Both the position numbers and the translations under genes were made by a program. Shown here piece by piece: positions 1 through 64,000 of a stretch of 64,000 nt of DNA (positions are counted from its first letter, which is position 1; every line of letters begins with the position of its first letter). Origin of the DNA: Streptomyces sp. NBC_01244 (lineage in GTDB: Bacteria; Actinomycetota; Actinomycetes; Streptomycetales; Streptomycetaceae). The notes below the pieces were generated by a model. It ran no database searches. It worked only from the letters and a program-made list of their open reading frames with translations, and was not told the DNA's origin. The stretch covers positions 8,184,001 to 8,248,000 of the forward strand of contig NZ_CP108488.1 of the NCBI RefSeq assembly GCF_035987325.1, read 5' to 3'.

Positions 1-740
1 TGACCGAGACGGATGGGTCGGCGTCGTTCTGGTGGCAACCGATGTTCTCCGGGGACACGGCGGCCGCGCTCACGGTGCAGCTGGAGAACGACACGGTCAG
101 GGCGCCGATCGTGGTGACGGCGCAGCCAGAGGTCTCATTCGCGTATCGCGAGGGGATGCACATCACAGACCTCTACTTCACCGGGGCACCGGACAAGAAA
201 TTCATGAATGATCACGGTACGGATGTCGCGCTGCTGAAGGGCGGAATCACGGTGCAGCTGGACAAGGCGGTTAATCGGGGCTGTCTCAGGTATCCCCTCC
301 ACCTTACGGGCGAGGTTCTTTACAAACCTGTTGTGCGGGTTGTCCTGGAGGTTCCATTTCCGGAATTTATCGACAAGCGATATTCGACCGAAGTTTCCGA
401 TCGGTTCGGATCTCAGTCGGTGACACTCAGCGCCGTGCTGGACGCGGAGGGGGGGAAAATTACCTGGAAACCGGACGAGCGGGCCATCGCATGGCTCGAT
501 TCGTACGTCTACCAATACACGCTCAACAAGCGGTTGATCGGACGTTTCGAGATGGATGGATGGGCGATCCTGTCAAAGACTGGCAATCTTCCATTGAACA
601 CCCAGGTTAATTCCAGGCTCGTCACTGATGGGTGGGGGGTGCGCACGGACTATGGCATCAGCCCGAGCACACCCACGGGTGACGCGGTTGGCGCCGGCCG
701 CTTCTCGCAGTGGTTCTGGGTGATTGACGGAAACTACTAG
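1..740 (+). CDS. Unknown protein at the window edge, possibly 5'-truncated
   Basis: I do not recognise this protein. The frame is open to the left edge. The codon straddling base 1 ends in TG, so a start (NTG ACC GAG ACG) may lie one base outside; the first internal ATG is at 42. From that ATG it has 232 residues, with no signal peptide, membrane segment or known motif. Alternating hydrophobic and charged stretches suggest a beta-rich fold. Its codons are clearly less GC-biased than its neighbours (many AAA, AAT, TAT, ATT), which suggests recent transfer. It ends 7 bp before the ATG of the DUF4157 gene on the same strand, so the two may be co-transcribed. Confidence 0.7.
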   Translation, partial: TETDGSASFWWQPMFSGDTAAALTVQLENDTVRAPIVVTAQPEVSFAYREGMHITDLYFTGAPDKKFMNDHGTDVALLKGGITVQLDKAVNRGCLRYPLHLTGEVLYKPVVRVVLEVPFPEFIDKRYSTEVSDRFGSQSVTLSAVLDAEGGKITWKPDERAIAWLDSYVYQYTLNKRLIGRFEMDGWAILSKTGNLPLNTQVNSRLVTDGWGVRTDYGISPSTPTGDAVGAGRFSQWFWVIDGNY

Positions 741-747
741 TAATCCA

Positions 748-3700
748 ATGAGCCCTCATGCCCGTACCCGGGCAGACCAGCGCAGTAGGAAGCCCGAAAA
801 GCCCGCGCACGGTGGGTCGAAGGGTGCAACCCAGTCGGTTGACGGCGCACGAGGGGCACATGACGTGGCGCAGCTGCCAGCCGGTACTCGACACACGATG
901 CCCACCACGCACGCCTTGCGGCTCAGTGCGCCGGGCGATCCGTACGAGCGACATGCCAATGCCGTGGCCGTACAGGTGGCGGTCGGCGCGTCCCCGACTC
1001 CCTTCCCCGCCGCGCCATTGCTCCCTGCCAGTCTGCTCCGCATCCCGAACGTAGCCGCCTCCGCTCCTGCCGCAGGCGCTGTCCCGGCAGGGGTGCGGCG
1101 GGTCATCGATGGCGGCGGCCCCGGCCGCCCCCTCGCCCCCGCCCTGCGTGCCCGTATCGAGCCGCACCTCGGTACGGACCTCGGCGCCGTGCGTGTGCAC
1201 ACCGGACCGCAGGCCGCGGCGGCGGCCTCCGCGCTCGGGGCGCGTGCCTTCACCGCGGGGGCGTCGGTCTACCTCGGCAGGCACGAATCCCCGTACGACC
1301 TTCGGCTGATGGCCCACGAGGCCACCCACGTGGCTCAGCAGCAGGAGCACACCGCTGCCCGCGCCACCGTCATGCGCCAGACGGACCCCGGGGCGGCCCT
1401 CCCCGACTTCCTCGGCTCCCTGGCGGCCCCCGTCCGGGCCATGCCCGGCTACACCGTGCTCACCCTGATCTCCGGCAAGGACCTCCTGAGCGGGGCGCCG
1501 GTCAAGCTGGACCGCGACCAGCTCGTCGCCCAGCTGCTCGCCTTCGGTCCGTTCGGGCCGGTCGCCGGTGAGGTCGTCAAGGCGGCAGGCGTCATCAACG
1601 AGATCTTCTCCCTGCTGACCGAGGGGCTGGCGCAGCACAACCTGACGACTGCCCGTCTCTCGCGGGAGATCGCCGAGGCCTGGGAGGAGATCCACCTCGG
1701 GCAGAGCACCGAGGCCATGCTCGCCGTCGTCCGCAGGCACGTCGGGGCGGTGCTCGCCGACGTCAGGGCGTTCATCGGCGCCGTCGCCGCCCGCGTCATC
1801 GCGCTCATCCGGGCAGCGGCTGCGGCCATCGTCGAACCCCTCCTTGAAACACCGCAGTTCAAGCCGGTCTGGGAACTCGCGAAGAAGGTCCTGAGGTGCG
1901 ACCCGCTGCGCGACCGGCCCGTCGAGGCCACGACCGTCGAGGTCCTGGAGGACTTCCTGCGTCTGATCGGCAAGGAGGCCGCGCTCGCCCAGATGAAGGA
2001 ACGCGGGACTCTCCAGAAGACGGCGGACTGGCTCGACGCCCAGGCAGCGGCCTTCACGGGGATCCTCGGTGAGCTGAAGGCGCTGTTCCGGGACGCGTGG
2101 GCCGCGATCCAGCCGCAGAACCTGCCCGACCTGATGGGCAACCTCAAGTCACTGGCCGGGCGGGCCTTCGCCCTCGCCGGCCGGATCGGCGAGTTCGCGG
2201 GCACCGTCGTCGGCAAGGTCCTCGCCCTCATCAAGGACGCGCTGCTGGGCTGGCTCTCGCAGTACGTCCACAAGATCCCCGGCTTCCACCTGCTCACGGT
2301 GATCCTGGGCAAGAACCCCTTCACCGGTGAGCTGGTGGAGCGCAACGCCCAAAACCTGATCCAGGGTTTCATCACCCTGCTGCCGGACGGCGAGGCCACG
2401 TACGAGCAACTCGCCGCCTCGGGGGTCGTCGCGGAGGCGGCGGCCCGCATCGAGGGCGAGATGGGGCGGCTCGGCATCTCCACCGAGATGATCACGTCGA
2501 CCTTCCGCGGCGTCTGGGACACACTCCAGCTCCAGGACCTCCTCGACCCGATCGGCGCCTTCGTCAGGGTGGTCGCCAAGTTCGGCGAACCGCTCAGCCG
2601 CATCGTCCAGTTCGTCGGCGTGGTGGTCGAGGTCGTCATCGGCCTGGTCCTCAAACTGATGAACTTCCCGACCGACCTCCTCGCCCGCATCCTCGCCAAC
2701 GTCAGCCGCGCCATCCAGGACATCAAACGGGACCCGGTGGCCTTCCTGCTGCGCATGCTGGAGGCGCTGAAATCCGGATTCATGCGGTTCTTCGAACGGA
2801 TCGGTGCCTACCTCGTCCAGGGCCTGGTGAAATGGCTGTTCCGAGGGCTGGGCAAACTCGGCATCACCATTCCGACCGAGATCACCCTCAAATCGGTCCT
2901 GGAACTGGTCTTCGAGGTCCTCGGGGTGAGCATCGACATGCTGTGGCAGAAGCTCGCCAAGCACATCGGGCCCGAGCGGGCGGCGGCACTCCGCAGCGCG
3001 GTGGGCGTCATGACCGGGGCATGGGCGTTCATCGGGGAGATCCAGGCGCGCGGCGCACCGGCGATTGCCGAGTTCGTCGCCGGACAACTGAGCAACCTGT
3101 GGGAGACCGTCTTGGGGATGGCCCGGGACTGGATCACGCGCGAGATCATCGAAGGGGTCGTCGCCAAACTCCTGTCCATGCTGGACCCGACGGGCGTGAT
3201 GGCCGTGGTCAACAGCTTCATCGCGTTCTTCCGCGCGGTGCAGTCGGCCATCGAGTACCTGCGGGACATCCTGGAGATCGTCGACCAGTACGTGACCACC
3301 TTCGCGGAGGTCGCGGCCGGCCGGATCGACCCCGGTGCCCAGATGATCGAGAAGGGGCTGGCCAACGCGGTGCCGGTCGCGATCGGTTTCCTGGCCGCCC
3401 AGGTGGGGATCGGCAACGTGCCGGAGGCCATCGTCGGGATCATCGGCCAGGTGCGGCGGCTCGTCGACGAGGCGGTGGAGTGGCTCTTCGTACAGGCGAT
3501 GAAGGTCGGCGCGTCCGCGCTGCAGGCGCTCGGCGCCACCGGCCCCGCGCCTCGAACCGGTGAGGCCGGGGAGAAGCCCGTGGGCAAGGCCGCACCGATC
3601 GACGTGCACTTCGATCTCATGGGCGAGGACCACGAGATCTTCACCGGCCCGGCGGGCCGGCTCATGGCCGCGTCGAAGAACCCGAAACCGGTGGGGGACC

Positions 3701-4446
3701 TGGAGGGGCTGGACGCCCTCCACAAGCAGTACCTCGCACTTCCCGAGACGGCGCCGACCGAGAAGCGGACGGAGATCATCAACAAGATGATCCAGCAGAT
3801 CAAGTCCCTCGGTCTGCTGGTCGGGGGCAGAGGTGATCCCCCGAACCTCGGTGAGGTGGCGCCGCACCAAGCGCAGACGCAGCGCTTCCGGCCGGCTCCC
3901 AAGGAGGCCCGTTACGCCCAGCTCTGGGAGCTGGAATCGGAGCATGTCATCCCGCGGAGCTTCGTCGACTCGCTGCTGACCGTGCACTATCCGCCGGGCA
4001 CTGACAAGGAGAAGCTCAGGGTCACGAAGGAGGAATACGGCTTCATGCACACGATCCTCATCTACCGGACCGCTGCGCACGGCAAGACGTACAGCAAGGA
4101 ACACGGCCAGACGTCGTTCAAGACGGCCAAGCCCGTAGAGCTCGGTTCCGACCAGTCACTGCTCGGACAGTTCCGCACGCGTGCGAAGGAAGGCAAGGAA
4201 ACCGGACGCGTCGGTGCGGGGGATTCCCCGGCGAAGGCGCGCAGAGCGTTCGACCTGTTGGCGAAGGGCGCTGTGCGGCGCACGGTCGAGGCAGTGGAGG
4301 CGGACCACAAGGCGCTCCGCGCCCAGCGCGGCAGCGACGCCGAGCCCCGGCCGACGAAGGCGAAGATCGAGGCGGCTGCCGCGAAACAGCGTCAGGACAT
4401 CAATCGCATCCTGGCCAAGCGGGGCCTGGAACCCATCCCCGTCTGA
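748..4446 (+). CDS. Large DUF4157 (eCIS-core) protein, candidate CIS cargo
   Basis: About 1232 residues. Residues ~125-195 form a DUF4157 domain ending in the zinc-metallopeptidase motif HEATH (DNA 1315-1329). DUF4157 proteins are strongly associated with extracellular contractile injection systems. The long helical middle contains a repeated unit of the form PGxxxLTxIxGKxxxxG (DNA ~1441 and ~2278). The last ~180 residues are a different, charged domain containing ESEHVIPRSF and a later HGKTYSKEHGQ, which looks like an HNH-type nuclease but is unproven. No secretion signal is visible. It converges on the CIS ATPase with only 23 bp between. The start is uncertain: ATG 748 lacks a clear ribosome site, and an in-frame TTG at 724 overlaps the upstream gene. 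I infer a self-processing cargo or effector; a structural role is the alternative. Confidence 0.8.
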   Translation: MSPHARTRADQRSRKPEKPAHGGSKGATQSVDGARGAHDVAQLPAGTRHTMPTTHALRLSAPGDPYERHANAVAVQVAVGASPTPFPAAPLLPASLLRIPNVAASAPAAGAVPAGVRRVIDGGGPGRPLAPALRARIEPHLGTDLGAVRVHTGPQAAAAASALGARAFTAGASVYLGRHESPYDLRLMAHEATHVAQQQEHTAARATVMRQTDPGAALPDFLGSLAAPVRAMPGYTVLTLISGKDLLSGAPVKLDRDQLVAQLLAFGPFGPVAGEVVKAAGVINEIFSLLTEGLAQHNLTTARLSREIAEAWEEIHLGQSTEAMLAVVRRHVGAVLADVRAFIGAVAARVIALIRAAAAAIVEPLLETPQFKPVWELAKKVLRCDPLRDRPVEATTVEVLEDFLRLIGKEAALAQMKERGTLQKTADWLDAQAAAFTGILGELKALFRDAWAAIQPQNLPDLMGNLKSLAGRAFALAGRIGEFAGTVVGKVLALIKDALLGWLSQYVHKIPGFHLLTVILGKNPFTGELVERNAQNLIQGFITLLPDGEATYEQLAASGVVAEAAARIEGEMGRLGISTEMITSTFRGVWDTLQLQDLLDPIGAFVRVVAKFGEPLSRIVQFVGVVVEVVIGLVLKLMNFPTDLLARILANVSRAIQDIKRDPVAFLLRMLEALKSGFMRFFERIGAYLVQGLVKWLFRGLGKLGITIPTEITLKSVLELVFEVLGVSIDMLWQKLAKHIGPERAAALRSAVGVMTGAWAFIGEIQARGAPAIAEFVAGQLSNLWETVLGMARDWITREIIEGVVAKLLSMLDPTGVMAVVNSFIAFFRAVQSAIEYLRDILEIVDQYVTTFAEVAAGRIDPGAQMIEKGLANAVPVAIGFLAAQVGIGNVPEAIVGIIGQVRRLVDEAVEWLFVQAMKVGASALQALGATGPAPRTGEAGEKPVGKAAPIDVHFDLMGEDHEIFTGPAGRLMAASKNPKPVGDLEGLDALHKQYLALPETAPTEKRTEIINKMIQQIKSLGLLVGGRGDPPNLGEVAPHQAQTQRFRPAPKEARYAQLWELESEHVIPRSFVDSLLTVHYPPGTDKEKLRVTKEEYGFMHTILIYRTAAHGKTYSKEHGQTSFKTAKPVELGSDQSLLGQFRTRAKEGKETGRVGAGDSPAKARRAFDLLAKGAVRRTVEAVEADHKALRAQRGSDAEPRPTKAKIEAAAAKQRQDINRILAKRGLEPIPV

Positions 4447-4469
4447 TTCCCGCCACCTCGCTCAGGTGG

Positions 4470-6353
4470 TCAGGGCCGCGCCGACGACCGGCCGGACTTG
4501 GCCAGTTCCCAGCGCGTCGCCGCTGCCACGTCCGCCTCCGATACCTCGCCGCGCTCTGCTCCCAGGAAGGCAGCGGTGAGTGCGGCGGCGGCGATCCCGC
4601 CGCCCGGGAGATCGACTGCCGCCAGCCTCCGGGGGTCCAGGCCCTCGGTCGGGGTCCCTGCGGGGAACGCGCGCGCCCACATCGCCGCGCGTGCCGAGGG
4701 ATCCGGGTAAGGGAAGGTCACCACCACGCGCAGCCGCCGCAGGAACGCCTGGTCCAGGGCCCCCTTCGTGTTGGTGGTCAGCACGGCCAGCCCCCGGAAC
4801 GACTCCATGCGCTGCAGCAGATAGCCGACCTCCAGGTTCGCGTACCTGTCGTGACTGTCCCGGACCTCGGTCCGCCGCCCGAAGAGTGCGTCCGCCTCGT
4901 CGAAGAGCAGCACGGCCGCACTGTCCTCCGCGGCCTCGAAGATCCGGGCGAGGTTCTTCTCGGTCTCGCCGATGTACTTGCTGACCACCCGGGAGAGGTC
5001 CACCACCACGAGGTCCAGCCCCAGTTCCTTCGCGATGACCTCAGCGGCCAGGGTCTTGCCCGTGCCGCTGGGACCGGCGAACAGTGCCGTCGTTCCCAGC
5101 CCGCGCGCCGACGCGGCGGCGAAGCCCCAGTCCTCCAGTACCCGGTTCCTGTGCCGGACCGCGCCCACCAGCGCACGCAACTGCTCCAGCTGCACCTCGG
5201 GCAGTACGAGCCGGGACCAGTCCGCATGGGACTCCACCACCTGGGCCACGCCGGAGAATCCGGCCCGTGCCCGCATTCGGCAGGCGGTCCACAGGTCCGC
5301 GCCCCGGGCGACTTCCTCCGCCGCCGCGTCCAGGTCCGGAACCGACAGGTCGAACAGGCCCGCCACGGCGGCCGCAGCCTGCCGCGCCGGGCCGTCCTCC
5401 GGTCCGCAGTGCTCCTCCAACGCGGCCTCCAGCGCCGCCGTGCGCTCCGCCACACCGAGGCGCGGTACAGCGATCCGCACGGCCTCGCGAGCGACCGGAG
5501 CCGGCAGGGCGCCCATGTCGTGGCCCAGCACCACCACGGGCACGTCCAGGCTCAGCGTCGCCCGCAGCAGTGCCGGTACCTCGTCCGGCCGTACGTCACC
5601 GAGATCCATCGCCCAGGCACAGCCCTCGAGCACCGACTCGCGCTCCATCAGCCGCAGGAACCGCTCCCGGTCCTCGGCGGCCCGCGGCAGGTCCTCGGCC
5701 GCGACCACATGGAGCCGGCGGCCACCGGCGGTCCGCGCGGCCTCCGTCGCGACGGCGGTGAGGTTGCCGGGCTGGGTCCCGCTCAGCACGACGATCCGTC
5801 CGTCGGCCCAGGCCTGCGCCGTGTGGGCCGCCGCCTCCCGGAGAGCGCCGGTCAGCGTGTAGCCGGCGGTGACCCGCCGCGTGGCCCGAGCCAGCTCCGC
5901 GTCGAGGTGCCCCGCCCCGACCAGGTGGTGCAGCAGCCGCTCGGGGACCACCAGCGGGCTGCGTGTCGGCGAGCTGCTGTCCGCCATGTGCAGAAGATGC
6001 CAGCGGCGGAGCGGACCGGCGGGCGTCAGGGCACTCCAGTGCGGCTCGGGAAGCCGCGACAGCGCCAGGCCGAAGGTCGGACGCGGATCGCCGCCGGCCG
6101 CGGCGATGTCGTCGGCGGTCGCGGCCACCAGCTCCGGACCGGCCGCCAACAACAGCACCGCCCGCTCGAACGCGGTGAGGCCGAAGCCGACCGTCACCTC
6201 GTCCAGCGGAGTCGGGCCGTCCACCCGTAGCGCGGCGGCGGCCGCAGCCTCCTCCGCGGCATCCGTGGCCTCTGAGCGCAGAAGCGCCCGGATCACGTTC
6301 AGCTCGGCCACCAGCGCCTCGCGATGGGCCATCTCTTGCTCCTCGGGCGTCAT
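4470..6353 (-). CDS. CIS AAA+ ATPase (Pvc15/Afp15-like)
   Basis: 627 residues. The C-terminal half is a classical AAA+ module: Walker A GPSGTGKT at ~425, Walker B LLFDEADALFGRR at ~480, then sensor 1 LTTNTK and an arginine-rich finger region. The N-terminal half is a degenerate helical/ATPase-like domain, as in the ATPases encoded in PVC, Afp and actinobacterial CIS loci. These are thought to help assemble the particle or load cargo. The gene is last in the minus-strand CIS operon, and its ATG overlaps the stop of the DUF4255 gene in an ATGA (6350-6353), so translation is probably coupled. An alternative internal ATG (MAHREALV) lies 8 codons downstream. Confidence 0.9.
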   Translation of the reverse strand: MTPEEQEMAHREALVAELNVIRALLRSEATDAAEEAAAAAALRVDGPTPLDEVTVGFGLTAFERAVLLLAAGPELVAATADDIAAAGGDPRPTFGLALSRLPEPHWSALTPAGPLRRWHLLHMADSSSPTRSPLVVPERLLHHLVGAGHLDAELARATRRVTAGYTLTGALREAAAHTAQAWADGRIVVLSGTQPGNLTAVATEAARTAGGRRLHVVAAEDLPRAAEDRERFLRLMERESVLEGCAWAMDLGDVRPDEVPALLRATLSLDVPVVVLGHDMGALPAPVAREAVRIAVPRLGVAERTAALEAALEEHCGPEDGPARQAAAAVAGLFDLSVPDLDAAAEEVARGADLWTACRMRARAGFSGVAQVVESHADWSRLVLPEVQLEQLRALVGAVRHRNRVLEDWGFAAASARGLGTTALFAGPSGTGKTLAAEVIAKELGLDLVVVDLSRVVSKYIGETEKNLARIFEAAEDSAAVLLFDEADALFGRRTEVRDSHDRYANLEVGYLLQRMESFRGLAVLTTNTKGALDQAFLRRLRVVVTFPYPDPSARAAMWARAFPAGTPTEGLDPRRLAAVDLPGGGIAAAALTAAFLGAERGEVSEADVAAATRWELAKSGRSSARP

Positions 6354-7609
6354 GGCGGCGGGGCCCCGACGACGAGCACCGGGTGTCCGAAGGTGCTGCC
6401 GACGAGTTCGGGCAGGCTGTCCACGCCGTCCACTCGTCCCCTCACCAGCCAGCTCCCCGCGGGCACCTTGCCGCGTTCCAGCGTCTGTTCGCTGGTCTCA
6501 GCCGTCACGCGCGGCAGATCGAGGGCCAGATCGGGAGGTGTCCCGGGATCGCCGCCCGACCGGAGCGACAGCAGCAGCGTCACCCGCTGCTCCTTACGGA
6601 GCGGCGGGGCAAAGGCGAAGACGAGGTCCGAGGCCGTCGGGGTACCCACGGTGACCGTAGGCCGCACGAGGAGGGGCAACACGTTCGACGAAGCGAGCAA
6701 TTCGGCAGGCGGGTCCCCGTCCACTCCCGGTGCGGACCGGTGCGCCACTTGGACGGAGTGCACCCCTGCCGGAACTCCACTGAGCGGACCGACGCGCACC
6801 TCGGTGTCGGAGGAGCCTTCGGCAGGAGCGAACTCGGCGGTCCCAATGCTGACGCGCGTCCCGGGGCCCAGCAGCCGGTGGCCGCGCAGGACGACCGTCG
6901 CACCCGCCGCCGCGGAGGCCGGACCCGGTCCCTCGGCGCCCACCGATTCCAGCAGTGGTCCACCCGTCGGCCGCGGGCTCACGGTCCGGACAAGGACCGG
7001 CGGCGCGACACGGACGTGGTCGTCCGAGGTGATCACGGCCGCGGAGGCCAGCCAGGCCACGGACAGGACGTAGTCGTTGCCGAACATCCCCCACAGGCTG
7101 GACGTGTCCTCCAGCGACAGGGTGACCGGGGACAGCCGTGCCGGTTCGCCTCCCGTCGCCAGATCGGGAACCTTCAGGAACGGGTGCGCGTCGTCGGCAG
7201 AGCCGAAGTGCCGTGCGGCCTTGGCGACCAGGGCCGGCGTGAGCACCGGTGTGGCGGTGAGGGCGGCCAGCGCCGTGCCGAGCAGCCTCTGCGGCTCCAG
7301 CGTCTGGTCGTTGCCGTAGCAGCTGATGAGGTAGTGCAGATCGACCGAGGCGCTGGGACGAGCCATCACGGACCCGTCGGAGCGCCTGGTCGGCAGCGCG
7401 GCGACGTTGCCCGTGGCCTGGGGGTTGACCTGGTAGCAGTAGACGTTGATGCCGCATTGCGGGGAGAGCTCGGACCAGGCCAGCTTCGACGGGTGACGGG
7501 TGGTCGCCTCGGCGCCGGCGACGGCTCCCGGCAGCTCCGGGTCCAGCGCGCGCTCCAGGATGAACCGGATGGCGGTGGTGACGGCGGCGAGTGCCAGGGC
7601 ACGGCTCAT
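6350..7609 (-). CDS. DUF4255 (Pvc16/Afp16-like) CIS protein
   Basis: 419 residues. The N-terminal ~190 residues match the DUF4255 family (MSRALALAAVTTAIRFIL start, then a TPxLTPALV region), which in Afp/PVC particles corresponds to the tail-terminator (cap) protein. Residues ~215-300 look like an IPT/TIG-type beta-sandwich insertion (GATVVLRGHRLLGPG), and the C-terminus is another beta-rich segment. The open frame continues upstream, but the true start is ATG 7609, which overlaps the stop of the proline-rich gene in an ATGA. Its own stop overlaps the ATPase ATG, so three consecutive genes are translationally coupled. Assignment to the family is solid; the exact structural role is inferred from the homologous particles. 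Confidence 0.88.
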   Translation of the reverse strand: MSRALALAAVTTAIRFILERALDPELPGAVAGAEATTRHPSKLAWSELSPQCGINVYCYQVNPQATGNVAALPTRRSDGSVMARPSASVDLHYLISCYGNDQTLEPQRLLGTALAALTATPVLTPALVAKAARHFGSADDAHPFLKVPDLATGGEPARLSPVTLSLEDTSSLWGMFGNDYVLSVAWLASAAVITSDDHVRVAPPVLVRTVSPRPTGGPLLESVGAEGPGPASAAAGATVVLRGHRLLGPGTRVSIGTAEFAPAEGSSDTEVRVGPLSGVPAGVHSVQVAHRSAPGVDGDPPAELLASSNVLPLLVRPTVTVGTPTASDLVFAFAPPLRKEQRVTLLLSLRSGGDPGTPPDLALDLPRVTAETSEQTLERGKVPAGSWLVRGRVDGVDSLPELVGSTFGHPVLVVGAPPP

Positions 7610-8574
7610 CTCCGCTCCCTGCGGCGGGCGAGGTAGGCCGAGTGTTCGGAGACGGCGCGGCCCCGGGGCGCGGCCGGCGCCGCCGGGGCAGGTGCCGCGG
7701 GCGCAGCCCGGGTGACGGTGATCCGGTCGATGTGGACGTGCACGTCCGCGGGCGTGGTGCCTTCCTGTGCCCGCGGGCTCGCGGGGGCTTCCGTGACGGG
7801 CCGGCGCAGGCTCATCACGCCCGGCTGCACGGTCACGGTACCGGGGGCCGGGGCACGCCGGACCGCAGGCGCCGCCGCGGTCGGTGTGGGCTCCAGCAAA
7901 ACCGGGACCTCCCCCGGTTCCAGCACCCCCTTCCCGGCCAGCGCCGGGAGCACGTGCCGGCGCAACAGCTCGGCGAGGTCCACGGGAGGAACGGCTGCCC
8001 GCGCGGGCAGCCGGTTGCCGGAGGTGGACCGCTCGATCGGAGTGCCCGGCGTGGGAGGACAGTCGACCGGCTCGTCCACCTCGGGGCCGGACCGCACATG
8101 CCTCGGCGGCAACGGGTCGCGGGTCGCCGTTGCCGGAGGCGGGGTCCGATCCTCGACCGGATCGCCCAAGGTCGGCTCGGGCTCCGGCCACTCCGTTTCC
8201 GTACGGGTCTCGGACGGCGCATCAGGGCGGGTCGGCGGCCGGTCCGGTGCCCACACGGCCTCCGTGGCCACCGCGCCGGGCACCGGCTCCGGCCTGTCCG
8301 CCGAGACCGTCGTCGCCGTGCGGGCACTGCGGTCGACGGGACGATGTGCCGACGGCCGAGGGGCGGCCACCAGTGTGGGGAAGGAACCCGGCTCCAGCTC
8401 GGGCGGACGTGGCGGCCCCGGCACACCGGTCTCTGGCAGCGGCCCCACGATGCCCCCGGCGGTCGGCCCCGACCGCGGTTCGGTGACTGCCTCGTACGGT
8501 TGGGGGAGCCGCAGTTGCAACGCGCCTTCCACCCCCAGTGACCGCTCACCCATCCGTGCGAAGAACCCTGTCAT
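7606..8574 (-). CDS. Proline-rich, largely disordered CIS-operon protein
   Basis: 322 residues, dominated by Pro, Ala, Arg, Glu and Thr with no globular domain except a short helical stretch (PPVDLAELLRRHVLPAL). It lies between the zinc-ribbon and DUF4255 genes and overlaps both by ATGA junctions, so it is a genuine operon member rather than a chance open frame. Linker-like low-complexity proteins at this position occur in actinobacterial CIS loci, but I cannot assign a function. Scaffolding, or tethering cap and ATPase components, is a guess. The basic C-terminus (SAYLARRRERR) could bind nucleic acid or membrane. Confidence 0.8.
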   Translation of the reverse strand: MTGFFARMGERSLGVEGALQLRLPQPYEAVTEPRSGPTAGGIVGPLPETGVPGPPRPPELEPGSFPTLVAAPRPSAHRPVDRSARTATTVSADRPEPVPGAVATEAVWAPDRPPTRPDAPSETRTETEWPEPEPTLGDPVEDRTPPPATATRDPLPPRHVRSGPEVDEPVDCPPTPGTPIERSTSGNRLPARAAVPPVDLAELLRRHVLPALAGKGVLEPGEVPVLLEPTPTAAAPAVRRAPAPGTVTVQPGVMSLRRPVTEAPASPRAQEGTTPADVHVHIDRITVTRAAPAAPAPAAPAAPRGRAVSEHSAYLARRRERR

Positions 8575-9296
8575 GCGCCCCCCTGGCGAGCCAGCCGCAA
8601 GTACATCCGACGCCGTGTCGCGGACAGTTCCAGTACGTCCTTCTCACGCCAGCCGAACGCGGCGCCCAGGGCCGCCACCTCCGAGACCAGGGCCGAGGCC
8701 GAACGCGCGACCCGCTCCCACAGCAACGCCCCCATGTCGACCGGCACCAGCGTGTCGCCGCCGCAGTCCGGACAGCTGGTCCGCACCACGGCGGCGGCGG
8801 AGCCGGCCAGTTGCTCGGCGGCCTCCTCCACCCGAGCGATGACTTCGGGACCCAGCTCGCTCGTGTCGACCGGTTCGCCCGCGGCGTCCGTCACGCACCG
8901 CGCCAGGAGTTCGCCCGCCGGGTCCGCGCTCTGCCCCGCGGCGAGCAGATCGAGTGTGGTGAGGGCGCGTACGGACACCTCACGGCCGCTCGGCACCGGT
9001 ACGCGGCGCCCGCGATCGGGCACCGCGGTCCGCAGTGCCGCCACCGAGAACCGTAGGTCCAGGTACGAGCCGCATGCCCGACACGACGCCAGGGCTTCGA
9101 GCGCGTCGCCGAACTCCTCTGAGTACACCCGTCCGGCGAGGGCGCAGACCTCACCCACCGGCAGGCCCAGAGCCGACTCGACGTCCTCGGTGAACCCGCC
9201 GTGGTAGACGAGCACGGCGGCCCGAGCCGGCGCCGGTGCGGAGGCGGCGTCCTCCCAGGCGTCCAGCAGACGAGCGGGATCGCTCAGAGCGGACAC
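8571..9296 (-). CDS. CxxC zinc-ribbon protein of the CIS operon
   Basis: 241 residues with two CxxC pairs, CRAC at 72-75 and CPDC at 175-178, which could together bind one zinc. The C-terminal segment (FGWREKDVLELSATRRRMYL) resembles the short tail-assembly or baseplate-chaperone motifs found downstream of tube genes in phage-tail-like systems. It starts 4 bp after the tube stop and overlaps the next gene by ATGA. No membrane or secretion signals. Assembly factor for tube or baseplate is the best inference. Family-level identity as a CIS accessory protein is likely, molecular role unproven. Confidence 0.8.
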   Translation of the reverse strand: MSALSDPARLLDAWEDAASAPAPARAAVLVYHGGFTEDVESALGLPVGEVCALAGRVYSEEFGDALEALASCRACGSYLDLRFSVAALRTAVPDRGRRVPVPSGREVSVRALTTLDLLAAGQSADPAGELLARCVTDAAGEPVDTSELGPEVIARVEEAAEQLAGSAAAVVRTSCPDCGGDTLVPVDMGALLWERVARSASALVSEVAALGAAFGWREKDVLELSATRRRMYLRLARQGGA

Positions 9297-9299
9297 GCG

Positions 9300-9818
9300 T
9301 CACTCCGAGAACGACGGCTCGACGGGGACCGGGGTCGACAGGTCGCGTTCCCATCCCTCGTTCTCCAGCTTCAGCGTCTGGATCGCGACGGCGTTGGCGT
9401 TGGCGTCCAGTTCGGGCAAGGCCTGGAACTCCGAGACCCAGCAGCGGAAGATCTTGTATGAGATCGCCAACTGCCCCGCCTCGTTGTAGAGCTCCAGGAT
9501 CACGTCCTTGCGGAAATCCCGTAGCGAGGTCTCCGCGCCGAGGGCCGTACCGAAGTTCCACACCTTGCTCGCCCACGCCTCGAAGTCCCGGTCGTGCGTG
9601 ACACCCCTTTCGAGGGTGACGGCCTCGTACTCGGACCGTCCGGGTGACTTGCGGCTGCTGCTGGGATCCCCGCCGTTGCGGTGGGTGACCACTTCGGTGG
9701 TCCGCTTCAGCGCACTGACCTTGCTGATACCGGCGACGTAGCGGCCGTCCCACTGGAGTCGGAACTTGAAGTTCTTGTACGGGTCGAACCGGGTTGCGTT
9801 GATGGTGATCTCGGTCAT
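9300..9818 (-). CDS. CIS inner tube protein (phage tail tube, T4 gp19-like)
   Basis: 172 residues, the usual length for Hcp/gp19-type tube subunits. The N-terminus (DPYKNFKFRLQWDGRYVAGISKV) and the middle (YEAVTLERGVTHDRDFEAW) are the typical signatures of the T4-like tail-tube family used in Afp, PVC and streptomycete CIS. Subunits stack as hexameric rings inside the sheath and form the conduit for cargo. It sits directly after the sheath gene, as usual. Only one tube gene is seen here, whereas many CIS loci carry two. Confidence 0.95.
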   Translation of the reverse strand: MTEITINATRFDPYKNFKFRLQWDGRYVAGISKVSALKRTTEVVTHRNGGDPSSSRKSPGRSEYEAVTLERGVTHDRDFEAWASKVWNFGTALGAETSLRDFRKDVILELYNEAGQLAISYKIFRCWVSEFQALPELDANANAVAIQTLKLENEGWERDLSTPVPVEPSFSE

Positions 9819-9843
9819 GCCGTCCCTCCTGCCGGGAGCGGTC

Positions 9844-11373
9844 TCAGGCCGGTGAGCCGGCGGTCTTCTGCTGGATGTGGATGAGGACGAACTCGGCCGG
9901 TTTCAGGGGTGCGAAGCCGACGTGGATGTTGACGAGGCCGCGGTCGATGTCGTACGGGGTGTTCGTCTGGCCGTCGCACCTTACGAAGTACGCGTCCCGC
10001 GGATTTGCTCCCTGGAACGCCCCCTGTCGGAACAAGTCCTGCATGAACGCCCCGAGGGAGGTGCGGATCTGCGCCCACAGGGGCTCGTCATTCGGTTCGA
10101 AAACGACCCACTGCGAGCCGCGGAAGAGGCTCTCCTCGAGGAACAGGGCGAGCCGTCGCACCGGCACGTACTTGTAATCGTCGGCCAGCACGTCGGCGCC
10201 GCGGAGCGTCCGGGCACCCCAGACGACCGAGCCGGAGTCCCGGAAGGTGCGCAGACAGTTGATGCCTTTGAGGTTCAGGGGACCCTGCTCGGCGTCGGTG
10301 AGATCGACCGCGAGCCCCTGAGCCCCGGCCAGACCGGCATCGATCCCGGCGGGCGCTTTCCAGACGCCGCGCGCGACATCAGTGCGGGCCATCACGCCGG
10401 CGACGGCACCGCAGGGCGCGAACTCGTCGACCGTGCCGTCGCGCAGAGGGTCGGAGCGGCGGATGCGCGGAAAGTACAGGGCGCTGTTGCGGGCGGCGGG
10501 CACGTTGAGGCCGAGCTCGCCGAGCCAGGCGCGAAGGGCCGTGGCGCCCCTCGCACCCCCGGGTGGATCCACGATCAGGAAGGCGCGCTTCCGCTCGCAG
10601 TAGTCCAGTGCGTCCGCCCACAGCTCGTCGGGGATGTCGGAGGCGGGTGTCGGCGGAGGCAGGCACAGCAGCGTGAACAGGTCTGCCTTCTCCAGGGCGT
10701 AGATGCCCTTCTTACTCTCCCGCCCGCCGGCCCGGTAGTGCTGGAGCTGCAGGGGCGCACCGTGCGTGCCGTTGTCCGGGAAGGGATAGGTGGCGTCGGT
10801 CGGCGGCGTCACGGGCGGGACGTCCACCGCCCGGATCAGCTGTGAGGAGAGCAGGACCCGCTTCACGTGCCGTGGGCCCTCGGCACCGGTGACGTTGAGG
10901 AACTCCTCCTGGAAACCGGTCGCCGTGTCGGTGACGCGGAGGTGGTACAGGGACGCGGTGGTGACCCCGGAACCCTGCGCTTCCGCGACCTGAGCCGCTT
11001 CGTCCGGTTCCGGGTACTCCACCGTCACTTCGAGGTCGTTGCCCCAGGTTCCCGGGTTGGCGGCCTGCAGTCGCAGCCCGCCGATGTTGGCCTCCGCGGG
11101 ATCGGCATCCGGGGCGAGGCGCACGACGAGGGCGGTCTGCCCGCCGTTGCGAAAGTAGTCCTGTACCGCATAGCCGAGTCCGCTCGTACGCCACAGACCG
11201 CCGAAGACCCGCTCGAACTCCCCGAAGGAGGACACCGCGACAGGCTCCTCCACGGGGCCCCGGAGCGCACGTCCCACGAACGCGGTGATGGCGGTGGCGA
11301 CGCCGACGACGGCCCGGCTGCCGCCGGTGACTTCGTGAATGTAGACGCCTGGGTGACTGAATTGCACCGGCAT
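9844..11373 (-). CDS. CIS contractile sheath protein
   Basis: 509 residues. The N-terminus (FSHPGVYIHEV) and C-terminus (LKPAEFVLIHIQQK) are the characteristic interlocking arms of contractile tail-sheath proteins. The middle holds the conserved YFRNGGQTALVVR segment and the protease-resistant domain. The sheath surrounds the tube and contracts on firing. It is the first gene of the six-gene CIS operon; a GAAGGGG ribosome site precedes ATG 11373. The operon promoter should lie in 11374-11548, which is shared with the divergent gene at 11549. Confidence 0.96.
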   Translation of the reverse strand: MPVQFSHPGVYIHEVTGGSRAVVGVATAITAFVGRALRGPVEEPVAVSSFGEFERVFGGLWRTSGLGYAVQDYFRNGGQTALVVRLAPDADPAEANIGGLRLQAANPGTWGNDLEVTVEYPEPDEAAQVAEAQGSGVTTASLYHLRVTDTATGFQEEFLNVTGAEGPRHVKRVLLSSQLIRAVDVPPVTPPTDATYPFPDNGTHGAPLQLQHYRAGGRESKKGIYALEKADLFTLLCLPPPTPASDIPDELWADALDYCERKRAFLIVDPPGGARGATALRAWLGELGLNVPAARNSALYFPRIRRSDPLRDGTVDEFAPCGAVAGVMARTDVARGVWKAPAGIDAGLAGAQGLAVDLTDAEQGPLNLKGINCLRTFRDSGSVVWGARTLRGADVLADDYKYVPVRRLALFLEESLFRGSQWVVFEPNDEPLWAQIRTSLGAFMQDLFRQGAFQGANPRDAYFVRCDGQTNTPYDIDRGLVNIHVGFAPLKPAEFVLIHIQQKTAGSPA

Positions 11374-11548
11374 GGTTGTTGGGCCCCTTCGACGACGGGC
11401 GATGCGGCTCGCCGATCGTGCCCGAGCCCTGTCACCGCAGCATCACGCGCCAGTCACGGCCGCGGTGGCCATCGGTGACGGAAGCGTGACTCCTGGTTGA
11501 CGTTGCGATGGCACCGTCGCAGCGAATGCCAGGTCGAAGGAGGTCGCG

Positions 11549-11950
11549 GTGGTACAGGTATCGGTAGCGGCAGCGGTGAAGGTGGCGGGTGGTCCGCAAC
11601 TTCCCCTGGACCTCACCCTGGACCCGGAGTCGTACACCCTCCACTTCAGTCGTCTCACCGAGGCCGGGGGTGAGACGGACAAGGACGAGCTCACGCTGCC
11701 GGATGGCACGATGGTGCTGCTGGCCGTGACGGCGGTGGACGCTGAGGAGAAGCCGGCGAAGGTCGAGCTGGAACTGTCCGCCGGCACGAAGACTGAGGTG
11801 ACCGGCGCGTTCGTGGTGGCCAACGCGGATGCCATCGATCAGCTCGTGACCGCGGGAGAGGATCGCGTGGTGAAGATCGAGAACAAATCCGACAAGCCGG
11901 TGACGGTGCAGATCCTCACTTGCCGCGACCCCGACACCGCCGACGAGTGA
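11549..11950 (+). CDS. Small acidic beta-rich protein, divergent from the CIS operon
   Basis: 133 residues from GTG 11549, preceded by a strong GAAGGAGG (11536-11543) five bases upstream. The protein is acidic, has no cysteine except one near the C-terminus and no signal peptide. Its regular alternation (VKVAGGPQLPLDLTLDPESY, KPAKVELELSAGT, KPVTVQIL) suggests an all-beta sandwich. I do not recognise the family. Its position, back-to-back with the sheath gene, suggests a CIS-associated protein (fiber, cap or regulator), but that is context only. Confidence 0.8.
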   Translation: MVQVSVAAAVKVAGGPQLPLDLTLDPESYTLHFSRLTEAGGETDKDELTLPDGTMVLLAVTAVDAEEKPAKVELELSAGTKTEVTGAFVVANADAIDQLVTAGEDRVVKIENKSDKPVTVQILTCRDPDTADE

Positions 11951-12188
11951 GCATTGCTTCGGGCCGACGTCCTCCAGCTCCTTTCGGCGAGTCGTCGAGG
12001 CGGATGGTGAGCTTCAGTGAGAGGCGGCTCGGGGCAGCATCGGGCAGGATCTGGCCCCTGTTGTAGTGAATCTGGGGACCAGTTGGGGACCACACGGCGT
12101 ACGCGCCAGTGATCGGCCTGGGTGCTCACGCACGGCTCACGCCCTGAATTGGTCTGTCATGACATGACAATCCCGCCGAACCGCACTC

Positions 12189-12231
12189 CTGGGGGTCAAG
12201 GGGTCGCAGGTTCAAATCCTGTCGTCCCGAC
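12189..12231 (+). other. 3' fragment of tRNA-Pro(GGG), probable attachment-site scar
   Basis: Reading from the anticodon loop (CTGGGGG, anticodon GGG), the fragment gives the 3' anticodon strand TCAAG, a T-arm GCAGG-TTCAAAT-CCTGT and the 3' acceptor strand CGTCCCG with A73. The 5' acceptor strand, D-arm and 5' anticodon strand are absent upstream, so this is not a functional tRNA. tRNA 3' halves starting at the anticodon loop are the classic attL/attR cores left by tyrosine integrases. The intact tRNA-Pro should be elsewhere. No integrase lies beside it in this window. Confidence 0.8.
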
Positions 12232-12570
12232 TCGAAAGAGTCGCAGATCAAGGGGCCGTTTCAGAGCAATCTGAAACGGCCCCTTGATCGTTTTCTGGAC
12301 CCGTCGGGACCCGTCGGGTGCCGGGGTGGTCGCTGCGGGGGCACCGGTGTGCCCGGTGCGGTGGTTGTCGGCCCGGCGGACCAGATCCCCGGGGTCGGTC
12401 AGGACGACCCCCACTTCCTCCTGGCCGGCCGGATCCGTCAACGCCCTTGGCCTCCAAGAGATCCTGGTAGTCGGCAATGCCGCGCTGGTGTGGCGCATCG
12501 GGTCGCCCAGGGTGACGTTCCGCGCCCAGGCGGGCGGGTTGTCAGGGAAATCCGACAGGGGATCGCTCAT
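12196..12570 (-). pseudogene. Doubtful or decayed ORF running through the att scar
   Basis: From ATG 12570 an open frame (MSDPLSDFPDNPPAWARN...) of 124 codons has plausible Streptomyces codon usage over its first ~75 codons. It then reads through the 20-bp terminator hairpin and the tRNA fragment, ending in the well-known translated-tRNA tail GFEPATP. Its 3' end therefore cannot be original. It may be the remnant of a gene truncated by integration or excision. The remainder of 11951-12802 shows no other supported gene. Confidence 0.25.
12246..12289. terminator. Perfect 20-bp stem-loop terminator
   Basis: GATCAAGGGGCCGTTTCAGA pairs perfectly with 12270-12289 around a GCAA tetraloop, followed by GTTTTC. 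It lies 15 bp after the tRNA-Pro fragment, so it is probably the original tRNA terminator or the element's border terminator. The tandem GGACCCGTCGG copies just downstream look incidental. Confidence 0.85.
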
Positions 12571-12802
12571 CGCCTGGCGGCTGCCCGACGGGCGACGCCG
12601 TGGAGGTGCGGGCGGAACGCACACGATCAACGCTACCGGGTGGCGGGAAGGCGCGCACGAGGGGCAGCGCCGCACCGGCCGCGGCTGCTCTGCGCGCGCG
12701 TGAGCGTGCCCGCGAGTAGCGTGAACGTCGTGAGTTCCGCCCAAAACGCTGCGGCCTGGCCCGGCAGGGCCGCCGCCGATGTCGGCAGAGGAACGGGATC
12801 AC

Positions 12803-14353
12803 ATGCCACAGCACAGCGTCCCCGCGGTGACTGCCGCAGCCGCTCTGGTCTGCCTGGCGGCATTCGGCCCCACACCCAGCAGCGCCGCGCCACCAGCGGA
12901 CCGGCCCGCCGGGCAGCCCGGCCCGGTGACCTCCCGGTTCGTGCCCGGCGCCTGTCCTGAGCCGCCCGAGCCGATCGAAGCGCTGAGCGCCGCGAAGTGC
13001 GGCTACCTCGAGGTCCCCGAGAACCGCTCCCACCCCGGCAGTCGCACCATAAAGCTCGCCGTCGCGCGCATTGCGGCCACCTCCGCCAAGCCGGGCGCCG
13101 AACCGGTGGTGTTCATGGCGGGCGGCCCGGGTGCCGATACGTTCGACGACATCCCCTTCCTCGTCGACTCCGGTCTGAACAAGGACCGAGAGCTGATCGT
13201 CATGGCCCAGCGCGGCAACCTCTACGACCAGCCGAACCTCGCCTGCCCGGAGGTCGACCGGTTCAACGAGAAGGCCGTGGGGCTGGGCTACGACGCACCG
13301 CAGGCGGAACAGATCATGCTGAAGGCGGTGACGGACTGCCGGGCCCGCCTCGTGGCCGACGGGGTCGACCTGGGCGCCTACAACAGCACCGAGAACGCCG
13401 CCGACTTCGCCGACCTGCGGGCCGCGCTGGACATCCCCCGGTGGAACGTCTACGGGTACTCCTACGGCAGCAACCTGGCCCTGACGTACCTGCGCCTGCA
13501 CCCCGAGGGGATCCGCGCGGTGGCGCTCGACTCGGTCGCACCTTCCCAGTTCGTGACCCTGCCGTGGACGTGGGGCAGTACCGCCGAGGGAATCCGCAAC
13601 ATCTTCGAGGCGTGCGCGGCGCAGCCGGCCTGCAAGGACCGGTATCCGGACCTCCCCGGCATGCTGACGGAGCAGGTGCGCAAGCTGGAGGCGCACCCCC
13701 TGACGCTGAACGTCACGCCGAAGGACGGTGGGAAGCCGGTCAAGACCGTTCTCGACGGGGGCGCGCTGCTGAACCTGCTCGTCGCCTTCACCCCGCGGCC
13801 CAAGGACATGCCCGCAGCGCTCGAGGAACTGAGCAAGGGGAACCCGGAGCGCTTCGCGCAGGCCCGCGCGGCCGGCTCGGTCCAGAAGGTCGGCGACTTC
13901 GCCCACGGCCTGACGAACTCGATCGCGTGCAGTGAATGGGCGCCGGGACATTCGGAGTCCGATGTGCTGAAGGCGGGGCAGAAGACCTACCCCGGGTGGC
14001 CGGACACGGTCCTGGCCCAGCCTCCGCAGCTGCCCTTCCAGTACCCGGTGTGCGGGGTCTGGAACGTTCCCGACCGCGCGTCCGTCCAGCGGGTGCCCAC
14101 GGTCAGCTCGGTGCCGGCACTCGTCGTCTCCGGCACGTTCGACGTGAAGACCGGGGCGAGCTGGGCGAAGGGCGTGGCCGACAACCTGTCCCGCTCGACT
14201 GCCATACAGGTACCCGGAATCGGCCACTGGGTGGTCCCGCAGTCCCCTTGTGCGCAAAGCGTCCTGGCCTCGTTCTTCGCCAACCCGACGGATCCCGAGA
14301 CGAGTTGCGTGGACGATCTCGAGCCCCAGCCCTTCACGATCATCCCGAAGTAA
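12803..14353 (+). CDS. Secreted alpha/beta hydrolase, tripeptidyl-aminopeptidase (SlpD/E, TAP) family
   Basis: 516 residues from ATG 12803, preferred over ATG 12779 because AGAGGAACGGG lies upstream. A signal peptide is clear (hydrophobic VTAAAALVCLAAFG, then AxA-type cleavage near SSAAPP). The hydrolase core has nucleophile motif GYSYG, an acid in SGTFD and the histidine in GIGHW. The C-terminal TAP-like domain is present. The family removes N-terminal tripeptides from extracellular proteins in Streptomyces. It is followed 12 bp later by a paralogue, so the two form a tandem duplication and probably an operon. Confidence 0.9.
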   Translation: MPQHSVPAVTAAAALVCLAAFGPTPSSAAPPADRPAGQPGPVTSRFVPGACPEPPEPIEALSAAKCGYLEVPENRSHPGSRTIKLAVARIAATSAKPGAEPVVFMAGGPGADTFDDIPFLVDSGLNKDRELIVMAQRGNLYDQPNLACPEVDRFNEKAVGLGYDAPQAEQIMLKAVTDCRARLVADGVDLGAYNSTENAADFADLRAALDIPRWNVYGYSYGSNLALTYLRLHPEGIRAVALDSVAPSQFVTLPWTWGSTAEGIRNIFEACAAQPACKDRYPDLPGMLTEQVRKLEAHPLTLNVTPKDGGKPVKTVLDGGALLNLLVAFTPRPKDMPAALEELSKGNPERFAQARAAGSVQKVGDFAHGLTNSIACSEWAPGHSESDVLKAGQKTYPGWPDTVLAQPPQLPFQYPVCGVWNVPDRASVQRVPTVSSVPALVVSGTFDVKTGASWAKGVADNLSRSTAIQVPGIGHWVVPQSPCAQSVLASFFANPTDPETSCVDDLEPQPFTIIPK

Positions 14354-14365
14354 CCGGGAGAGCAG

Positions 14366-15976
14366 ATGACACGCCACCACCCGCCCCCTCGTCGGCGCAC
14401 CGTACGACGACTCCTCGGCCCGTCGGCCGGCATCGCGGCCGGTCTCCTCGTCACCGGCCTGCTGGCGGCGCCCTCCCGGGCGCAGGCCCCCACCGACGCC
14501 AGTCCCGGCCCGGGAGCGCCGATCGGCACGACCGCCCGGACGGTGGGCGACGCCCGCTTCACGCCGGGCCCGTGCCCGAAGACCGTGGAACCGATCGAGG
14601 AGCTGAAGGAAGCCCGCTGCGGAACGCTCACCGTGCCGGAGAACCGCGCCGAGCCGAGCAGCCGAACGATCCGGCTCGGTGTCGCGATCGTGCCCGCGGT
14701 GGCCGACACACCGAGACCCGACCCCATCGTGTGGCTCGCGGGCGGACCGGGCGACGATGCGGTGGGGGAGGCGAAGATGGCCGTCGACGGCGGCCTGAAC
14801 CGCGACCGTGACGTGATCCTCATGTCCCAGCGCGGCACGTACTCCGCCGACCCGGAGCTTCTCTGCCCCAACGTCGACCAGTTCAACGGGCAGGTGGTCG
14901 GCCTCGTCTACGACGCTCCCTCCACCGAGCGCCTGCACGTCGAGGCAACGAAGGCCTGCCGCGACAAGCTGGCGGCCCGCGGGGTCGACCTCAGTGCCTA
15001 CAACGACACCCAGAGCGCCGCCGACTACGCCGACCTGCGCACGGCGCTGGGCGTCAAGCAGTGGAACCTGTACGGCATTTCCTACGGCACCCACCTGGCG
15101 CTGGTCTCCATGCGCCTGCACCCCGAGGGTCTGCGCTCGGTGGGCATCGACGGCATCCTGCCGCCGTCCAGGTCCGGGTCGGCCGCGACCTGGAGCAGCT
15201 TCCGGCAGGGCGTCGACGGGCTGTTCAAGGCCTGCGCGGACCAGCCGGCCTGCAACGAGCGCTATCCGAACCTGCGCGGCACCTTCGAGAAGCTCGTCGG
15301 CGACCTCGAAGCCAAACCGGTCACCACCACCGTCACCGTCCCCGGCAGCGACAAGCCGGTGAAGGTCGTGATCGACGGCGGGACCCTGGTGAACTGGCTG
15401 ACCTCCGCCACCCACACGGCGGAGGCCGTACCCCGCTCCATCGACGAGCTGGCGAACGGCGACCCCCAGCGGATCGCACAGCAGTGGGCGGGCTGGAGGA
15501 CCAACCCCAAGGGCATCGGCGTGGTGTCGCACGGTCTCGCCTACGGCGTCTTCTGCAGCGAGTGGACGCCGTACGAGAGCAAGGACGCGGCGCTCCAGGG
15601 CGGTCAGAAGGAGTTCCCGTCCTTCCCCGCCTCGGTGCAGGCCCAGGCTCCGCTCCTGACCTTCCTCCATCCTGACTGCGACGCCTGGAACATCCCCGCG
15701 GCCGAGCGCTCGATCCGGGACGTCACGACCAGCGACATCCCCACCCTCGCCCTGTCGGGTGCCTTCGACGCCCAGACCGGGGCGGACAACGGGCCGTACG
15801 TGGCCCGTACGCTGAGCAAGGCCGAGGTCGTCACGATCCCCTACGAACCGCACGTGGTGATCGCCACGTCGAAGTGCGCACAGGAGATCGTCGTCTCGTT
15901 CTTCGAGACCCCGGACGCGCCGAAGACCGAATGCCTGAAGGGCCTCGAGGCGCCCGCGTTCGAGATCGCTCCCTGA
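14366..15976 (+). CDS. Second secreted TAP-family alpha/beta hydrolase (tandem paralogue)
   Basis: 536 residues, closely resembling the preceding gene along its whole length. The start (GGGAGAGCAG before ATG) is well supported. The N-terminus is very basic with RRTVRRLLG before a hydrophobic stretch, so export could be by Tat or Sec; cleavage is likely near SRAQAP. Catalytic motifs: GISYG nucleophile, SGAFD acid, EPHVV histidine. The pair has diverged considerably, so substrate preferences probably differ. Confidence 0.88.
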   Translation: MTRHHPPPRRRTVRRLLGPSAGIAAGLLVTGLLAAPSRAQAPTDASPGPGAPIGTTARTVGDARFTPGPCPKTVEPIEELKEARCGTLTVPENRAEPSSRTIRLGVAIVPAVADTPRPDPIVWLAGGPGDDAVGEAKMAVDGGLNRDRDVILMSQRGTYSADPELLCPNVDQFNGQVVGLVYDAPSTERLHVEATKACRDKLAARGVDLSAYNDTQSAADYADLRTALGVKQWNLYGISYGTHLALVSMRLHPEGLRSVGIDGILPPSRSGSAATWSSFRQGVDGLFKACADQPACNERYPNLRGTFEKLVGDLEAKPVTTTVTVPGSDKPVKVVIDGGTLVNWLTSATHTAEAVPRSIDELANGDPQRIAQQWAGWRTNPKGIGVVSHGLAYGVFCSEWTPYESKDAALQGGQKEFPSFPASVQAQAPLLTFLHPDCDAWNIPAAERSIRDVTTSDIPTLALSGAFDAQTGADNGPYVARTLSKAEVVTIPYEPHVVIATSKCAQEIVVSFFETPDAPKTECLKGLEAPAFEIAP

Positions 15977-16018
15977 GCCCGCCTCCTGCCTCTCGCCTCC
16001 CGCCTCGTCGGAGTCACC

Positions 16019-16903
16019 ATGGCGCCCACCTGGGACGCACGCAGCCCACACCGCTCCGGAGCCTCGCTCCTGCCGGTCCTGCTTCCCCTCGCGGTCCTGA
16101 TCCTGATGGCGGTGGCCGTGGGGTCGTGGCTGCAGTTCACCGAGCGGCAGAGGCTCGACACGGTCCACACGGTCGGATCCCAGGCCGCCGACCGGGTGGA
16201 CGTGGAGGCCGATGTCCAACGCGTCGACGCCACGGCCAGAGAGCTGGCGCTGCGGGTACGGGTCACACCGCGCGGGACCCTGGGGGAGGAGGGCGGGACC
16301 GCCCCGGTGGCCGATCTCAGCCTCCAGACCTCCGCGCAGACCCTCGGCGACCTGGAGTTCACCGCGCACGAGCGGCTCACGATCAGGGACGTGCAGGTCG
16401 CGCTCACGGATGGATCGATCAGCGACTACCCGTTCGACACCTACGAGACCGACGTCGAGTTCTGGGCGGAGCTGGACGGCAAGCCGGTGCCGGTGCGGCT
16501 GCTGTTCTCCAACGACGACGCACTCTTCTCGGTCTCCGCGACACCCGTCCTGCCCGGTCAAGAGGCCGCCGGCGTGGCGCTGGGGCTGTCCCGATCGGGC
16601 AGCCTGCTCGTCTTCACGGTCTTCATGATGGTCGTGATGTGGGCGCTGGCGGCGTCCGTGCTCATCGGGGCCTGGTACGTGACGACCCGCGGCGAGGGCC
16701 TGGTCTGGGCCGCCCTCGGCTGGATGGCCGCCACCCTGTTCGCCCTCTCGGCCTTCCGCAACAACGCCCCCGGCACGCCGCCGATCGGCTGCGTGCTGGA
16801 CTGGTACGCCTTCCTGTGGGCAGAAACCGTCATCGCCCTCTGCCTCATCGCCGTGGTCGTCACGGGTGTCCGCACCTCCCTCCGGAACGACGACAGCCCG
16901 TAG
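16019..16903 (+). CDS. DUF4436 family membrane protein
   Basis: 294 residues. One N-terminal membrane helix (~17-38), a large extracytoplasmic beta domain containing the family-typical YPFDTYETDVEF segment, and three C-terminal helices (ending VIALCLIAVVVTGV). This layout and motif fit DUF4436, a family of unknown function found mainly in actinobacteria. It follows the hydrolase pair by 42 bp on the same strand. No catalytic residues are evident. Confidence 0.85.
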   Translation: MAPTWDARSPHRSGASLLPVLLPLAVLILMAVAVGSWLQFTERQRLDTVHTVGSQAADRVDVEADVQRVDATARELALRVRVTPRGTLGEEGGTAPVADLSLQTSAQTLGDLEFTAHERLTIRDVQVALTDGSISDYPFDTYETDVEFWAELDGKPVPVRLLFSNDDALFSVSATPVLPGQEAAGVALGLSRSGSLLVFTVFMMVVMWALAASVLIGAWYVTTRGEGLVWAALGWMAATLFALSAFRNNAPGTPPIGCVLDWYAFLWAETVIALCLIAVVVTGVRTSLRNDDSP

Positions 16904-16937
16904 GACGTACGGGCGGGTGGAAAGACCGCGCGGAGGC

Positions 16938-18113
16938 CTAGGCCGGCCGGTGCCGTAGGCGCGCGGCGAGTACGGCCACGTCGTCCTCGGCGTGTTGGGC
17001 GTCGAGTCCGGCGCAGACCGCGTCCACCACGTCGCCGAGGCTCCTGCGGGAGTCCAGCCGCAGGGCCGCGAGCCTGGCCAGCGAGGTGTCGATGTCCTCG
17101 CTGCGTCGTTCCACGAGGCCGTCCGTGTAGAGGAGCAGGGTCTGGTCCGCGGTGATCGGCCGGGCGAGGGCCTCGTAGCCGCCGGCGCCGGTGCCCAGGG
17201 GCGGGCCGACCGGTACGTCCAGGAGTTCTCCGGTGCCGTCGCGGGTGAAGAGGGCGGGCGGCAGGTGTCCCGCGCTGGCGTAGAGGGCCATGCCCCGGGC
17301 CGGGTCGATGCGGACGAGCAGGCAGGTGGCGGGCCTGCGGGTGTCGTCCGACGCGGACAGGGAGTCCAACTGGCGCAGTACCCGGTGCGGGGCGAGATCG
17401 GTGGAGGCGACCTCGCGCAGCACGGAGCGGTAGGCGTTCATGTCGACCGCGGCCTCCAGGCCGTGCCCCATCACGTCACCGACGGCGAGGAGGGTGCGCC
17501 CGAAGTGTAGGCGGATCGTCTCGAACCAGTCGCCGCCGACCAGGGCGCGGGCCCCGGCGGGCAGGTAGCGGCTGGCGATCTCCAGGTTGGGGTGGGGCCG
17601 GCCGGGCTCCGCCACCAGGGCGCGTTGCAGGTCGAGTGCGGTCTTCTCGGTTGCCGCGAGGCGCCGGGCGTGACCGAGGTGGATGGCGGCCAGGCGTGCC
17701 GCGAAGTGCAGGGTCGCCAGCTCGTGGTCCCCGTAATCCCCCCGCGTGCGGGCGGTGAGGAGCCTGCCGTACAGCTCGCCCCGGGCGGTCAGCGGTACCG
17801 AGGCGAGGTACGTGCGGGCGGCCCCGGCGCCCGCGGTCCACGTTTCCAGCGGATGGTCGCGGTCCCGCGCCCGGACCAGCGGCGCGCCGTCGGCGGCGGA
17901 TCCGTCCAGGAGGGCCGTCGCGCCGGCCACCGCCACGCGTTCGGTACGGGCGCCGGGGCCGGTCAGGTCCACCGCCACGGCGTCGGACAGGGTGCGGAAC
18001 AGGAATCCGGCCAGCTCCCGGCAGGTCTGCCGTTCGTCGGGGGAGGTCCCGATCTGGTCCAGGGCCTCCTCCATGGAGTGCAGCCGTGCCTCCAGCCCGC
18101 CCTGTTCCGACAC
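16938..18113 (-). CDS. GAF-SpoIIE (PP2C-type) serine phosphatase
   Basis: 391 residues. An N-terminal GAF-like sensor (~20-155) is followed by a SpoIIE/RsbU phosphatase domain with metal-binding motifs GGDWFE, GDVMGHG, LLLYTDGL and the final DDVAVL. Such proteins dephosphorylate anti-sigma-factor antagonists in Streptomyces stress and development signalling. It is monocistronic here: a 15-bp hairpin separates it from the upstream phospholipase gene, and the downstream gene is convergent. The signal sensed and partner proteins cannot be inferred. Confidence 0.92.
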   Translation of the reverse strand: MSEQGGLEARLHSMEEALDQIGTSPDERQTCRELAGFLFRTLSDAVAVDLTGPGARTERVAVAGATALLDGSAADGAPLVRARDRDHPLETWTAGAGAARTYLASVPLTARGELYGRLLTARTRGDYGDHELATLHFAARLAAIHLGHARRLAATEKTALDLQRALVAEPGRPHPNLEIASRYLPAGARALVGGDWFETIRLHFGRTLLAVGDVMGHGLEAAVDMNAYRSVLREVASTDLAPHRVLRQLDSLSASDDTRRPATCLLVRIDPARGMALYASAGHLPPALFTRDGTGELLDVPVGPPLGTGAGGYEALARPITADQTLLLYTDGLVERRSEDIDTSLARLAALRLDSRRSLGDVVDAVCAGLDAQHAEDDVAVLAARLRHRPA

Positions 18114-18197
18114 GTGCCTCCTCCGCCCGCCACCAGCCGCCCTACTGCCGTGGAAGGCATTTCATCAGCCCGCCCGCCCTGCGGGCGCCAACCTGGC

Positions 18198-18234
18198 GGG
18201 TGTTGCCGGACGGGTACTCCGTCCGGCAACACCC
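18198..18234. terminator. 15-bp stem-loop terminator after the phospholipase gene
   Basis: GGGTGTTGCCGGACG (18198-18212) pairs perfectly with 18220-18234 around a 7-nt loop. It lies 19 bp past the stop of the minus-strand phospholipase C gene and before the phosphatase gene on the same strand. It lacks a strong T-tract, which is common for streptomycete terminators. Confidence 0.8.
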
Positions 18235-18252
18235 CCGGCGGGGCGGGTGCCG

Positions 18253-20319
18253 TCAGGAGGACTGTTCCGTCAGGATCGCCGGGTCCGACAGGCCCGCCGC
18301 GCCGGTCTCCACCTTCCCGGCGAAGCGGCGCAAGAAGCCCGGGGCGCCGGACGCGGTGACCTTCACGTCGTACCAGCGGCGCGTGTTCTTCAGGGAGACG
18401 GTGTGCGTGACGGTGGCGCCCTTGGCGACCGTGAGGCGCTTCGGGCTGCCGCCGTAGGCGTTGGCGACCGTCAGGGTGGCGGTGGCGCCTCCCGCGTTGG
18501 TGAGGGTGAGGTCCAGGTTCCCCGTCGCGGCGTTGTGGCGGGCGGTGACCTCGGGGCCGGGGGCGGTGCCGGGGTTGCGGAAGCCGCGCAGGAAGCCGTT
18601 CGGGCCGTGCACGGTCAGGTCGGTGGACCCGGCCGAGTAGGCGGTGTTCCAGGTGTCCGCGATCGACTTGCCGGCCTCGGTGGTGTAGGTCCAGGGGGCG
18701 TCGGTGCGGTTGCCGGAGGTGACGTAGAACTGCGCGCCCAGCTCCGGGCCGCCGCTGAACGTCAGCCGGAACCTGCCGTCCGCGACGAGCGCGGCGCCGT
18801 CCACGTACGGGGCGTACTTGAGCGCGCGCGTGGGCCGCAGCCCCTTCTCCTGGCGGGGCATGGCCCCTTGGGCCGGCGGGGTGGCCCGGAAGTCGGGGTG
18901 ACGCTCGCGGTCCGGCGGGAACCAGCCGTCGGTGTCGGGCAGCGGGGCCGGGGCGGTGTCCTTGCGGGCGAAGTCGAAGGCGGAGGTGAGGTCGCCGCAG
19001 ACGGCACGGCGCCAGGGCGAGATGTTGGGCTCGTGGACGCCGAAGCGCTGCTCCATGAAGCGGATGACCGAGGTGTGGTCGAAGGTCTCGGAGCAGGCGA
19101 AACCGCCGGTGCTCCAGGGGGAGACCACGAGCATCGGGACGCGCGGACCCAGGCCGTAAGGTCCGGCCACGTAGCCGGCCTTGCCGGGGAACACGTCCAG
19201 GGCGGTGGGCGTCGTCGACAGGCCCTGCGCGGCACTGGCGGGCGCGTACGGCGGGACGACGTGGTCGAAGAAGCCGTCGTTCTCGTCGTAGGTGATGAAC
19301 AGCGCGGTACGGGCCCACACGTCGGGGTTGGCGGTGAGCGCGTCCAGGACCTGCGAGATGTACCAGGCGCCGTAGTTGGACGGCCAGTTGGAGTGCTCGC
19401 TGAAGGCCTCGGGGGCGGCTATCCAGGAGATCTTCGGGAGGGTGCCGTTCACGACGTCCGCGCGCAGCTTGTCGAAGTAGCCTTCGCCGGCCTTGGCGTC
19501 GGTGCCCGTACGGGCCTTCTCGTACAGGGCGCTGCCGGGCTGGGCGCTCCGGTAGTTGTTGAAGTACAGCAGCGAGTTGTCGCCGTAGTTGCCGCGGTAG
19601 GCGTCGTTGATCCAGCCCCAGGAGCCGGCGGCGTCGAGGCCGTCGCCGATGTCCTGGTAGACCTTCCAGGAGACTCCGGCCGCCTCCAGGCGCTCCGGGT
19701 AGGTGGTCCAGCCGTAGCCGGCCTCGGCGTTGTCGAGGACGGGGCCGCCGCCCTGGCCGTCGTTGCCGGTGTGGCCCGACCAGAGGTAGTAGCGGTTGGG
19801 GTCGGTGGAGCCGATGAACGAGCAGTGGTAGGCGTCGCAGATGGTGAAGGCGTCCGCCAGGGCGTAGTGGAAGGGGATGTCCTGGCGGGTCAGGTGGGCC
19901 ATGGTGGTGGCGGTCTTGGCGGGCACCCAGTTGTCGTACTTGCCCTTGTTGAAGGCGCTCTGGCCGCCCGCCCAGTCGTGGTTGAGGCCCTGGAGGAACT
20001 CCATGCCCAGGTCCTCGGACGGCGGCCGGAAGGGCAGCGTCTCCTTCGTTCCGTCGGACTGGTGCCAGACGGACTTGCCGCTGGGCAAGGTCACCGGGCG
20101 CGGGTCGCCGAAGCCGCGGATACCGCGCAGCGCGCCGAAGTAGTGATCGAAGGAACGGTTCTCCTGCATGAGCACCACGATGTGCTCGACGTCCGCGATG
20201 GAGCCGGTGGTCCCCTGGGCGGGGATCGCGGCGGCGCGGGCGATGCTCTCGCCCAGCATCGTCAGGGCTGTCGTGCCGCCTGCGAGCTGCAGGAAACGCC
20301 GACGATTGAGTTCTGCCAT
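18253..20319 (-). CDS. Tat-exported phosphocholine-specific phospholipase C
   Basis: 688 residues from ATG 20319, chosen because the protein then opens with a twin-arginine signal (NRRRFLQLAGG). The long upstream extension has no ribosome site. The phosphoesterase domain carries ENRSFDHYFG, the HCSFIGSTDPNRYY region and YDENDGFFDH, which hold the catalytic and metal ligands. Two C-terminal beta domains (DUF756-type) follow. The family hydrolyses phosphatidylcholine or sphingomyelin outside the cell. A possible PHO box lies just upstream, fitting phosphate scavenging. Confidence 0.93.
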   Translation of the reverse strand: MAELNRRRFLQLAGGTTALTMLGESIARAAAIPAQGTTGSIADVEHIVVLMQENRSFDHYFGALRGIRGFGDPRPVTLPSGKSVWHQSDGTKETLPFRPPSEDLGMEFLQGLNHDWAGGQSAFNKGKYDNWVPAKTATTMAHLTRQDIPFHYALADAFTICDAYHCSFIGSTDPNRYYLWSGHTGNDGQGGGPVLDNAEAGYGWTTYPERLEAAGVSWKVYQDIGDGLDAAGSWGWINDAYRGNYGDNSLLYFNNYRSAQPGSALYEKARTGTDAKAGEGYFDKLRADVVNGTLPKISWIAAPEAFSEHSNWPSNYGAWYISQVLDALTANPDVWARTALFITYDENDGFFDHVVPPYAPASAAQGLSTTPTALDVFPGKAGYVAGPYGLGPRVPMLVVSPWSTGGFACSETFDHTSVIRFMEQRFGVHEPNISPWRRAVCGDLTSAFDFARKDTAPAPLPDTDGWFPPDRERHPDFRATPPAQGAMPRQEKGLRPTRALKYAPYVDGAALVADGRFRLTFSGGPELGAQFYVTSGNRTDAPWTYTTEAGKSIADTWNTAYSAGSTDLTVHGPNGFLRGFRNPGTAPGPEVTARHNAATGNLDLTLTNAGGATATLTVANAYGGSPKRLTVAKGATVTHTVSLKNTRRWYDVKVTASGAPGFLRRFAGKVETGAAGLSDPAILTEQSS

Positions 20320-20334
20320 GGCGGGAACGACCTC

Positions 20335-20356
20335 CGCGGTTGAGGGGTGGCTGAAC
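20335..20356 (-). promoter_or_regulatory. Possible PHO box upstream of phospholipase C
   Basis: On the minus strand two 11-nt direct repeat units occur side by side, GTTCAGCCACC and CCTCAACCGCG, sharing TCA at positions 3-5, as in the Streptomyces PhoP consensus (GTTCACC-type). The site is 16 bp before the start codon. It overlaps a GGGGTG/CACCCC inverted repeat (20344-20361). The second unit is weak. The rest of 20357-20646 shows no gene. Confidence 0.3.
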
Positions 20357-20646
20357 ACCCCAGCACAGCGCGTCCGGGGTTCCGGTAAGGGAGCCTGACG
20401 TGACGCCGGCGCGTACACCAGGCGAACGGCGGTCGGATTTTCCGCCCCAGGCAGGCCGGTTCTGGACTAGCGGCCCCGCATCACGGGACGGTGCGCGGCA
20501 CCCCTCCGCCCCGGGCCCAGACCCCGATCGTTCAGCTCGGCGGCGGGTCGCGGTCGGTGCGGGCCGCGCGGTTCGGGTGGCTGGTCTTAGCGGGATCATG
20601 GCGCTGGGACCGGCCCGCACGAAGCCTGGCCGGTTATGCTCGCACC

Positions 20647-21486
20647 ATGACCCTGCCCATTACAGAAGGCGGAGTTGGCTCCCTCTTACGTGAGTGGCGC
20701 CGACGAAGGAAGATCAGTCAGCACGAGCTCGCCCTCCAGGTCGAGACCTCGGCACGTCATCTCAGTTTCGTCGAAACCGGGCGTTCCCGGCCCAGCCGGT
20801 CGCTGCTCCACAGACTGGCGGACGGTCTGGAGATCCCGCTCCGGCAGCGCAACACCCTTTTGGTTTCGGCTGGTTACTCGCCGCTCTACCAGGAGACCCC
20901 CCTCGAGGCCCCCAGGCTGAAGGTGGTGCGGGAAGCGGTCGACCGCTTGATCACCGCCCACGCCCCCTATCCGGCACTGGCCGTCGACGCCGACGAGGAC
21001 ATCGTCGCCATGAACCTGGGCGCCGAACTGCTGCTGGCGGAAGTCTCGCCCACCCTCCTCGTCCCTCCGGTCAACGTCATGCGGGTCTGCCTGCACCCCG
21101 AGGGGCTGGCCCGTCAGGTCGTCAACGTCGACGAGTGGCGCAGCCACCTGCTGGGGCGGCTCTACCGCCAGTCGGTGTACTCGGGGCGGGAGAGCCTGCG
21201 CGAGCTGTACGAGGAGGTGACGAGATACGGCCAGCGCACCGCGAAGGACTGTCAGGAACTTTCGGACACCATCGTCGCGTCGATCCGGATCCGCGCGCTC
21301 GGCACGGAGCTGAAGCTCTTCAGCACGATCACCACCTTCGGTGCGGCCACCGACATCACGGTGGCCGAGCTGTCACTGGAGACGATGCACCCGGCGGACG
21401 GCCACACGGCCGCCGCCTTCCGGGCGGCCGCGGAACGTCAGCCGGACAGGAAGGACAGGATGTCCTTGTTGAGCCGGTCGGCGTGA
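20647..21486 (+). CDS. XRE-family regulator with MmyB-like ligand-binding domain
   Basis: 279 residues from ATG 20647. The N-terminal helix-turn-helix (~15-70: REWRRRRKISQHELALQVE) is followed by an MmyB-type C-terminal domain (~100-270), common in streptomycetes and proposed to bind fatty acyl ligands. Codon 14 is TTA (20686-20688), so translation should depend on the developmental bldA tRNA. The 3' end overlaps the convergent hydrolase by 49 bp. A target promoter is not obvious; the shared upstream region with phospholipase C is a candidate. Confidence 0.88.
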   Translation: MTLPITEGGVGSLLREWRRRRKISQHELALQVETSARHLSFVETGRSRPSRSLLHRLADGLEIPLRQRNTLLVSAGYSPLYQETPLEAPRLKVVREAVDRLITAHAPYPALAVDADEDIVAMNLGAELLLAEVSPTLLVPPVNVMRVCLHPEGLARQVVNVDEWRSHLLGRLYRQSVYSGRESLRELYEEVTRYGQRTAKDCQELSDTIVASIRIRALGTELKLFSTITTFGAATDITVAELSLETMHPADGHTAAAFRAAAERQPDRKDRMSLLSRSA

Positions 21487-22268
21487 GTGGCGAACAGACC
21501 GTGGGCCGCACCCTCGTAGCGGATGAACGAGCTGTTCGCCATGAGGCCCGCCGTCCGCGCTCCGCACAGCTCGACCGGCGCCGCCAGGTCGGCCTCCCCG
21601 TGGATGACGAGGGTGGGGACGGTGACCTCGGCGGTCTCCGCGCGCTGGTCGGTGGTGAACAGGGTCCGGTAGATCTCCTGAGTGGCCCGCGGTGAGCTGT
21701 CCAGTGCCAGGTCCGCCATCCAGCGGGCCAGTTCGGGAGAGACGGGGAGGTCCTCGGGACCGGCGCCGGGGCCGCCGAAGAACGGCGCCGCCAGACCGGC
21801 CGCCCAGCGCGGCCGGTCGGCGTCGATCGTCGCCGCCATCGCGTCGAGCAACGCCACGTCGATGCCGTCCGGGTTGTCGTCCGTGCGCATCATGAACGGC
21901 GTGGTCGGGCTGATCAGTACGAGCCTGTCGATGCGGTCCGCACCGTACCGGGAGAGGTGGCGCACCGCCTCCCCGGCGCCCACGCCGCAGCCCACCAGGG
22001 CCACTTCGCGCAGGTCCAGACCGTCCAGCACCGCTGCCAGATCGCCGGCCAGGGTGTCGTAGTCGTACCCGGACCACGGCCAGTCGGAGCGGCCGCAGCC
22101 CCGCCGGTCGTAGCTGACGCAGCGCAGGCCCCGCTCCGTCAGGTACGACGCCTGGAACTCCCAGACCCGTGAGCTCATCACCCCGGTGCCCAGCAGGACG
22201 ACCGGGCGGCCCGAACCCCAGTCGGTGCAGTACAGGTTCGTGCCGTCTTCCGTGGTGATGTACGGCAT
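21438..22268 (-). CDS. Alpha/beta hydrolase (haloperoxidase-like) lacking the nucleophile serine
   Basis: 276 residues with the full fold of the non-heme chloroperoxidase/esterase family (oxyanion region GTGVMSSRVWEFQ, acid in HGEAD, histidine in GAAHGLF). The nucleophile elbow, normally GxSxG, reads G93-C94-G95-V96-G97, so glycine replaces serine. It may be catalytically dead, use the neighbouring cysteine, or act as a cofactor-free lyase or binding protein. Adjacent to the MFS gene on the same strand (76 bp), it may be the outermost gene of the azoxy cluster. Confidence 0.85.
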   Translation of the reverse strand: MPYITTEDGTNLYCTDWGSGRPVVLLGTGVMSSRVWEFQASYLTERGLRCVSYDRRGCGRSDWPWSGYDYDTLAGDLAAVLDGLDLREVALVGCGVGAGEAVRHLSRYGADRIDRLVLISPTTPFMMRTDDNPDGIDVALLDAMAATIDADRPRWAAGLAAPFFGGPGAGPEDLPVSPELARWMADLALDSSPRATQEIYRTLFTTDQRAETAEVTVPTLVIHGEADLAAPVELCGARTAGLMANSSFIRYEGAAHGLFATHADRLNKDILSFLSG

Positions 22269-22343
22269 GGAGATCGGTCCCTTCGTTCGTGCCGGAGCGT
22301 GGGCGGGGTGGATGCGGCGGGTGCAGCGGGGTGCCCGGTGTCC

Positions 22344-23801
22344 TCAGTCCGCGTCGGCGGCGGCCGGAATCATGCGGATCATGAAGGCCGCGGCGCAGCA
22401 GAAGACGACGAGCGGGATCAGCGAAAGGGTGAAGGCGTGCGGGTAGTCGGCCGCCAGCGCGGCTCCGCCGAGTGCGGGAAAGAACACCGTGCCGGCGATG
22501 GCCACGCCGATCGCGGCGCCGCCCTCCTGCGCCGTGTTGACCGCTCCGGACGAGGAGGCCGCGTGCTCGGGGGCGGAACCGGACAGCACCAGCCCGGTGA
22601 GCGGTCCGGTGGTCATTCCCATGCCCATGCCGGCGATCAGCAGAGAGGGGACGAGCCAGAGGATGTTGCCGTCGGTGCCGTTCAGGGTGACCGCGAGACC
22701 CGTCAGTACGTATCCGGCGGCGAGGGTCAGCGGGCCCGAAACCACCAGGCTCCGCCCCAGTCGGCCGGCCAGTCGGCCGGACATCAGCGAGGAGCCGAAG
22801 TAGCCCGCGCCCAGGGCGAGGAAGAGCAGTCCGGACTCCAGCGGGGACAGTCCGCGGCCCTGCTGGAGATAGAGCGCGAGGAGGAAGAAGAAGGAGCCCA
22901 TCGCGAGGAAGTAGGTGACGGTGGCGGCGAGCCCGATGGAGAAGACGCGGCTGCGGAAGAGTGTGAGCGAGATCAGCGGGCCGCGTCCCTCCCTTTCACG
23001 CTTGCGCAGGTGGGAGACCGCCGTGACGGACAGCACGACCGCCAGGAGCAGGGATACCCAGCTCCAGGTCGGCCAGCCCTGTTCGCGTCCCTCGACGAGG
23101 GCGGTCACCAGCAGGGCCAGGGCGGCGGTCACCAGGACCGCGCCGGGCAGGTCGAGACGGGTGCCGTCGGCGTTGCGCGACTCGGGGACCGTGCGGAAGA
23201 CGAAGAGCAGCGCCACCAGGCTGACCGGCACGTTGATCAGGAAGATGCTCCGCCAGTCCAGGCCTCCGATGTCGACGGTGATCAGCACGCCGCCGATCAC
23301 CTGTCCGAAGACGCCGGCGAGTCCGACGACCATTCCGTAGACGTTGAAGGCGGCGGCGCGGCTCGGGCCGGTGTAGACCGTGCCGATGATGCCGAGGACC
23401 TGGGGCACCATCAGCGAGGCCGCGGCGCCCTGTACCACCCGGGCCACGACGAGCAGTTCGGCGTTGGGCGCCAGGCCGCAGGCCGCGGAGGCCACCGCGA
23501 AGAGCAGGAGGCCCAGGGCGAACATCCGCCGGCGGCCGAAGAGGTCCCCGATCCGGCCGCCCGTGATCAGACCCGCCGTGAAGGCCACGCCGTATCCGAC
23601 GATGACCAGCTGCGCCTGTGCGGCACTGGCCTGGAGATCACTCTGGATGGCGGGGATGGCCACATTGGCGATGAAGTAGTCGAGGACGGTCATGAAGGTG
23701 CCCACCATGACGATGACCAGTGCGCCCCAGGACGGTCCTTCGCCACCTGTTGTTTTGCCACCGCTCCTGGTGTCGGTGTGAGGAGTTGCTTCTGACGTCA
23801 T
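22344..23801 (-). CDS. MFS multidrug efflux pump (DHA2, 14 TM) of the azoxy cluster
   Basis: 485 residues from ATG 23801, which has GGAG seven bases upstream; a longer frame reaches 23849. Fourteen hydrophobic helices, motif A GGRIGDLFGRRR between helices 2 and 3, and motif C-like GVFGQVIGGVL place it in the DHA2/EmrB-QacA family. A 17-bp palindrome at 23880-23896, also found at two other cluster promoters, lies 79 bp upstream and suggests control by the cluster TetR protein. Export of, and resistance to, the azoxy product is the likely role (compare VlmF). Confidence 0.9.
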   Translation of the reverse strand: MTSEATPHTDTRSGGKTTGGEGPSWGALVIVMVGTFMTVLDYFIANVAIPAIQSDLQASAAQAQLVIVGYGVAFTAGLITGGRIGDLFGRRRMFALGLLLFAVASAACGLAPNAELLVVARVVQGAAASLMVPQVLGIIGTVYTGPSRAAAFNVYGMVVGLAGVFGQVIGGVLITVDIGGLDWRSIFLINVPVSLVALLFVFRTVPESRNADGTRLDLPGAVLVTAALALLVTALVEGREQGWPTWSWVSLLLAVVLSVTAVSHLRKREREGRGPLISLTLFRSRVFSIGLAATVTYFLAMGSFFFLLALYLQQGRGLSPLESGLLFLALGAGYFGSSLMSGRLAGRLGRSLVVSGPLTLAAGYVLTGLAVTLNGTDGNILWLVPSLLIAGMGMGMTTGPLTGLVLSGSAPEHAASSSGAVNTAQEGGAAIGVAIAGTVFFPALGGAALAADYPHAFTLSLIPLVVFCCAAAFMIRMIPAAADAD

Positions 23802-23879
23802 CCCAGGACTCCAGTTCGGCTTGCTCATCCGGAATTTACAACCGGGCAAACAGCTTCTGCCTCTCCTGCAGTTCCGTCA

Positions 23880-23896
23880 ATTACGTCGGAGGTAAT
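23880..23896. promoter_or_regulatory. TetR-type operator 1 (efflux pump/SARP intergenic region)
   Basis: ATTACGTCGGAGGTAAT, with half sites ATTAC/GTAAT around 7 nt. The same 17-bp pattern recurs at 39980 and 42613. It lies between the divergent MFS and SARP genes, closer to the MFS start. The remaining ~370 bp up to the SARP gene is AT-richer than average and should hold the SARP promoter, but I see no confident -35/-10 pair. Confidence 0.65.
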
Positions 23897-24266
23897 GAAG
23901 AGATCAGGCCAAACACTGTCCCGCCCTTGGCCGTGTTCCCGGGGCGGGATTGCCGCCGACCTCTCGCTCTATGGTCACTCCATCGACGCGCAGGCCGAAG
24001 GGCGTACGTGTGTGCGCCCGATCCGCCGTAGAGATGGTGATAAATCGGTCGAAACTTATGCGGATTTGATCATTCCATTGGCGGATAAACATCGGCTGCC
24101 CATAAATACCCCGACTCGGCGCGGACGTTCCATGGCAATCTTGAAATCGAGCGCGAATCCCCCAACTGTATGGTGCAACCATCTGTGACACGGGCCACCC
24201 TCCCCACGGGTTGCTGGCCCGCCGAGGATATGCCAACGCAGAGCACGCGTAAGGAGAATCGAGCCA

Positions 24267-25046
24267 GTGATGTTCCGAATACTCGGCGCGGTCGGTTATC
24301 AGCTGGATGGTCAATTCCACAGCATTCCGGGAGCGAGACAGCGGACACTTCTCGCGGCCCTGTTGGTGAGCGGTGGCCGGCCGGTGCCGGCGGAGCAGCT
24401 CTACACGGAGCTGTGGGGGGAAAGTCCGCCGCCGACGGCGAACAACTCTCTGCAAGCCCACATCTACCGGTTGCGCGGGACCCTCCAGAAGGTGGCGGGA
24501 ACGACCGCCCCACCCGCCCACCTGGTCACTCGGGCATCCGGGTACACCCTGGAGGTCGCGGCCGATCACCTCGACATGAACGTCTTCCGCGGGCGGATCG
24601 CGGAATCCCGGCGGGTCGTCGCCGACGACCCCCGGCGGGCCTACGCATTACTGGAAGAGGCGCTGGGGCTGTGGCGGGGCTCGCCCCTCCAGGACGTGCC
24701 CGCCGGGCCGATGTGCCAGAGCGTGGCCCTCCAGCTCGACGAGGAATACATGACGGCGCTGGAGGACAAGCTCTGGCTCGGAATCGGATGCGAGGATCCG
24801 TTCCACGTCATAGGGGAACTCAAGCGGATGAGTACCGTCCACCCTTGGCGGGAGCGGATCACCGAGATGCTGATGCTGGCCCTCTACCGCTGCGGACGGC
24901 AGGCCGAGGCCGTCGAGGCGTACAACAAGGCGCGCAGCCGGCTGGTGGAGGAGCTGGGCATGGAGCCGTCGGTCCAGCTCCGGCAGCGCTTCAGGGACAT
25001 CCTCAACCAGGACCCGTCGCTGCGTCAGCCCTTCCCGGTCTGCTGA
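24267..25046 (+). CDS. SARP (AfsR/DnrI-type) pathway activator
   Basis: 259 residues. N-terminal winged-helix OmpR-like domain (~1-95: LLAALLVSGGRPVPAEQLYTELW) followed by a bacterial transcriptional activation domain (~100-250) ending in the characteristic GMEPSVQLRQR. GTG 24267 is preferred (TAAGGAGA upstream); ATG 24270 is an alternative. Codon 128 is TTA (24648-24650), making expression bldA-dependent. It is the obvious activator for the five heptad-repeat promoters at 35668, 35915, 39921, 41824 and 52722. It converges with the seryl-tRNA synthetase gene. Confidence 0.93.
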   Translation: MMFRILGAVGYQLDGQFHSIPGARQRTLLAALLVSGGRPVPAEQLYTELWGESPPPTANNSLQAHIYRLRGTLQKVAGTTAPPAHLVTRASGYTLEVAADHLDMNVFRGRIAESRRVVADDPRRAYALLEEALGLWRGSPLQDVPAGPMCQSVALQLDEEYMTALEDKLWLGIGCEDPFHVIGELKRMSTVHPWRERITEMLMLALYRCGRQAEAVEAYNKARSRLVEELGMEPSVQLRQRFRDILNQDPSLRQPFPVC

Positions 25047-25048
25047 CC

Positions 25049-25099
25049 GGCATCGCGAGCGGCGATGGACGGGTGCCGTCCACTGCCGCTCACGATGCC
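25049..25099. terminator. Stem-loop between SARP and seryl-tRNA synthetase genes
   Basis: Arms 25049-25063 and 25085-25099 pair over 15 positions with one G-U wobble; an inner TGGAC/GTCCA stem extends it. It lies between the two convergent genes and overlaps the last codons of the synthetase, so it can terminate both transcripts. Confidence 0.7.
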
Positions 25100-26376
25100 G
25101 TACCGCCGCCGGGCAGCACGCGGCGGAACCCGGCGTACGGCACGAGCGCGGCCGGGAGCTCCACCGAACCGTCCTCGCGCAACCCCTGCTCCAGCAGCGC
25201 CGCGACCGTACGGCCGATCGGCAGGGCCGAGCCGTTGAGGGTGGCGGCGGGCGACCTGACGCCGTCGCGCGTCCGCACGCGGATCCCGGCCCGGCGCGCC
25301 TGGAAGGTGCCGCAGTCGGAGACCGAGGAGATCTCCCGGTAGGCGTCCGAACCCGGCAGCCACACCTCCATGTCGTAGGTCATGCGCGCGGAGAACCCGA
25401 GGTCACCGGCGGGCAGCAGCACGACCCGGTAGGAGAGCTCCAGCCTCCGCAGGCACTCCTCGGCATGCCCGAGCAGGACCTCCAGCTCGGCACGGGAGTC
25501 CTCCGGGCGGCAGATCCTGACCAGCTCCACCTTCTCGAACTGGTGCAGCCTCAGGATCCCCCGGGTGTCACGGCCGTACGAGCCCGCCTCGGCGCGGAAG
25601 CAAGGGGTGCGGGCCGTGACGGCGAGCGGCAGCCCCGCCGCGTCGATCGTCTGCCGGGCGAAGAGGTTGGTCAGAGGCACCTCGCCGGTCGGAATGAGCA
25701 TCAGCTCCCGGCCCCCGACCGAGGTGGCGAAGAGATCGTCCTCGAATTTCGGCAGTTGCCCCGTGCCCGTCATGGTCTCCCGGCTGACCAGGTAGGGCAC
25801 CGAGTACTCCGTGTACCCCTGGCCTTCCGTGTGCAGGTCCAGGAAGAAGTCGGCCAGCGCCCGTTCCAGCCGGGCTCCGGCGCCGCGGGCGACGCTGAAC
25901 CTGGCCCCCGACAGGCGGCCGGCCGCGGCGGCGTCCAGGATCCCCAGGGTCTCGCCGATCCTGGCGTGATGGCGTTCCGGACCGGCCGGCACGGGAGGCG
26001 GCCCGCCCCGGCGCACCTCCACCGTGTCGTCCCCGGTACGGCCGTCCGGCACGTCGTCGTCCGGCACGTTGGGGACGGTGAGCAGCCGGTCGCGCAGTTC
26101 CCGTTCGGCCGCCGAGACCGCCTCTTCGGCCTGCCGGACCGCGCCGCGCAGTTCCCGGGCCGCGTCGCGCTCGGCATCGGACGGTCCGCCGCCGGCGGAG
26201 CGGGCGGCCCGGGAGACCCGGTTCAGCTCGGCCCGCAGCCGGGTCACCCGGTCAGCGGCCTCGGTACGGCGCCGCTGGGCCTCCCGGAGCGGCGCGACCC
26301 GCAGCTCGTAGCCGCGGCGGGCGAGCGCGGCCGCCGTCCTCTGGTCCCGCTCGATCAGTTCTCGTACGTCGTGCAC
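25090..26376 (-). CDS. Cluster seryl-tRNA synthetase (VlmL-like)
   Basis: 428 residues, full-length class II SerRS: N-terminal coiled-coil tRNA-binding arm (~20-105), motif 2 around CFRAEAGSYGRDTRGILR and QFEKVE, motif 3 region NGSALPIGRTVAALLE. The serine-site segment EISSVSDCGTFQARR deviates from the usual SSxSNCxDFQ (N to D). It is the last gene of the 11-gene biosynthetic operon, not a housekeeping locus. In valanimycin biosynthesis the analogous VlmL supplies seryl-tRNA for transfer to an alkylhydroxylamine. I infer the same role, possibly with the tRNA-like gene at 35773 as a substrate. Confidence 0.93.
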   Translation of the reverse strand: MHDVRELIERDQRTAAALARRGYELRVAPLREAQRRRTEAADRVTRLRAELNRVSRAARSAGGGPSDAERDAARELRGAVRQAEEAVSAAERELRDRLLTVPNVPDDDVPDGRTGDDTVEVRRGGPPPVPAGPERHHARIGETLGILDAAAAGRLSGARFSVARGAGARLERALADFFLDLHTEGQGYTEYSVPYLVSRETMTGTGQLPKFEDDLFATSVGGRELMLIPTGEVPLTNLFARQTIDAAGLPLAVTARTPCFRAEAGSYGRDTRGILRLHQFEKVELVRICRPEDSRAELEVLLGHAEECLRRLELSYRVVLLPAGDLGFSARMTYDMEVWLPGSDAYREISSVSDCGTFQARRAGIRVRTRDGVRSPAATLNGSALPIGRTVAALLEQGLREDGSVELPAALVPYAGFRRVLPGGGTAS

Positions 26377-26397
26377 GGGACTCCCCTGTCCGTCGGG

Positions 26398-27618
26398 TCA
26401 GGCGGCGGCGATGGCCAGGACCGCGTTCTGACCACCGAATCCGAAGGAATTGCTCAGGGCCAGGTCGATGCGCGCGCCGGTGGCGGAGGTGGCCACCTCG
26501 AGGTCGAGCCGCGGATCGAGCTCTTGGAGCGAGGCCGTGGGCGGAATCACCGACCGCTCCACGGTGAGCACACCCAGCGCCGCCTCGACCGCTCCGGCGG
26601 CCCCCAGCAGATGGCCCGTCACCCCCTTCGTCGAGGTGACGAGCGGGTGACCTCCGAACACCCGGGCGAGCATCTGGCCCTCCATCAGGTCGTTCAACGG
26701 CGTCGACGTACCGTGCGCGTTGACGTGCGCGATGTCACCGGGCGAGGCACCCGCGTCGGCGAGCGCGGCCCGTACGGCGGCCTCGACGGCGCGGCCCCGC
26801 GGATCCGGGCTGGTCATGTGGTGGGCGTCCGCGCTGGCTCCATAGCCCGCGATGCGCGCCCGGATCCGGGCGCCGCGGGCACGGGCGTCGGCGACCCGCT
26901 CGAGGACCAGCACCCCCGCTCCCTCACCGGCGACGAAGCCGTCGCGCCCGGCGTCGAAGGGGCGCGACGCGGTCGCCGGGTCGTCTTCGCGCCGTGACAA
27001 GGCCCCCATGCTCGCGAAGCCGGCCATGACCAAGGGCGTGATCATGGCTTCGCTGCCGCCCGCCAGCACGATGTCGCACCGGTCCATGGCCAGCAGATCA
27101 CGGGCCGTGCCGATCGCGGTGGCACCCGAGGCGCAGGCGGTGGCCACCACCAGGTTGGGGCCGCGGGCGCCGAACTCGATGGCGGCCTGCCCCGCCAGCA
27201 TGTTCGGCAGCTGCATGGGCAGCAGCAGCGGGGACACCCGCCGCGGGCCCTCCTTCAGCAGCGTCCGGTGCTGCGTCTCGACGGTGCCCGGCCCGCCGTC
27301 CGCGCAGCCGAGGACGACGCCGACCCGGGCGCCGTCCCAGGTCGCCGGGTCCAGTCCGGCGTCGGCAACCGCCTCCTTGGCGGCCACCAGCGCGAACTGG
27401 ACGAACCGGTCGAGGCGCAGCGCCCGCCGGCCACCGAGCAGTGCGTCCGGATCGAATCCGGGGACCCGGCACGAGAGCCGGACCGGGTGGCCGTCGAGCA
27501 CGGGGTCGAGCGCCGCGGTGGCCCGCCCCGCAAGGACGGCCTCCCAGGTCGGCTCCGTACCGACGCCGCCGGGCGTGACCAGACCCAGGCCGGTGACCGC
27601 GGTGTCGGTGGCGGGCAT
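26398..27618 (-). CDS. Beta-ketoacyl-ACP synthase II-type enzyme (FabF-like)
   Basis: 406 residues. Cys-His-His triad intact: TACASG, NAHGTSTPLND and KGVTGHLLGAAG. The ATG overlaps the ACP stop by one base (TGATG, 27616-27620), so synthesis is coupled. With the adjacent ACP and KAS III it forms a minimal fatty-acid-like condensing set inside the azoxy operon. No partner chain-length factor, ketoreductase or dehydratase is present. It may add one or few C2 units to the serine-derived carboxylate, or build the alkyl chain with help from primary metabolism. The choice is not settled by sequence. Confidence 0.9.
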   Translation of the reverse strand: MPATDTAVTGLGLVTPGGVGTEPTWEAVLAGRATAALDPVLDGHPVRLSCRVPGFDPDALLGGRRALRLDRFVQFALVAAKEAVADAGLDPATWDGARVGVVLGCADGGPGTVETQHRTLLKEGPRRVSPLLLPMQLPNMLAGQAAIEFGARGPNLVVATACASGATAIGTARDLLAMDRCDIVLAGGSEAMITPLVMAGFASMGALSRREDDPATASRPFDAGRDGFVAGEGAGVLVLERVADARARGARIRARIAGYGASADAHHMTSPDPRGRAVEAAVRAALADAGASPGDIAHVNAHGTSTPLNDLMEGQMLARVFGGHPLVTSTKGVTGHLLGAAGAVEAALGVLTVERSVIPPTASLQELDPRLDLEVATSATGARIDLALSNSFGFGGQNAVLAIAAA

Positions 27619-27857
27619 CAGACCGTCGACATCCGCTGCTCCACGAGCAGCGCCATGTCGCCGATGGTGTCCAGGTCCAGCAGCTCGTCGTCGCTGACCT
27701 TCACGCCGAGCTCCTTCTCCAGCAGCAGCGAGAGTTCGACCACTGCCAGCGAGTCCAGCTCGACCTCCTCCCGGGTGGCTTCGGGCGTCACCTGCCCGGC
27801 ATCCACCTTCAACTTGCTGACCAGGATTTCCTTGAGGGTCTCGAACGTGTTCGGCAT
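27618..27857 (-). CDS. Acyl carrier protein
   Basis: 79 residues, acidic, with phosphopantetheine serine in ELDSLAVVEL. Typical type II ACP length and three-helix pattern. It sits between KAS III and KAS II genes, which it presumably serves. ATG 27857 is preceded by AAGGAGAC. It is distinct from the other free ACP at 52329, which accompanies the type I PKS. Confidence 0.93.
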   Translation of the reverse strand: MPNTFETLKEILVSKLKVDAGQVTPEATREEVELDSLAVVELSLLLEKELGVKVSDDELLDLDTIGDMALLVEQRMSTV

Positions 27858-27917
27858 TGCGGTCTCCTTGAGTCATCGATGGGCGCGTACGCGAGAAGGG
27901 CGGTGAGGCGGTGTCGG

Positions 27918-28928
27918 TCAGGCGGCCTTGACGTTCGGCCAGACCAGGGCGGCGGCGCCCCAGGCGAGACCTCCGCCGAAGGCGGTCATGAGGAGCCGGT
28001 GCCCTCCTACGAGGGAGCCGTCGGCCGCGGACTGGGCCAGCAGCAGGGGGATCGAGGCGGCACCGGTGTTGCCGACCCGCTCGATGTTGGACAGGGAGCG
28101 CTCCGCCGGCACACCGAGCTCCTCGGCCACCGCCGTGAGGATGCGGCCGTTGGCCTGGTGGGCGGCGAACCGGTCGACGTCGCCGATCTCCCAGCCCGCC
28201 GTCTCCAGGGCCGTGCGCGAGGCGGCGCTCATCCGCTCCACGGCGTGCCGGTACGTCTCGCGCCCCCGCATCCGGAAGTACTCCTCGCCCGGAGCGGGCG
28301 GGCGGCCGGAGGACCGCTGGCGTGAGCCGCCCGCCGGGACCTCGATCAGGTCGCTCAGCCGGCCGTCGCTGCCCAGGACCAGCGGCCCGACGGCCCCCGG
28401 TTCGGTAGCGTCACCGGAGCGCAGGACCACGGCTCCCGCGCCGTCGGCGAAGATGACCGCGGTCCCCCGGTCGGCCGGGTCGACGATGGTGGTGAAGGCG
28501 TCGGCGCCGATCAGTAGGACCCTGCGCACGGTCCCCGACACGATCAGCCCGGAGGCCGTGGCGAGGCCGTACAGGAATCCCGAGCACACGGCGGCGACGT
28601 CGAACGCGGCTGCGCCGTCGAGTCCCAGCCTGGCGGCCACTTCGGGTGCGGTGGCCGGGCAGGGCCGGTCCGGTGTGGTGGTGGCGAGCACCACCGCGTC
28701 CGGGGGCTCGCCACCCGCCGAGGCCAGGGCCAGCCCACCCGCCTCGACCGCGAGGTCGGAGGTGGCGGTGCCGGGCGAGATCACGTGCCGGGACGCGATG
28801 CCCGTCCGGCTGCGGATCCACTTGTCGGTGGTGTCCAGACGGCTCGTCAGGTCCTGGTTGGTGACCACGCCGGGCGGTACGTACCCGCCGATGCCGCAGA
28901 TCACCGCTGCCGGTGCGCCCGCTGTCAT
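27918..28928 (-). CDS. Beta-ketoacyl-ACP synthase III-type enzyme (FabH-like)
   Basis: 336 residues with the KAS III triad Cys (AAVCSGFLYGL), His (FAAHQANGR) and Asn (ERVGNTGAASIP). Its ATG overlaps the diiron oxygenase stop by ATGA (28925-28928). KAS III enzymes condense an acyl-CoA with malonyl-ACP; here it likely starts or ends chain building on the operon ACP. Elaiomycin-type azoxy compounds contain a serine carboxylate elongated by acetate, a reaction this enzyme could do. That is inference. Confidence 0.9.
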   Translation of the reverse strand: MTAGAPAAVICGIGGYVPPGVVTNQDLTSRLDTTDKWIRSRTGIASRHVISPGTATSDLAVEAGGLALASAGGEPPDAVVLATTTPDRPCPATAPEVAARLGLDGAAAFDVAAVCSGFLYGLATASGLIVSGTVRRVLLIGADAFTTIVDPADRGTAVIFADGAGAVVLRSGDATEPGAVGPLVLGSDGRLSDLIEVPAGGSRQRSSGRPPAPGEEYFRMRGRETYRHAVERMSAASRTALETAGWEIGDVDRFAAHQANGRILTAVAEELGVPAERSLSNIERVGNTGAASIPLLLAQSAADGSLVGGHRLLMTAFGGGLAWGAAALVWPNVKAA

Positions 28929-29944
28929 GCCGGCCGCCCCGGACCGCCGGTCAGTACGTCGACGGGCAGTTCCATGTAGGCCATGCGCGCCTCGGCCATC
29001 TCGTCGGTCCAGCGCTCCGCCATGGCGTAGCGCTGCTCGGCGGTGGTGTCGAGCATCCGTACGCCGGGCCAGATCTCGTAGTCCCCGATGAGGTCGGCGT
29101 GTTCCTTCATGCCTTCCTGGAACAGTTCCTCGCGGTGGATGACGAACTCGCGGTCGGGGATCTCGTCCCACAGCCTGACGCCCCGCCCGATGACGTCCAG
29201 CACCCGCGGCCGCTCCTCGGGGTGTTCCCGCAACCGGTCGCGCAGGATGGTGCTGGCGACGGTCAGATGGCGGATCTCGTCGATGGCCGTCCCCCGGGAG
29301 ATCTCCCCGGTCGCGGGCGACAGGGGGGTCCACTTGCGTTCGCTGAGTTCGGCCGCGGGGGCCAGGACCCCTTCGATGACGATGGCGAACACCGCGACAC
29401 CGCCGAGGAAGTCCCCCTCGTCCCGGATGACTTCGAGCGTGAAGTCCTCGACCGGCCGCAGTACCCTGCGCCGGTAGTCGGCCGCCATCTCGTCGATGTC
29501 CCGCAGCAGGGTCGCGGCCGGCCTGCCGAGCTCCACCAGGTGGTTGCGGAACACCCGGGAGTGCCGGGCCTCGTCGATCATCTGGGTGGCGTAGAACTCC
29601 ATCTCGGGGATGCCGGGCGCGAGGGCCACGTAGTGCCCGAGCAGCCGGGTGGCGATCTCCTCGGCGACGCTGCGGAAGCCGAACTCCAGGGTCAGCGCCT
29701 CGTTCAGCGGACCCGGCCGGGTCAGCAGCTCCGGCACCCCGGCGTCCTCGTGGTGTCCGGTCACCCCCCGGTCGCGCAGCGTGCCCTGGGCGACCGAGGT
29801 GATCCAGTACGCCAGGTCGCAGTCCTCGGGCCCGAGCGTGAGCTTCATGGCGCCGTCGAGCAGGCCCGGCGCGGTGTCCCAGTCGGCCTCGGGGGCCGTG
29901 ACCCGGTTCGCGCCGGCCGTCCGGTCGCGCGTGGTGTCGGTCAT
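28925..29944 (-). CDS. Diiron oxygenase for azoxy formation (VlmB-like)
   Basis: 339 residues, all-helical ferritin-like fold. Metal ligands are readable: E95/E96 in helix 1, E125-ARH128 (DEARH), E191, and E223-IRH226 (DEIRH). The two ExxH-type repeats define a carboxylate-bridged diiron site as in the AurF/VlmB group. In valanimycin-type pathways VlmB is implicated in oxidising the N-N intermediate to the azoxy group. It lies between flavin reductase and KAS III with ATGA overlaps on both sides. Assignment rests on motifs plus the complete set of vlm-like neighbours. Confidence 0.85.
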   Translation of the reverse strand: MTDTTRDRTAGANRVTAPEADWDTAPGLLDGAMKLTLGPEDCDLAYWITSVAQGTLRDRGVTGHHEDAGVPELLTRPGPLNEALTLEFGFRSVAEEIATRLLGHYVALAPGIPEMEFYATQMIDEARHSRVFRNHLVELGRPAATLLRDIDEMAADYRRRVLRPVEDFTLEVIRDEGDFLGGVAVFAIVIEGVLAPAAELSERKWTPLSPATGEISRGTAIDEIRHLTVASTILRDRLREHPEERPRVLDVIGRGVRLWDEIPDREFVIHREELFQEGMKEHADLIGDYEIWPGVRMLDTTAEQRYAMAERWTDEMAEARMAYMELPVDVLTGGPGRPA

Positions 29945-30489
29945 CCGGCTTCCTCCTCGATGTGGGGTTGGGGTATGCCGCCCGGGCCGGTCTGCGGGTG
30001 CAGCGCGCCGGCGACGAGTCCGCCCCCGTAGCTCAGCAGCGGGTCGCCGGCGCCGCTGTCCACCCGGACGACCTGCCCGAGCAGCACCTCGTGGTCGCCG
30101 ACGACGTAACTCGCCGAGAGCCGGCAGGCGTAGTGCGCGAGCGCACCGTCGAGCAGGGGCGCCGCGGTGTACGGATCGGGGTGCCAGTCGACGGCGGCGA
30201 ACTGCTCGACGCCGTCCGGGCGGGCGCTGGAAGCGAACCAGCGGGCGATGGAACTCTGGGACGCACCCAGTACGTTGACGGCGAACCGCCCTTCGGCGGA
30301 GGCCAGCCGGGACAGCACCGAACCGGCCCGCAGCGCCGTACCGACGAGCAGCGGGCGGTGCGAGACCCGGGTCAGAGTGCTGACCGTGGTGCCGTGCGTA
30401 CGCCCCTGGTGCCGCACGGTGAGCACCGCCACCGGTGCGGCCAACTGGTCGATCAGCAGCCGGGCCGGTGCCTTCGCCGAGGACCTCAT
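29941..30489 (-). CDS. Flavin reductase (VlmR-like)
   Basis: 182 residues from ATG 30489. The open frame continues upstream, but the ATGA overlap with the membrane-protein stop fixes this start. Flavin-reductase-like split-barrel: early GTTVSTLTRVSHRPLL flavin loop, then FAVNVLGASQSSIARWFA and the HYACRLSASYVVGDHEVLLG strand typical of HpaC-type NAD(P)H:FMN/FAD reductases. It should supply reduced flavin to the acyl-CoA-dehydrogenase-fold N-hydroxylase of this operon, as VlmR does for VlmH. Confidence 0.9.
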   Translation of the reverse strand: MRSSAKAPARLLIDQLAAPVAVLTVRHQGRTHGTTVSTLTRVSHRPLLVGTALRAGSVLSRLASAEGRFAVNVLGASQSSIARWFASSARPDGVEQFAAVDWHPDPYTAAPLLDGALAHYACRLSASYVVGDHEVLLGQVVRVDSGAGDPLLSYGGGLVAGALHPQTGPGGIPQPHIEEEAG

Positions 30490-31007
30490 CGGGCCGCTCC
30501 GGCCGACTGCGGGGCCACGTGGCCGACGGGGGTGGGCTCGGTGGCGTGCCCGACGGGCTTGGGGTGGGCGAGTCCGAGATCGTCCAGCAGTCGCAGGTAG
30601 CCCGTCTGCCGGACCGGTTCGAAGGGCAGCGCGAACGACTTCATGAAGTTGCCGAACAGTCCCCGGTCGCCGAAGAGATGGAACGGCAGCACGAGCAGGG
30701 CCCACTCGGGCTTCACCAGCCAGCACCACAGCGCGGCGACCGCGCCCTGGGTGATCATGCTGTGCATCACGTTGTAGAGCACGTAGTACGTCTTGGCGAT
30801 GGGCCGGCCGCCGCTGCGCCGGAACGCGATGGCGCCGGGCAGGTAGCCGATCAGGTCGATGTAGAGGAACAGCGCGATGGCCGGCAGCCACCGGATCTCG
30901 CCGAAGTGAGCGATGATCAGCCCGGTCGACACGGCCAGCCCGACCAGATACTCGGCGCGGTGGAGGCTGAAGGTCCTGGGCGTTTCGAAGGGGTTGGCCT
31001 GGTCCAT
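30486..31007 (-). CDS. Small integral membrane protein (VlmO-like)
   Basis: 173 residues with about four membrane helices (LVGLAVSTGLIIAHF, LPAIALFLYIDLIGYL, a central helix around MITQGAVAALWCWLV, and a following LLVLPFHLF). Conserved-looking polar residues (H, R, Y in HFGE, KTYYVLYNVMHS) could be catalytic. The position in the flavin reductase/diiron block matches VlmO of the valanimycin set, a membrane protein implicated in N-N bond formation from O-seryl hydroxylamine. AGGAG precedes ATG 31007. Identity is based on context and topology, so moderate. Confidence 0.75.
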   Translation of the reverse strand: MDQANPFETPRTFSLHRAEYLVGLAVSTGLIIAHFGEIRWLPAIALFLYIDLIGYLPGAIAFRRSGGRPIAKTYYVLYNVMHSMITQGAVAALWCWLVKPEWALLVLPFHLFGDRGLFGNFMKSFALPFEPVRQTGYLRLLDDLGLAHPKPVGHATEPTPVGHVAPQSAGAAR

Positions 31008-31060
31008 GAGTCGTCTCCTGCGGATCCTGCTGAGGGCCCCGCCGGGGTGGCGGGCGGGAA

Positions 31061-31552
31061 TCAGACGGTGGCCGGGAGGCCGGGGGCGGAGTCGTCGAGA
31101 CCGGTGTCGCCGACCAGGTCGGTCCGGGGGAACAGCCCGGTGACGGCCCAGGCGACCGTCTCTCTGATCACGCGCTCCGCGATGGGGTCGAGGATTCCTT
31201 CGAGGCTGGGGATGCCGAAGTCGAAGTCGGCCGAGAAGCGGACCGCGACGTCGTCACCCCGCTGCTCCAGGCGCCACGTGCCGGAGAAGGCGTCGAAGTC
31301 CCCTTCCGTCTGCTCGAAGTGGATCTCCAGCCGGTCGGGGAGGAACCGGTCCCGTTCGGTCCAGCGCAGCAGCCCACTGCGGAAGTGGAGTTCCCAGCTG
31401 GAGCCGGCCTCCGGATCGGGGTGGGTCGCGTGGACCGTGGTCGACTGCACGTGCGGTGCGAGCTCGGGATAGCGCTCCCAGCGCAGTACGTTGTCGTAGA
31501 CGTGCCGGGCCTTTTCGGAGCGCACACAGGCCTCCAGTTCGACGTGCCGCAC
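31061..31552 (-). CDS. SRPBCC (polyketide cyclase/START-like) protein
   Basis: 163 residues with the START/Bet v1-like pattern: N-terminal strand VELEACVRSEKARHVYDNV, WERYPELAPHV, and a long C-terminal helix (IAERVIRETVAWAV). Such proteins form hydrophobic cavities used as aromatase/cyclases or carriers of unstable intermediates. No aromatic polyketide is expected here, so binding or dehydration of an azoxy intermediate is more likely than cyclisation. It lies between the aminotransferase (6 bp) and VlmO-like genes. Confidence 0.8.
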   Translation of the reverse strand: MRHVELEACVRSEKARHVYDNVLRWERYPELAPHVQSTTVHATHPDPEAGSSWELHFRSGLLRWTERDRFLPDRLEIHFEQTEGDFDAFSGTWRLEQRGDDVAVRFSADFDFGIPSLEGILDPIAERVIRETVAWAVTGLFPRTDLVGDTGLDDSAPGLPATV

Positions 31553-31558
31553 GATCTC

Positions 31559-32842
31559 TTACCGCCTTCCGGGCAGGGTGGCCGACCCGCTGATCAGGGC
31601 GCGGGTGGCTTTGTCGAAGGAGTCGAGGAGCACGTCGGCTTCCTGGTCGGTGAGGGTCGCGGGAGGCGTGAACCGCACCACCGAACTGCCGTTCATCGAG
31701 TGGTTCGCCACCACTCCGTGGTTGAACAGTTCGATGAGCAGCTCGCCCGCCAGGCCCGCCTCGGTCAGCTCGACACCGATGAGCAGCCCCTGACCGCGTA
31801 CGTCGACGAGCAGGTCGGGAATGTTGCGGCGGGCGATCTCGGCGATGCGCGGCAGCAGTACCGCCCCGAGGTCGCCGGCGCGGGAGACCAGCCGGCCGTC
31901 CCGCATGGCCTGGATCGAGCCCTGGACGGCGGCCATCAGCAGCGGCTGTCCGGAGAACGTGGCGGTGTGGACGTAGGGGTCTTTGTCGAAGGGCCGGAAC
32001 GCCTCCCGGGTCGCGACGGCGGCCGAGACCGGGACCACTCCGCCGCCGAGCGCCTTGCCCGCCAGCAGGACGTCGGGGACGACGCCCTCGATGTCGGCGC
32101 CCCACCATTCGCCGAGGCGGCCGAAGCCGGACTGCACCTCGTCGAGGATGAGGAATCCGTCGTACTCGCGCACGAGTTCCTCGACCCGCTTGAGGTATCC
32201 CTTGGGCGGGATGATCACGCCGCCCTCGCCCTGGACGGGCTCCAGGATCACGCACACCTCGCCGGGGTGTGCGGCGAGCTCCGCCTCCAGGGCGTCGGCG
32301 TCCCCGTACGGGATGTGCCGGACGTCGGGAAGGAGCGGGCGGAAGGGCCGCTGGTAGACCTCCTTCGCCGTGGCCGAGAGGGCCCCGAGGGTCTTGCCGT
32401 GGTAGCCGCCGTTCATCGAGACGGTGCGCTTGCGGCCGTTGGCCCGCGCCAGCTTGAGTCCCGTCTCCACGGCCTCGGCGCCCGACAGGGCGAAGTGCAC
32501 CCTGTCCAGGCCCGGAGGCATCACCGAGACGAGGGCCTCGGCGGCCAGCGCGACGGTCGGCTCCAGCAGGATGCGGGTGGCGACGGGGTGCGTGCGCAGC
32601 TGCCGTTCGACCGCCTCCATGACGACGGGGTGCCGGGCTCCCATGATGAAGACCCCGTACCCGCCCGCGTTCAGGAAGCGCGCCCCGTCGCTGGTGGTGA
32701 TCCACGCTCCCTCCGACGCCATCTCCATGTGAGTGCCGAAGAGCTCTGCGAGGGTGGCCCGGCCCTTGCTCAGATGGGCCCGGTACAGGTCGAGTATCTG
32801 CTGTTCGGTATGGGTCCCGGGGACCTGGTGGGTGGTGGTCAT
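31559..32842 (-). CDS. PLP-dependent class III aminotransferase
   Basis: 427 residues. Motifs: cofactor-phosphate loop GAEAVETGLKLAR, LDEVQSGFGR aspartate, and PLP lysine in LLAGKALGGG. Related to ornithine/acetylornithine-type omega-aminotransferases. Beside an aldehyde-dehydrogenase-family enzyme it probably converts a fatty or polyketide aldehyde to a primary amine, substituting for the amino-acid decarboxylase (VlmD) of valanimycin. ATGA overlap with the upstream N-hydroxylase gene indicates coupling. Confidence 0.9.
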   Translation of the reverse strand: MTTTHQVPGTHTEQQILDLYRAHLSKGRATLAELFGTHMEMASEGAWITTSDGARFLNAGGYGVFIMGARHPVVMEAVERQLRTHPVATRILLEPTVALAAEALVSVMPPGLDRVHFALSGAEAVETGLKLARANGRKRTVSMNGGYHGKTLGALSATAKEVYQRPFRPLLPDVRHIPYGDADALEAELAAHPGEVCVILEPVQGEGGVIIPPKGYLKRVEELVREYDGFLILDEVQSGFGRLGEWWGADIEGVVPDVLLAGKALGGGVVPVSAAVATREAFRPFDKDPYVHTATFSGQPLLMAAVQGSIQAMRDGRLVSRAGDLGAVLLPRIAEIARRNIPDLLVDVRGQGLLIGVELTEAGLAGELLIELFNHGVVANHSMNGSSVVRFTPPATLTDQEADVLLDSFDKATRALISGSATLPGRR

Positions 32843-34014
32843 GACAGCTCCAGGGGGTTGCCCGCGAACCAGGCCACCAGGGGTTCGGCGGCCGCGCCGC
32901 GGCCGGGCGGATGGAAGGCGAGCGCGCGCACGGCGGTGGCCAGCCGGGCGTGGTCGCCGGAGCGGATGAAGTCGAGGCCTCCGAGCAGCTCCACGGCCTG
33001 GTCCACCGCCTGGGCGAGGAGGTCCTGCACGGTGTACCGGGCCACCAGCACCTGGGCGACGGCCTCTTCACCGCCGAGCCCGGCGAGGACCGCCCGCGCG
33101 GCGCCCTCCAGCAGGGCGAAGGCCGAGTCGATCCGGATGACGAGGGCGGCACGTTCCCCGGCGGTACCCCGCTCCCGGACCAGCACCTGCTCGGCCAGCG
33201 TGCTCGCCGCGCCGACGTAGGCGGCCGAGATCAGCAGCTCGAACCAGACGAAGGCGACCGTCTGCAGGTCGTCGAGCCGGCCGGGGTCCTCGGCGGTGGT
33301 CCGGACGACCAGTTCCTCGGGGACGAAGACGTCGGTCAGACGGACCTCGTCGCTCTCGGCGGCGGCGAGGACGTCGTTGCCCCAGAACGGGTGCACGGAC
33401 AGCCCCCGCGTGGGCAGGTTCACCATGGCCAGGGCCAGTTCGGGGGCGCCGTCGGGACCGGGCACCGCGATGCTGGCGGTGAGCAGGTCCATGGAACGGG
33501 ACAGGCTGCACGGCTTCTTCGTGCCGTTGAGCAGGTAGCCGCCCTCGGTGGGGGTCGCAGCCACCGCCGGAACGAGGATGTTCTGCTGGGTACGTCCCTC
33601 CGCCCAGCCGGACGCCATCAGCCGGCGCCCCGGCGCGATGCCGGAGAGCGTCTCCAGCTGGGCGGGGGTGAGCCTGCCGGGATCGGCGGCGAGGGCGTAC
33701 AGCGTCGCGGCGGTGAAGTGGTGCATGGCCGCCACGGCGGCGGTGGAGGGCGAGAGCGAGCCGAGGGCGCGCTGGACCCGGATGGCGTCGAGCGCGTCCG
33801 CGCCGTGGCCTCCGTACTCCCGCGGGATCAGCAGTCCGGCCCCGTCGTGGTTGCGGAACAGGTCGATGACCGGGCTGCCGGGGGCCTCGCGCCGCTCGTA
33901 CGGGATGTCTCCCAGGGCCTTGAGCAGGCCGGGGTGGTGGTGGTCGCAGAGATCTCGTGCGGTGGAGAGGGAACGCATGGCGGTCCTTGTGGGTGTGGGT
34001 ACGGGGACGGTCAT
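32839..34014 (-). CDS. Acyl-CoA-dehydrogenase-fold flavin N-hydroxylase (VlmH-like)
   Basis: 391 residues with ACAD domains: helical N-terminus (IPREYGGHGADAL), beta middle (LLNGTKKPCSLSRSMDLL, ASGWAEGRTQQN) and C-terminal four-helix bundle (AVELLGGLDFIRSG). The usual ACAD catalytic glutamate is not evident. VlmH, the isobutylamine N-hydroxylase, belongs to this superfamily and works with a separate flavin reductase, which is encoded here too. Start ATG 34014 overlaps the upstream stop by ATGA; ATG 33978 (MRSL) is an alternative. An ordinary ACAD role is less likely given the context. Confidence 0.82.
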   Translation of the reverse strand: MTVPVPTPTRTAMRSLSTARDLCDHHHPGLLKALGDIPYERREAPGSPVIDLFRNHDGAGLLIPREYGGHGADALDAIRVQRALGSLSPSTAAVAAMHHFTAATLYALAADPGRLTPAQLETLSGIAPGRRLMASGWAEGRTQQNILVPAVAATPTEGGYLLNGTKKPCSLSRSMDLLTASIAVPGPDGAPELALAMVNLPTRGLSVHPFWGNDVLAAAESDEVRLTDVFVPEELVVRTTAEDPGRLDDLQTVAFVWFELLISAAYVGAASTLAEQVLVRERGTAGERAALVIRIDSAFALLEGAARAVLAGLGGEEAVAQVLVARYTVQDLLAQAVDQAVELLGGLDFIRSGDHARLATAVRALAFHPPGRGAAAEPLVAWFAGNPLELS

Positions 34015-35609
34015 GAGCCGAAGACCGCTTCGTGCGGACTGATGCCGCGGGCGATGCTGACGCCCTGGAGGTGCGAGGTCTTGAGCATCGGGTAGTTCGC
34101 CTCGCCGAAGGCTCCGCCGGTGAGGCCGGTGCCACCGTGGCTCGGCAGATAGGGCAGGAACCCGATGTGCGAGTCGTTGACCTTCAGCAGTCCGCCGTTG
34201 GAGATCCGGCCGACGAAGGTGTCGATCACCCTCTCCGACCCGGCCCACAGCGAGTTGCGCAGGCCGTACCGGTTGCTGTTGACGAAGTCGATGAAGCGGT
34301 CGAGCAGTTCGCCGTCGCCGGCGGGTTCGGCGACCACGATCGGCAGCAGCGGGAAGAACGTCTCCTGGTCCACCACGTCGTACGCGCGCGCCCCGGCCAG
34401 CCCGTTCACCCGCACCACGGTCGGCTGGAGGAAGACGCCGGTCTGCGACGGCGTGCCGTCCAGCTCCGTGCGCAGGCCTCCGATCACCAGCTCGGCACCC
34501 AGGTCCGTGGCCTGCTTGAGCAGCCCGAAGAACCGCTCGCTGCGGCGTACGGGGGACAGCAGGACCTCGGGGTCCTGCGGGTACCCGGGGCGGATCGCGG
34601 CGACCTGGGCCCGGACCTCCTTGAACAGCCGTTCCGCGACCGCGGGGTGGACGACGACGCAATTCGGCACCATGCAGATCTGACCGGAGCCGTAGAACGC
34701 CTCGGCGATGGCCTCCGCCGCCTTCTCCACGTCGGCGTCGCGCCACACCACGATGGTGTCGTTGCCCGCCAGCTCCAGAATGGGCTTCTTGCCGGCCGCG
34801 ACGCAGTCCCGTTCGAAGAGCAGGCCCTCCTTGCTGCCGCCGATGTAGAAGATGTCGTCGATCAGCGGATCGGCGAGCCAGCGGTCCAGGGTCTGCTTGG
34901 GATTGCCGCAGATGGCGTTGAGTACGCCGGGAGGCGCACCGAGTTCGTCGAGCAGCGGCCCCACCACGTCGCGCAACAGCCACATCGTGCTGAGCGCGAT
35001 CGAGCGCGGCGCCCTGACCACGACGGCGTTGCCCGCCATCAGGGCCAGTACGGCCAGTGCGGCGCTCGGAGCCGGGGCGTTCTGAGGCGGATGGAAACCG
35101 ACGACTCCGTCCGGGCGGCGGCGCACGATCAGCCGGCGGCCGCCGTGGCTGAACTCGGTGTGCATCTGTTCGCGGTACCAGCCCAGGCTCTCCTCGCTGT
35201 ACACCTGGAAGAGGCAGCTGAGCTCCCACCGCGCAAGTTTGACGGGGTGCCCCTCGGCCACCAGCATGTCGACGAACTCGTCCTGGCGGGCCAGCAGTTC
35301 CTCACGGAAGCGGGTGCCGAGCCGCATCCGCCGCTCCAGCGGCACGGCGGCCCAGCCGGGTGCCGCGGCGGCCGCGGCCTCGGTCGCCAGGTCGATGGCG
35401 TCTGAAGAGGCGATGGCGCAGCGGCCGATGACGTAGGGGTGCTGCGCGGCCTCGGACGTCGGGTCGCGCTCCAGGTCCCGCTTCAGACCGACACTGGTGA
35501 ACACGTCCTCGAGCAGGGACCGGGAGCTGACCGTGTACACCCAGCCGTCGCCCTCCACGTCCTTCCCGGCGATGTAGAGCTTGTAGCTGAGCAGTGGCTT
35601 GTCGCGCAT
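34011..35609 (-). CDS. Aldehyde dehydrogenase-family enzyme, probable acyl-thioester reductase
   Basis: 532 residues from ATG 35609 (GGGGAGG seven bases upstream; GTG 35615 also possible). ALDH fold with general-base-type glutamate region LELAGND, nucleophile cysteine in GSGQICMVPN, and C-terminal GGTGLTGGAFGE. The ~60-residue N-terminal extension is unusual for simple ALDHs. Its place before an aminotransferase suggests it works reductively, turning an acyl-ACP or acyl-CoA into the aldehyde to be aminated. Oxidation of an aldehyde is the alternative. It is the first gene of the 11-gene operon and follows a SARP-type promoter (35652-35696). Confidence 0.85.
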   Translation of the reverse strand: MRDKPLLSYKLYIAGKDVEGDGWVYTVSSRSLLEDVFTSVGLKRDLERDPTSEAAQHPYVIGRCAIASSDAIDLATEAAAAAAPGWAAVPLERRMRLGTRFREELLARQDEFVDMLVAEGHPVKLARWELSCLFQVYSEESLGWYREQMHTEFSHGGRRLIVRRRPDGVVGFHPPQNAPAPSAALAVLALMAGNAVVVRAPRSIALSTMWLLRDVVGPLLDELGAPPGVLNAICGNPKQTLDRWLADPLIDDIFYIGGSKEGLLFERDCVAAGKKPILELAGNDTIVVWRDADVEKAAEAIAEAFYGSGQICMVPNCVVVHPAVAERLFKEVRAQVAAIRPGYPQDPEVLLSPVRRSERFFGLLKQATDLGAELVIGGLRTELDGTPSQTGVFLQPTVVRVNGLAGARAYDVVDQETFFPLLPIVVAEPAGDGELLDRFIDFVNSNRYGLRNSLWAGSERVIDTFVGRISNGGLLKVNDSHIGFLPYLPSHGGTGLTGGAFGEANYPMLKTSHLQGVSIARGISPHEAVFGS

Positions 35610-35651
35610 CCTCACGCCTCCCCGAATTCACGCTCCGCACGGAACGGTTCG

Positions 35652-35696
35652 ATGCTTACAGCCACACCTGACCGACCGCTGATGAGCGACTGACTC
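35652..35696 (-). promoter_or_regulatory. SARP-type promoter of the main biosynthetic operon
   Basis: On the plus strand CTGA begins at 35668, 35679 and 35690, an exact 11-bp period. On the coding strand these are three TCAG-ending heptads with 4-bp spacers. Ten nucleotides after the last heptad is a -10-like AAGCAT (plus 35652-35657), giving a start near 35645 and a ~35-nt leader to the ALDH ATG. Geometry is identical at four other promoters of this cluster. Confidence 0.75.
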
Positions 35697-35718
35697 TCAC
35701 CTTTCCCGCAACGAAAGA

Positions 35719-35751
35719 ACGGCCGGCCGCCCTCCCGGGGCAACCGGCCGT
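35719..35751 (-). terminator. Terminator of the tRNA-like gene
   Basis: Arms ACGGCCGG (35719-35726) and CCGGCCGT (35744-35751) flank a GC-rich loop. On the minus strand the stem is followed by TCTTTCGTT. It begins 22 bp after the tRNA-like 3' end and precedes the SARP promoter of the ALDH operon, so the tRNA-like gene has its own promoter and terminator. Confidence 0.65.
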
Positions 35752-35772
35752 ACTCAATGCGTTCACCATGGG

Positions 35773-35859
35773 CGGAGAGGGCAGGATTCGAACCTGCGGA
35801 GGCCTGAGCCAGACCGGCGCGAGCGCCGGACCCCGATAAACCACTCCGGGCACCTCTCC
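35773..35859 (-). tRNA. tRNA-Ser-like gene with a non-decoding anticodon arm
   Basis: 87 nt on the minus strand. Acceptor GGAGAGG/CCTCTCC (7 perfect pairs), discriminator G73 (a SerRS identity base), TG at 8-9, D-arm CCCG/CGGG with the GG needed for the D-T loop contact, a T-arm GCAGG-TTCGAAT-CCTGC, and a ~15-nt extra arm, as in class II tRNAs. The anticodon arm is abnormal: CCGGCG pairs fully with CGCCGG around a CTCG tetraloop. No 5-bp/7-nt arrangement can be drawn and no serine anticodon sits after U33. Seryl-tRNA synthetase ignores the anticodon, so charging remains plausible while decoding does not. It lies between the VlmA-like gene and the main operon under its own SARP-type promoter. 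A decayed tRNA is the alternative. Confidence 0.8.
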
Positions 35860-35898
35860 TCGTTCCCGGCCCGGTTTCCCGCGCCGTTCACAACAACT

Positions 35899-35954
35899 AC
35901 ATTGCCAGGCCCACCTGATATCTCGCTTATGCGGCGCTGATACGGATCTGACGG
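35899..35954 (-). promoter_or_regulatory. SARP-type promoter of the tRNA-like gene
   Basis: Four repeat positions at 35915 (CTGA), 35926 (CTTA, one mismatch), 35937 (CTGA) and 35948 (CTGA) keep the exact 11-bp period. Ten nucleotides after the last heptad on the minus strand is CAATGT (plus 35899-35904), matching the spacing and the A2/T6 positions of the other cluster -10 elements. The expected start near 35892 leaves ~33 nt to the mature tRNA 5' end. The same region could also serve the divergent VlmA-like gene, for which no separate heptads are seen. Confidence 0.7.
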
Positions 35955-36044
35955 CGCAACGGCCGCTGTCCCCTTGCCCTTTCGCCGGGCCATTGCAGCT
36001 GATGTACTTTCGGCAAGTTGCTTCGTACTGACAGGGAGCAGACC

Positions 36045-37043
36045 GTGACCATTTCCCCCGCTCTTGAAAATCCGGTGCTGAGTGCCGTCCAGCGGCACAC
36101 CCGGTCCGAAAATCCCAGTTCCTTTCTGGCCCTCAACCAGGGCAACGAGGTGTTCACCGCGCCCGGTCTGGACGGCCTCGTCGTCTACCGGCGGACCGGG
36201 CGCCATCTGGTGCAGTTCGGCGGCCCGTTCGCCGCCCCGGAGGCGTACGACGCCCTGCTCGAACGCTTCACCGCCTTCGCCCGTGAGCAGGATCTGGGCC
36301 TGGTGGGAGTGCAGTTGCAGCGGCAGGATGCCGTGGCGTACCGGCGACAGGGCTTCACGGTCAACCAGATCGGCGCCTCGTGGGCCGTTCACCTGCCCGA
36401 CTTCACCTTGCGCGGCACCCGCTTCATGCAGCTGCGCAACAAGATCTCCAGGGCCTTCCGCAACGGCCTGGAGGTGGAGGAGGTGGACTCCGGCCGGTGG
36501 GAGGAGGCACTGCACGACATCGACCGGGCGTGGCTGGGTTCCAAGGGAGAACACGCCCGTCCGCTGGAGTTCCTCGTCGGGGAGCTGGGCGGTCCGGCAC
36601 AGGAGCACCGCCGCCTCTTCCTCGGCACGATCGACGGCGCTGCCGTGGGATACATCTCCTACTCGCCGGTCTACGGCAGCCGGTCCGGCTGGATGCACGA
36701 CCTGAGCCGGCGCATCCCCGGCGGTTCGCCCGGACTGATGGAAGCGATCAACTCCCGGGCGATCGACACCTTCCGGGCGGAGGGGGTGGAGTGGCTGCAC
36801 TTCGGCTTCACCCCGTTCACCGGACTGGACCCGTCGCACGAGGTGCCGGGGTACAGCCCGGCGTTCCAGTGGCTGATGCACTTCCTGTGGGACCACGGAG
36901 AGGCCTTGTACCCGGCCAGGACCCAGCTGTCCTACAAGGAGAAATGGGCTCCGGAGGAGCTGATCCCCGAGTACGTGGCCTTCGACGGGCCGGCCTCACC
37001 AGCCGGTTTCGCCCATGTCTTCCGCGCCTGCAAGGCGTTCTGA
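36045..37043 (+). CDS. Seryl-tRNA:alkylhydroxylamine seryltransferase (VlmA-like, DUF2156/MprF-type)
   Basis: 332 residues from GTG 36045 (CAGGGAG six bases upstream). Two GNAT-like lobes as in the C-terminal aminoacyl-PG synthase domain of MprF: GLDGLVVYRRTGRHLVQFGGPF in lobe 1, LRNKISRAFRNGLEVEEVD between, and the LFLGTIDGAAVGYISY and LSYKEKW segments typical of aminoacyl-tRNA transferases. No membrane flippase domain is present, unlike MprF. VlmA of valanimycin transfers serine from seryl-tRNA to isobutylhydroxylamine; this gene should do the equivalent. It is transcribed away from the tRNA-like gene, 185 bp apart. Confidence 0.87.
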   Translation: MTISPALENPVLSAVQRHTRSENPSSFLALNQGNEVFTAPGLDGLVVYRRTGRHLVQFGGPFAAPEAYDALLERFTAFAREQDLGLVGVQLQRQDAVAYRRQGFTVNQIGASWAVHLPDFTLRGTRFMQLRNKISRAFRNGLEVEEVDSGRWEEALHDIDRAWLGSKGEHARPLEFLVGELGGPAQEHRRLFLGTIDGAAVGYISYSPVYGSRSGWMHDLSRRIPGGSPGLMEAINSRAIDTFRAEGVEWLHFGFTPFTGLDPSHEVPGYSPAFQWLMHFLWDHGEALYPARTQLSYKEKWAPEELIPEYVAFDGPASPAGFAHVFRACKAF

Positions 37044-37083
37044 GCGCACGCCCGCCCATCTTCACGCCGTAGAGGAGTCGGTC

Positions 37084-37254
37084 ATGTCCCAGCAGATACA
37101 GAAGTCGCAGACCCAGGCCCTGCAGGAGTCGCTCGTCGCGTTCCTGATGGAGGTCATCGGTGCCCCGGACGACGAGGAGATCGCCAGGAACGCCGCCCAA
37201 GTGGTGCGCGAGCTGGACGTCCGGATGGCCGCGGAGCAGTCCCGGGGCGTCTGA
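37084..37254 (+). CDS. 56-residue helical protein of the azoxy cluster
   Basis: From ATG 37084 with AGAGGAG upstream, 40 bp after the seryltransferase gene and on the same strand, so probably one operon. The sequence (MSQQIQKSQTQALQ..., ending VRELDVRMAAEQSRGV) is entirely helical and amphipathic, with no cysteines. I do not recognise it. A small partner or stabiliser of the transferase or tRNA complex is possible. A strong bidirectional terminator follows. Confidence 0.7.
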   Translation: MSQQIQKSQTQALQESLVAFLMEVIGAPDDEEIARNAAQVVRELDVRMAAEQSRGV

Positions 37255-37269
37255 GGAAGCCCGAAGACA

Positions 37270-37343
37270 CGTACGCGACGGGGGGCGGCCCGGGCTTCGG
37301 CGACATGGTCGGTCGAAGCCCGGGCCGCCCCCCGTGGCGTACG
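37270..37343. terminator. 30-bp near-perfect bidirectional terminator
   Basis: Arms 37270-37299 and 37314-37343 pair over 30 positions with one mismatch around a 14-nt loop. The hairpin separates the convergent 56-aa gene and the PrpD-like gene (stop at 37349), serving both. Confidence 0.9.
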
Positions 37344-37348
37344 CCGGG

Positions 37349-38866
37349 TCAGCCGCCGAGTGCCGTCGCGGTCAGCTTGGCGAGCTCCGCGGGGGACAGT
37401 TCCTCCAGATGGGCGCACAGGTCGGCGGCCTCGTCCGGGCCTCCGGCCCTGCGGAACTTCTCCCGGACCAGCCCCCAGTGCCGTGCCCGGGTCTCCTCTC
37501 CCGCCGCGCCGATCGGGATGTCTCGCCGTGCGGTGGCCGTACGGCCGTCCGCCCAGCGCACGGTGAGCCGGGAGCCCGTGTGCTTGGTCGACTGCTCGAA
37601 GGTCTCCTCGGGGGCACCCAGTACGGCCCGCTCGGCGGCGTCCCGCCCCGCGAACGCGGCCAGCCAGTCGACGGCGGGCGCCCCCGCCTGCCGCACCGCC
37701 GCTCCGAACGGCGCGGCACTCGCCAGCAAGTCGTCCGTCATCCCGGGATCCTCCACCAGCCGTACCCGGGACGACAGTTCCCAGCGGCGTGCCTCGTGCG
37801 TGGCGGGCGCCGTGAAGTCGGCCACGGACAGATCGCCGGTGAGCAGCGCCACGGCGACGGCGTACGGCACCGAGAGCGGCAGGATGCTCGGCGGGGTGTC
37901 CGGCCCGTTGCCGTGCCGGTCGGTCAGGTGCGCGACGTACGTCGTGTAGCGCGACGTCTCCACGACGATCTCCTCGATCCCCTCGGCGAAGTCGGCCCCC
38001 GGTGACCGGCGGCGCAGTTCCAGGGCGCAGTCCACGGCGGTGTCGACACCCGGCCCGCCGGGACGGACCTTGAAGGAGAGGGTGTCGGTGTGCCAGCGCC
38101 GGCCGAGCCCCTCGTTCACGGCCTGGGGGAGCGGCACCACCGCGAACCTGGCCAGAAAGCCGTCGGGGTGTTCCACCACGTCCGGGGCCGCGGTCAGTCC
38201 GGCCTCGGCCGCGTCGCAGGCGTCCATCGCCGCGCGTACCGGTGTCAGGGCGGTGAGGACCCGGGCGTCGCCGCTGAGGAAACCGTGCAGCAAGGTCCAC
38301 GGCGGCATGGTCATGGCCAGCCCGATCGCGTGGGTCCAGGTGTCGGCGCCGGCTCCGGTGCAGTGCAGCCTGCCGGTGACACCGCCGATCAGGCTGGTGT
38401 GCGCGGCGGTCTGGCCGCGAAAGGGGCCGAGCGTCGCCGCCGCGGTGACCCGGGCGGCGCACTCGTTGGCCGCCACGACGGCGGTCAGACAGGCGGCGCC
38501 GTCGAGCCCCTCGGAGCGGGCGTAGGCGAGTGGCGTCGCGACCGTCGAGTTCGACAAGTGCCCGGCGTACGCGGTGTCGTCCAGGTTGAGCCAGGACCCG
38601 AGGCCCGCCAAGACGGCGGCGGACCGGGCCGGCTCGGATTGCAGCGGCTCTCCGAAGGCGGACACCAGTCTGCGCCCGAGCGGGTGGGCGAGGCCGGTGC
38701 GTATGGCGGCGAGCTGCGACAGGACCTGGCTGCGCGCGAGCCCGACGACCCGGGAGGGGAGCTCCTCCAGGCGCAGTCCGGCGGCCCAGCCCGCCAGCTC
38801 GGCGGTTCGGGACGGCGGGGGTGCGGACTGCTGCGTCGGCCCCGGCCGGGGGCTGCGCCCGGTCAC
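37349..38866 (-). CDS. MmgE/PrpD-family dehydratase (VlmK-like)
   Basis: 505 residues from GTG 38866, which overlaps the kinase stop in GTGA. MmgE/PrpD fold: all-helical domain with LNLDDTAYAGHLSNSTVATPLA, family-typical GAACLTAVVAANECAARV, and the C-terminal lid domain. PrpD relatives dehydrate 2-methylcitrate, but VlmK uses the fold to eliminate phosphate from valanimycin hydrate phosphate after VlmJ phosphorylation. The adjacent kinase makes that role likely: forming an azoxy-alkene from the serine-derived CH2OH. Confidence 0.87.
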   Translation of the reverse strand: MTGRSPRPGPTQQSAPPPSRTAELAGWAAGLRLEELPSRVVGLARSQVLSQLAAIRTGLAHPLGRRLVSAFGEPLQSEPARSAAVLAGLGSWLNLDDTAYAGHLSNSTVATPLAYARSEGLDGAACLTAVVAANECAARVTAAATLGPFRGQTAAHTSLIGGVTGRLHCTGAGADTWTHAIGLAMTMPPWTLLHGFLSGDARVLTALTPVRAAMDACDAAEAGLTAAPDVVEHPDGFLARFAVVPLPQAVNEGLGRRWHTDTLSFKVRPGGPGVDTAVDCALELRRRSPGADFAEGIEEIVVETSRYTTYVAHLTDRHGNGPDTPPSILPLSVPYAVAVALLTGDLSVADFTAPATHEARRWELSSRVRLVEDPGMTDDLLASAAPFGAAVRQAGAPAVDWLAAFAGRDAAERAVLGAPEETFEQSTKHTGSRLTVRWADGRTATARRDIPIGAAGEETRARHWGLVREKFRRAGGPDEAADLCAHLEELSPAELAKLTATALGG

Positions 38867-39837
38867 CGGGTCCGCTCCGGCCGGGCGGGCGCGGGTTCGC
38901 ACAGCACGGGCAGCGCCCCGGGCAGGATGTCGATGGTCAGCCGCGAGCCCTCGTACGGCACCAGTTCGCCGTCGTGCTCGAAGCACAGCGGCAGGCCGTC
39001 CGTGCGCTCCACGACGATGCTGCGGCCGGTGCGGTAGACCACACCGGTCCGGTCGACGTGCTCCCCGGTCAGCAGCAGCGGGGGCACGTCGACGGGGTCG
39101 GTGCCGGCGCCCACCACACAGACGTCGAGGAGCCCGTCGTCCAGCACCGAATGCGGCAGCACCAGGTACTGCCAGGCACGGTGCCGCCCGCCGCCTATGT
39201 TGACCAGCACCGTTTCGCCCTTGTGTACGACGGCCCCGTCGATGGTCACCCGTCCGGGGTACGGGGTGAACACCGACGCCGCGCGTTCCAGTCCCGCCTG
39301 GAGCCGGGCCCGGCCCCGCAGCGGCACTTCCCGGGCGCTGCGCAGCACTTCGGCGGTGAGTCCGGCGCCGGCGCCGAGCACCACCAGCGCGTCGAGCTCC
39401 CGGACCCGCGCGAGGTCGAGCCGGCGCAGCGCCGCCGGAAGGGCGCCGAGCCCGGTGTCGACGGCTTCCTGCCAGGGGCGCGTGCCCCAGTGGGAGCGGT
39501 AACCGGAGTTGCCGGTGCCGCCCGGCACCACGAGCAACGCGGTGCGCTCGCCGGGCCCGGCGCCGGCCATCAGGCCGTTCACCACTTCGAGCACCGTCCC
39601 GTCGCCGCCGACGGCGACGACCACCCGGGTGCCGTCGCCGGTCCGGGTGCGGACGGCTTCCCGGGCCGCCCGCTCGGCGTCGCCGGGGCCGTCCGTGAGG
39701 GAGACGGTGACGCGGGTGTGGCGTGCGCACCGGTCGGCCACTTCCCGCACCAGTTCCCCGGTGACGGTGACGGTGCCGGCTGCCGGATTCGCGATGACCA
39801 GACAGTCCTCGGGATATGCCCCGGCGGTGTCCGCCAT
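38863..39837 (-). CDS. Diacylglycerol-kinase-like small-molecule kinase (VlmJ-like)
   Basis: 324 residues from ATG 39837 (GGAG seven bases upstream). DAGK catalytic domain: VGGDGTVLEVVNGLM nucleotide motif and VPGGTGNSGYR, with C-terminal beta domain (VLDDGLLDVCVVG). VlmJ, a DAGK homologue, phosphorylates valanimycin hydrate before elimination by VlmK; the GTGA-coupled PrpD gene here completes the same pair. Under a SARP-type promoter (39905-39949) and a TetR-type operator (39980-39996). Confidence 0.9.
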   Translation of the reverse strand: MADTAGAYPEDCLVIANPAAGTVTVTGELVREVADRCARHTRVTVSLTDGPGDAERAAREAVRTRTGDGTRVVVAVGGDGTVLEVVNGLMAGAGPGERTALLVVPGGTGNSGYRSHWGTRPWQEAVDTGLGALPAALRRLDLARVRELDALVVLGAGAGLTAEVLRSAREVPLRGRARLQAGLERAASVFTPYPGRVTIDGAVVHKGETVLVNIGGGRHRAWQYLVLPHSVLDDGLLDVCVVGAGTDPVDVPPLLLTGEHVDRTGVVYRTGRSIVVERTDGLPLCFEHDGELVPYEGSRLTIDILPGALPVLCEPAPARPERTR

Positions 39838-39904
39838 GGCTCCACTCCAATCGGTCGGATGACGAGGGGGTACGGCTCTGCGTCGGGATTCGCACGCGCG
39901 GGCC

Positions 39905-39949
39905 AGCATCTCCGGAGTGCCTGACCCGGGCCTGATGCGCGGCTGACAC
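39905..39949 (-). promoter_or_regulatory. SARP-type promoter of the kinase/dehydratase operon
   Basis: CTGA at 39921, 39932 and 39943 on the plus strand (heptads GTGTCAG, GCATCAG, GGGTCAG on the coding strand). The -10-like GATGCT is ten nucleotides downstream (plus 39905-39910). The predicted start near 39898 gives a ~60-nt leader. Confidence 0.75.
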
Positions 39950-39979
39950 CGCCGTTCCCGGTATTCCGTACACCCGTGC

Positions 39980-39996
39980 ATTACCCGGGAGGTAAT
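39980..39996. promoter_or_regulatory. TetR-type operator 2 (kinase/SnoaL intergenic region)
   Basis: ATTACCCGGGAGGTAAT, the most symmetric copy: ATTACC and GGTAAT around 5 nt. It lies upstream of both divergent genes, 31 bp beyond the SARP heptads of the kinase promoter and 103 bp before the SnoaL ATG. Confidence 0.7.
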
Positions 39997-40098
39997 CGAC
40001 ACACCACCCCGGCCGGTGAAACGCTCGACCCGTCGGGCATTGAGTACCGGGCACCGGGCACCCGTGACCGGCATCCCCTTTTCTCAGGAGGAATGACC

Positions 40099-40461
40099 AT
40101 GAGCTTGACCGAAGGCCTTGTGGAGCGTTACCTCGCCGTCTGGAACGAATCCGATGCCGAGAGCCGCCGGAAAGCGGTGGCGGAGATCTGGTCCGAGGAC
40201 GGCCTGTACGCCAATACCGGACAGGAATTCCGCGGCCACGAGGGGATCGAGGCGGCGGTGACCGAGGCGTACGTCGACTTCGTCGCCAATGGATTCACCT
40301 TCCGGCTGCACGCCCATTCCGTGAATCACGATGCCGCGCGCATCACTTGGGACATGGTGCCGAAGGACGGCGGGGACATCGCGGCCCGTGGTACCCAGTA
40401 CCTGACCTTCGCGAAGGACGGACGGATCCGTACCGACCACCAGTTCCCCGAGGAGATCTGA
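40099..40461 (+). CDS. SnoaL-like (NTF2-fold) small protein
   Basis: 120 residues from ATG 40099 (AGGAGG seven bases upstream; ATG 40093 is too close). The cone-shaped SnoaL/NTF2 pattern is clear: VERYLAVWNE, IWSEDGLYANTGQEFRGHEGIEAAV, and a terminal TYLTFAKDG-type strand. Members serve as cyclases, isomerases, hydroxylases or ligand carriers. It is alone on the plus strand within the cluster, next to TetR-type operator 2, so product-responsive expression is plausible. No substrate can be named. Confidence 0.8.
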   Translation: MSLTEGLVERYLAVWNESDAESRRKAVAEIWSEDGLYANTGQEFRGHEGIEAAVTEAYVDFVANGFTFRLHAHSVNHDAARITWDMVPKDGGDIAARGTQYLTFAKDGRIRTDHQFPEEI

Positions 40462-40485
40462 GGCTGACGGCGGCACGGCCGGACA

Positions 40486-40521
40486 AAGGGGAAGGGCGCC
40501 CCGGCAGGCGCCCTTCCCCTT
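40486..40521. terminator. 15-bp stem-loop between SnoaL and P450 genes
   Basis: AAGGGGAAGGGCGCC (40486-40500) pairs perfectly with 40507-40521 around CCGGCA. It is placed between convergent genes and should terminate both. Two copies of CCTTCGTGCTGCCC follow it. Confidence 0.88.
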
Positions 40522-40561
40522 CGTGCTGCCCTGTCCCTTCGTGCTGCCCCGTCGTGGACGT

Positions 40562-41770
40562 CTACCAGGTGACGGGCAGGTGCCGGACGCCGTGGAACAC
40601 GGTCCCGGTGCGGAAGACGCTGTCCGGGTCGTCGGCATCGAGCCGCAGGCCGGGGAAGCGCCGGAACAGCGTGCGCAGGGCGAGTTCCATCTCCAGCCGG
40701 GCCAGCGGGGCGCCCTGGCAGTAGTGCGGGCCGATGCCCCATTGCATGTGCTTGCCGGCGTCGCGCCGCAGGTCGATGCGGAGCGGATCCGGGAAGGCCG
40801 ACGGATCGTGGTTTCCCGCCGGGATGGAGATGACCACCGCGTCACCCTTCTTCATGGACACCCCGCCCAGTTCGAAGTCCTCGACGGCGAGCCGCACGAT
40901 GGCGTCCTGGGAGATCGACCAGTACCGCATGGCCTCCTCGACGTACTGCGGGATGAGCGCGCCGTCGTCGGCCAGCACCTCCGCCTTGAGCTTCTCGTCG
41001 AGGAGCAGGCTCAGTATGTTCAGGGCGATCTGATTGGTGGTCGTCTCGTGGCCGGCCACCAGCACCAGCCGGGCGATGCCGATGAGTTCGTCGAGGGTGA
41101 TGTGCCCGGGGCCGAGGTGGTCGACGGCCAGCCTGCTCATCAAGTCGTCCCGCGGATCGTCGAGCTTGCGGGTGGCGAGGACGCCCAGGTACTGCGACAT
41201 CTCGGTGTACGCGGCGTACGAGCGCGCCGGATCGCCCTGCCCGATGGTGAGCCGGGTCTTCTCCACGAAGTAGGGGGAGTCCTCGTCGGGCACCCCGAGC
41301 AGTCGCGCGATGACCAGCGTCGGCAGCTTCCTGGAGAAGATGTCCTGGAGGTCGGCCGGCTGTGGGTGGGCCTCCAGTTCGTCCAGCAGGTCGTCGATCA
41401 GCTGCTGGATCGCCGGGCGCAGCGCGCGGACCCGGCGGGCGGTGAACTCGGTGGCGATCAGCCCCCGCAGCCGGGCGTGCTCCGGGTCGTCCATGCGCAG
41501 GAAGGACCCGGGCTTCTGGGCCGGGTCCACCTGGATGCGTACCGGTGCGCCGGGCAGGGTCTCGTCCGCGCTCAGCCGGGGGTCCATCAGGGCCTGGCGG
41601 ACATCAGGGTACTTGGTGATCAGCCAGGCGCGCCGGGACTCCGACGCCCCTGCCGGGATGCGGACGACGCTCGGCGGCTCCTCGCGCAGTTCCGCGAGGA
41701 CGGCCGCCGGGCAACCGGACTTGGTACGCGGGAACGGCCAGTCCAGAACCGTCTCTGCTGATTCGAGCAT
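40562..41770 (-). CDS. Cytochrome P450 tailoring enzyme
   Basis: 402 residues from ATG 41770 (AAGGAG seven bases upstream; GTG 41773 also in frame). I-helix VAGHETTTNQ, K-helix EEAMRYW, heme-binding WGIGPHYCQGAPLARLE. A bacterial soluble class I P450 needing external ferredoxin, which is not encoded nearby. A SARP-type promoter (41808-41852) places it in the pathway regulon, probably hydroxylating or desaturating the alkyl chain. Confidence 0.93.
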   Translation of the reverse strand: MLESAETVLDWPFPRTKSGCPAAVLAELREEPPSVVRIPAGASESRRAWLITKYPDVRQALMDPRLSADETLPGAPVRIQVDPAQKPGSFLRMDDPEHARLRGLIATEFTARRVRALRPAIQQLIDDLLDELEAHPQPADLQDIFSRKLPTLVIARLLGVPDEDSPYFVEKTRLTIGQGDPARSYAAYTEMSQYLGVLATRKLDDPRDDLMSRLAVDHLGPGHITLDELIGIARLVLVAGHETTTNQIALNILSLLLDEKLKAEVLADDGALIPQYVEEAMRYWSISQDAIVRLAVEDFELGGVSMKKGDAVVISIPAGNHDPSAFPDPLRIDLRRDAGKHMQWGIGPHYCQGAPLARLEMELALRTLFRRFPGLRLDADDPDSVFRTGTVFHGVRHLPVTW

Positions 41771-41807
41771 CACTCGTCTCCTTCGGCGGAAGGCTCTTCT
41801 TCCGCCG

Positions 41808-41852
41808 ACTATCCCCGTACGCCCTGACGGGTGACTGACGGAGACCTGACGT
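41808..41852 (-). promoter_or_regulatory. SARP-type promoter of the P450 gene
   Basis: CTGA at 41824, 41835 and 41846 on the plus strand (coding-strand heptads ACGTCAG, CCGTCAG, CCGTCAG with 4-bp spacers). The -10-like GATAGT is exactly ten nucleotides downstream (plus 41808-41813). Start near 41801, leader ~30 nt. The heptads end 3 bp before the TetR stop codon. Confidence 0.78.
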
Positions 41853-41854
41853 CG

Positions 41855-42577
41855 TCAGCGGGGCAGTCCGGCGAACTCTCCCATCGCCGCGGAGGCGTGG
41901 TCGAAGAAGGCCGCGGGGTCGGCCGCGACGCCGGCGATGTGGCCGTTGACCTCGAAGCCGACCATGCCGTGCAGCTGCGTCCACACGACGAGCATGCGGG
42001 CGACGACGGACAGCGGGAGCCCTTCCAGGAGACCGCCCGCGAGCGCTTCCGCGTTGCGTGACATGCCCTCGGACAGGGGCGGTTCGCCGGGGCGGTCACC
42101 GGTGAGCACGCCGTCCTTCTGCGCCTCGCGCAGCAGCCCGACGAGCGCCACCACGGTACGCGCGCCGGCGGCCATGGTCTCCGGGGGCGCGCTGTAGCCG
42201 GGCACCGGCCGGCCCCAGATCAGGACGTACTCCTCGGGGCTGGCCAGGGCCCAGCTCCGGACGCCCTGCCAGATCGCGGTCCAGCGGCCCAGCAGGCCGG
42301 CGCCGGCGGCCCCGGCCGCCGCCGCGGCGTTCTCCGCGCTCTCTCCCATGCCGTGGTAGGCGTCCAGGATCAGTGCGGTCAGGAGTGCCTCCTCATCCGG
42401 GAAGAGCCGCTGCGCCGCCGCCGGCTCGAGGCCGGCGGCACGGGCCACCGCCTGGGTGTCCAGATCGACGAACCGGCGGTCCGCCAGCCGGCGGACCGCC
42501 TCCGTCTTCATCCGTCGGACGGACGCCTCGCGGTCTTCGTTCTGGGTGTCGGACTGGTCATCGGGAACGAATGTCAT
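41855..42577 (-). CDS. TetR-family cluster regulator
   Basis: 240 residues. The N-terminal helix-turn-helix is recognisable (~30-75: FVDLDTQAVARAAGLEPAAAQRLFPDEEAL), although weaker than in most TetR proteins. The C-terminal part fits the WHG-type ligand-binding domain (WALASPEEYVLIWGRPVPGY). Its promoter carries one of three identical-pattern 17-bp palindromes, implying autorepression and control of the efflux gene and the kinase/SnoaL promoters. The pathway product or intermediate is the likely ligand. Confidence 0.88.
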   Translation of the reverse strand: MTFVPDDQSDTQNEDREASVRRMKTEAVRRLADRRFVDLDTQAVARAAGLEPAAAQRLFPDEEALLTALILDAYHGMGESAENAAAAAGAAGAGLLGRWTAIWQGVRSWALASPEEYVLIWGRPVPGYSAPPETMAAGARTVVALVGLLREAQKDGVLTGDRPGEPPLSEGMSRNAEALAGGLLEGLPLSVVARMLVVWTQLHGMVGFEVNGHIAGVAADPAAFFDHASAAMGEFAGLPR

Positions 42578-42612
42578 GATCCCGACCTTCTCAGACCGTG
42601 CCCCGTCCGTCG

Positions 42613-42629
42613 ATTACGTCCCAGGTAAG
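42613..42629. promoter_or_regulatory. TetR-type operator 3 (tetR promoter)
   Basis: ATTACGTCCCAGGTAAG, 36 bp upstream of the TetR start, one mismatch in the outer position of the right half site. Together with 23880 and 39980 it defines the pattern ATTAC(N7)GTAA(T/G). I found no further copy in the window. Confidence 0.65.
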
Positions 42630-42648
42630 GACGGACCTGCCGGATGGG

Positions 42649-43437
42649 TCATCCGGCCTTCTCGGCAAGGCGGTTGAGGTGGCGGGAATAGTCGGACGTC
42701 ACGGCCAGGGCGTGCTTGTCGATGAAGAAGTGCCCGCCCGAGTACTCGCTGTGCCCCAGGTACCGCGGGGCGCGCGGCACCCACGAGGAGAAGGCGTCGT
42801 CCTCCTCCATCAGCGGGTCCGACTTCCCTCCGTACGAGACGAGCGGGCACGGTACGAGGGCTCCCTCGTCGACGCGCTGGGCCGCCACCGACAGGTCGGC
42901 CCGCAGTGCGGGGATGACCATCTGCAGCATCTCCGGGTTGTCGTAGATCTCCGCGGGGAAGGAGCCCAGCTTCTTGATCCAGCCGACCAGTTCCTCCTGA
43001 GGCATGCCGATGTGCTCCTTCGTGGGATTGAAGAAGCCTTCGGGGGCCCAGCCGGACATGCCGATCAGGACCGGGCCGCGCACCCCGTCCCGTTCCATCC
43101 GTACGGAGAGGTGGTAGGCCAGCTGGGCTCCGAGGCAGTGGCCGAAGAAGCCGAACGGGCGGTCGTCGCACTCGGCGAGCACGGCCTCGTACAGCCCGTC
43201 GAGAAGCGGCTCCCAGGCCGTGTACGCGGTCTCCTCGCGGCGCTCCTGACGGCCGGGCAGGGTCACCGCCTGGGCGGCGATGTCGGGCGGCAGCAGATCC
43301 GCCCAGTCCCGGTAGATGATCGCCCCGCTGCCTGCGTGAGGAAACAGGAAGAGCCTGATCCGGGCCTCGGGCGACGTCTCGGCGGGGTGGAACCACTGGC
43401 CCGGTGCGGACACTTTGCTGACGATGGAATTGTTCAC
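42649..43437 (-). CDS. Type II thioesterase with cysteine nucleophile
   Basis: 262 residues, typical external thioesterase of PKS/NRPS clusters: LFLFPHAGSGAIIYRDWA at the start, acid in YGGKSDPL, histidine in YSGGHFFI. The nucleophile elbow reads GHCLGA with Cys101 where GHSMGA is usual. Such enzymes remove aberrant acyl groups from carrier proteins; a cysteine nucleophile occurs in a minority. Fourth gene after the PKS, so it probably edits the PKS ACPs. Confidence 0.9.
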   Translation of the reverse strand: MNNSIVSKVSAPGQWFHPAETSPEARIRLFLFPHAGSGAIIYRDWADLLPPDIAAQAVTLPGRQERREETAYTAWEPLLDGLYEAVLAECDDRPFGFFGHCLGAQLAYHLSVRMERDGVRGPVLIGMSGWAPEGFFNPTKEHIGMPQEELVGWIKKLGSFPAEIYDNPEMLQMVIPALRADLSVAAQRVDEGALVPCPLVSYGGKSDPLMEEDDAFSSWVPRAPRYLGHSEYSGGHFFIDKHALAVTSDYSRHLNRLAEKAG

Positions 43438-43495
43438 CGTTTTCCCCTCTGGGTAAGGCGTGGCGACGCACCGGGCAGACGGCCCGGGGCGGGAT

Positions 43496-44533
43496 TCACT
43501 GGACTTCGGAGGCGGTCCTGGAGGTGGCGGGCGCCGCCTCCAGGAGGGCGCGCAGCGCGGGCAGCACCGTCGCGGCGATCTCCTCGAGGCGGGGCTGCGG
43601 GTCGAACGAGCCGATCCGGAGCACCAGGTGGCGGGCGCCGGCCCGGACGTAGCCGGCCAGCCAGGTGGCGCACTCCTCGGCGCTGCCCCAGCCGTAGGCC
43701 TGGAGCGGCGCCATCTGCTCCAGGGAGCGGCCGTAGTAGTGCCGGAGGTAGTGGTCCAGCTCCCGGCGGGCGCTCTCCCGGTCGGGATCGACCGTGAGGG
43801 TGGCGTACAGGGCCGGCGTCACCGCGCCGGCGGGCCGGCCGGCCTCCTCCAGCTCCGCACCGAGCTGCTGCCAGCCCTTCGCGTACTGCTCGGCGGAGGG
43901 TACGAAGGGCAGCCAGCCGTCGTAGTGGCGGGCCACCCGGCGCAGCACCTTCGGGGTGTCCCCGCCGGCCAGCCACAGCGGCGGGCCGCCCTGCCGGTGC
44001 GGGGGCGGCAGCCGGTGCAGCCCCCGCACCTGCCAGTACCGGCCCTCGAAGTCCTCGGGGGCGCCGTCGCGGGTGCTGTTCCAGGCGCGGCGCCACAGCG
44101 CGGCCGTCTCGTCGAGGCGCCCGGCCCGAGTGCTGAAGTCGGCGCCGACCGCGCCGAACTCCTCCTCCGTCTCGGGTACCGGAAAGCCTCCGCCCAGCCC
44201 CAGGATCAGCCGGGAGGCTCCTACGTGGTCGAGGCTCGCGACCATATGCGCGCCGATCAGCGGGTGGCGCAGGGCGGCCGTGAGGGCGGCCGTGCCCAGG
44301 GTGATCCGGCTGGTGACCGCACCGGCCGCGGCCAGGATGATCAGGGGGTCCAGACGGGGGCGGGCGGTGAGGGAGTCACCCGCCCACAGGGAGTCGAAGC
44401 CGAGCTCCTCCGCCCGGCGGGCGAAGTCCAGCAGGGGGGCGGCCGCGAAACCGCCGGTGATCGCCTGTTCCCTGGTGGGCAGGAGGATGCCGATGCTCAG
44501 GGCGGCCCGCGGGCCGGCGCTCAGGTCAGTCAT
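43496..44533 (-). CDS. LLM-class (luciferase-like) flavin-dependent oxidoreductase
   Basis: 345 residues. TIM-barrel of the bacterial luciferase-like family: SIGILLPT start, LDFARRAEELGFDSLWAGDS, ILGLGGGFPVPETEEEFGA, RVARHYDGWLP. Could be an FMNH2-dependent monooxygenase or F420-dependent oxidoreductase; the sequence alone does not decide. It overlaps the AMP-ligase gene by 8 bp, and its coupling with the PKS operon suggests a redox tailoring step on the chain or azoxy group. Confidence 0.85.
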   Translation of the reverse strand: MTDLSAGPRAALSIGILLPTREQAITGGFAAAPLLDFARRAEELGFDSLWAGDSLTARPRLDPLIILAAAGAVTSRITLGTAALTAALRHPLIGAHMVASLDHVGASRLILGLGGGFPVPETEEEFGAVGADFSTRAGRLDETAALWRRAWNSTRDGAPEDFEGRYWQVRGLHRLPPPHRQGGPPLWLAGGDTPKVLRRVARHYDGWLPFVPSAEQYAKGWQQLGAELEEAGRPAGAVTPALYATLTVDPDRESARRELDHYLRHYYGRSLEQMAPLQAYGWGSAEECATWLAGYVRAGARHLVLRIGSFDPQPRLEEIAATVLPALRALLEAAPATSRTASEVQ

Positions 44534-46157
44534 GTCGGATGTCCGTCACTGGTCGGGCGGCGGCGGGCGCGGCCTGCGCGCCGCCGCCGAGGCGTTCGCG
44601 CACGGCCCGGCGCAGCACCTTGCCGGCCGGGTTGCGCTCGAGAGTGTCGGAGAAGTGGAACGCCGTGGGGATCTTGTAGTCGGCGAGCCGGTCCCGCAGG
44701 AACAGCAGCAGTTCCCGGGGGGTGGGGCGGGTGGCGCCGGCCCGGGGCACCACGCAGGCGTGCACCGCTTCGCCCCAGTCCGGATGGGGCAGGCCGACGA
44801 CGGCCGCGTCGGCCACCGCCGGGTGTTCGCCGAGCGCCGTCTCCACCTCGGCCGGGTAGATGTTCTGCCCGGCCACGATGATGGTGTCGTTGATCCGGTC
44901 GCACAGGAAGAGGTAGCCCCGCTCGTCGACGTAGCCGGCGTCGCCCATCAGCAGCCAGCCGTCCACGAGCGTCTCGCGGGTCGCGTCGGGCAGGTTCCAG
45001 TAACCGAGCATGTTCGACGGGGCCTTGACGCAGACCTGGCCGATCTCGCCGGGCCCCAGGCTCCGCCCCTCGGTGTCGATGATCTTCAGTTCGTTTCCCG
45101 GGCAGACCCGGCCGGCGGAGCGCAGCAGCGCACTGCCCGGCCGGTGGTCCTCGGGCGGCAGGCACACCGCCACGCTGACCGTCTCCGTGCTGGCGTAGAT
45201 CTGGGCGAACTCACAGCCGAAGACGTCGATGCAGCGCGACAGCAGGCTCTCCGTGATGGGCGCGCCGCCGTACGCGATCTTGCGGAACGACGCGAAGGCG
45301 GCCCGGTCGGCGCCGCGTTCGTCCAGCATCATCCCCAGCATCGCGGGCGCCGCGAAGGTGGTGGTCACGCGGTGCTCGCGGATCAGCCGGACCGCCTCCT
45401 GCGCCACGAACAGGCGCATCACCACATTCGTCAGCCCGGCGTTGAAGCCGTGCATGAACCAGCCGATGCCGGCGGTGCCCAGGCCCGGCAGCGAGATGAG
45501 GCTGACGTCCTCGGGGTGCCAGTCGATCCAGTCGACGCCGGCGGCGCGCTGGGCGGCCGGCAGGGTGAAGAAGCCCCTGTGCGGGACGACCGCGCCCTTG
45601 GGACGGCCGGTGGTGCCGCTGGTGTAGATCTGCACCACCGCGTCATCCGGTCCCGTGCCCGGGTCGAGGCCGGTGTACGGCGCTCGCGACCACCAGGCGC
45701 GCAGTCCCGCGCCCGGGTCGTCGTCGCCGGGCAGGCCGGTCCGTACGACGGTCCGCAGCCCCGGAAGTTCGGGCCGCAGCCGGTCGACGACGGCACTGAA
45801 CTCCTCGTCCACGAAGAGCACCGCGGCGTCGGAGTCGCGCAGGATGTGGTCGATCTCGCCGCCCGTGAGCCGCCAGTTCACCGGTACCAGGACCGCGCCG
45901 GCCTTGGCGCAGCCGATCACGGTCATGTAGTAGTACTCGGACTCGCGGCCCAGGTAGGCGACGCGGGTTCCGCCCGCCGCTCCGGCATCGAGCAGGCCCT
46001 GCGCGATGCGGTCGGAATCGCGGTGCAGCTGTGCGTAGGTGACGACGCGGTCCTCGCACAGGATCGCCGGGTGCCCGCCGCGGTCGCGGGCGTGCGCCGC
46101 GGACGTCGCCGTCAGCGTCCAGTCGGCTCGTCGGGCGTCCGTCTCGATCGCGGTCAT
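44526..46157 (-). CDS. AMP-forming acyl-CoA/acyl-ACP ligase
   Basis: 543 residues, ANL superfamily. P-loop-like YTSGTTGRPKGAV, A5 motif YASTET, GDAGYVDERGYLFLCDRINDTII and the C-terminal lysine in NPAGKVLRR. It activates a carboxylic acid as adenylate and passes it to CoA or a carrier protein. ATGA overlap with the PKS stop (46154-46157) ties it to that enzyme. Candidate substrates are a fatty starter or the serine-derived azoxy carboxylate. No FAAL-specific insertion could be recognised by eye. Confidence 0.88.
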   Translation of the reverse strand: MTAIETDARRADWTLTATSAAHARDRGGHPAILCEDRVVTYAQLHRDSDRIAQGLLDAGAAGGTRVAYLGRESEYYYMTVIGCAKAGAVLVPVNWRLTGGEIDHILRDSDAAVLFVDEEFSAVVDRLRPELPGLRTVVRTGLPGDDDPGAGLRAWWSRAPYTGLDPGTGPDDAVVQIYTSGTTGRPKGAVVPHRGFFTLPAAQRAAGVDWIDWHPEDVSLISLPGLGTAGIGWFMHGFNAGLTNVVMRLFVAQEAVRLIREHRVTTTFAAPAMLGMMLDERGADRAAFASFRKIAYGGAPITESLLSRCIDVFGCEFAQIYASTETVSVAVCLPPEDHRPGSALLRSAGRVCPGNELKIIDTEGRSLGPGEIGQVCVKAPSNMLGYWNLPDATRETLVDGWLLMGDAGYVDERGYLFLCDRINDTIIVAGQNIYPAEVETALGEHPAVADAAVVGLPHPDWGEAVHACVVPRAGATRPTPRELLLFLRDRLADYKIPTAFHFSDTLERNPAGKVLRRAVRERLGGGAQAAPAAARPVTDIRHD

Positions 46158-49100
46158 CGGCCACTCTCCGGGGCGAGGAGGGAGGTGAGCTGGGCTTCGA
46201 GGAAGTCGGTGAGCTCACCGGGTGAGGGGTGATCGAAGGTGAGCGTGGCGGGCAGCGGGACCCGGAAGACCGACTCCAGGCCCGTCTTGAGCTGCAGGGC
46301 CATCAGGGAGTCGAGTCCCAGCGCGACGAACGGGGTGGCCGGCTCGATCTGGTCGGCGTCGTCGGCCTGGAGCACCGCCGCGACGCGCTCGCGCACCACC
46401 CGGTCGACGGCTTCCCTGCGCTCGGCCTCCGGCTTGGCGAACAGGGCCGCCAGGTCGAAGCCGGAGCCGCCGCCGCGGCCCTCCTCGTCCACCAGCCGGG
46501 CATAGAGGGCGTTGTCGACCATGCTGGGCGCCACATACGCGTTCCAGTCGAACTCGCCGGCCACGTACGGTCCTTCGGGGTGAGCCAACATCCGCTCGAA
46601 CAACCGCAGAGCACGTGCCGGGGAGAAGAACCGCACTCCGCTGCGCTCCAGTTCGCGCCCGAGGCTCTCGTCCAGCCGGGCGGACATGCCGACCCGGCTC
46701 CACGCCCCCCAGTTGACCGACAGCGCGGGGAGCCCCAGCGCGCGGCGCCAGGCGACCAGACCGTCGAGGAAGGCGAAGGACGCCGCGTAGTGCGCCTGCG
46801 TCGAGCCGCCCAGTACCGAGGCGATCGAGGAGTGGACGAAGAAGAACTCGAGTTCCGGGAACCCCCCGGACAGCTCGTGCAGCAGCCAGCCGCCGTACGC
46901 CTGAGCCTGGAGCTGCGCGTCGATCGCCTCCCAGGTCAGGTTGCCGATCAGCGACTTCCCGGCGGCGCCCGCCGCGTGGACGATCCCGCCCAGTGGCATC
47001 GGGCCGCTCCGCAGCAGCTGCCGGAGCCGGTCCATGTCGGCGGGTGCGGACACGTCGGCCCGCTCCACCCTGATCGCGGCCCGTCCGGAGAGCTCGGCGA
47101 GCACCTCGGCGGCCTCCGGGGTCGCGCTGCCACCGCGGCTGACCAGCAGCAGGTGCCGGGCTCCCAGGTCCACCAACTTGCGGGCGCTCTCCAGTCCGAG
47201 CCCGCCCAGGCCGCCCGTGACGAGGTAGGTGCGGTCACCCCGTACGCGCACGCCCCCGGCGGTGACCGTTTCCTCGGGCAGAGCCACGACCACCTGGCCG
47301 CGGACGCCCTCCTCGGCCGCCGCCACCGCCTCCGGCAATTCGTCGAGGCCGTACACCGTGACGGGCAGCCGCGGCAGTTCACCGCTCTCCAGCGCCCGCA
47401 CGATCGCGGCCAGCTCCGTGTCGATCCGGCCGGGCCAGGCGGAGGCCGTCACCGTCCTGGCGCGGGCGGCGAGGCAGCCGCCGAGCGCCGCCGGTACCGG
47501 CTCGTCCGGGGCGCCGAGCCGGATGTCGATGCCGTGCCCCTCCGTGAGCAGCAGGATGTCGGCCTCGGGACCCGGATCGTGCACGTCGAGCACGTGGTGG
47601 GCGCCGAGCTCGCGCAGTTGCGCCTCCTCCCCGGGCTCGGAGGTGACGAAGACCTCGGCGCCGGCCCGGGCCGCCAGCGCCACTGCCGCACGCACCGTGG
47701 CCCGGTCCGCTCCGTGCACCAGGATCCGCTCACCGGCGGTCAGCGCGGCCCGGCCGTGCAGTGCGTGGTGGGCGGTGGCGTACGCGGTGCAGGACGCCAC
47801 CGCCTCGGCCGGCCCGACACCCGCGGGGGCGGGGGTGGCCGAGGAGGACGGCACCGTCACGGTGCGGCCCAGGGTGCCGTGGTGTGCCACGACGACCTCG
47901 GTCCCGACCGGGACTCCGGCCAGCGGTCCGGCGGCGACGACGGTACCGACACAGCCGGAACCCAGCGCGGGCGAGGGCGCGCCGTCGGTGCGCCGCCCCA
48001 GGGCCGCGGCCCGCACCCGCACCTGGATGAGGTCTTCGGTGGGGGTGACGGCCTCGGCGGGCACGGGGCGCGGCTCGGCCGTGCTGCCGGGCTCGGCCGC
48101 GCGCACCTCGAAGTCGCCGTGCCAGGCGGGCGTCGCCCGGCCGGCGAGCAGCCGTCGCACGTGGCGCTCACCGCCACGGTGCGCGACCTGGTACTCACCG
48201 GCGTCCGGAGTCAGCAACTCGTCGATCAGCGGGGCGTGTCCGCTGTCCGCGGGCAGGTCGACGAGCGTGGCCCGGGAGCGCGGGTACTCGTTCAGCAGTA
48301 CGTGCCCGAAACCCCACAGCGTGGCGGCCGCGGGCCGCACCCCGGCGCCCGGCAGGTCCCCGGGCAGCCACTGCGCACGGCTGGTGACCAGCCACAGGCG
48401 CACGGCCCGGGCCGGATCGCCACCGCTGACGGCGGCCACCACCTCCAGCAGCTCCCGGTAGTTGCGCTCGCACTCGGCGCGCAGCAGCGCGTGGCCGAAC
48501 GGCGCACCGGGTTCGCCGACGGGCCGCCAGAACCAGCAGACGTCGGTCACCGAAGGATCCGCGAGCGCCGCGCCCAGCGCGGGGGCCCCGTCGAGCGCGG
48601 TGAGGCGCAGGCCCCGTTCATCGGCGTGCGCGGCGAGTGCCGCCAGGTGTTTGGTCTCCGGCCCGATCGCCAGCACGTGCCTGCCCGCCGGGTCCGTGGC
48701 CTTCGGGGCGGAGCGGCGGACCCAGACGAGGCGGTGGACGAGCGACGGCGTACGGCCGGGGTCCGGCAAGGGCCGGTACTCGACCCCGGTCAGTTCGGCG
48801 ACCGGGGCGTGCTCGTCGTGCACCAGCAGATCGACCGTGCGGGCCCCGGTCCCCGTGCCCGTGACGCGGGCGAGGACCGTGAGCCGCTCGCCGCGCGGCT
48901 TCTTCAGCAGGCGCACGGATCCGAACCGTACGGGCGAGAAGAAGGGCCCCTCGTCGTCCAGGGCCACGGCGGCGTGCAGCGCGCACTCCAGCGCCTCGAC
49001 GGGCAGGTGCTCGAGCGGGGTGGAGCGGCGCAGGGCCAAGGTGGCGCTGTACACGCCGTCCTCGTGCCGCCTGACCTCTGTGAGCAGCCGGAACGCCTCC

Positions 49101-52100
49101 CCGTAGGCCCGGCCGACGGACGCCAGGTCGGTGGTGACATCGGTTCCCGAGACCCGTTCGCGCACCGCGCCGGGCGGCGGGGCAAGGGCGATGACCTCCG
49201 GGTCGGCCGCGGGGTCCGTGTCCGGCGCCGGCTCGAACGCAGCGGTGGCGTGCAGGACCTCCTCGCCGGCGGGGCCGCTGACGACCTCCACGTCGGCGCC
49301 GCCGCCGGCCCGGGGCCGCATCCGGGTGCGGACCGTGCTCGGGGATTCCTCGGTCGGCCGCAGGGGTTCGTGCATCCGCAGGTCCCGGATGAGCGCACGG
49401 GTGTGTCCGTACGCGCTGTCCTGGAGGGCCAGCAGCAGTTCCACGTACGCGGCGGGGGGAACGACCGTCTCGCCGTCCGAGCCGGTGTGGTCGGCCAGCC
49501 AGGAGGGCGCGCCGGGGGCATAGCGGGCGGTGAACTCCAGGACGGACTCCTGGTGTCCGTCCCGGCTTCCCTCCTCCTGCCCGAGCAGCGGATGCGCGGT
49601 GGAGCCCCGCACGCTCTGTACGCGCCCGCCGGCGGGCAGCCAGTAGCGCTTGCGCTCGAACGCGTATCCGGGCAGCCCCACGAGGCCGGACCGGTCCTGT
49701 CCGGCGTGCACACCTGCCCAGTCGACCGGGGCGCCGGCGGTGTAGATCTCGGCGAGCGCCCGCAGGACGGCCAGCTCGCCGCTGCCGCGGCGGCGCTGGC
49801 TGGCGATCCAGTGGTGGCCGTCGCCGACCACGCACTGCCGGGCCAGGGCCGTCAGGGCGGCGGAGGGGCCGATCTCGACGAAGATGTGCCGGCCGCGCTT
49901 CTCGACGGCCTGGATGCCCTCCATGAACCGGACCGGTTCGCCGATGTGCCGCACCCAGTAGTCGGGGGTGGCGAGTTCGGCGAACTTGGCGACCCGGCCG
50001 GTGAGGTTGGAGATCAGCGGGATCGACGGCTCGTGGAACTCGATGTCCGCCATGGCCTCCCGGAAGCCGTCGAACATCTCGGCCATCAGCGGCGAGTGGA
50101 AGGCGTGCGAAACGGACAGCTGCTCGACCCGGGTCCCGGATGCCGTCAGTTCCTCGCTCAGGGCGCGCAGTTGCTCGACGTCCCCGGAGATCACGCACTG
50201 GCCCGGCGCGTTCACGGCCGCCACGGCCAGCCCGGGCCGCTCCGCGAGCAGGGGCTCGATCTCCCCGACGGGGCGGCTCACCGCGGCCATCCCGCCCCGG
50301 GCCCGGACGGACTGCATCAGGCGGGCGCGAGCGGCGACGAGCGCGACCGCTCCGGGCAGCGTGAACAGCCCGGCCACGGTCGCGGCGGTCACCTCGCCGA
50401 TGCTGTGCCCGATGAGGACGTTCGGCTTCAGACCCCAGGACATCCACAGCCGGGCCAGCGCGTACTCCAGGGTGAAGAGTGCGGGCTGGGTGTACCGCGT
50501 ACGGTGGATGAGGTCGCCGTCGGGCGCCTCGCCAGTCAGCAGGTCACGTACGGAGACGTCGATGTGCGCCGCGAACAGCGCGTCACAGGCGTCGACCCCG
50601 TCGCGGAAGACGGGGAAGCACCGGTACAGATCCGCGCCCATGCCCGCGTACTGCGCGCCCTGGCCGCTGAAGAGGAAGGCGGTCTTACGCGATTTCGCGC
50701 CGGTGGCGGCCTCGTCGCCCAGGCCCGACGCCAGCAGCTTCAGGAGCCCTTCGCGGTCCTGGACGACACCGGCGAGCCGGTGCCCGAAGTGCGCCCGGCC
50801 CGTGTTGGCCGTCCGGCACAGGCTCGCCACATCGTGGCTGCCGTCCCCGCCACCCGCCACGAACTCCTGGTACCGCTCGATCTGGCGGCGCAGCGACGCG
50901 GCGCTCTTGCCGGAGAGGGTGAACACGGAGGGCGCGGACGCGGTGCTCACGTCGTCGTCCGCGGCCGCCGCCGGATCGGGCCGGGGCTCGGGGCGGGGTT
51001 CGGGCGGCGCGACGGAAGGCGCCTGTTCGAGCACGGTGACGGCGATCGTCCCGGCGAAGCCGAAGCTGTTGACCACGGCCCGGCGGGTCTCGCCCGGCCA
51101 CTCCCGGCACTCGGTGGGCACCGACACCGGATAGGTGTCCCAGGGGATGCGGGTGGAGGGCGTCCGCAGGTTCAGGTGGGGGTAGATCGTCCCGGCTCGC
51201 AGCTGGAGCACCGTCTTGATCACGCCGACCACACCGGACGCCGGTTCCATGTGCCCGAGGTTCGTCTTGGCGGAACCGACCAGGAGCGGCACCTGCTTGG
51301 AGTGCGAGTCGGAGAACACGTCGTTGATGGCGCCGAGTTCGATGGGGTCGCCGATCGGAGTGCCGGTGCCGTGCGCCTCCACGTATTGGATGTCGCGCGG
51401 CTCCAGCCGCGCCGCGGCCAGCGCGCGCCGGATGACCAGCTCCTGCGCGGGCCCGTTCGGAACGGTCAGCCCCGCGCTGTCGCCGTCCTGTCCGATGGCC
51501 GTGCCGCGCACCAGCGCGAGGATCCGGTCGCCGTCGCGCTGGGCGTCACCGAGCCGCTTGAGCACCAGTATTCCGCAGCCTTCGGCGCGGACGTACCCGT
51601 CGGCGTCCTCGTCGAAGGTCTTGCACTGCCCGTCCGGGGCCAGCATCTGACCGTGCGAGAACATGACCATGATGCGCGGATGGTGCAGCGCGTTCACGCC
51701 ACCGGACAGGGCGATGTCGCACTCGCCGTTCCGCAGACCCTGGACCGCCATGTGCAGGGCGCTCAGCGAGGACGAACAGGCCGTGTCGACGCTGATGCTC
51801 GGACCGCGCCAGCCGAGGAAGTACGACAGCCTGCCGCTCAGCGGGAACATGGTGATGCCGGAGGCCAGATGGCCGTCCACCGCCTCGTAGGGGAGCGACT
51901 CGGTCTCCAGTGCGTAGTCGATCGAGCTGGCCCCTATGTAGACGCCGCCGTTGCCACGGCGAAGGGGCGTCGGATCGATGTTCGCGTGCTCCAGCGCGTG
52001 CCAGGCCGTCTCCAGCACCAGCCGCTGCTGCGGGTCGATGTACTGGGCTTCCTTGGGCGAGATGTTGAAGAACGGCGCGTCGAAGAGGTCGATGCGATCG

Positions 52101-52327
52101 AGGAAGCCGCCACCCTCGGTCTGGATCTTGCCCTTCTCGTCGGGCGTGGTGGGCTTGAACGCGGCGGCATCCCAGCGGTCCTCGGGGAGGGGCCGGATGC
52201 CGGACCTTCCGCCGCGCAGCAGGGCGTCGAAGTCGTCGGCTGACTCGCAGCCGCCGGGGAACCGCAGGCCGATACCGACGATGGCGATCGCCTCGGGGGC
52301 CTCGGAAGCCTGGGAATCACGTGACAT
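46154..52327 (-). CDS. Single-module type I polyketide synthase KS-AT-DH-ER(degenerate)-KR-ACP
   Basis: 2057 residues. KS (~12-440) with Cys184 in DTACSSS, HGTGTPIGD and NLGHMEPASG. AT (~555-860) with GHSIGE and HAFHS, predicting malonyl-CoA. DH-like (~905-1180) with WLADHTGSDGETVVPPAAY, one residue longer than HxxxGxxxxP, and ECALHAA for the second motif. ER-like (~1440-1650) whose cofactor loop reads HGADRATVRAAV instead of a glycine-rich motif. KR (~1690-1890) with TGGLGGLGLE and Tyr in HYAASFAFLDG, where the usual Asn is Phe. ACP (~1960-2045) with GLDSLMAL. No thioesterase. It follows a free ACP by 1 bp. Iterative action is likely because no other module exists; the real reduction level is uncertain. 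Confidence 0.92.
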   Translation of the reverse strand: MSRDSQASEAPEAIAIVGIGLRFPGGCESADDFDALLRGGRSGIRPLPEDRWDAAAFKPTTPDEKGKIQTEGGGFLDRIDLFDAPFFNISPKEAQYIDPQQRLVLETAWHALEHANIDPTPLRRGNGGVYIGASSIDYALETESLPYEAVDGHLASGITMFPLSGRLSYFLGWRGPSISVDTACSSSLSALHMAVQGLRNGECDIALSGGVNALHHPRIMVMFSHGQMLAPDGQCKTFDEDADGYVRAEGCGILVLKRLGDAQRDGDRILALVRGTAIGQDGDSAGLTVPNGPAQELVIRRALAAARLEPRDIQYVEAHGTGTPIGDPIELGAINDVFSDSHSKQVPLLVGSAKTNLGHMEPASGVVGVIKTVLQLRAGTIYPHLNLRTPSTRIPWDTYPVSVPTECREWPGETRRAVVNSFGFAGTIAVTVLEQAPSVAPPEPRPEPRPDPAAAADDDVSTASAPSVFTLSGKSAASLRRQIERYQEFVAGGGDGSHDVASLCRTANTGRAHFGHRLAGVVQDREGLLKLLASGLGDEAATGAKSRKTAFLFSGQGAQYAGMGADLYRCFPVFRDGVDACDALFAAHIDVSVRDLLTGEAPDGDLIHRTRYTQPALFTLEYALARLWMSWGLKPNVLIGHSIGEVTAATVAGLFTLPGAVALVAARARLMQSVRARGGMAAVSRPVGEIEPLLAERPGLAVAAVNAPGQCVISGDVEQLRALSEELTASGTRVEQLSVSHAFHSPLMAEMFDGFREAMADIEFHEPSIPLISNLTGRVAKFAELATPDYWVRHIGEPVRFMEGIQAVEKRGRHIFVEIGPSAALTALARQCVVGDGHHWIASQRRRGSGELAVLRALAEIYTAGAPVDWAGVHAGQDRSGLVGLPGYAFERKRYWLPAGGRVQSVRGSTAHPLLGQEEGSRDGHQESVLEFTARYAPGAPSWLADHTGSDGETVVPPAAYVELLLALQDSAYGHTRALIRDLRMHEPLRPTEESPSTVRTRMRPRAGGGADVEVVSGPAGEEVLHATAAFEPAPDTDPAADPEVIALAPPPGAVRERVSGTDVTTDLASVGRAYGEAFRLLTEVRRHEDGVYSATLALRRSTPLEHLPVEALECALHAAVALDDEGPFFSPVRFGSVRLLKKPRGERLTVLARVTGTGTGARTVDLLVHDEHAPVAELTGVEYRPLPDPGRTPSLVHRLVWVRRSAPKATDPAGRHVLAIGPETKHLAALAAHADERGLRLTALDGAPALGAALADPSVTDVCWFWRPVGEPGAPFGHALLRAECERNYRELLEVVAAVSGGDPARAVRLWLVTSRAQWLPGDLPGAGVRPAAATLWGFGHVLLNEYPRSRATLVDLPADSGHAPLIDELLTPDAGEYQVAHRGGERHVRRLLAGRATPAWHGDFEVRAAEPGSTAEPRPVPAEAVTPTEDLIQVRVRAAALGRRTDGAPSPALGSGCVGTVVAAGPLAGVPVGTEVVVAHHGTLGRTVTVPSSSATPAPAGVGPAEAVASCTAYATAHHALHGRAALTAGERILVHGADRATVRAAVALAARAGAEVFVTSEPGEEAQLRELGAHHVLDVHDPGPEADILLLTEGHGIDIRLGAPDEPVPAALGGCLAARARTVTASAWPGRIDTELAAIVRALESGELPRLPVTVYGLDELPEAVAAAEEGVRGQVVVALPEETVTAGGVRVRGDRTYLVTGGLGGLGLESARKLVDLGARHLLLVSRGGSATPEAAEVLAELSGRAAIRVERADVSAPADMDRLRQLLRSGPMPLGGIVHAAGAAGKSLIGNLTWEAIDAQLQAQAYGGWLLHELSGGFPELEFFFVHSSIASVLGGSTQAHYAASFAFLDGLVAWRRALGLPALSVNWGAWSRVGMSARLDESLGRELERSGVRFFSPARALRLFERMLAHPEGPYVAGEFDWNAYVAPSMVDNALYARLVDEEGRGGGSGFDLAALFAKPEAERREAVDRVVRERVAAVLQADDADQIEPATPFVALGLDSLMALQLKTGLESVFRVPLPATLTFDHPSPGELTDFLEAQLTSLLAPESGR

Positions 52328-52328
52328 C

Positions 52329-52640
52329 TCACGCCTTCCTGACGTGGTCGGAGAGCTTCGCGCCGAGATGGCCCACGAGCTCGTCGATCGTCGGTTTGTT
52401 GAAGAGCACGGTCGCGTCGATCTCGACGCCCAGGAGGGCTTCCAGCCCCTTGCGCAGCTCCGCGAGGCGCAGGGAGGTCAGCCCCAGGTCGAAGTAGCTG
52501 CTGTCGAGAGCGAGTTCCTCGTCGTCGTCCATCAGCAGCACCCGCTTGAACCGGGTGACGACGAGGGCTTCCAAGGCATCGTGCATTTCCGCCCTGGGCA
52601 GCTCACGCAGCCGCAGGTCGACACTCAAGGGTTCCGGCAT
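52329..52640 (-). CDS. Free-standing acyl carrier protein preceding the PKS
   Basis: 103 residues from ATG 52640. Carrier-protein fold with attachment serine in DLGLTSLRLAEL and a ~25-residue N-terminal extension. It ends 1 bp before the PKS ATG and is first in the ACP-PKS-ligase-LLM-thioesterase operon. It may receive the acyl group made by the AMP-ligase and hand it to the KS as starter, or accept the product. A SARP-type promoter lies upstream. Confidence 0.88.
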   Translation of the reverse strand: MPEPLSVDLRLRELPRAEMHDALEALVVTRFKRVLLMDDDEELALDSSYFDLGLTSLRLAELRKGLEALLGVEIDATVLFNKPTIDELVGHLGAKLSDHVRKA

Positions 52641-52705
52641 GCCGGTCCACCCGCCTCTGGTGAGGGGCGAAACGTACCGCCCGGCGACATTCGGTATGCC
52701 TGGCG

Positions 52706-52750
52706 ATACAAACAGGGCACCCTGACGCTGCACTGACCGAGGGCTGATGA
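52706..52750 (-). promoter_or_regulatory. SARP-type promoter of the ACP-PKS operon
   Basis: CTGA at 52722, 52733 and 52744 on the plus strand (coding-strand heptads TCATCAG, CGGTCAG, GCGTCAG). The -10-like TTGTAT is ten nucleotides downstream (plus 52706-52711). Start near 52699 gives a ~59-nt leader. It marks the right border of the azoxy cluster. Confidence 0.75.
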
Positions 52751-52843
52751 CAGAGCCCACGGCCCCGCCGACCGCCCGTCGAACGGGTGTGGCGGGGAGG
52801 ACGCCCGTCGGGGTGGTCCGGGCGGGAGGTGGCCGGGACCGCG

Positions 52844-53173
52844 ATGCCGCGGGTGGGGCTGGGGCCCGAGGTGCGGGAGGGGCTCTCGGCGGACGTGCCG
52901 CCGGATGTGTACCGGGACGTCGTGGAAGTCGTCGCGGACGCGCCGGGGTCGATGCAGGCGAAGCGGATCGTGCACCATGCCCCGGATCGGGCTGCCCGGC
53001 GGGGACCGCGAAGACCGAGGGGGCGCGGGGGTGGCTGAAGCGGCCGGTCGGGGCGGGACCGGCCGGTCGACGGCCGGCCCGGACCGCTCGCGCCGGCTCG
53101 CCGTGGCCCGTACGGGCAGCACCGGGAGGGCGGCTTCATCGACGACACCGCGGCGCGGGCCGGCCTGCGCTGA
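52844..53173 (+). pseudogene. Frameshifted remnant of an actinobacterial ORF
   Basis: Pieces of one protein-like sequence appear in successive frames: MPRVGLGPEVREGLSADVPP and VVADAPGSMQAKRI in one, RIGLPGG in the next, KTEGARGWLKR in the third, and GGFIDDTAARAGLR before a stop at 53171. The order resembles small helix-turn-helix accessory proteins often seen beside streptomycete transposases, from memory only. At least two frameshifts make it non-functional. The remaining bases of 52751-53351 show nothing else. Confidence 0.4.
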
Positions 53174-53351
53174 CCGGGGGAGGGGCGGGTGCCGTCGTAG
53201 CAGCGGCGTCATGGTGCCGGGGCTGCGGGCGATCACGAGCCGGGGCGCCGTGACCCCCGGTCCGGTCGCGCCCGAGGTGCCCTTCACCGGCATCAGCCGG
53301 ACCCAGTCCCTGGTCCGGCGGACCCGACGGGAGCACGCTCCCGGCCGGTGG

Positions 53352-53918
53352 ATGTCGGACCTCGACGTACTGGACGCCGCCCGGCTGTTCGACGAGGGCT
53401 ACCCCGCCCTGCACGAGGAGGTGCTGACCGGACTGCTGGAGGAGCTCGCCGGCGCCCGGGGCATGACGCTGGAAACGTACGCACGGGCCAAACTCGGGCT
53501 CGACGGCCGGTCGTCGCTGCCGGACTCCCTGACCCGATGGTTCACGGGGGAGGAACGGACCGGGCTGCCCGCCGCCGACCGGATCCGGCTGCTGATGGTG
53601 CGGGTGTGGCCGGTGTGGCAGTCGGTCGACTGGCGGCCGGCGGTCCTGGCGCGCCTGCGGGACTCCGGGCGCTGGGACGAGTGGTGCGCCCTCGTCGTCC
53701 GGGCCGACGAGGCCGCGGAGGAGACCCGGCCCCAGCTCGTGGTCCCGCCGCCGGCGATGTGCGCGAAGCTCTTCCTGCGCCACTGGCAGGGGCGCGGCAC
53801 CTCGCCGGACGCCGAAATGGCCCGCCGCGGATTCACCGGCCTCGACGGGCTCGGCGGCGCCGTCCCGAGGTTCTTCGCCCTGGACGTCCTGAGGGGCCGC
53901 GAACGCCGCGGGCGGTGA
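53352..53918 (+). CDS. Hypothetical protein
   Basis: 188 residues from ATG 53352; the frame stays open well upstream, so the start is uncertain. Predominantly helical, with no signal, membrane segment or recognisable motif (notable segments: YPALHEEVLTGLLEELAG, LLMVRVWPVWQSVDWRPAV, KLFLRHWQGRG). GC-rich third positions support coding. Follows the decayed ORF and precedes a DUF6434 gene on the same strand. I cannot assign a function. Confidence 0.6.
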   Translation: MSDLDVLDAARLFDEGYPALHEEVLTGLLEELAGARGMTLETYARAKLGLDGRSSLPDSLTRWFTGEERTGLPAADRIRLLMVRVWPVWQSVDWRPAVLARLRDSGRWDEWCALVVRADEAAEETRPQLVVPPPAMCAKLFLRHWQGRGTSPDAEMARRGFTGLDGLGGAVPRFFALDVLRGRERRGR

Positions 53919-53957
53919 GCGGGGAGCGGTGGGCGGTGAGCGGCCTAGGATGGGAAC

Positions 53958-54548
53958 ATGCGTACGAATGAAGGTGGCGTGCGGCCCGCTCCGAGCCCGG
54001 AGCTTAGCGGGGCGGAGCTGGCTCGCTGGTACTGGACCCTGGCCGAACTCTCCGCGCTGGCGCGCCGGATGGGCCTGCCCGCCGGAGGCGGGAAGGCGGC
54101 GGTCACGGCACGGATCGCCGCCGCGCTGGACGGGCTCCCGGCCCCTGCTCCGGTCCCGGCCGCGGGGCGGCCCGCCCGCGGTGCGGGCCGACAGCTCGCC
54201 GCCCCCGTGGACGGTGCCAGCGTGATCCCGCCGGGGCAGCGGTGCAGCCAGGTGCTGCGGGCGTACTTCGTCCGGGAGATCGGGCCCGGCTTCCACTTCG
54301 ACGCCTTCATGCGGGATTACTTCGCCCAGGGCGCGGGACGCACCCTCGCCGAGGCGGTCGCCCACTGGCACGCCACCCGGGCGCGAGCGGCGCAACCCCG
54401 GGAGATCGGTGCGCAGTTCGAGCTGAACCGGTTCCTCAGGGACTGGCACGCCCGTCACCCCGAGGGCGCCCGCCCGCAAGCCCTGGCCGCCTGGCGGGAC
54501 CACCGCTCCAGCCCCCGGAAGGTCCCCGTCACTCCCGGGCCGGAGTGA
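53958..54548 (+). CDS. SAP-like/DUF6434 domain protein
   Basis: 196 residues. An N-terminal SAP-like helical hairpin (LAELSALARRMGLPAGGGKAA) of the kind that binds nucleic acid is followed by a DUF6434 region (CSQVLRAYFVREIGPGFHFD, MRDYF) and a basic tail. The family is widespread but uncharacterised. Its last 20 bp overlap the convergent MFS gene. Cytoplasmic. Confidence 0.75.
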   Translation: MRTNEGGVRPAPSPELSGAELARWYWTLAELSALARRMGLPAGGGKAAVTARIAAALDGLPAPAPVPAAGRPARGAGRQLAAPVDGASVIPPGQRCSQVLRAYFVREIGPGFHFDAFMRDYFAQGAGRTLAEAVAHWHATRARAAQPREIGAQFELNRFLRDWHARHPEGARPQALAAWRDHRSSPRKVPVTPGPE

Positions 54549-55806
54549 GCCCCGGCTCCGCGGCCGCGGGCTCCGCAGGCTCCGAGGGCTCCGGCAGGCG
54601 CCGGGCCAGGGCCCAGGCCAGCAGGGGGAGCACGGCCAGCGGGAGCAGGGCCGTGTGCAGCGAAGCCGCGTCGGCCGCCGAGCCGATGAGGGGACTCGCG
54701 AGGCCGCCCACGCTGACGGTCAGGCCCAGGGTGACCCCGCTCGCGGTGCCCATGCGGTTGGGCAGGTAGTCCTGGCCCAGGGTGACCTGGAGGGAGAAGG
54801 GCACGTACAGCGCGGCGGCGGCCAGCGCCGAGCAGACGTACACCAGCGGCAGCGGCAGGAAGAGGATGCCCGCGACGGCGGGCGCCACCGACGCGTAGGC
54901 GCGGTGGACGGTGGTGACCCGCCCCCAGCGGGCGGCCAGCCGGCCGCCCAGGAGGGTGCCGCCGGCGCTCCCCGCGAAGAGGGCGAACAGGGCCACGGCG
55001 CCGGCGGTCTCGCCGCCGCCACGCTCACGGACGTACAGCGCGATGAAGGTGCTCAGTCCGGTGAAGACCACCGAGCGCACGACGACCACCAGGGAGAGCC
55101 GCAGGAAGGCCCGCCGGTCGTCGCGGGGGCGCCGGAGCGGAGGCGGGGTCGCCGCCGGCCGCCGGGCAGCCGAACGCTTCGCGGACGGCGGCCGGTTGAG
55201 GAACACGCCCAGCGCCGCCGGGGCGGCCAGCAGCCACCAACCCGCCGGGCCCGGCAGCGCCAGCGCGCCCACGACCAGCAGCGGGGCGCACGCGAAGCCG
55301 ATGTTGCCGCCGAGCGCGAACCAGCTCATCGCACCGTGCCCGGGGCCGCCCACCGTACGGACCAGCCGGGCCGCCGCCGGGTGGTAGGCGGCGACGCCCA
55401 GCCCGGACAGGGCGACGGCGGCGAGCGTGGCCGTGTACCCGGCGTCGAGTCCGACCAGCGCCACCCCCAGCCCCGCGGCTGCGGTGGCCAGCGGGATGAG
55501 CCAGGGCATCGGCCACCGGTCGGCGAGCGCTCCGAACAGCGGCTGGACCACGGAGGACAGCAGCGAGGCGGCCAGCACGATGCCGGAAGCGGCGGCGTAC
55601 CCGTACGAGCGCTCGGAGACGAGGAACGGGACGAGCGCGGCGACGGCGCCCTGGTAGACGTCCACGCAGGAGTGGCCCGCGGCGAAGGCGGCCGTCCGGA
55701 GACGGGTCGGGCCGGGCTGGGACTGGGGTTGGGGCTGGGGTCGGGCCTGGGCCTGGGCCTGGGGCGGGGACGGGGACGGGGACTGGAAGGGTCTGATGGA
55801 GGTCAC
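54529..55806 (-). CDS. MFS transporter, fosmidomycin-resistance-like
   Basis: 425 residues from GTG 55806; the much longer open frame upstream runs antisense through the AraC gene and is not real. Twelve predicted helices, with FAAGHSCVDVYQGAVAALVPFL near the start typical of Fsr-type pumps, and PLFGALADRWP motif A. Before helix 1 is a low-complexity QAQARPQPQPQSQ stretch from tandem hexanucleotide-like repeats (~55710-55790). It is divergent from the AraC gene, which may regulate it. Confidence 0.88.
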   Translation of the reverse strand: MTSIRPFQSPSPSPPQAQAQARPQPQPQSQPGPTRLRTAAFAAGHSCVDVYQGAVAALVPFLVSERSYGYAAASGIVLAASLLSSVVQPLFGALADRWPMPWLIPLATAAAGLGVALVGLDAGYTATLAAVALSGLGVAAYHPAAARLVRTVGGPGHGAMSWFALGGNIGFACAPLLVVGALALPGPAGWWLLAAPAALGVFLNRPPSAKRSAARRPAATPPPLRRPRDDRRAFLRLSLVVVVRSVVFTGLSTFIALYVRERGGGETAGAVALFALFAGSAGGTLLGGRLAARWGRVTTVHRAYASVAPAVAGILFLPLPLVYVCSALAAAALYVPFSLQVTLGQDYLPNRMGTASGVTLGLTVSVGGLASPLIGSAADAASLHTALLPLAVLPLLAWALARRLPEPSEPAEPAAAEPGLTPARE

Positions 55807-55857
55807 CGGTCGAGAATCGCTCTCGCCGGGGGCGGCCCGCTTCCGATAAATTGCCGG

Positions 55858-56613
55858 ATGATGCAGAAAATCCGCCACACCCCGCGCGCGGCGACGAGCA
55901 TGCGCGAGCTCGACACCCACCACGGCATCGATCCGCACCGACACGACGACCACCAGATCTGCTACGCCGGTTCCGGGGTGCTGTCCGTGACCACCGACGC
56001 CGGCACCTGGGTGGCCCCGACCACCCGCGCCCTGTGGATCCCGGCCGGGACCGTGCACGAGCACCGCGCCTTCGGCCGTGTCGACCTGCACAGCGTGGGC
56101 CTGCCCACTCGCCTCAACCCGCTCTCCCTCTCCGCCCCCGCCGTGCTCGCCGTAGGCCCCCTGCTGCGCGAGCTGATCCTCGCCTACACCCGGGCCCCGC
56201 AGGACGACAGCGCCGAGCGGCGCCGGATGCTGGCGGTGCTGCTCGACCAGCTGCGGGCCTCGCCGCTCCAGCCGCTGCACCTGCCTGCTCCCGCGGATCT
56301 CCGGCTGGCCGCGGTGTGCGCACTGCTGCACGCCGATCCGGCGGACCGGCGCGGGCTCGCGGAGCTCTCCGCGCAGGCCGGGGCCGGGGCCGGGGAGCGG
56401 ACCCTCAGCCAGCTGTTCCGCGCCGAGCTGGGGATGACGTTCCCCCAGTGGCGGACCCAGCTGCGGCTGCACCACGCGCTGCGGCTGCTGGCGGTGGACA
56501 CCCCCGTGACGGCGGTCGCGCACCGGTGCGGCTGGTCCTCGACGAGCGCGTTCATCGACGTGTTCCGGCGGGCCTTCGGACACACACCGGGGGTGCACGC
56601 CAAGGGGGGCTGA
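55858..56613 (+). CDS. AraC-family regulator
   Basis: 251 residues from ATG 55858 (a second ATG follows immediately). N-terminal cupin (HRHDDHQICYAGSGVLSV, WIPAGTVHEHRAF) and C-terminal double helix-turn-helix (RTLSQLFRAELGMTFPQW, CGWSSTSAFIDVFRRAFGHTP). Local regulator of the 51-bp-away divergent MFS pump is the simplest reading. Confidence 0.88.
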   Translation: MMQKIRHTPRAATSMRELDTHHGIDPHRHDDHQICYAGSGVLSVTTDAGTWVAPTTRALWIPAGTVHEHRAFGRVDLHSVGLPTRLNPLSLSAPAVLAVGPLLRELILAYTRAPQDDSAERRRMLAVLLDQLRASPLQPLHLPAPADLRLAAVCALLHADPADRRGLAELSAQAGAGAGERTLSQLFRAELGMTFPQWRTQLRLHHALRLLAVDTPVTAVAHRCGWSSTSAFIDVFRRAFGHTPGVHAKGG

Positions 56614-56694
56614 CCTCCTCGTCTGGCCGCCCGCGCCCCGCCGGGTCAGCATGGAGGAGGGACCGGTTCGGGGCCGGGCGGTTGGGAGGAACCC

Positions 56695-58452
56695 ATGGCG
56701 CACACCCCGACGACCGACGTACTGATCGCGGGCGCAGGTCCGGTCGGCCTCAGCACGGCCGCGGAACTGCGCCGGCACGGCGTGAGCTGCCGCCTCGTCG
56801 ACCGGCTGCCGGCCCGCCTCCCGTACGCGAAGGCGGTCGGCATCCAGCCGCGCACGCTGGAGATCTGGGACCGGATGGGCCTGGCCCGCACGGTCGTGGA
56901 GAGCGCGGTGCCCCTGCGCGGTCAGCTGATCTACGCCAACGGCGTCGAACGCGCCCGGGTCGAGCTCATGCTGCCCCCCGAAGTGCCGTACCGGTTCGCC
57001 GCGCTGCCTCAGTACGAGACCGAGCGCATCCTCGAGGAGCACCTCGCGGCGCTGGGCACGGTCATCGAACGCGGCACCGAACTGCTGTCGTTCACCCAGG
57101 AGGCGGACGGGCCCGGAGGCGGCGTCACCAGCCTCCTGCGCACCGCTTCCGGCGGCGAGGAGGAGCTGCGCACCCGCTACCTCATCGGCTGCGACGGAGC
57201 GCACAGCACCGTGCGCAAGGGGCTGGGACTGTCGTACGAGGGCGGGGCCTTCGCCGAGGAGTACATGCTGGCCGACGTGGTGAGCGACTGGGACCTGCCC
57301 GAGGGGTACGGCCTGCGGTCCATGCACGTGGGAGCCGACGGGTCCACGGACGACCTGCTGGTGTGCATCCCGCTGCCGGGCCGGGGCCGCTACCGCATGT
57401 CGATGCTGGTCCCGCCCGAACTCTCCGCGCAGCCGGACGGGGGACCGGCAGGAGGATCGGCCGGGGGACCGGCCGGGGAGCCCGGAGCGGGCGACGGCGT
57501 GCTGCACGGGCTGGAAGGGGCCCGGGTCCCCGAGCTGTCCCACATCCAGGCCGTCGTCGACCGCCTCGCCCCCGCCCCGTCCACGGTCTCCGCGATGCGC
57601 TGGTCCTCGGTGTTCCGCATCAGCCACCGCATCGTCGACCGCTACGGCGACGGCCGCGTCTTCGTCGCGGGCGACGCCGCCCACATCCATCCGCCCACGG
57701 GCGCCCAGGGCATGAACACAGGGATCCAGGACGCCTGCAACCTGGCCTGGAAGCTCGCGCTAGTCCTCCGGGAGATCGCCGGGCCCACCCTGCTCGCGAC
57801 CTACGACGCGGAGCGCCGCCCCGTCGGCGAAGAGGTCGTCGGCCGGACCGTGCGGCATGCGACCCAGGGCATGGAGAACGAACCGGACGACCTGCGGACC
57901 GTGCTGCTCCGCGAGGCCCAACTGCTCGTCGGCTACCGCGACGGACCGCTCGCCGGCAGTCCCTTCGGCCCGGCGGACGCACCCCAGCCCGGCGAACGGG
58001 CCCCGGACTGCTCCGGGTTGACCCTGCCCCTCGCCGCCTACCCCTCGCGGCTGCTCGACGTGCTGCGCGGCCGGGCCGGCCATGTGGTGCTCCTGTACGG
58101 GGACGACGGCGCGGCCCTGGCCGGGGCCGCCGAGCAGGCCCGGGCCGCGGGGGCGGCGCTGGCGGAGGGCGACACGGACGGGAGCGGCGCCCCCGGCCCG
58201 CCCATCCTGGCCGTCCTGGCCCGAGAGGCCGCACTCGACGCATCCGCCGGGCTGCCCGACGCCGTCCCCGGATACCGGGACGCCGCCGGGGAGTTCGCCC
58301 GGCTGTACGGCGCCGACGGCCCGACCGGTTTCCTCGTACGCCCCGACGGCCATCTCGGCGCCCGCTTCCCGCTCTCCGGCACGGCGGCCGCCCTGTCCGG
58401 CTACCTCGCTTCACTGTCCGCCCGGCAAGCCCCGGGGAAGACCCAGCACTAG
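56695..58452 (+). CDS. FAD-dependent aromatic hydroxylase (PheA/TfdB family)
   Basis: 585 residues. Dinucleotide motif GAGPVGLSTAAELRRHG at ~14-30, DG motif GCDGAHSTVRKGLG, and GD motif GDAAHIHPPTGAQGMNTGIQDA, followed by a thioredoxin-like C-terminal domain. Group A flavoprotein monooxygenase acting on phenols or polyketides with NAD(P)H. A Gly/Pro/Ala-rich insertion (~245-260) is unusual. No linked aromatic pathway is visible, so the substrate is unknown. Confidence 0.9.
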   Translation: MAHTPTTDVLIAGAGPVGLSTAAELRRHGVSCRLVDRLPARLPYAKAVGIQPRTLEIWDRMGLARTVVESAVPLRGQLIYANGVERARVELMLPPEVPYRFAALPQYETERILEEHLAALGTVIERGTELLSFTQEADGPGGGVTSLLRTASGGEEELRTRYLIGCDGAHSTVRKGLGLSYEGGAFAEEYMLADVVSDWDLPEGYGLRSMHVGADGSTDDLLVCIPLPGRGRYRMSMLVPPELSAQPDGGPAGGSAGGPAGEPGAGDGVLHGLEGARVPELSHIQAVVDRLAPAPSTVSAMRWSSVFRISHRIVDRYGDGRVFVAGDAAHIHPPTGAQGMNTGIQDACNLAWKLALVLREIAGPTLLATYDAERRPVGEEVVGRTVRHATQGMENEPDDLRTVLLREAQLLVGYRDGPLAGSPFGPADAPQPGERAPDCSGLTLPLAAYPSRLLDVLRGRAGHVVLLYGDDGAALAGAAEQARAAGAALAEGDTDGSGAPGPPILAVLAREAALDASAGLPDAVPGYRDAAGEFARLYGADGPTGFLVRPDGHLGARFPLSGTAAALSGYLASLSARQAPGKTQH

Positions 58453-59015
58453 GCGCGGGCGTACCGCAGCAGCACCACCCCGTTGCCGAAGGTGCGGGTC
58501 CCCTCCAGCCGGAGCGGGACCAGTCCGTCGGAGGGCGGGAAGAGGGGGTGGCCGCGGCCGATGCGGACGGGCTGTACGTAGATCCGGTACTCGTCCACCA
58601 GGCCGTGGCGCAGGAACGAGGCGGCGAGGTCCGCCCCGCTCAGCGTCAGGTCGCCGCCCGGGGCGGCCTTGAGGGCGGCGACCTCCGCCGGTACGACCTC
58701 CCGGAGCACGGTGGCGTTCGGGTCGGCCCGCTCGGTCTCCAGGGTGCGCGAGTACACGTACTTCCGCGCGGAGCGCCAGATGCCCGCGAAGTCCGTCACG
58801 GCCGCGGTCGCGGCGGGATCGGCGTCGGCGGTGGGCCAGTAGGCGTCCATCAGCTCGTAGGTGATCCGGCCCATCAGCATGCCGCCGACCGAGCGCAGTT
58901 CGTCGTTCATGTGCTGGTGCAGCTCTTCGTCGACGCGGTGCCAGTCGATCTGCCGCTCCGGACCCTCGTAGTAGCCGTCGAGGGAGACCTGCGACATCAG
59001 GATGATCTTTCGCAT
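58449..59015 (-). CDS. Dihydrofolate-reductase-like (RibD C-terminal) protein
   Basis: 188 residues. MRKIILMSQVSLDGYYEGP start, GGMLMGRITYELM and DLTLSGADLAASFLRHGLVDEYRI are the usual signatures of the stand-alone RibD_C family, NADPH-binding proteins of mostly unknown function. Convergent with the hydroxylase (4-bp overlap) and divergent from the hydrolase gene downstream. Confidence 0.88.
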   Translation of the reverse strand: MRKIILMSQVSLDGYYEGPERQIDWHRVDEELHQHMNDELRSVGGMLMGRITYELMDAYWPTADADPAATAAVTDFAGIWRSARKYVYSRTLETERADPNATVLREVVPAEVAALKAAPGGDLTLSGADLAASFLRHGLVDEYRIYVQPVRIGRGHPLFPPSDGLVPLRLEGTRTFGNGVVLLRYARA

Positions 59016-59051
59016 GACCGGTCAGGCTACGCGCCCTCCATACTGGACGGC

Positions 59052-60128
59052 GTGAACACCGCAGCCGAATCCGCCGACACCACCGGCGCCGCCGACACCG
59101 TCCTGTGCGCCGTCGAAGGCCGTACCGGGGTGATCACCCTCAACCGCCCCAGGGCCCTCAACGCCCTCACCCACCCCATGGTGCTCCGCATCACCGAGGC
59201 CCTGACCGGCTGGGAGCGGGATCCGGGCGTGGAGCAGGTGCTCATCCGGGGCGCGGGCGAGCGGGGGCTGTGCGCCGGCGGGGACATCCGGGCCATCCAC
59301 GACGACGCCAAGGCAGGGACGAGGGCCTCGGCCGCCTTCTGGCGCGACGAGTACCGGCTCAACGCGTACATCGCCCGCTACCCCAAGCCCTACGTGGCCC
59401 TCATGGACGGCATCGTGATGGGCGGCGGAGTCGGCGTGTCCGCCCACGGCAGCGTCCGCGTGGTCACCGAGCGCTCCCGCGTCGCCATGCCCGAGACCGG
59501 CATCGGCTTCGTCCCGGACGTCGGCGGCACCCACCTGCTGGCCCGCGCCCCCGGCCTGCTCGGCACCCATCTCGCCCTCACCGGCTCCGCGGTGGGCGCC
59601 GCCGACGCACTGCTGTGCGGGCTCGCCGACCACTTCGTACCCGCCGACCGGCTGTCGGCGCTGACCGCCGAGCTCGCCGCGGCCCCGGCCCGGGAGCTGC
59701 TGGGGCGGTACGCCGCCGAGCCCGGGCCGGGCGTGCTGGCCGGGGCCCGGGGCTGGATCGACCACTGCTACGCCGCCGCCACCGTCGAGGAGATCGTGGA
59801 CCGGCTGCTCGGATACGGGGACCCGGAGGCCAAGGAGGCCGCCGCGACGATCCTCGCCAAGTCCCCGACCGCCCTGAAGGTGACCTTGGAGGCGGTACGC
59901 CGGGCCGCCGGGCTCGGCGCCCTGGAGTCGGTGCTGGAACAGGAGTTCCGGGTCTCCTGCCATGCGCTGACCGCGCCCGACCTGGTGGAGGGCATCCGGG
60001 CGCAGGTCGTCGACAAGGACCGCGACCCGCACTGGTCCCCGGCCACCCTCGGCGAGGTCACCGAACAGGACGTGGCCCGCTTCTTCGCCCCGCTCGCCGG
60101 GGACGGCCCCGGAATCATCGCGGGCTGA
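59052..60128 (+). CDS. Enoyl-CoA hydratase/3-hydroxyisobutyryl-CoA hydrolase family protein
   Basis: 358 residues from GTG 59052. Crotonase fold with oxyanion loop LCAGGDIRAIHDD and IVMGGGVGVSAHG. The MPETGIGFVPDVGG segment, with Glu and Asp at the hydrolase positions, and the ~100-residue C-terminal extension fit 3-hydroxyisobutyryl-CoA hydrolases of valine degradation rather than simple hydratases. The start shortens a very long open frame that runs back through unrelated antisense sequence. Confidence 0.87.
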   Translation: MNTAAESADTTGAADTVLCAVEGRTGVITLNRPRALNALTHPMVLRITEALTGWERDPGVEQVLIRGAGERGLCAGGDIRAIHDDAKAGTRASAAFWRDEYRLNAYIARYPKPYVALMDGIVMGGGVGVSAHGSVRVVTERSRVAMPETGIGFVPDVGGTHLLARAPGLLGTHLALTGSAVGAADALLCGLADHFVPADRLSALTAELAAAPARELLGRYAAEPGPGVLAGARGWIDHCYAAATVEEIVDRLLGYGDPEAKEAAATILAKSPTALKVTLEAVRRAAGLGALESVLEQEFRVSCHALTAPDLVEGIRAQVVDKDRDPHWSPATLGEVTEQDVARFFAPLAGDGPGIIAG

Positions 60129-60155
60129 ACCCGTCCGCGGCGCGGGGGCGGCGTC

Positions 60156-60773
60156 TCAGAGCCCCCGCGCCCGGTACAGATCGCGGATCAGGGCGATCTC
60201 GGCCCCGTGGTGCAGCAGTTCCTGGTTGACCCACCAGGCGATGTCGACGAACGGCTCCTCCGCGTCGCTGCCGTGCGGGTAGGTGCAGTACCCCACGGTG
60301 TCCAGGGCGGCCTCGTCGACGCTCAGCAGCGCGGTGTGCCAGGCCGCCGCGGCGGATTCGAAGCCCGCGACCGCTCCCGCCGCCCCGCCCTCGACGCGGT
60401 GGTCGGCCCGGGTCAGCCCGCGGCTCCCGGCGGTGTGGTCGGCGCGCAGGGCGAGCATCTCGGTGAGGTGGCTCAGGCGCCAGGCGATGGTGGTGAACGG
60501 CGGCGGCCAGGGGTGCGGATAGGCCGCGGCATCCCGCCCCCAGTCGCCCGCACCGGCCAGTACGGTCGCCCGCGGACCGGGCCCGTCCGCGCGGCGCCGC
60601 ACCGACCAGCAGTCCGGGACCGGCTCCCAGAAGTACTCCTCGTCCGTCATGGGGCCGACCTCGGTGTCCGTCCCGTCGCCGCTGTCCATGACGGGCCCGG
60701 CCATGCGGCCGGAGAGGCGGGTTCGGGCGAAGTCGAACTGGGCCAGCAGGGGGACCAGACGGGGCGGGGTCAC
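60156..60773 (-). CDS. DinB-family protein
   Basis: 205 residues. Four-helix-bundle DinB/YfiT pattern with candidate metal histidines in WRLSHLTEML, the internal DHTAG segment and NQELLHHGAEIALIRDLY. Members include mycothiol- or bacillithiol-dependent transferases. A following VOC-family gene starts upstream on the same strand, 17 bp away, suggesting a two-gene operon. Confidence 0.85.
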   Translation of the reverse strand: MTPPRLVPLLAQFDFARTRLSGRMAGPVMDSGDGTDTEVGPMTDEEYFWEPVPDCWSVRRRADGPGPRATVLAGAGDWGRDAAAYPHPWPPPFTTIAWRLSHLTEMLALRADHTAGSRGLTRADHRVEGGAAGAVAGFESAAAAWHTALLSVDEAALDTVGYCTYPHGSDAEEPFVDIAWWVNQELLHHGAEIALIRDLYRARGL

Positions 60774-60790
60774 GGGAGCGTGCTCCTGTC

Positions 60791-61234
60791 CTAGGCGGTG
60801 GTGGCGGTGCCGGCGACGGTGGGGTCGGTGACGGTGGCGTCGGCGGCCGGCTCGGGCGCGGTCTCCACCCAGTCAACCAGTTCGATGATCACACCGTTGG
60901 GGTCGGATACCAGGAACACCCGCTCGCCCCAGGGCTCCACCCGCGGCTCCATGACGATCGGGACGCCCTCGGCCCGCAGCCGCTCGTACTCGGCGGGCAG
61001 GTCGGCCACCGTGAACGCGAGCAGCACTCCGGCGGCACGCTGCTCGCGCAGCTCCTCGGGCAGCACCTCCAGGCCGCGTCGTACGAAGATCACGTTCGGG
61101 CCGTCGGGGTGGGAGAGGGAGGCGAAGCCGTCGGCGGCCATCGTCTCCTTGAATCCGAAATGCCTGGTCAGGAAGGCGGAAGAGGTGGTGGTGTCCTCGA
61201 CGGTGAGGCAGATGGCGGTGTCGGTGATCCGCAT
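60791..61234 (-). CDS. VOC-family (glyoxalase/bleomycin resistance-like) protein
   Basis: 147 residues. Paired beta-alpha-beta-beta-beta motifs: TDTAICLTVEDTTTSSAFLTRHFGF, then LLAFTVADLPAEYERL and FLVSDPNGVIIELVDWV with the metal-ligand glutamate. A threonine-rich tail follows. Divergent from a TetR gene whose probable operator covers the shared promoter, so it is likely induced by the TetR ligand. Confidence 0.88.
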   Translation of the reverse strand: MRITDTAICLTVEDTTTSSAFLTRHFGFKETMAADGFASLSHPDGPNVIFVRRGLEVLPEELREQRAAGVLLAFTVADLPAEYERLRAEGVPIVMEPRVEPWGERVFLVSDPNGVIIELVDWVETAPEPAADATVTDPTVAGTATTA

Positions 61235-61267
61235 GGGGTCCTCCGGGTGTCGTGGCTCGGAGTTTCA

Positions 61268-61297
61268 TTGTACACAGTATTCTGTACGTCGTAGAAA
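61268..61297 (+). promoter_or_regulatory. TetR/VOC divergent promoter with operator palindrome
   Basis: GTACA-N8-TGTAC (61270-61287) is an imperfect inverted repeat. It sits between a plus-strand TTGTAC (61268) and TAGAAA (61292) spaced 18 bp, a plausible promoter for the TetR gene. On the minus strand TACAAT at its left edge could be the VOC -10. Binding would repress both genes. Confidence 0.45.
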
Positions 61298-61354
61298 GTT
61301 AACGCGGTGCTTGAATGAGCGGGCTGCCGGAAGGCGGCGGGAAGGGGGTCCGGA

Positions 61355-62125
61355 GTGACCACGGACCGGAGCGGCGCGGGCGACCCCGTCCGCACGCTGG
61401 AACTGCTGTGGCGCGAGCCGGGGCAGGGGGCGCCCAGCGGGCGGCGCGGACCCCGGCAGGGGCTGACCGTCGACGCCGTCGTCGACGGCGCGATCGCGCT
61501 CGCCGACGAGGCGGCGAACGAAGGGCGGTCGGGACTGGCCGCGCTGACGATGCGGGCACTGGCCCAGCGGCTGGGGGTCACCCCCATGACCCTCTACACC
61601 TACGTCCCCGGCAAGGCCGAGCTGCTCGACCTGATGCTCGACGCCGTCTACCTGGCCATGGAGCGCGGCGAACCGGCCCCGGACGGGGCCTGGTGCGAGA
61701 AGGTCGCCCGCATCGCCGAGGAGAACCGCGCGCTGTTCCTGCGGCACCCGTGGATCGGCGAGCTCTCCGTCACCCGCCCCCCGCTGGGCCCCGGAGTGAT
61801 CGGCAAGTACGAGCACGAGCTGGCGGCCTTCGACGGCATCGGACTCACCGACGTGGAGATGGACGCGGCCCTGACCCACCTCCTCGGCTTCGTCCACGCG
61901 CAGGCCCTGGCCGCCGCCGACACCGCCGCGCACAACGCCCGCCAGAGCGACCAGGAGTGGTGGGAGCTCAGCGCCCCGCTGCTGGAGCGGGCCATGGACC
62001 CGGAGCGCTACCCCCTCGCCGGGCGGGTCGGCAGCGCGGTCGGCGGATACAGCCCCGGGACCGTGTGGGACTTCGGCCTGCGCTGCGTCCTCGACGGGGT
62101 CGCCCGGCTGCTGGAGCGGGGCTGA
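61355..62125 (+). CDS. TetR-family regulator (TetR/OtrR-like C-terminal domain)
   Basis: 256 residues from GTG 61355. Helix-turn-helix LTMRALAQRLGVTPMTLYTYVPGKAELLD at ~62-90, TetR_C-type ligand domain with LLGFVHAQALAAADT. Divergent from the VOC gene; the intergenic palindrome at 61270 is the likely operator. Confidence 0.9.
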   Translation: MTTDRSGAGDPVRTLELLWREPGQGAPSGRRGPRQGLTVDAVVDGAIALADEAANEGRSGLAALTMRALAQRLGVTPMTLYTYVPGKAELLDLMLDAVYLAMERGEPAPDGAWCEKVARIAEENRALFLRHPWIGELSVTRPPLGPGVIGKYEHELAAFDGIGLTDVEMDAALTHLLGFVHAQALAAADTAAHNARQSDQEWWELSAPLLERAMDPERYPLAGRVGSAVGGYSPGTVWDFGLRCVLDGVARLLERG

Positions 62126-62150
62126 TCCGGCCCGATCCGAAGGGCGCGCC

Positions 62151-63074
62151 CTACCGGTAGCCGGTGGGGTCCGCCGGGAGGTCCGGGTCCTGCACCTCGA
62201 CCATGTACCGCCAGGCGTCCGGCCGGCTGCCGTCCACGTCCGTGAAGCCGTAGACCCGGGCGAGCTGCCCGCTGGAGAGCGACTGCCCGTTCCAGCGGGA
62301 GAGTTCCGGGTCGGCGGCCAGGGCCGCGACCGCGCGGCCGACGTAGAACGGGGTCTCCGAGATCCCGAAGTGCGGGACCGTTTTCAGCGCGTCCCGCCAA
62401 TTCGCCTCGGTGACGCCGAAGTTGTCGAGCATCATCTCCGACCGGAGCCAGCCCGGGGTCAGGGCCACCGCCGTCGCTCCGCGCGGTCCCACCTCGTGGC
62501 CGAGTGCGAACGCCATGCGCAGCACGGCGGACTTGGCGATGTCGTAGAAGAAGGAGACCCGGTAGCGGCTCGCGTTGTACTCCGCCGTGCCGTCCGTCAT
62601 CTCCACCACCAGCCCGCCCGGCTCGCGCAGCAGCAGCGGGAGCGCGTAGTGGCTGGTCACCGCATGGGTCTCCACGGCCAGTCGCAGCAGCCGCAACCCG
62701 TTGTCCAGGTCGTGTTCCCAGACCGTGCTCTCCCACTCGAAGAGCCGCTCGCCGCCCCAGATGTCGTTCACCAGCACGTCGAGCCGGCCCTGCTCGGCGT
62801 CGATCCGCCCGACCAGGGCCTCGACCTCTCCGGGCACCAGATGGTCCGCGACCACCGCGATCCCCCGGCCGCCCGCGGCCGTGACCAGCTCGGCCGTCTC
62901 CTCGATCGTCTCGGGCCGGTCGTATTCCGAGCGCCTGCCCCGCGTACTGCGCCCGCTCACGTACACGGTCGCGCCCCGCGCCCCCAACTCGACCGCGATG
63001 CCCCTGCCCGCGCCCCGGGTCGCCCCGGCCACCAGGGCGACCTTGCCTTCGAGAGTCCGCTCTGCCTCCGTCAT
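62151..63074 (-). CDS. SDR-family NAD(P)-dependent oxidoreductase
   Basis: 307 residues. Rossmann motif VAGATRGAGRGIAVELG at ~13-29, YxxxK in SFFYDIAKSAV, and downstream TPGWLRSEMMLD. The longer-than-average C-terminus ends in a Trp/Tyr-rich tail. Convergent with the TetR gene. Substrate unknown. Confidence 0.9.
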   Translation of the reverse strand: MTEAERTLEGKVALVAGATRGAGRGIAVELGARGATVYVSGRSTRGRRSEYDRPETIEETAELVTAAGGRGIAVVADHLVPGEVEALVGRIDAEQGRLDVLVNDIWGGERLFEWESTVWEHDLDNGLRLLRLAVETHAVTSHYALPLLLREPGGLVVEMTDGTAEYNASRYRVSFFYDIAKSAVLRMAFALGHEVGPRGATAVALTPGWLRSEMMLDNFGVTEANWRDALKTVPHFGISETPFYVGRAVAALAADPELSRWNGQSLSSGQLARVYGFTDVDGSRPDAWRYMVEVQDPDLPADPTGYR

Positions 63075-63219
63075 GACCGCGACCCTACGACGCCCGCGTG
63101 CGGCGGGGGCGGCGCGGCGCGCCTGCGGATTCCCGGGACGGTACGGGTGCGGCCTTGAACAATCGGCCCCCGAGGCCGCACTGTTGGTCGAGATCCGTTC
63201 GTATTGTCAGGAGACAGGT

Positions 63220-64000
63220 TTGTCCACCGACCCCGCGCGGGCATCCGGGTCGACGCCCCCGTCCGCGACCGCGCTCCCGCACGTCATCGACCCCGCCGGC
63301 GGCTGCCCGCACGCCCTCAACGCCCGGCTGCGCGCCCGGGGCCCCGTGGCCGAGGTCGTCCTGCCCGGTGGCGTGCCCGGCACGGTCGTCCTCGGGCACG
63401 AGGCGCTGAAGGAGTTCCTCGCCCACCCCGATGTGGCCAAGGACGCCCGGCACTTCCCCGCCCTGCACGACGGCACCATCGCCCCGGACTGGCCGCTGCG
63501 CGTCTTCGCCAACGCCCAGGGCATGCACACCGCCGACGAAGCCGACCACCGCCGGCTGCGCTCCCTGGTGGGCAACGCCTTCACCGTCCGCCAGGTGGAG
63601 CGGCTGCGCCCCCGGATCGAGGAACTGACGGCCGGGCTGCTGGACGACCTGGACCGGGCGGCGGAGGCGTCCCCCGACGGGGTGGCGGACCTGCGCACGC
63701 ACGTCGCGCTGCCGCTCCCGATGAGCGTGATCTGCGAGCTCCTCGGCGTGAACCCCGAACACCGGGGGCGGCTGCACGAGCTGTCCAACACCGTCATCAT
63801 CGCCACCGACACCACCCCGGCCGAGGTCATGGCCGCCGCGCGCGAGCTCGTCGAGCTGATCGGCGCCATCGCCGCCACCCGCCGGGCCGATCCGGGCCAG
63901 GACCTGACGAGTGCGCTGATAGCGGCCCGCGACGGCGACGGCGACCGGCTCAGCGAGGCCGAACTCATCGGCACCATGCGGCTGATGCTCGTCGCGGGCC
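63220..64000 (+). CDS. Cytochrome P450, 3'-truncated by the window end
   Basis: Starts at TTG 63220 with AGGAG six bases upstream; 260 codons are visible. N-terminal P450 pattern (HVIDPAGGCPHALNARLR), the C-helix region TADEADHRRLRSLVGNAFT, VERLRPRIEELTAGLLDDL, and the start of the I helix RLMLVAG exactly at the edge. The heme-binding segment lies outside. Promoter region 63075-63219 is shared with the divergent SDR gene. Confidence 0.88.
   Translation, partial: MSTDPARASGSTPPSATALPHVIDPAGGCPHALNARLRARGPVAEVVLPGGVPGTVVLGHEALKEFLAHPDVAKDARHFPALHDGTIAPDWPLRVFANAQGMHTADEADHRRLRSLVGNAFTVRQVERLRPRIEELTAGLLDDLDRAAEASPDGVADLRTHVALPLPMSVICELLGVNPEHRGRLHELSNTVIIATDTTPAEVMAAARELVELIGAIAATRRADPGQDLTSALIAARDGDGDRLSEAELIGTMRLMLVAG

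Follow-up and report, generated by a model that had tools for sequence, protein, structure and literature searches.

A tRNA-Ser-like gene with a closed hairpin in place of its anticodon arm accompanies VlmA-type transferase genes in Streptomyces and may act as a seryl carrier

The transferase VlmA moves serine from seryl-tRNA to a hydroxylamine (PMC9379638, PMC11705231). How Ser-tRNA is diverted into valanimycin was called unknown in a 2014 review's account of the pathway (PMC4052509), and a 2023 review, where it treats enzymes that use aminoacyl-tRNA in this way, describes their identity elements as still unknown (PMC9976931). A locus in Streptomyces sp. NBC_01244 raises the question of whether such a pathway could draw on a tRNA of its own. 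The window, that is, the whole stretch of 64,000 nucleotides analysed here, contains a tRNA-like gene beside a gene for a VlmA-like transferase, and a sequence-only reading had proposed that this tRNA presents no anticodon and channels serine into azoxy biosynthesis. That reading had the place of the gene right, but the gene has to be read on the minus strand:

35773..35859, minus strand: tRNA-Ser-like non-decoding gene with a short variable arm (ARAGORN, Rfam, folding, covariance model)
35814..35829, minus strand: hairpin replacing the anticodon arm, CCGGCG-CTCG-CGCCGG (folding; read from the sequence)
35719..35751, minus strand: terminator-like hairpin with a 14-bp stem, downstream of the tRNA gene

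ARAGORN finds a single tRNA gene in the window, at 35771-35859 on the minus strand, and reports it as 'tRNA-???' with a four-base 'anticodon', ctcg. The Rfam tRNA model aligns to 35773-35859 (minus) with 29.5 bits (E 3.2e-4 for 451 bases searched), barely above its gathering cut-off of 29 bits and with the anticodon region unaligned; applied to the whole window with fast filters, the same model lists nothing. In its main parts the gene is like a class II tRNA. It shares with tRNA-Ser a 7-bp acceptor (GGAGAGG/CCTCTCC, 7 of 7 pairs), a T-arm with TTCRANYC (5 of 5 pairs, here with TTCGAAT), a D-arm with GG in its loop (4 of 4 pairs for the consensus D-arm) and G at position 73, and by eye U8, A14, G15, G18, G19 and A21 seem to be retained as well. 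The claim that all arms are intact thus stands for acceptor, D-arm, T-arm and G73 but not for the extra arm, which is short here: GGC/GCC makes 3 bp, flanked on the outer side by a T.T mismatch, and most relatives have at least 4 pairs in this arm. Folding returns the acceptor, the T-arm and a 6-bp CCGGCG/CGCCGG stem with a CTCG loop (z -2.29; 7 of 200 shuffles fold as stably), which bears out the proposed 6-bp stem closed by CTCG where the anticodon loop belongs. In the free minimum of the window copy the D-arm pairing is shifted by one, the standard cloverleaf costing 2.3 kcal/mol more; of 39 distinct copies, 34 have the cloverleaf as their free minimum. A covariance model built from 35 relatives, with the window excluded, scores the window copy at 85.1 bits (E 3.7e-17). 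With the same model, the four tRNA-Ser of this genome reach 41-49 bits, tRNA-Tyr 50.7 and one tRNA-Leu 28.

The genes around the element form a cluster in which a VlmA-like gene starts at 36045, confirming the adjacency claimed earlier with 185 rather than 186 bases in between:

36045..37043, plus strand: VlmA-like aminoacyl-tRNA-dependent transferase, LPG_synthase_C (PF09924)
25090..26376, minus strand: cluster seryl-tRNA synthetase, VlmL-type, passing the TIGR00414 serS cut-off
24267..25046, plus strand: SARP transcriptional activator (BTAD and Trans_reg_C)
34011..35615, minus strand: aldehyde dehydrogenase family protein
32839..34010, minus strand: flavoenzyme of the acyl-CoA-dehydrogenase fold, VlmH-like candidate
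31559..32842, minus strand: class III aminotransferase
29941..30485, minus strand: flavin reductase, VlmR-like candidate (domain part of the ORF 29941-30891)
28925..29944, minus strand: weak match to AurF / R2-like oxidases, below the cut-off, VlmB-like candidate
38863..40074, minus strand: VlmJ-like protein of the lipid-kinase fold (DAGK_cat and YegS_C), ORF likely over-extended

The VlmA-like protein matches MprF-type domains, and it is by its PF09924 domain that the cluster has the VlmA-like transferase of a VlmA-type azoxy cluster as defined in section 8 of PMC9379638. Folds fitting a VlmH-like flavoenzyme and a VlmR-like reductase lie near it at 32839-34010 and 29941-30485, at the level of domains only; the former is the last part of an over-extended ORF, 32839-35229. 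The names VlmH, VlmR, VlmB and VlmJ are putative for the window genes and were given by domains and gene order. Apart from the cluster, the window contains at 12150-12230 (plus) a sequence similar to the T-arm and acceptor that make up the 3' half of a tRNA, which may be left over from an attachment site, and at 9844-11373 a phage tail sheath protein, perhaps belonging to a contractile tail-like cluster.

Seryl-tRNA synthetase (SerRS) reads the acceptor, G73 and the extra arm of its tRNA and not the anticodon. The window's genome has ordinary tRNA-Ser genes for GCT, TGA, GGA and CGA. In acceptor and position 73 the element is nearest to tRNA-Ser(GCT), with 11 of 15 positions in a range of 7-11 of 15 for the genome's tRNA-Ser, and in the T-arm to the genome's tRNA-Tyr (14 of 17, versus 11-12 of 17 for tRNA-Ser). 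As only the four tRNA-Ser among the eight class II tRNAs compared carry G73, Leu and Tyr having A73, we prefer the assignment to serine. An observation in passing concerns G000:C1:4043646-4043726 (L060), which ARAGORN calls tRNA-Pro(CGG) and which is unusually long for a proline tRNA.

The closed hairpin recurs in nearly all copies of the element. When the arm was folded with the other arms held fixed, 78 of 82 distinct copies had an apical loop of 3-5 nt (4 nt in 44 of the 82) and 80 of 82 a stem of 6-10 pairs; the canonical arm of 5 pairs and a 7-nt loop occurred in 0 of 82. The commonest loops are CACGC, GCAA, AGCA and TTCG. The exceptions in loop size are the two copies of L011, with an 8-nt loop on 4 pairs, L106, with a 6-nt loop, and L038, with a 7-nt loop in a fold that breaks the D-arm. 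The softest cases are L135 and L136, where a 7-nt loop on a 7-8-bp stem is read by eye. In the 78 of 82 copies that were usable, inner stems have 3.7 pairs on average, more than in any of 1000 shuffles (the inner part was cut by pattern, imperfectly in a few). In an alignment of 37 of 39 distinct copies, from which the aberrant L035 at 9532 and L038 at 9365 were excluded, the anticodon arm is hypervariable in sequence and length, and the acceptor and T-stem are invariant. Changes on both sides of a pair occur at 6 pairs in the D, anticodon and extra arms, as in 0 of 500 shuffles, and at 8 pairs in another copy set, both with a control that leaves relatedness in. A second alignment consists of 35 chosen copies, without the window, the same two aberrant copies and most second copies. 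Covariance modelling gives no ordinary tRNA-Ser anticodon arm in the Rfam alignment, in the folds or in any of the 82 copies, which rules out an ordinary tRNA-Ser. A pseudogene was rejected on the invariance of the core, the covariation and the operator described below.

Using the adjacent VlmA-like protein (36045-37043, plus) as query, we collected 42 loci from named genomes. In most of them ARAGORN calls a tRNA of odd or unassignable type shortly upstream of VlmA, and a script search gives 46 copies in 32 of 43 sources, one of these being the window and the other 31 coming from the 42 loci. The distance to the start of VlmA is usually no more than about 300 bases, and 9 of the 31 loci have 2-4 tandem copies; L034 has one copy, cut by the contig end. 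Some loci have no adjacent copy and carry copies elsewhere in the genome: eight each for L025 and L028, nine for L030 and 15 for L043. The genomes of L044 and L045 have two copies each, away from the VlmA locus. Counting the locus or the rest of the genome, the element accompanies 38 of 42 VlmA loci, so its predicted recurrence in related clusters was borne out. Three loci lack it (L042, L048 and L049, where a whole-genome search finds no element), and L023 starts with the first bases of one copy, its draft genome holding no full one. L030 and L043 have, where an adjacent copy would be expected, 25 bases that resemble the decayed remains of a T-arm and acceptor.

To place this association at the level of genomes, a covariance model (R1) was run over 392 genomes of the genus, with ten candidates per genome scored. 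Among the matches listed, of about 53 bits or more, scores have two peaks: 51 genomes reach at least 72 bits, and the others stay at or below 58.7 bits and are mostly ordinary class II tRNAs. A VlmA homologue, called at E 1e-20 or better, is present in all 51 element-positive genomes and in 2 of 29 taken from the other genomes of the genus; G300 and G168 have VlmA only as split matches of 35-44%, about 2.4 kb from the element. A further model (R2) run over 394 genomes of the family found the element in 43 (E at most 1e-10) and in 8 of 17 genera, the own genus included, and R1 found it in 5 of 394 genomes drawn from the class, one of which, G677, belongs to another family. Among further genomes, with positives from the genus and 8 other genera and negatives all from the own genus, VlmA occurs in 36 of 37 positives (counting G848, whose VlmA is in two pieces) versus 1 of 19 negatives; G823, with a weak element (E 3.0e-11), has no VlmA match. 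These counts are not independent trials, the genomes being related by descent and several of those drawn having supplied VlmA loci that trained the models. Among plasmid records, VlmA is present in 11 from Streptomyces. A DNA match to the element accompanies it in 10 of these, covering most of the element in 6 and just the final 32-34 bases in 4; two VlmA plasmids of other genera show no element match. In other words, the presence of the element tracks VlmA. Since six cases of VlmA have no element that we could find (L042, L048, L049, G001, G007 and G133), not every VlmA needs it.

The cluster SerRS, about 9.4 kb from the element, can be aligned with solved SerRS structures along the class II core and is encoded by a gene separate from that of the genome's housekeeping enzyme; identity between the two is 29% for the N-terminal arm and 39% for the core. 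The sequence-only reading had linked the element to this synthetase, and the enzyme is indeed there at 25090-26376; as a required partner it had to be given up. Scoring up to 33 candidates per genome and calling the VlmL type at 480 bits or more, we find such a SerRS in 29 of the 51 genomes of the genus that bear the element and none in the other 22, so the element's dependence on a cluster SerRS was dropped and the housekeeping SerRS would have to charge the element in those 22. Among the named loci, 34 of 42 have a VlmL-type SerRS (22 in the locus, 12 elsewhere in the genome), and 33 of these 34 have the element, the remaining one being L023; of the 8 without it, 5 have the element (L010, L012, L014, L046, L047) and 3 do not. 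The VlmL-type SerRS thus predicts the element, and not the reverse. The synthetase gene may also lie apart from the transferase: 115 bases from an element copy in the genomes of L044 and L045, less than 1 kb from the element in G677, where VlmA is about 25 kb off, and in G168 on a different contig from element and VlmA. At G373:C38:196-1717, the SerRS that lies 271 bases from an element copy shares just 40% identity with the cluster type, which suggests a separate recruitment of synthetases. The window's own genome has four SerRS matches in total, including two more SerRS-like genes about 5 kb apart (G000:C1:7179230-7186198; L004, L006).

The SARP gene (24267-25046) adjoins that of the SerRS, and repeats of the type bound by such activators precede the tRNA gene as well as pathway genes:

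35915..35952, minus strand: SARP-type operator of the tRNA gene, GTCAG/ATCAG/ATAAG/ATCAG with an 11-bp period, third unit degenerate
35899..35904, minus strand: putative -10-like hexamer CAATGT, 10 nt after the last repeat
35668..35694, minus strand: triple RTCAG operator upstream of the aldehyde dehydrogenase operon
39921..39947, minus strand: triple RTCAG operator before the start of the VlmJ-like domain, inside an over-extended ORF
41824..41850, minus strand: triple RTCAG operator upstream of a P450 gene (40562-41773)
52722..52748, minus strand: triple RTCAG operator at the head of an ACP/PKS operon (52329-52760, 46154-52327), slightly within the called ACP ORF

Classical SARP sites have 11-bp repeats, and for VlmI, the valanimycin SARP, three heptamers are described upstream of vlmA-vlmH and of vlmJ (PMC10972967). 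At an exact 11-nt period, RTCAG occurs in at least two units before 70 of 73 first-in-array copies and in three before 53 of 73, while two units arise by chance in 0.03% of mononucleotide shuffles. The window has 9 two-unit sites versus 0.37 expected. They are confined to the minus strand and group into five places, each at the head of a pathway unit or of the tRNA gene, with two of the five inside ORFs taken as over-extended. Both hallmarks of a SARP regulon are present: the cluster encodes a SARP, and direct repeats with an 11-bp period lie close to the putative promoter. A sigma-70 consensus scan lists no promoter for the tRNA gene; relatives show conserved bases after the repeats similar to those at CAATGT. 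The operator at 35915-35952 lies between the tRNA gene and VlmA and may serve both, and VlmA loci without an adjacent tRNA copy retain similar repeats. In a divergent VlmA-like clade (L135, L136) with its own SARP, TCTCAG replaces RTCAG at the 11-bp period, and in G300 and G168 three TCTCAG repeats at 11 bp accompany a nearby SARP of about 38% identity; in L135 and L136 this looks like co-evolution of activator and operator.

Some genomes carry 8-15 scattered cassettes of promoter plus tRNA. Searching with a 29-base pattern from the 5' part gave 15 copies in G395 (the genome of L043, S. griseofuscus), 13 in G327 and 12 in G365, and a reversed control pattern gave zero matches in 17 genomes. 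In 20 loci with 21 copies from G388, G365 and G003, the common unit is the element with about 75 bases upstream; the cassettes, of about 170 bp, keep the operator and the tRNA core and not the flanks, and their neighbours are unrelated. VlmA stands beside three of the 20 loci fetched. Scattered copies might have marked other aminoacyl-tRNA enzymes; beyond these three VlmA loci there was no common neighbour family, only groups of 2-4. The window's own genome has a single copy. In G395 and G365 the scattered copies lie mostly toward the chromosome ends, and in G395 also on a second replicon.

From these sequence comparisons, we consider it likely that the element, which is conserved with VlmA in clusters predicted to make azoxy compounds, is a dedicated, non-decoding seryl carrier that would feed the VlmA-like transferase outside translation. 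Points against this are the 3-bp extra arm of the window copy, since that arm is read by SerRS, and a tRNA-Tyr that resembles the element more than tRNA-Ser does in the T-arm and, slightly, in model score. The pathway SARP would switch the tRNA on together with the biosynthetic operons; a SerRS, of the VlmL type where present and otherwise the housekeeping enzyme, would charge it; and VlmA would move the serine from the element to the hydroxylamine, as reported for the valanimycin enzyme. Lacking an anticodon, the pool would be kept from the ribosome, and pathway and translation would not compete, while extra scattered cassettes would raise the dose. Taken together, this would probably amount to a private aminoacyl-tRNA economy, in which an anticodon-free seryl carrier, often its own synthetase, its own transferase, one pathway activator and cassettes in up to 15 copies per genome maintain a serine pool beyond the reach of the ribosome.

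The element could instead be a regulatory pseudo-tRNA, a sensor or a decoy (titrating, for example, SerRS, a nuclease or a modification enzyme) that donates no serine. An operator of the pathway's type would suit this role, and regulatory roles are described for pseudo-tRNAs of Bacillus cereus; however, an invariant acceptor with G73, T-arm and D-arm together with a compensated variable arm is the pattern of an aminoacylated RNA, up to 15 copies per genome fit a substrate better than a switch, and the partner genes encode an aminoacyl-tRNA transferase and often a SerRS, so we hold a regulatory role to be unlikely. It is distinctly improbable that the element is charged with an amino acid other than serine. 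Here the combination of G73 and a long variable arm is the signature of tRNA-Ser, the Leu and Tyr tRNAs compared having A73, and any synthetase adjacent to the element is a SerRS. This outweighs the agreement of only 7-11 of 15 acceptor positions with the own tRNA-Ser and a T-arm nearest to tRNA-Tyr. Azodyrecin is proposed to use alanyl-tRNA with a VlmA homologue (PMC9379638), but L048 and L049, without SerRS and SARP nearby, are also without the element.

A selfish or decaying tRNA-derived repeat, riding with the clusters by chance, might be suspected from the cassettes of about 170 bp amid unrelated neighbours in three genomes and from the possible remnants in L030 and L043. Yet the cassettes retain precisely operator and tRNA core and not flanks, VlmA accompanies the element in all 51 positive genomes of the first set and in 36 of the 37 of the second, and the core is invariant and covaries, all of which makes a chance passenger very improbable. 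That the element is a decoding tRNA with an unusual, for instance four-base, anticodon is barely conceivable: ARAGORN does give an anticodon-like string for each copy found, but these strings change from locus to locus and are not always the same even within a tandem array, and the loop has 3-5 nt in 78 of 82 copies and tops a stem that mostly has 6-10 pairs.

If the element is the seryl carrier that we favour, nature has a non-decoding one, functional RNA genes are being overlooked when clusters are annotated, and a cluster of this kind may perform poorly once moved into a host that lacks the tRNA gene. The questions of how serine is diverted and which identity elements are used both become testable with one small RNA. 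In the open-access literature we found no report of such an anticodon-less tRNA, and the known systems nearest to it differ in instructive ways. The staphylococcal tRNA-Gly of cell-wall synthesis is likewise dedicated to a non-ribosomal aminoacyl transferase; unlike the element, it does not serve secondary metabolism, and it keeps its anticodon arm and evades translation by other features. The Bacillus cereus tRNA-Other, or pseudo-tRNA, is also a tRNA-like gene outside the decoding set, but of another lineage and identity, and we know of no cluster partner enzymes for it. The tRNA-like domain of tmRNA is aminoacylated and has a tRNA acceptor and T-arm and no anticodon; it differs from the element in carrying alanine, acting on ribosomes and having an mRNA part. 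Allo-tRNAs and other non-canonical cloverleaves keep an anticodon and decode. Their unusual shapes, in some cases with a long variable arm, recall the element (PMC7609411); the word Streptomyces is absent from the main text of that paper. A further comparison is with the valanimycin system, made here through the domains and review descriptions of VlmA, VlmH, VlmL and VlmI: it too has a VlmA-type transferase acting on seryl-tRNA, an extra SerRS and a SARP with triple repeats (PMC4052509, PMC10972967, PMC9379638). These accounts name seryl-tRNA as the donor and mention no tRNA gene dedicated to it; how it is diverted from translation is called unknown there, and it is this question of PMC4052509 that the element, if it is a seryl carrier, would answer.
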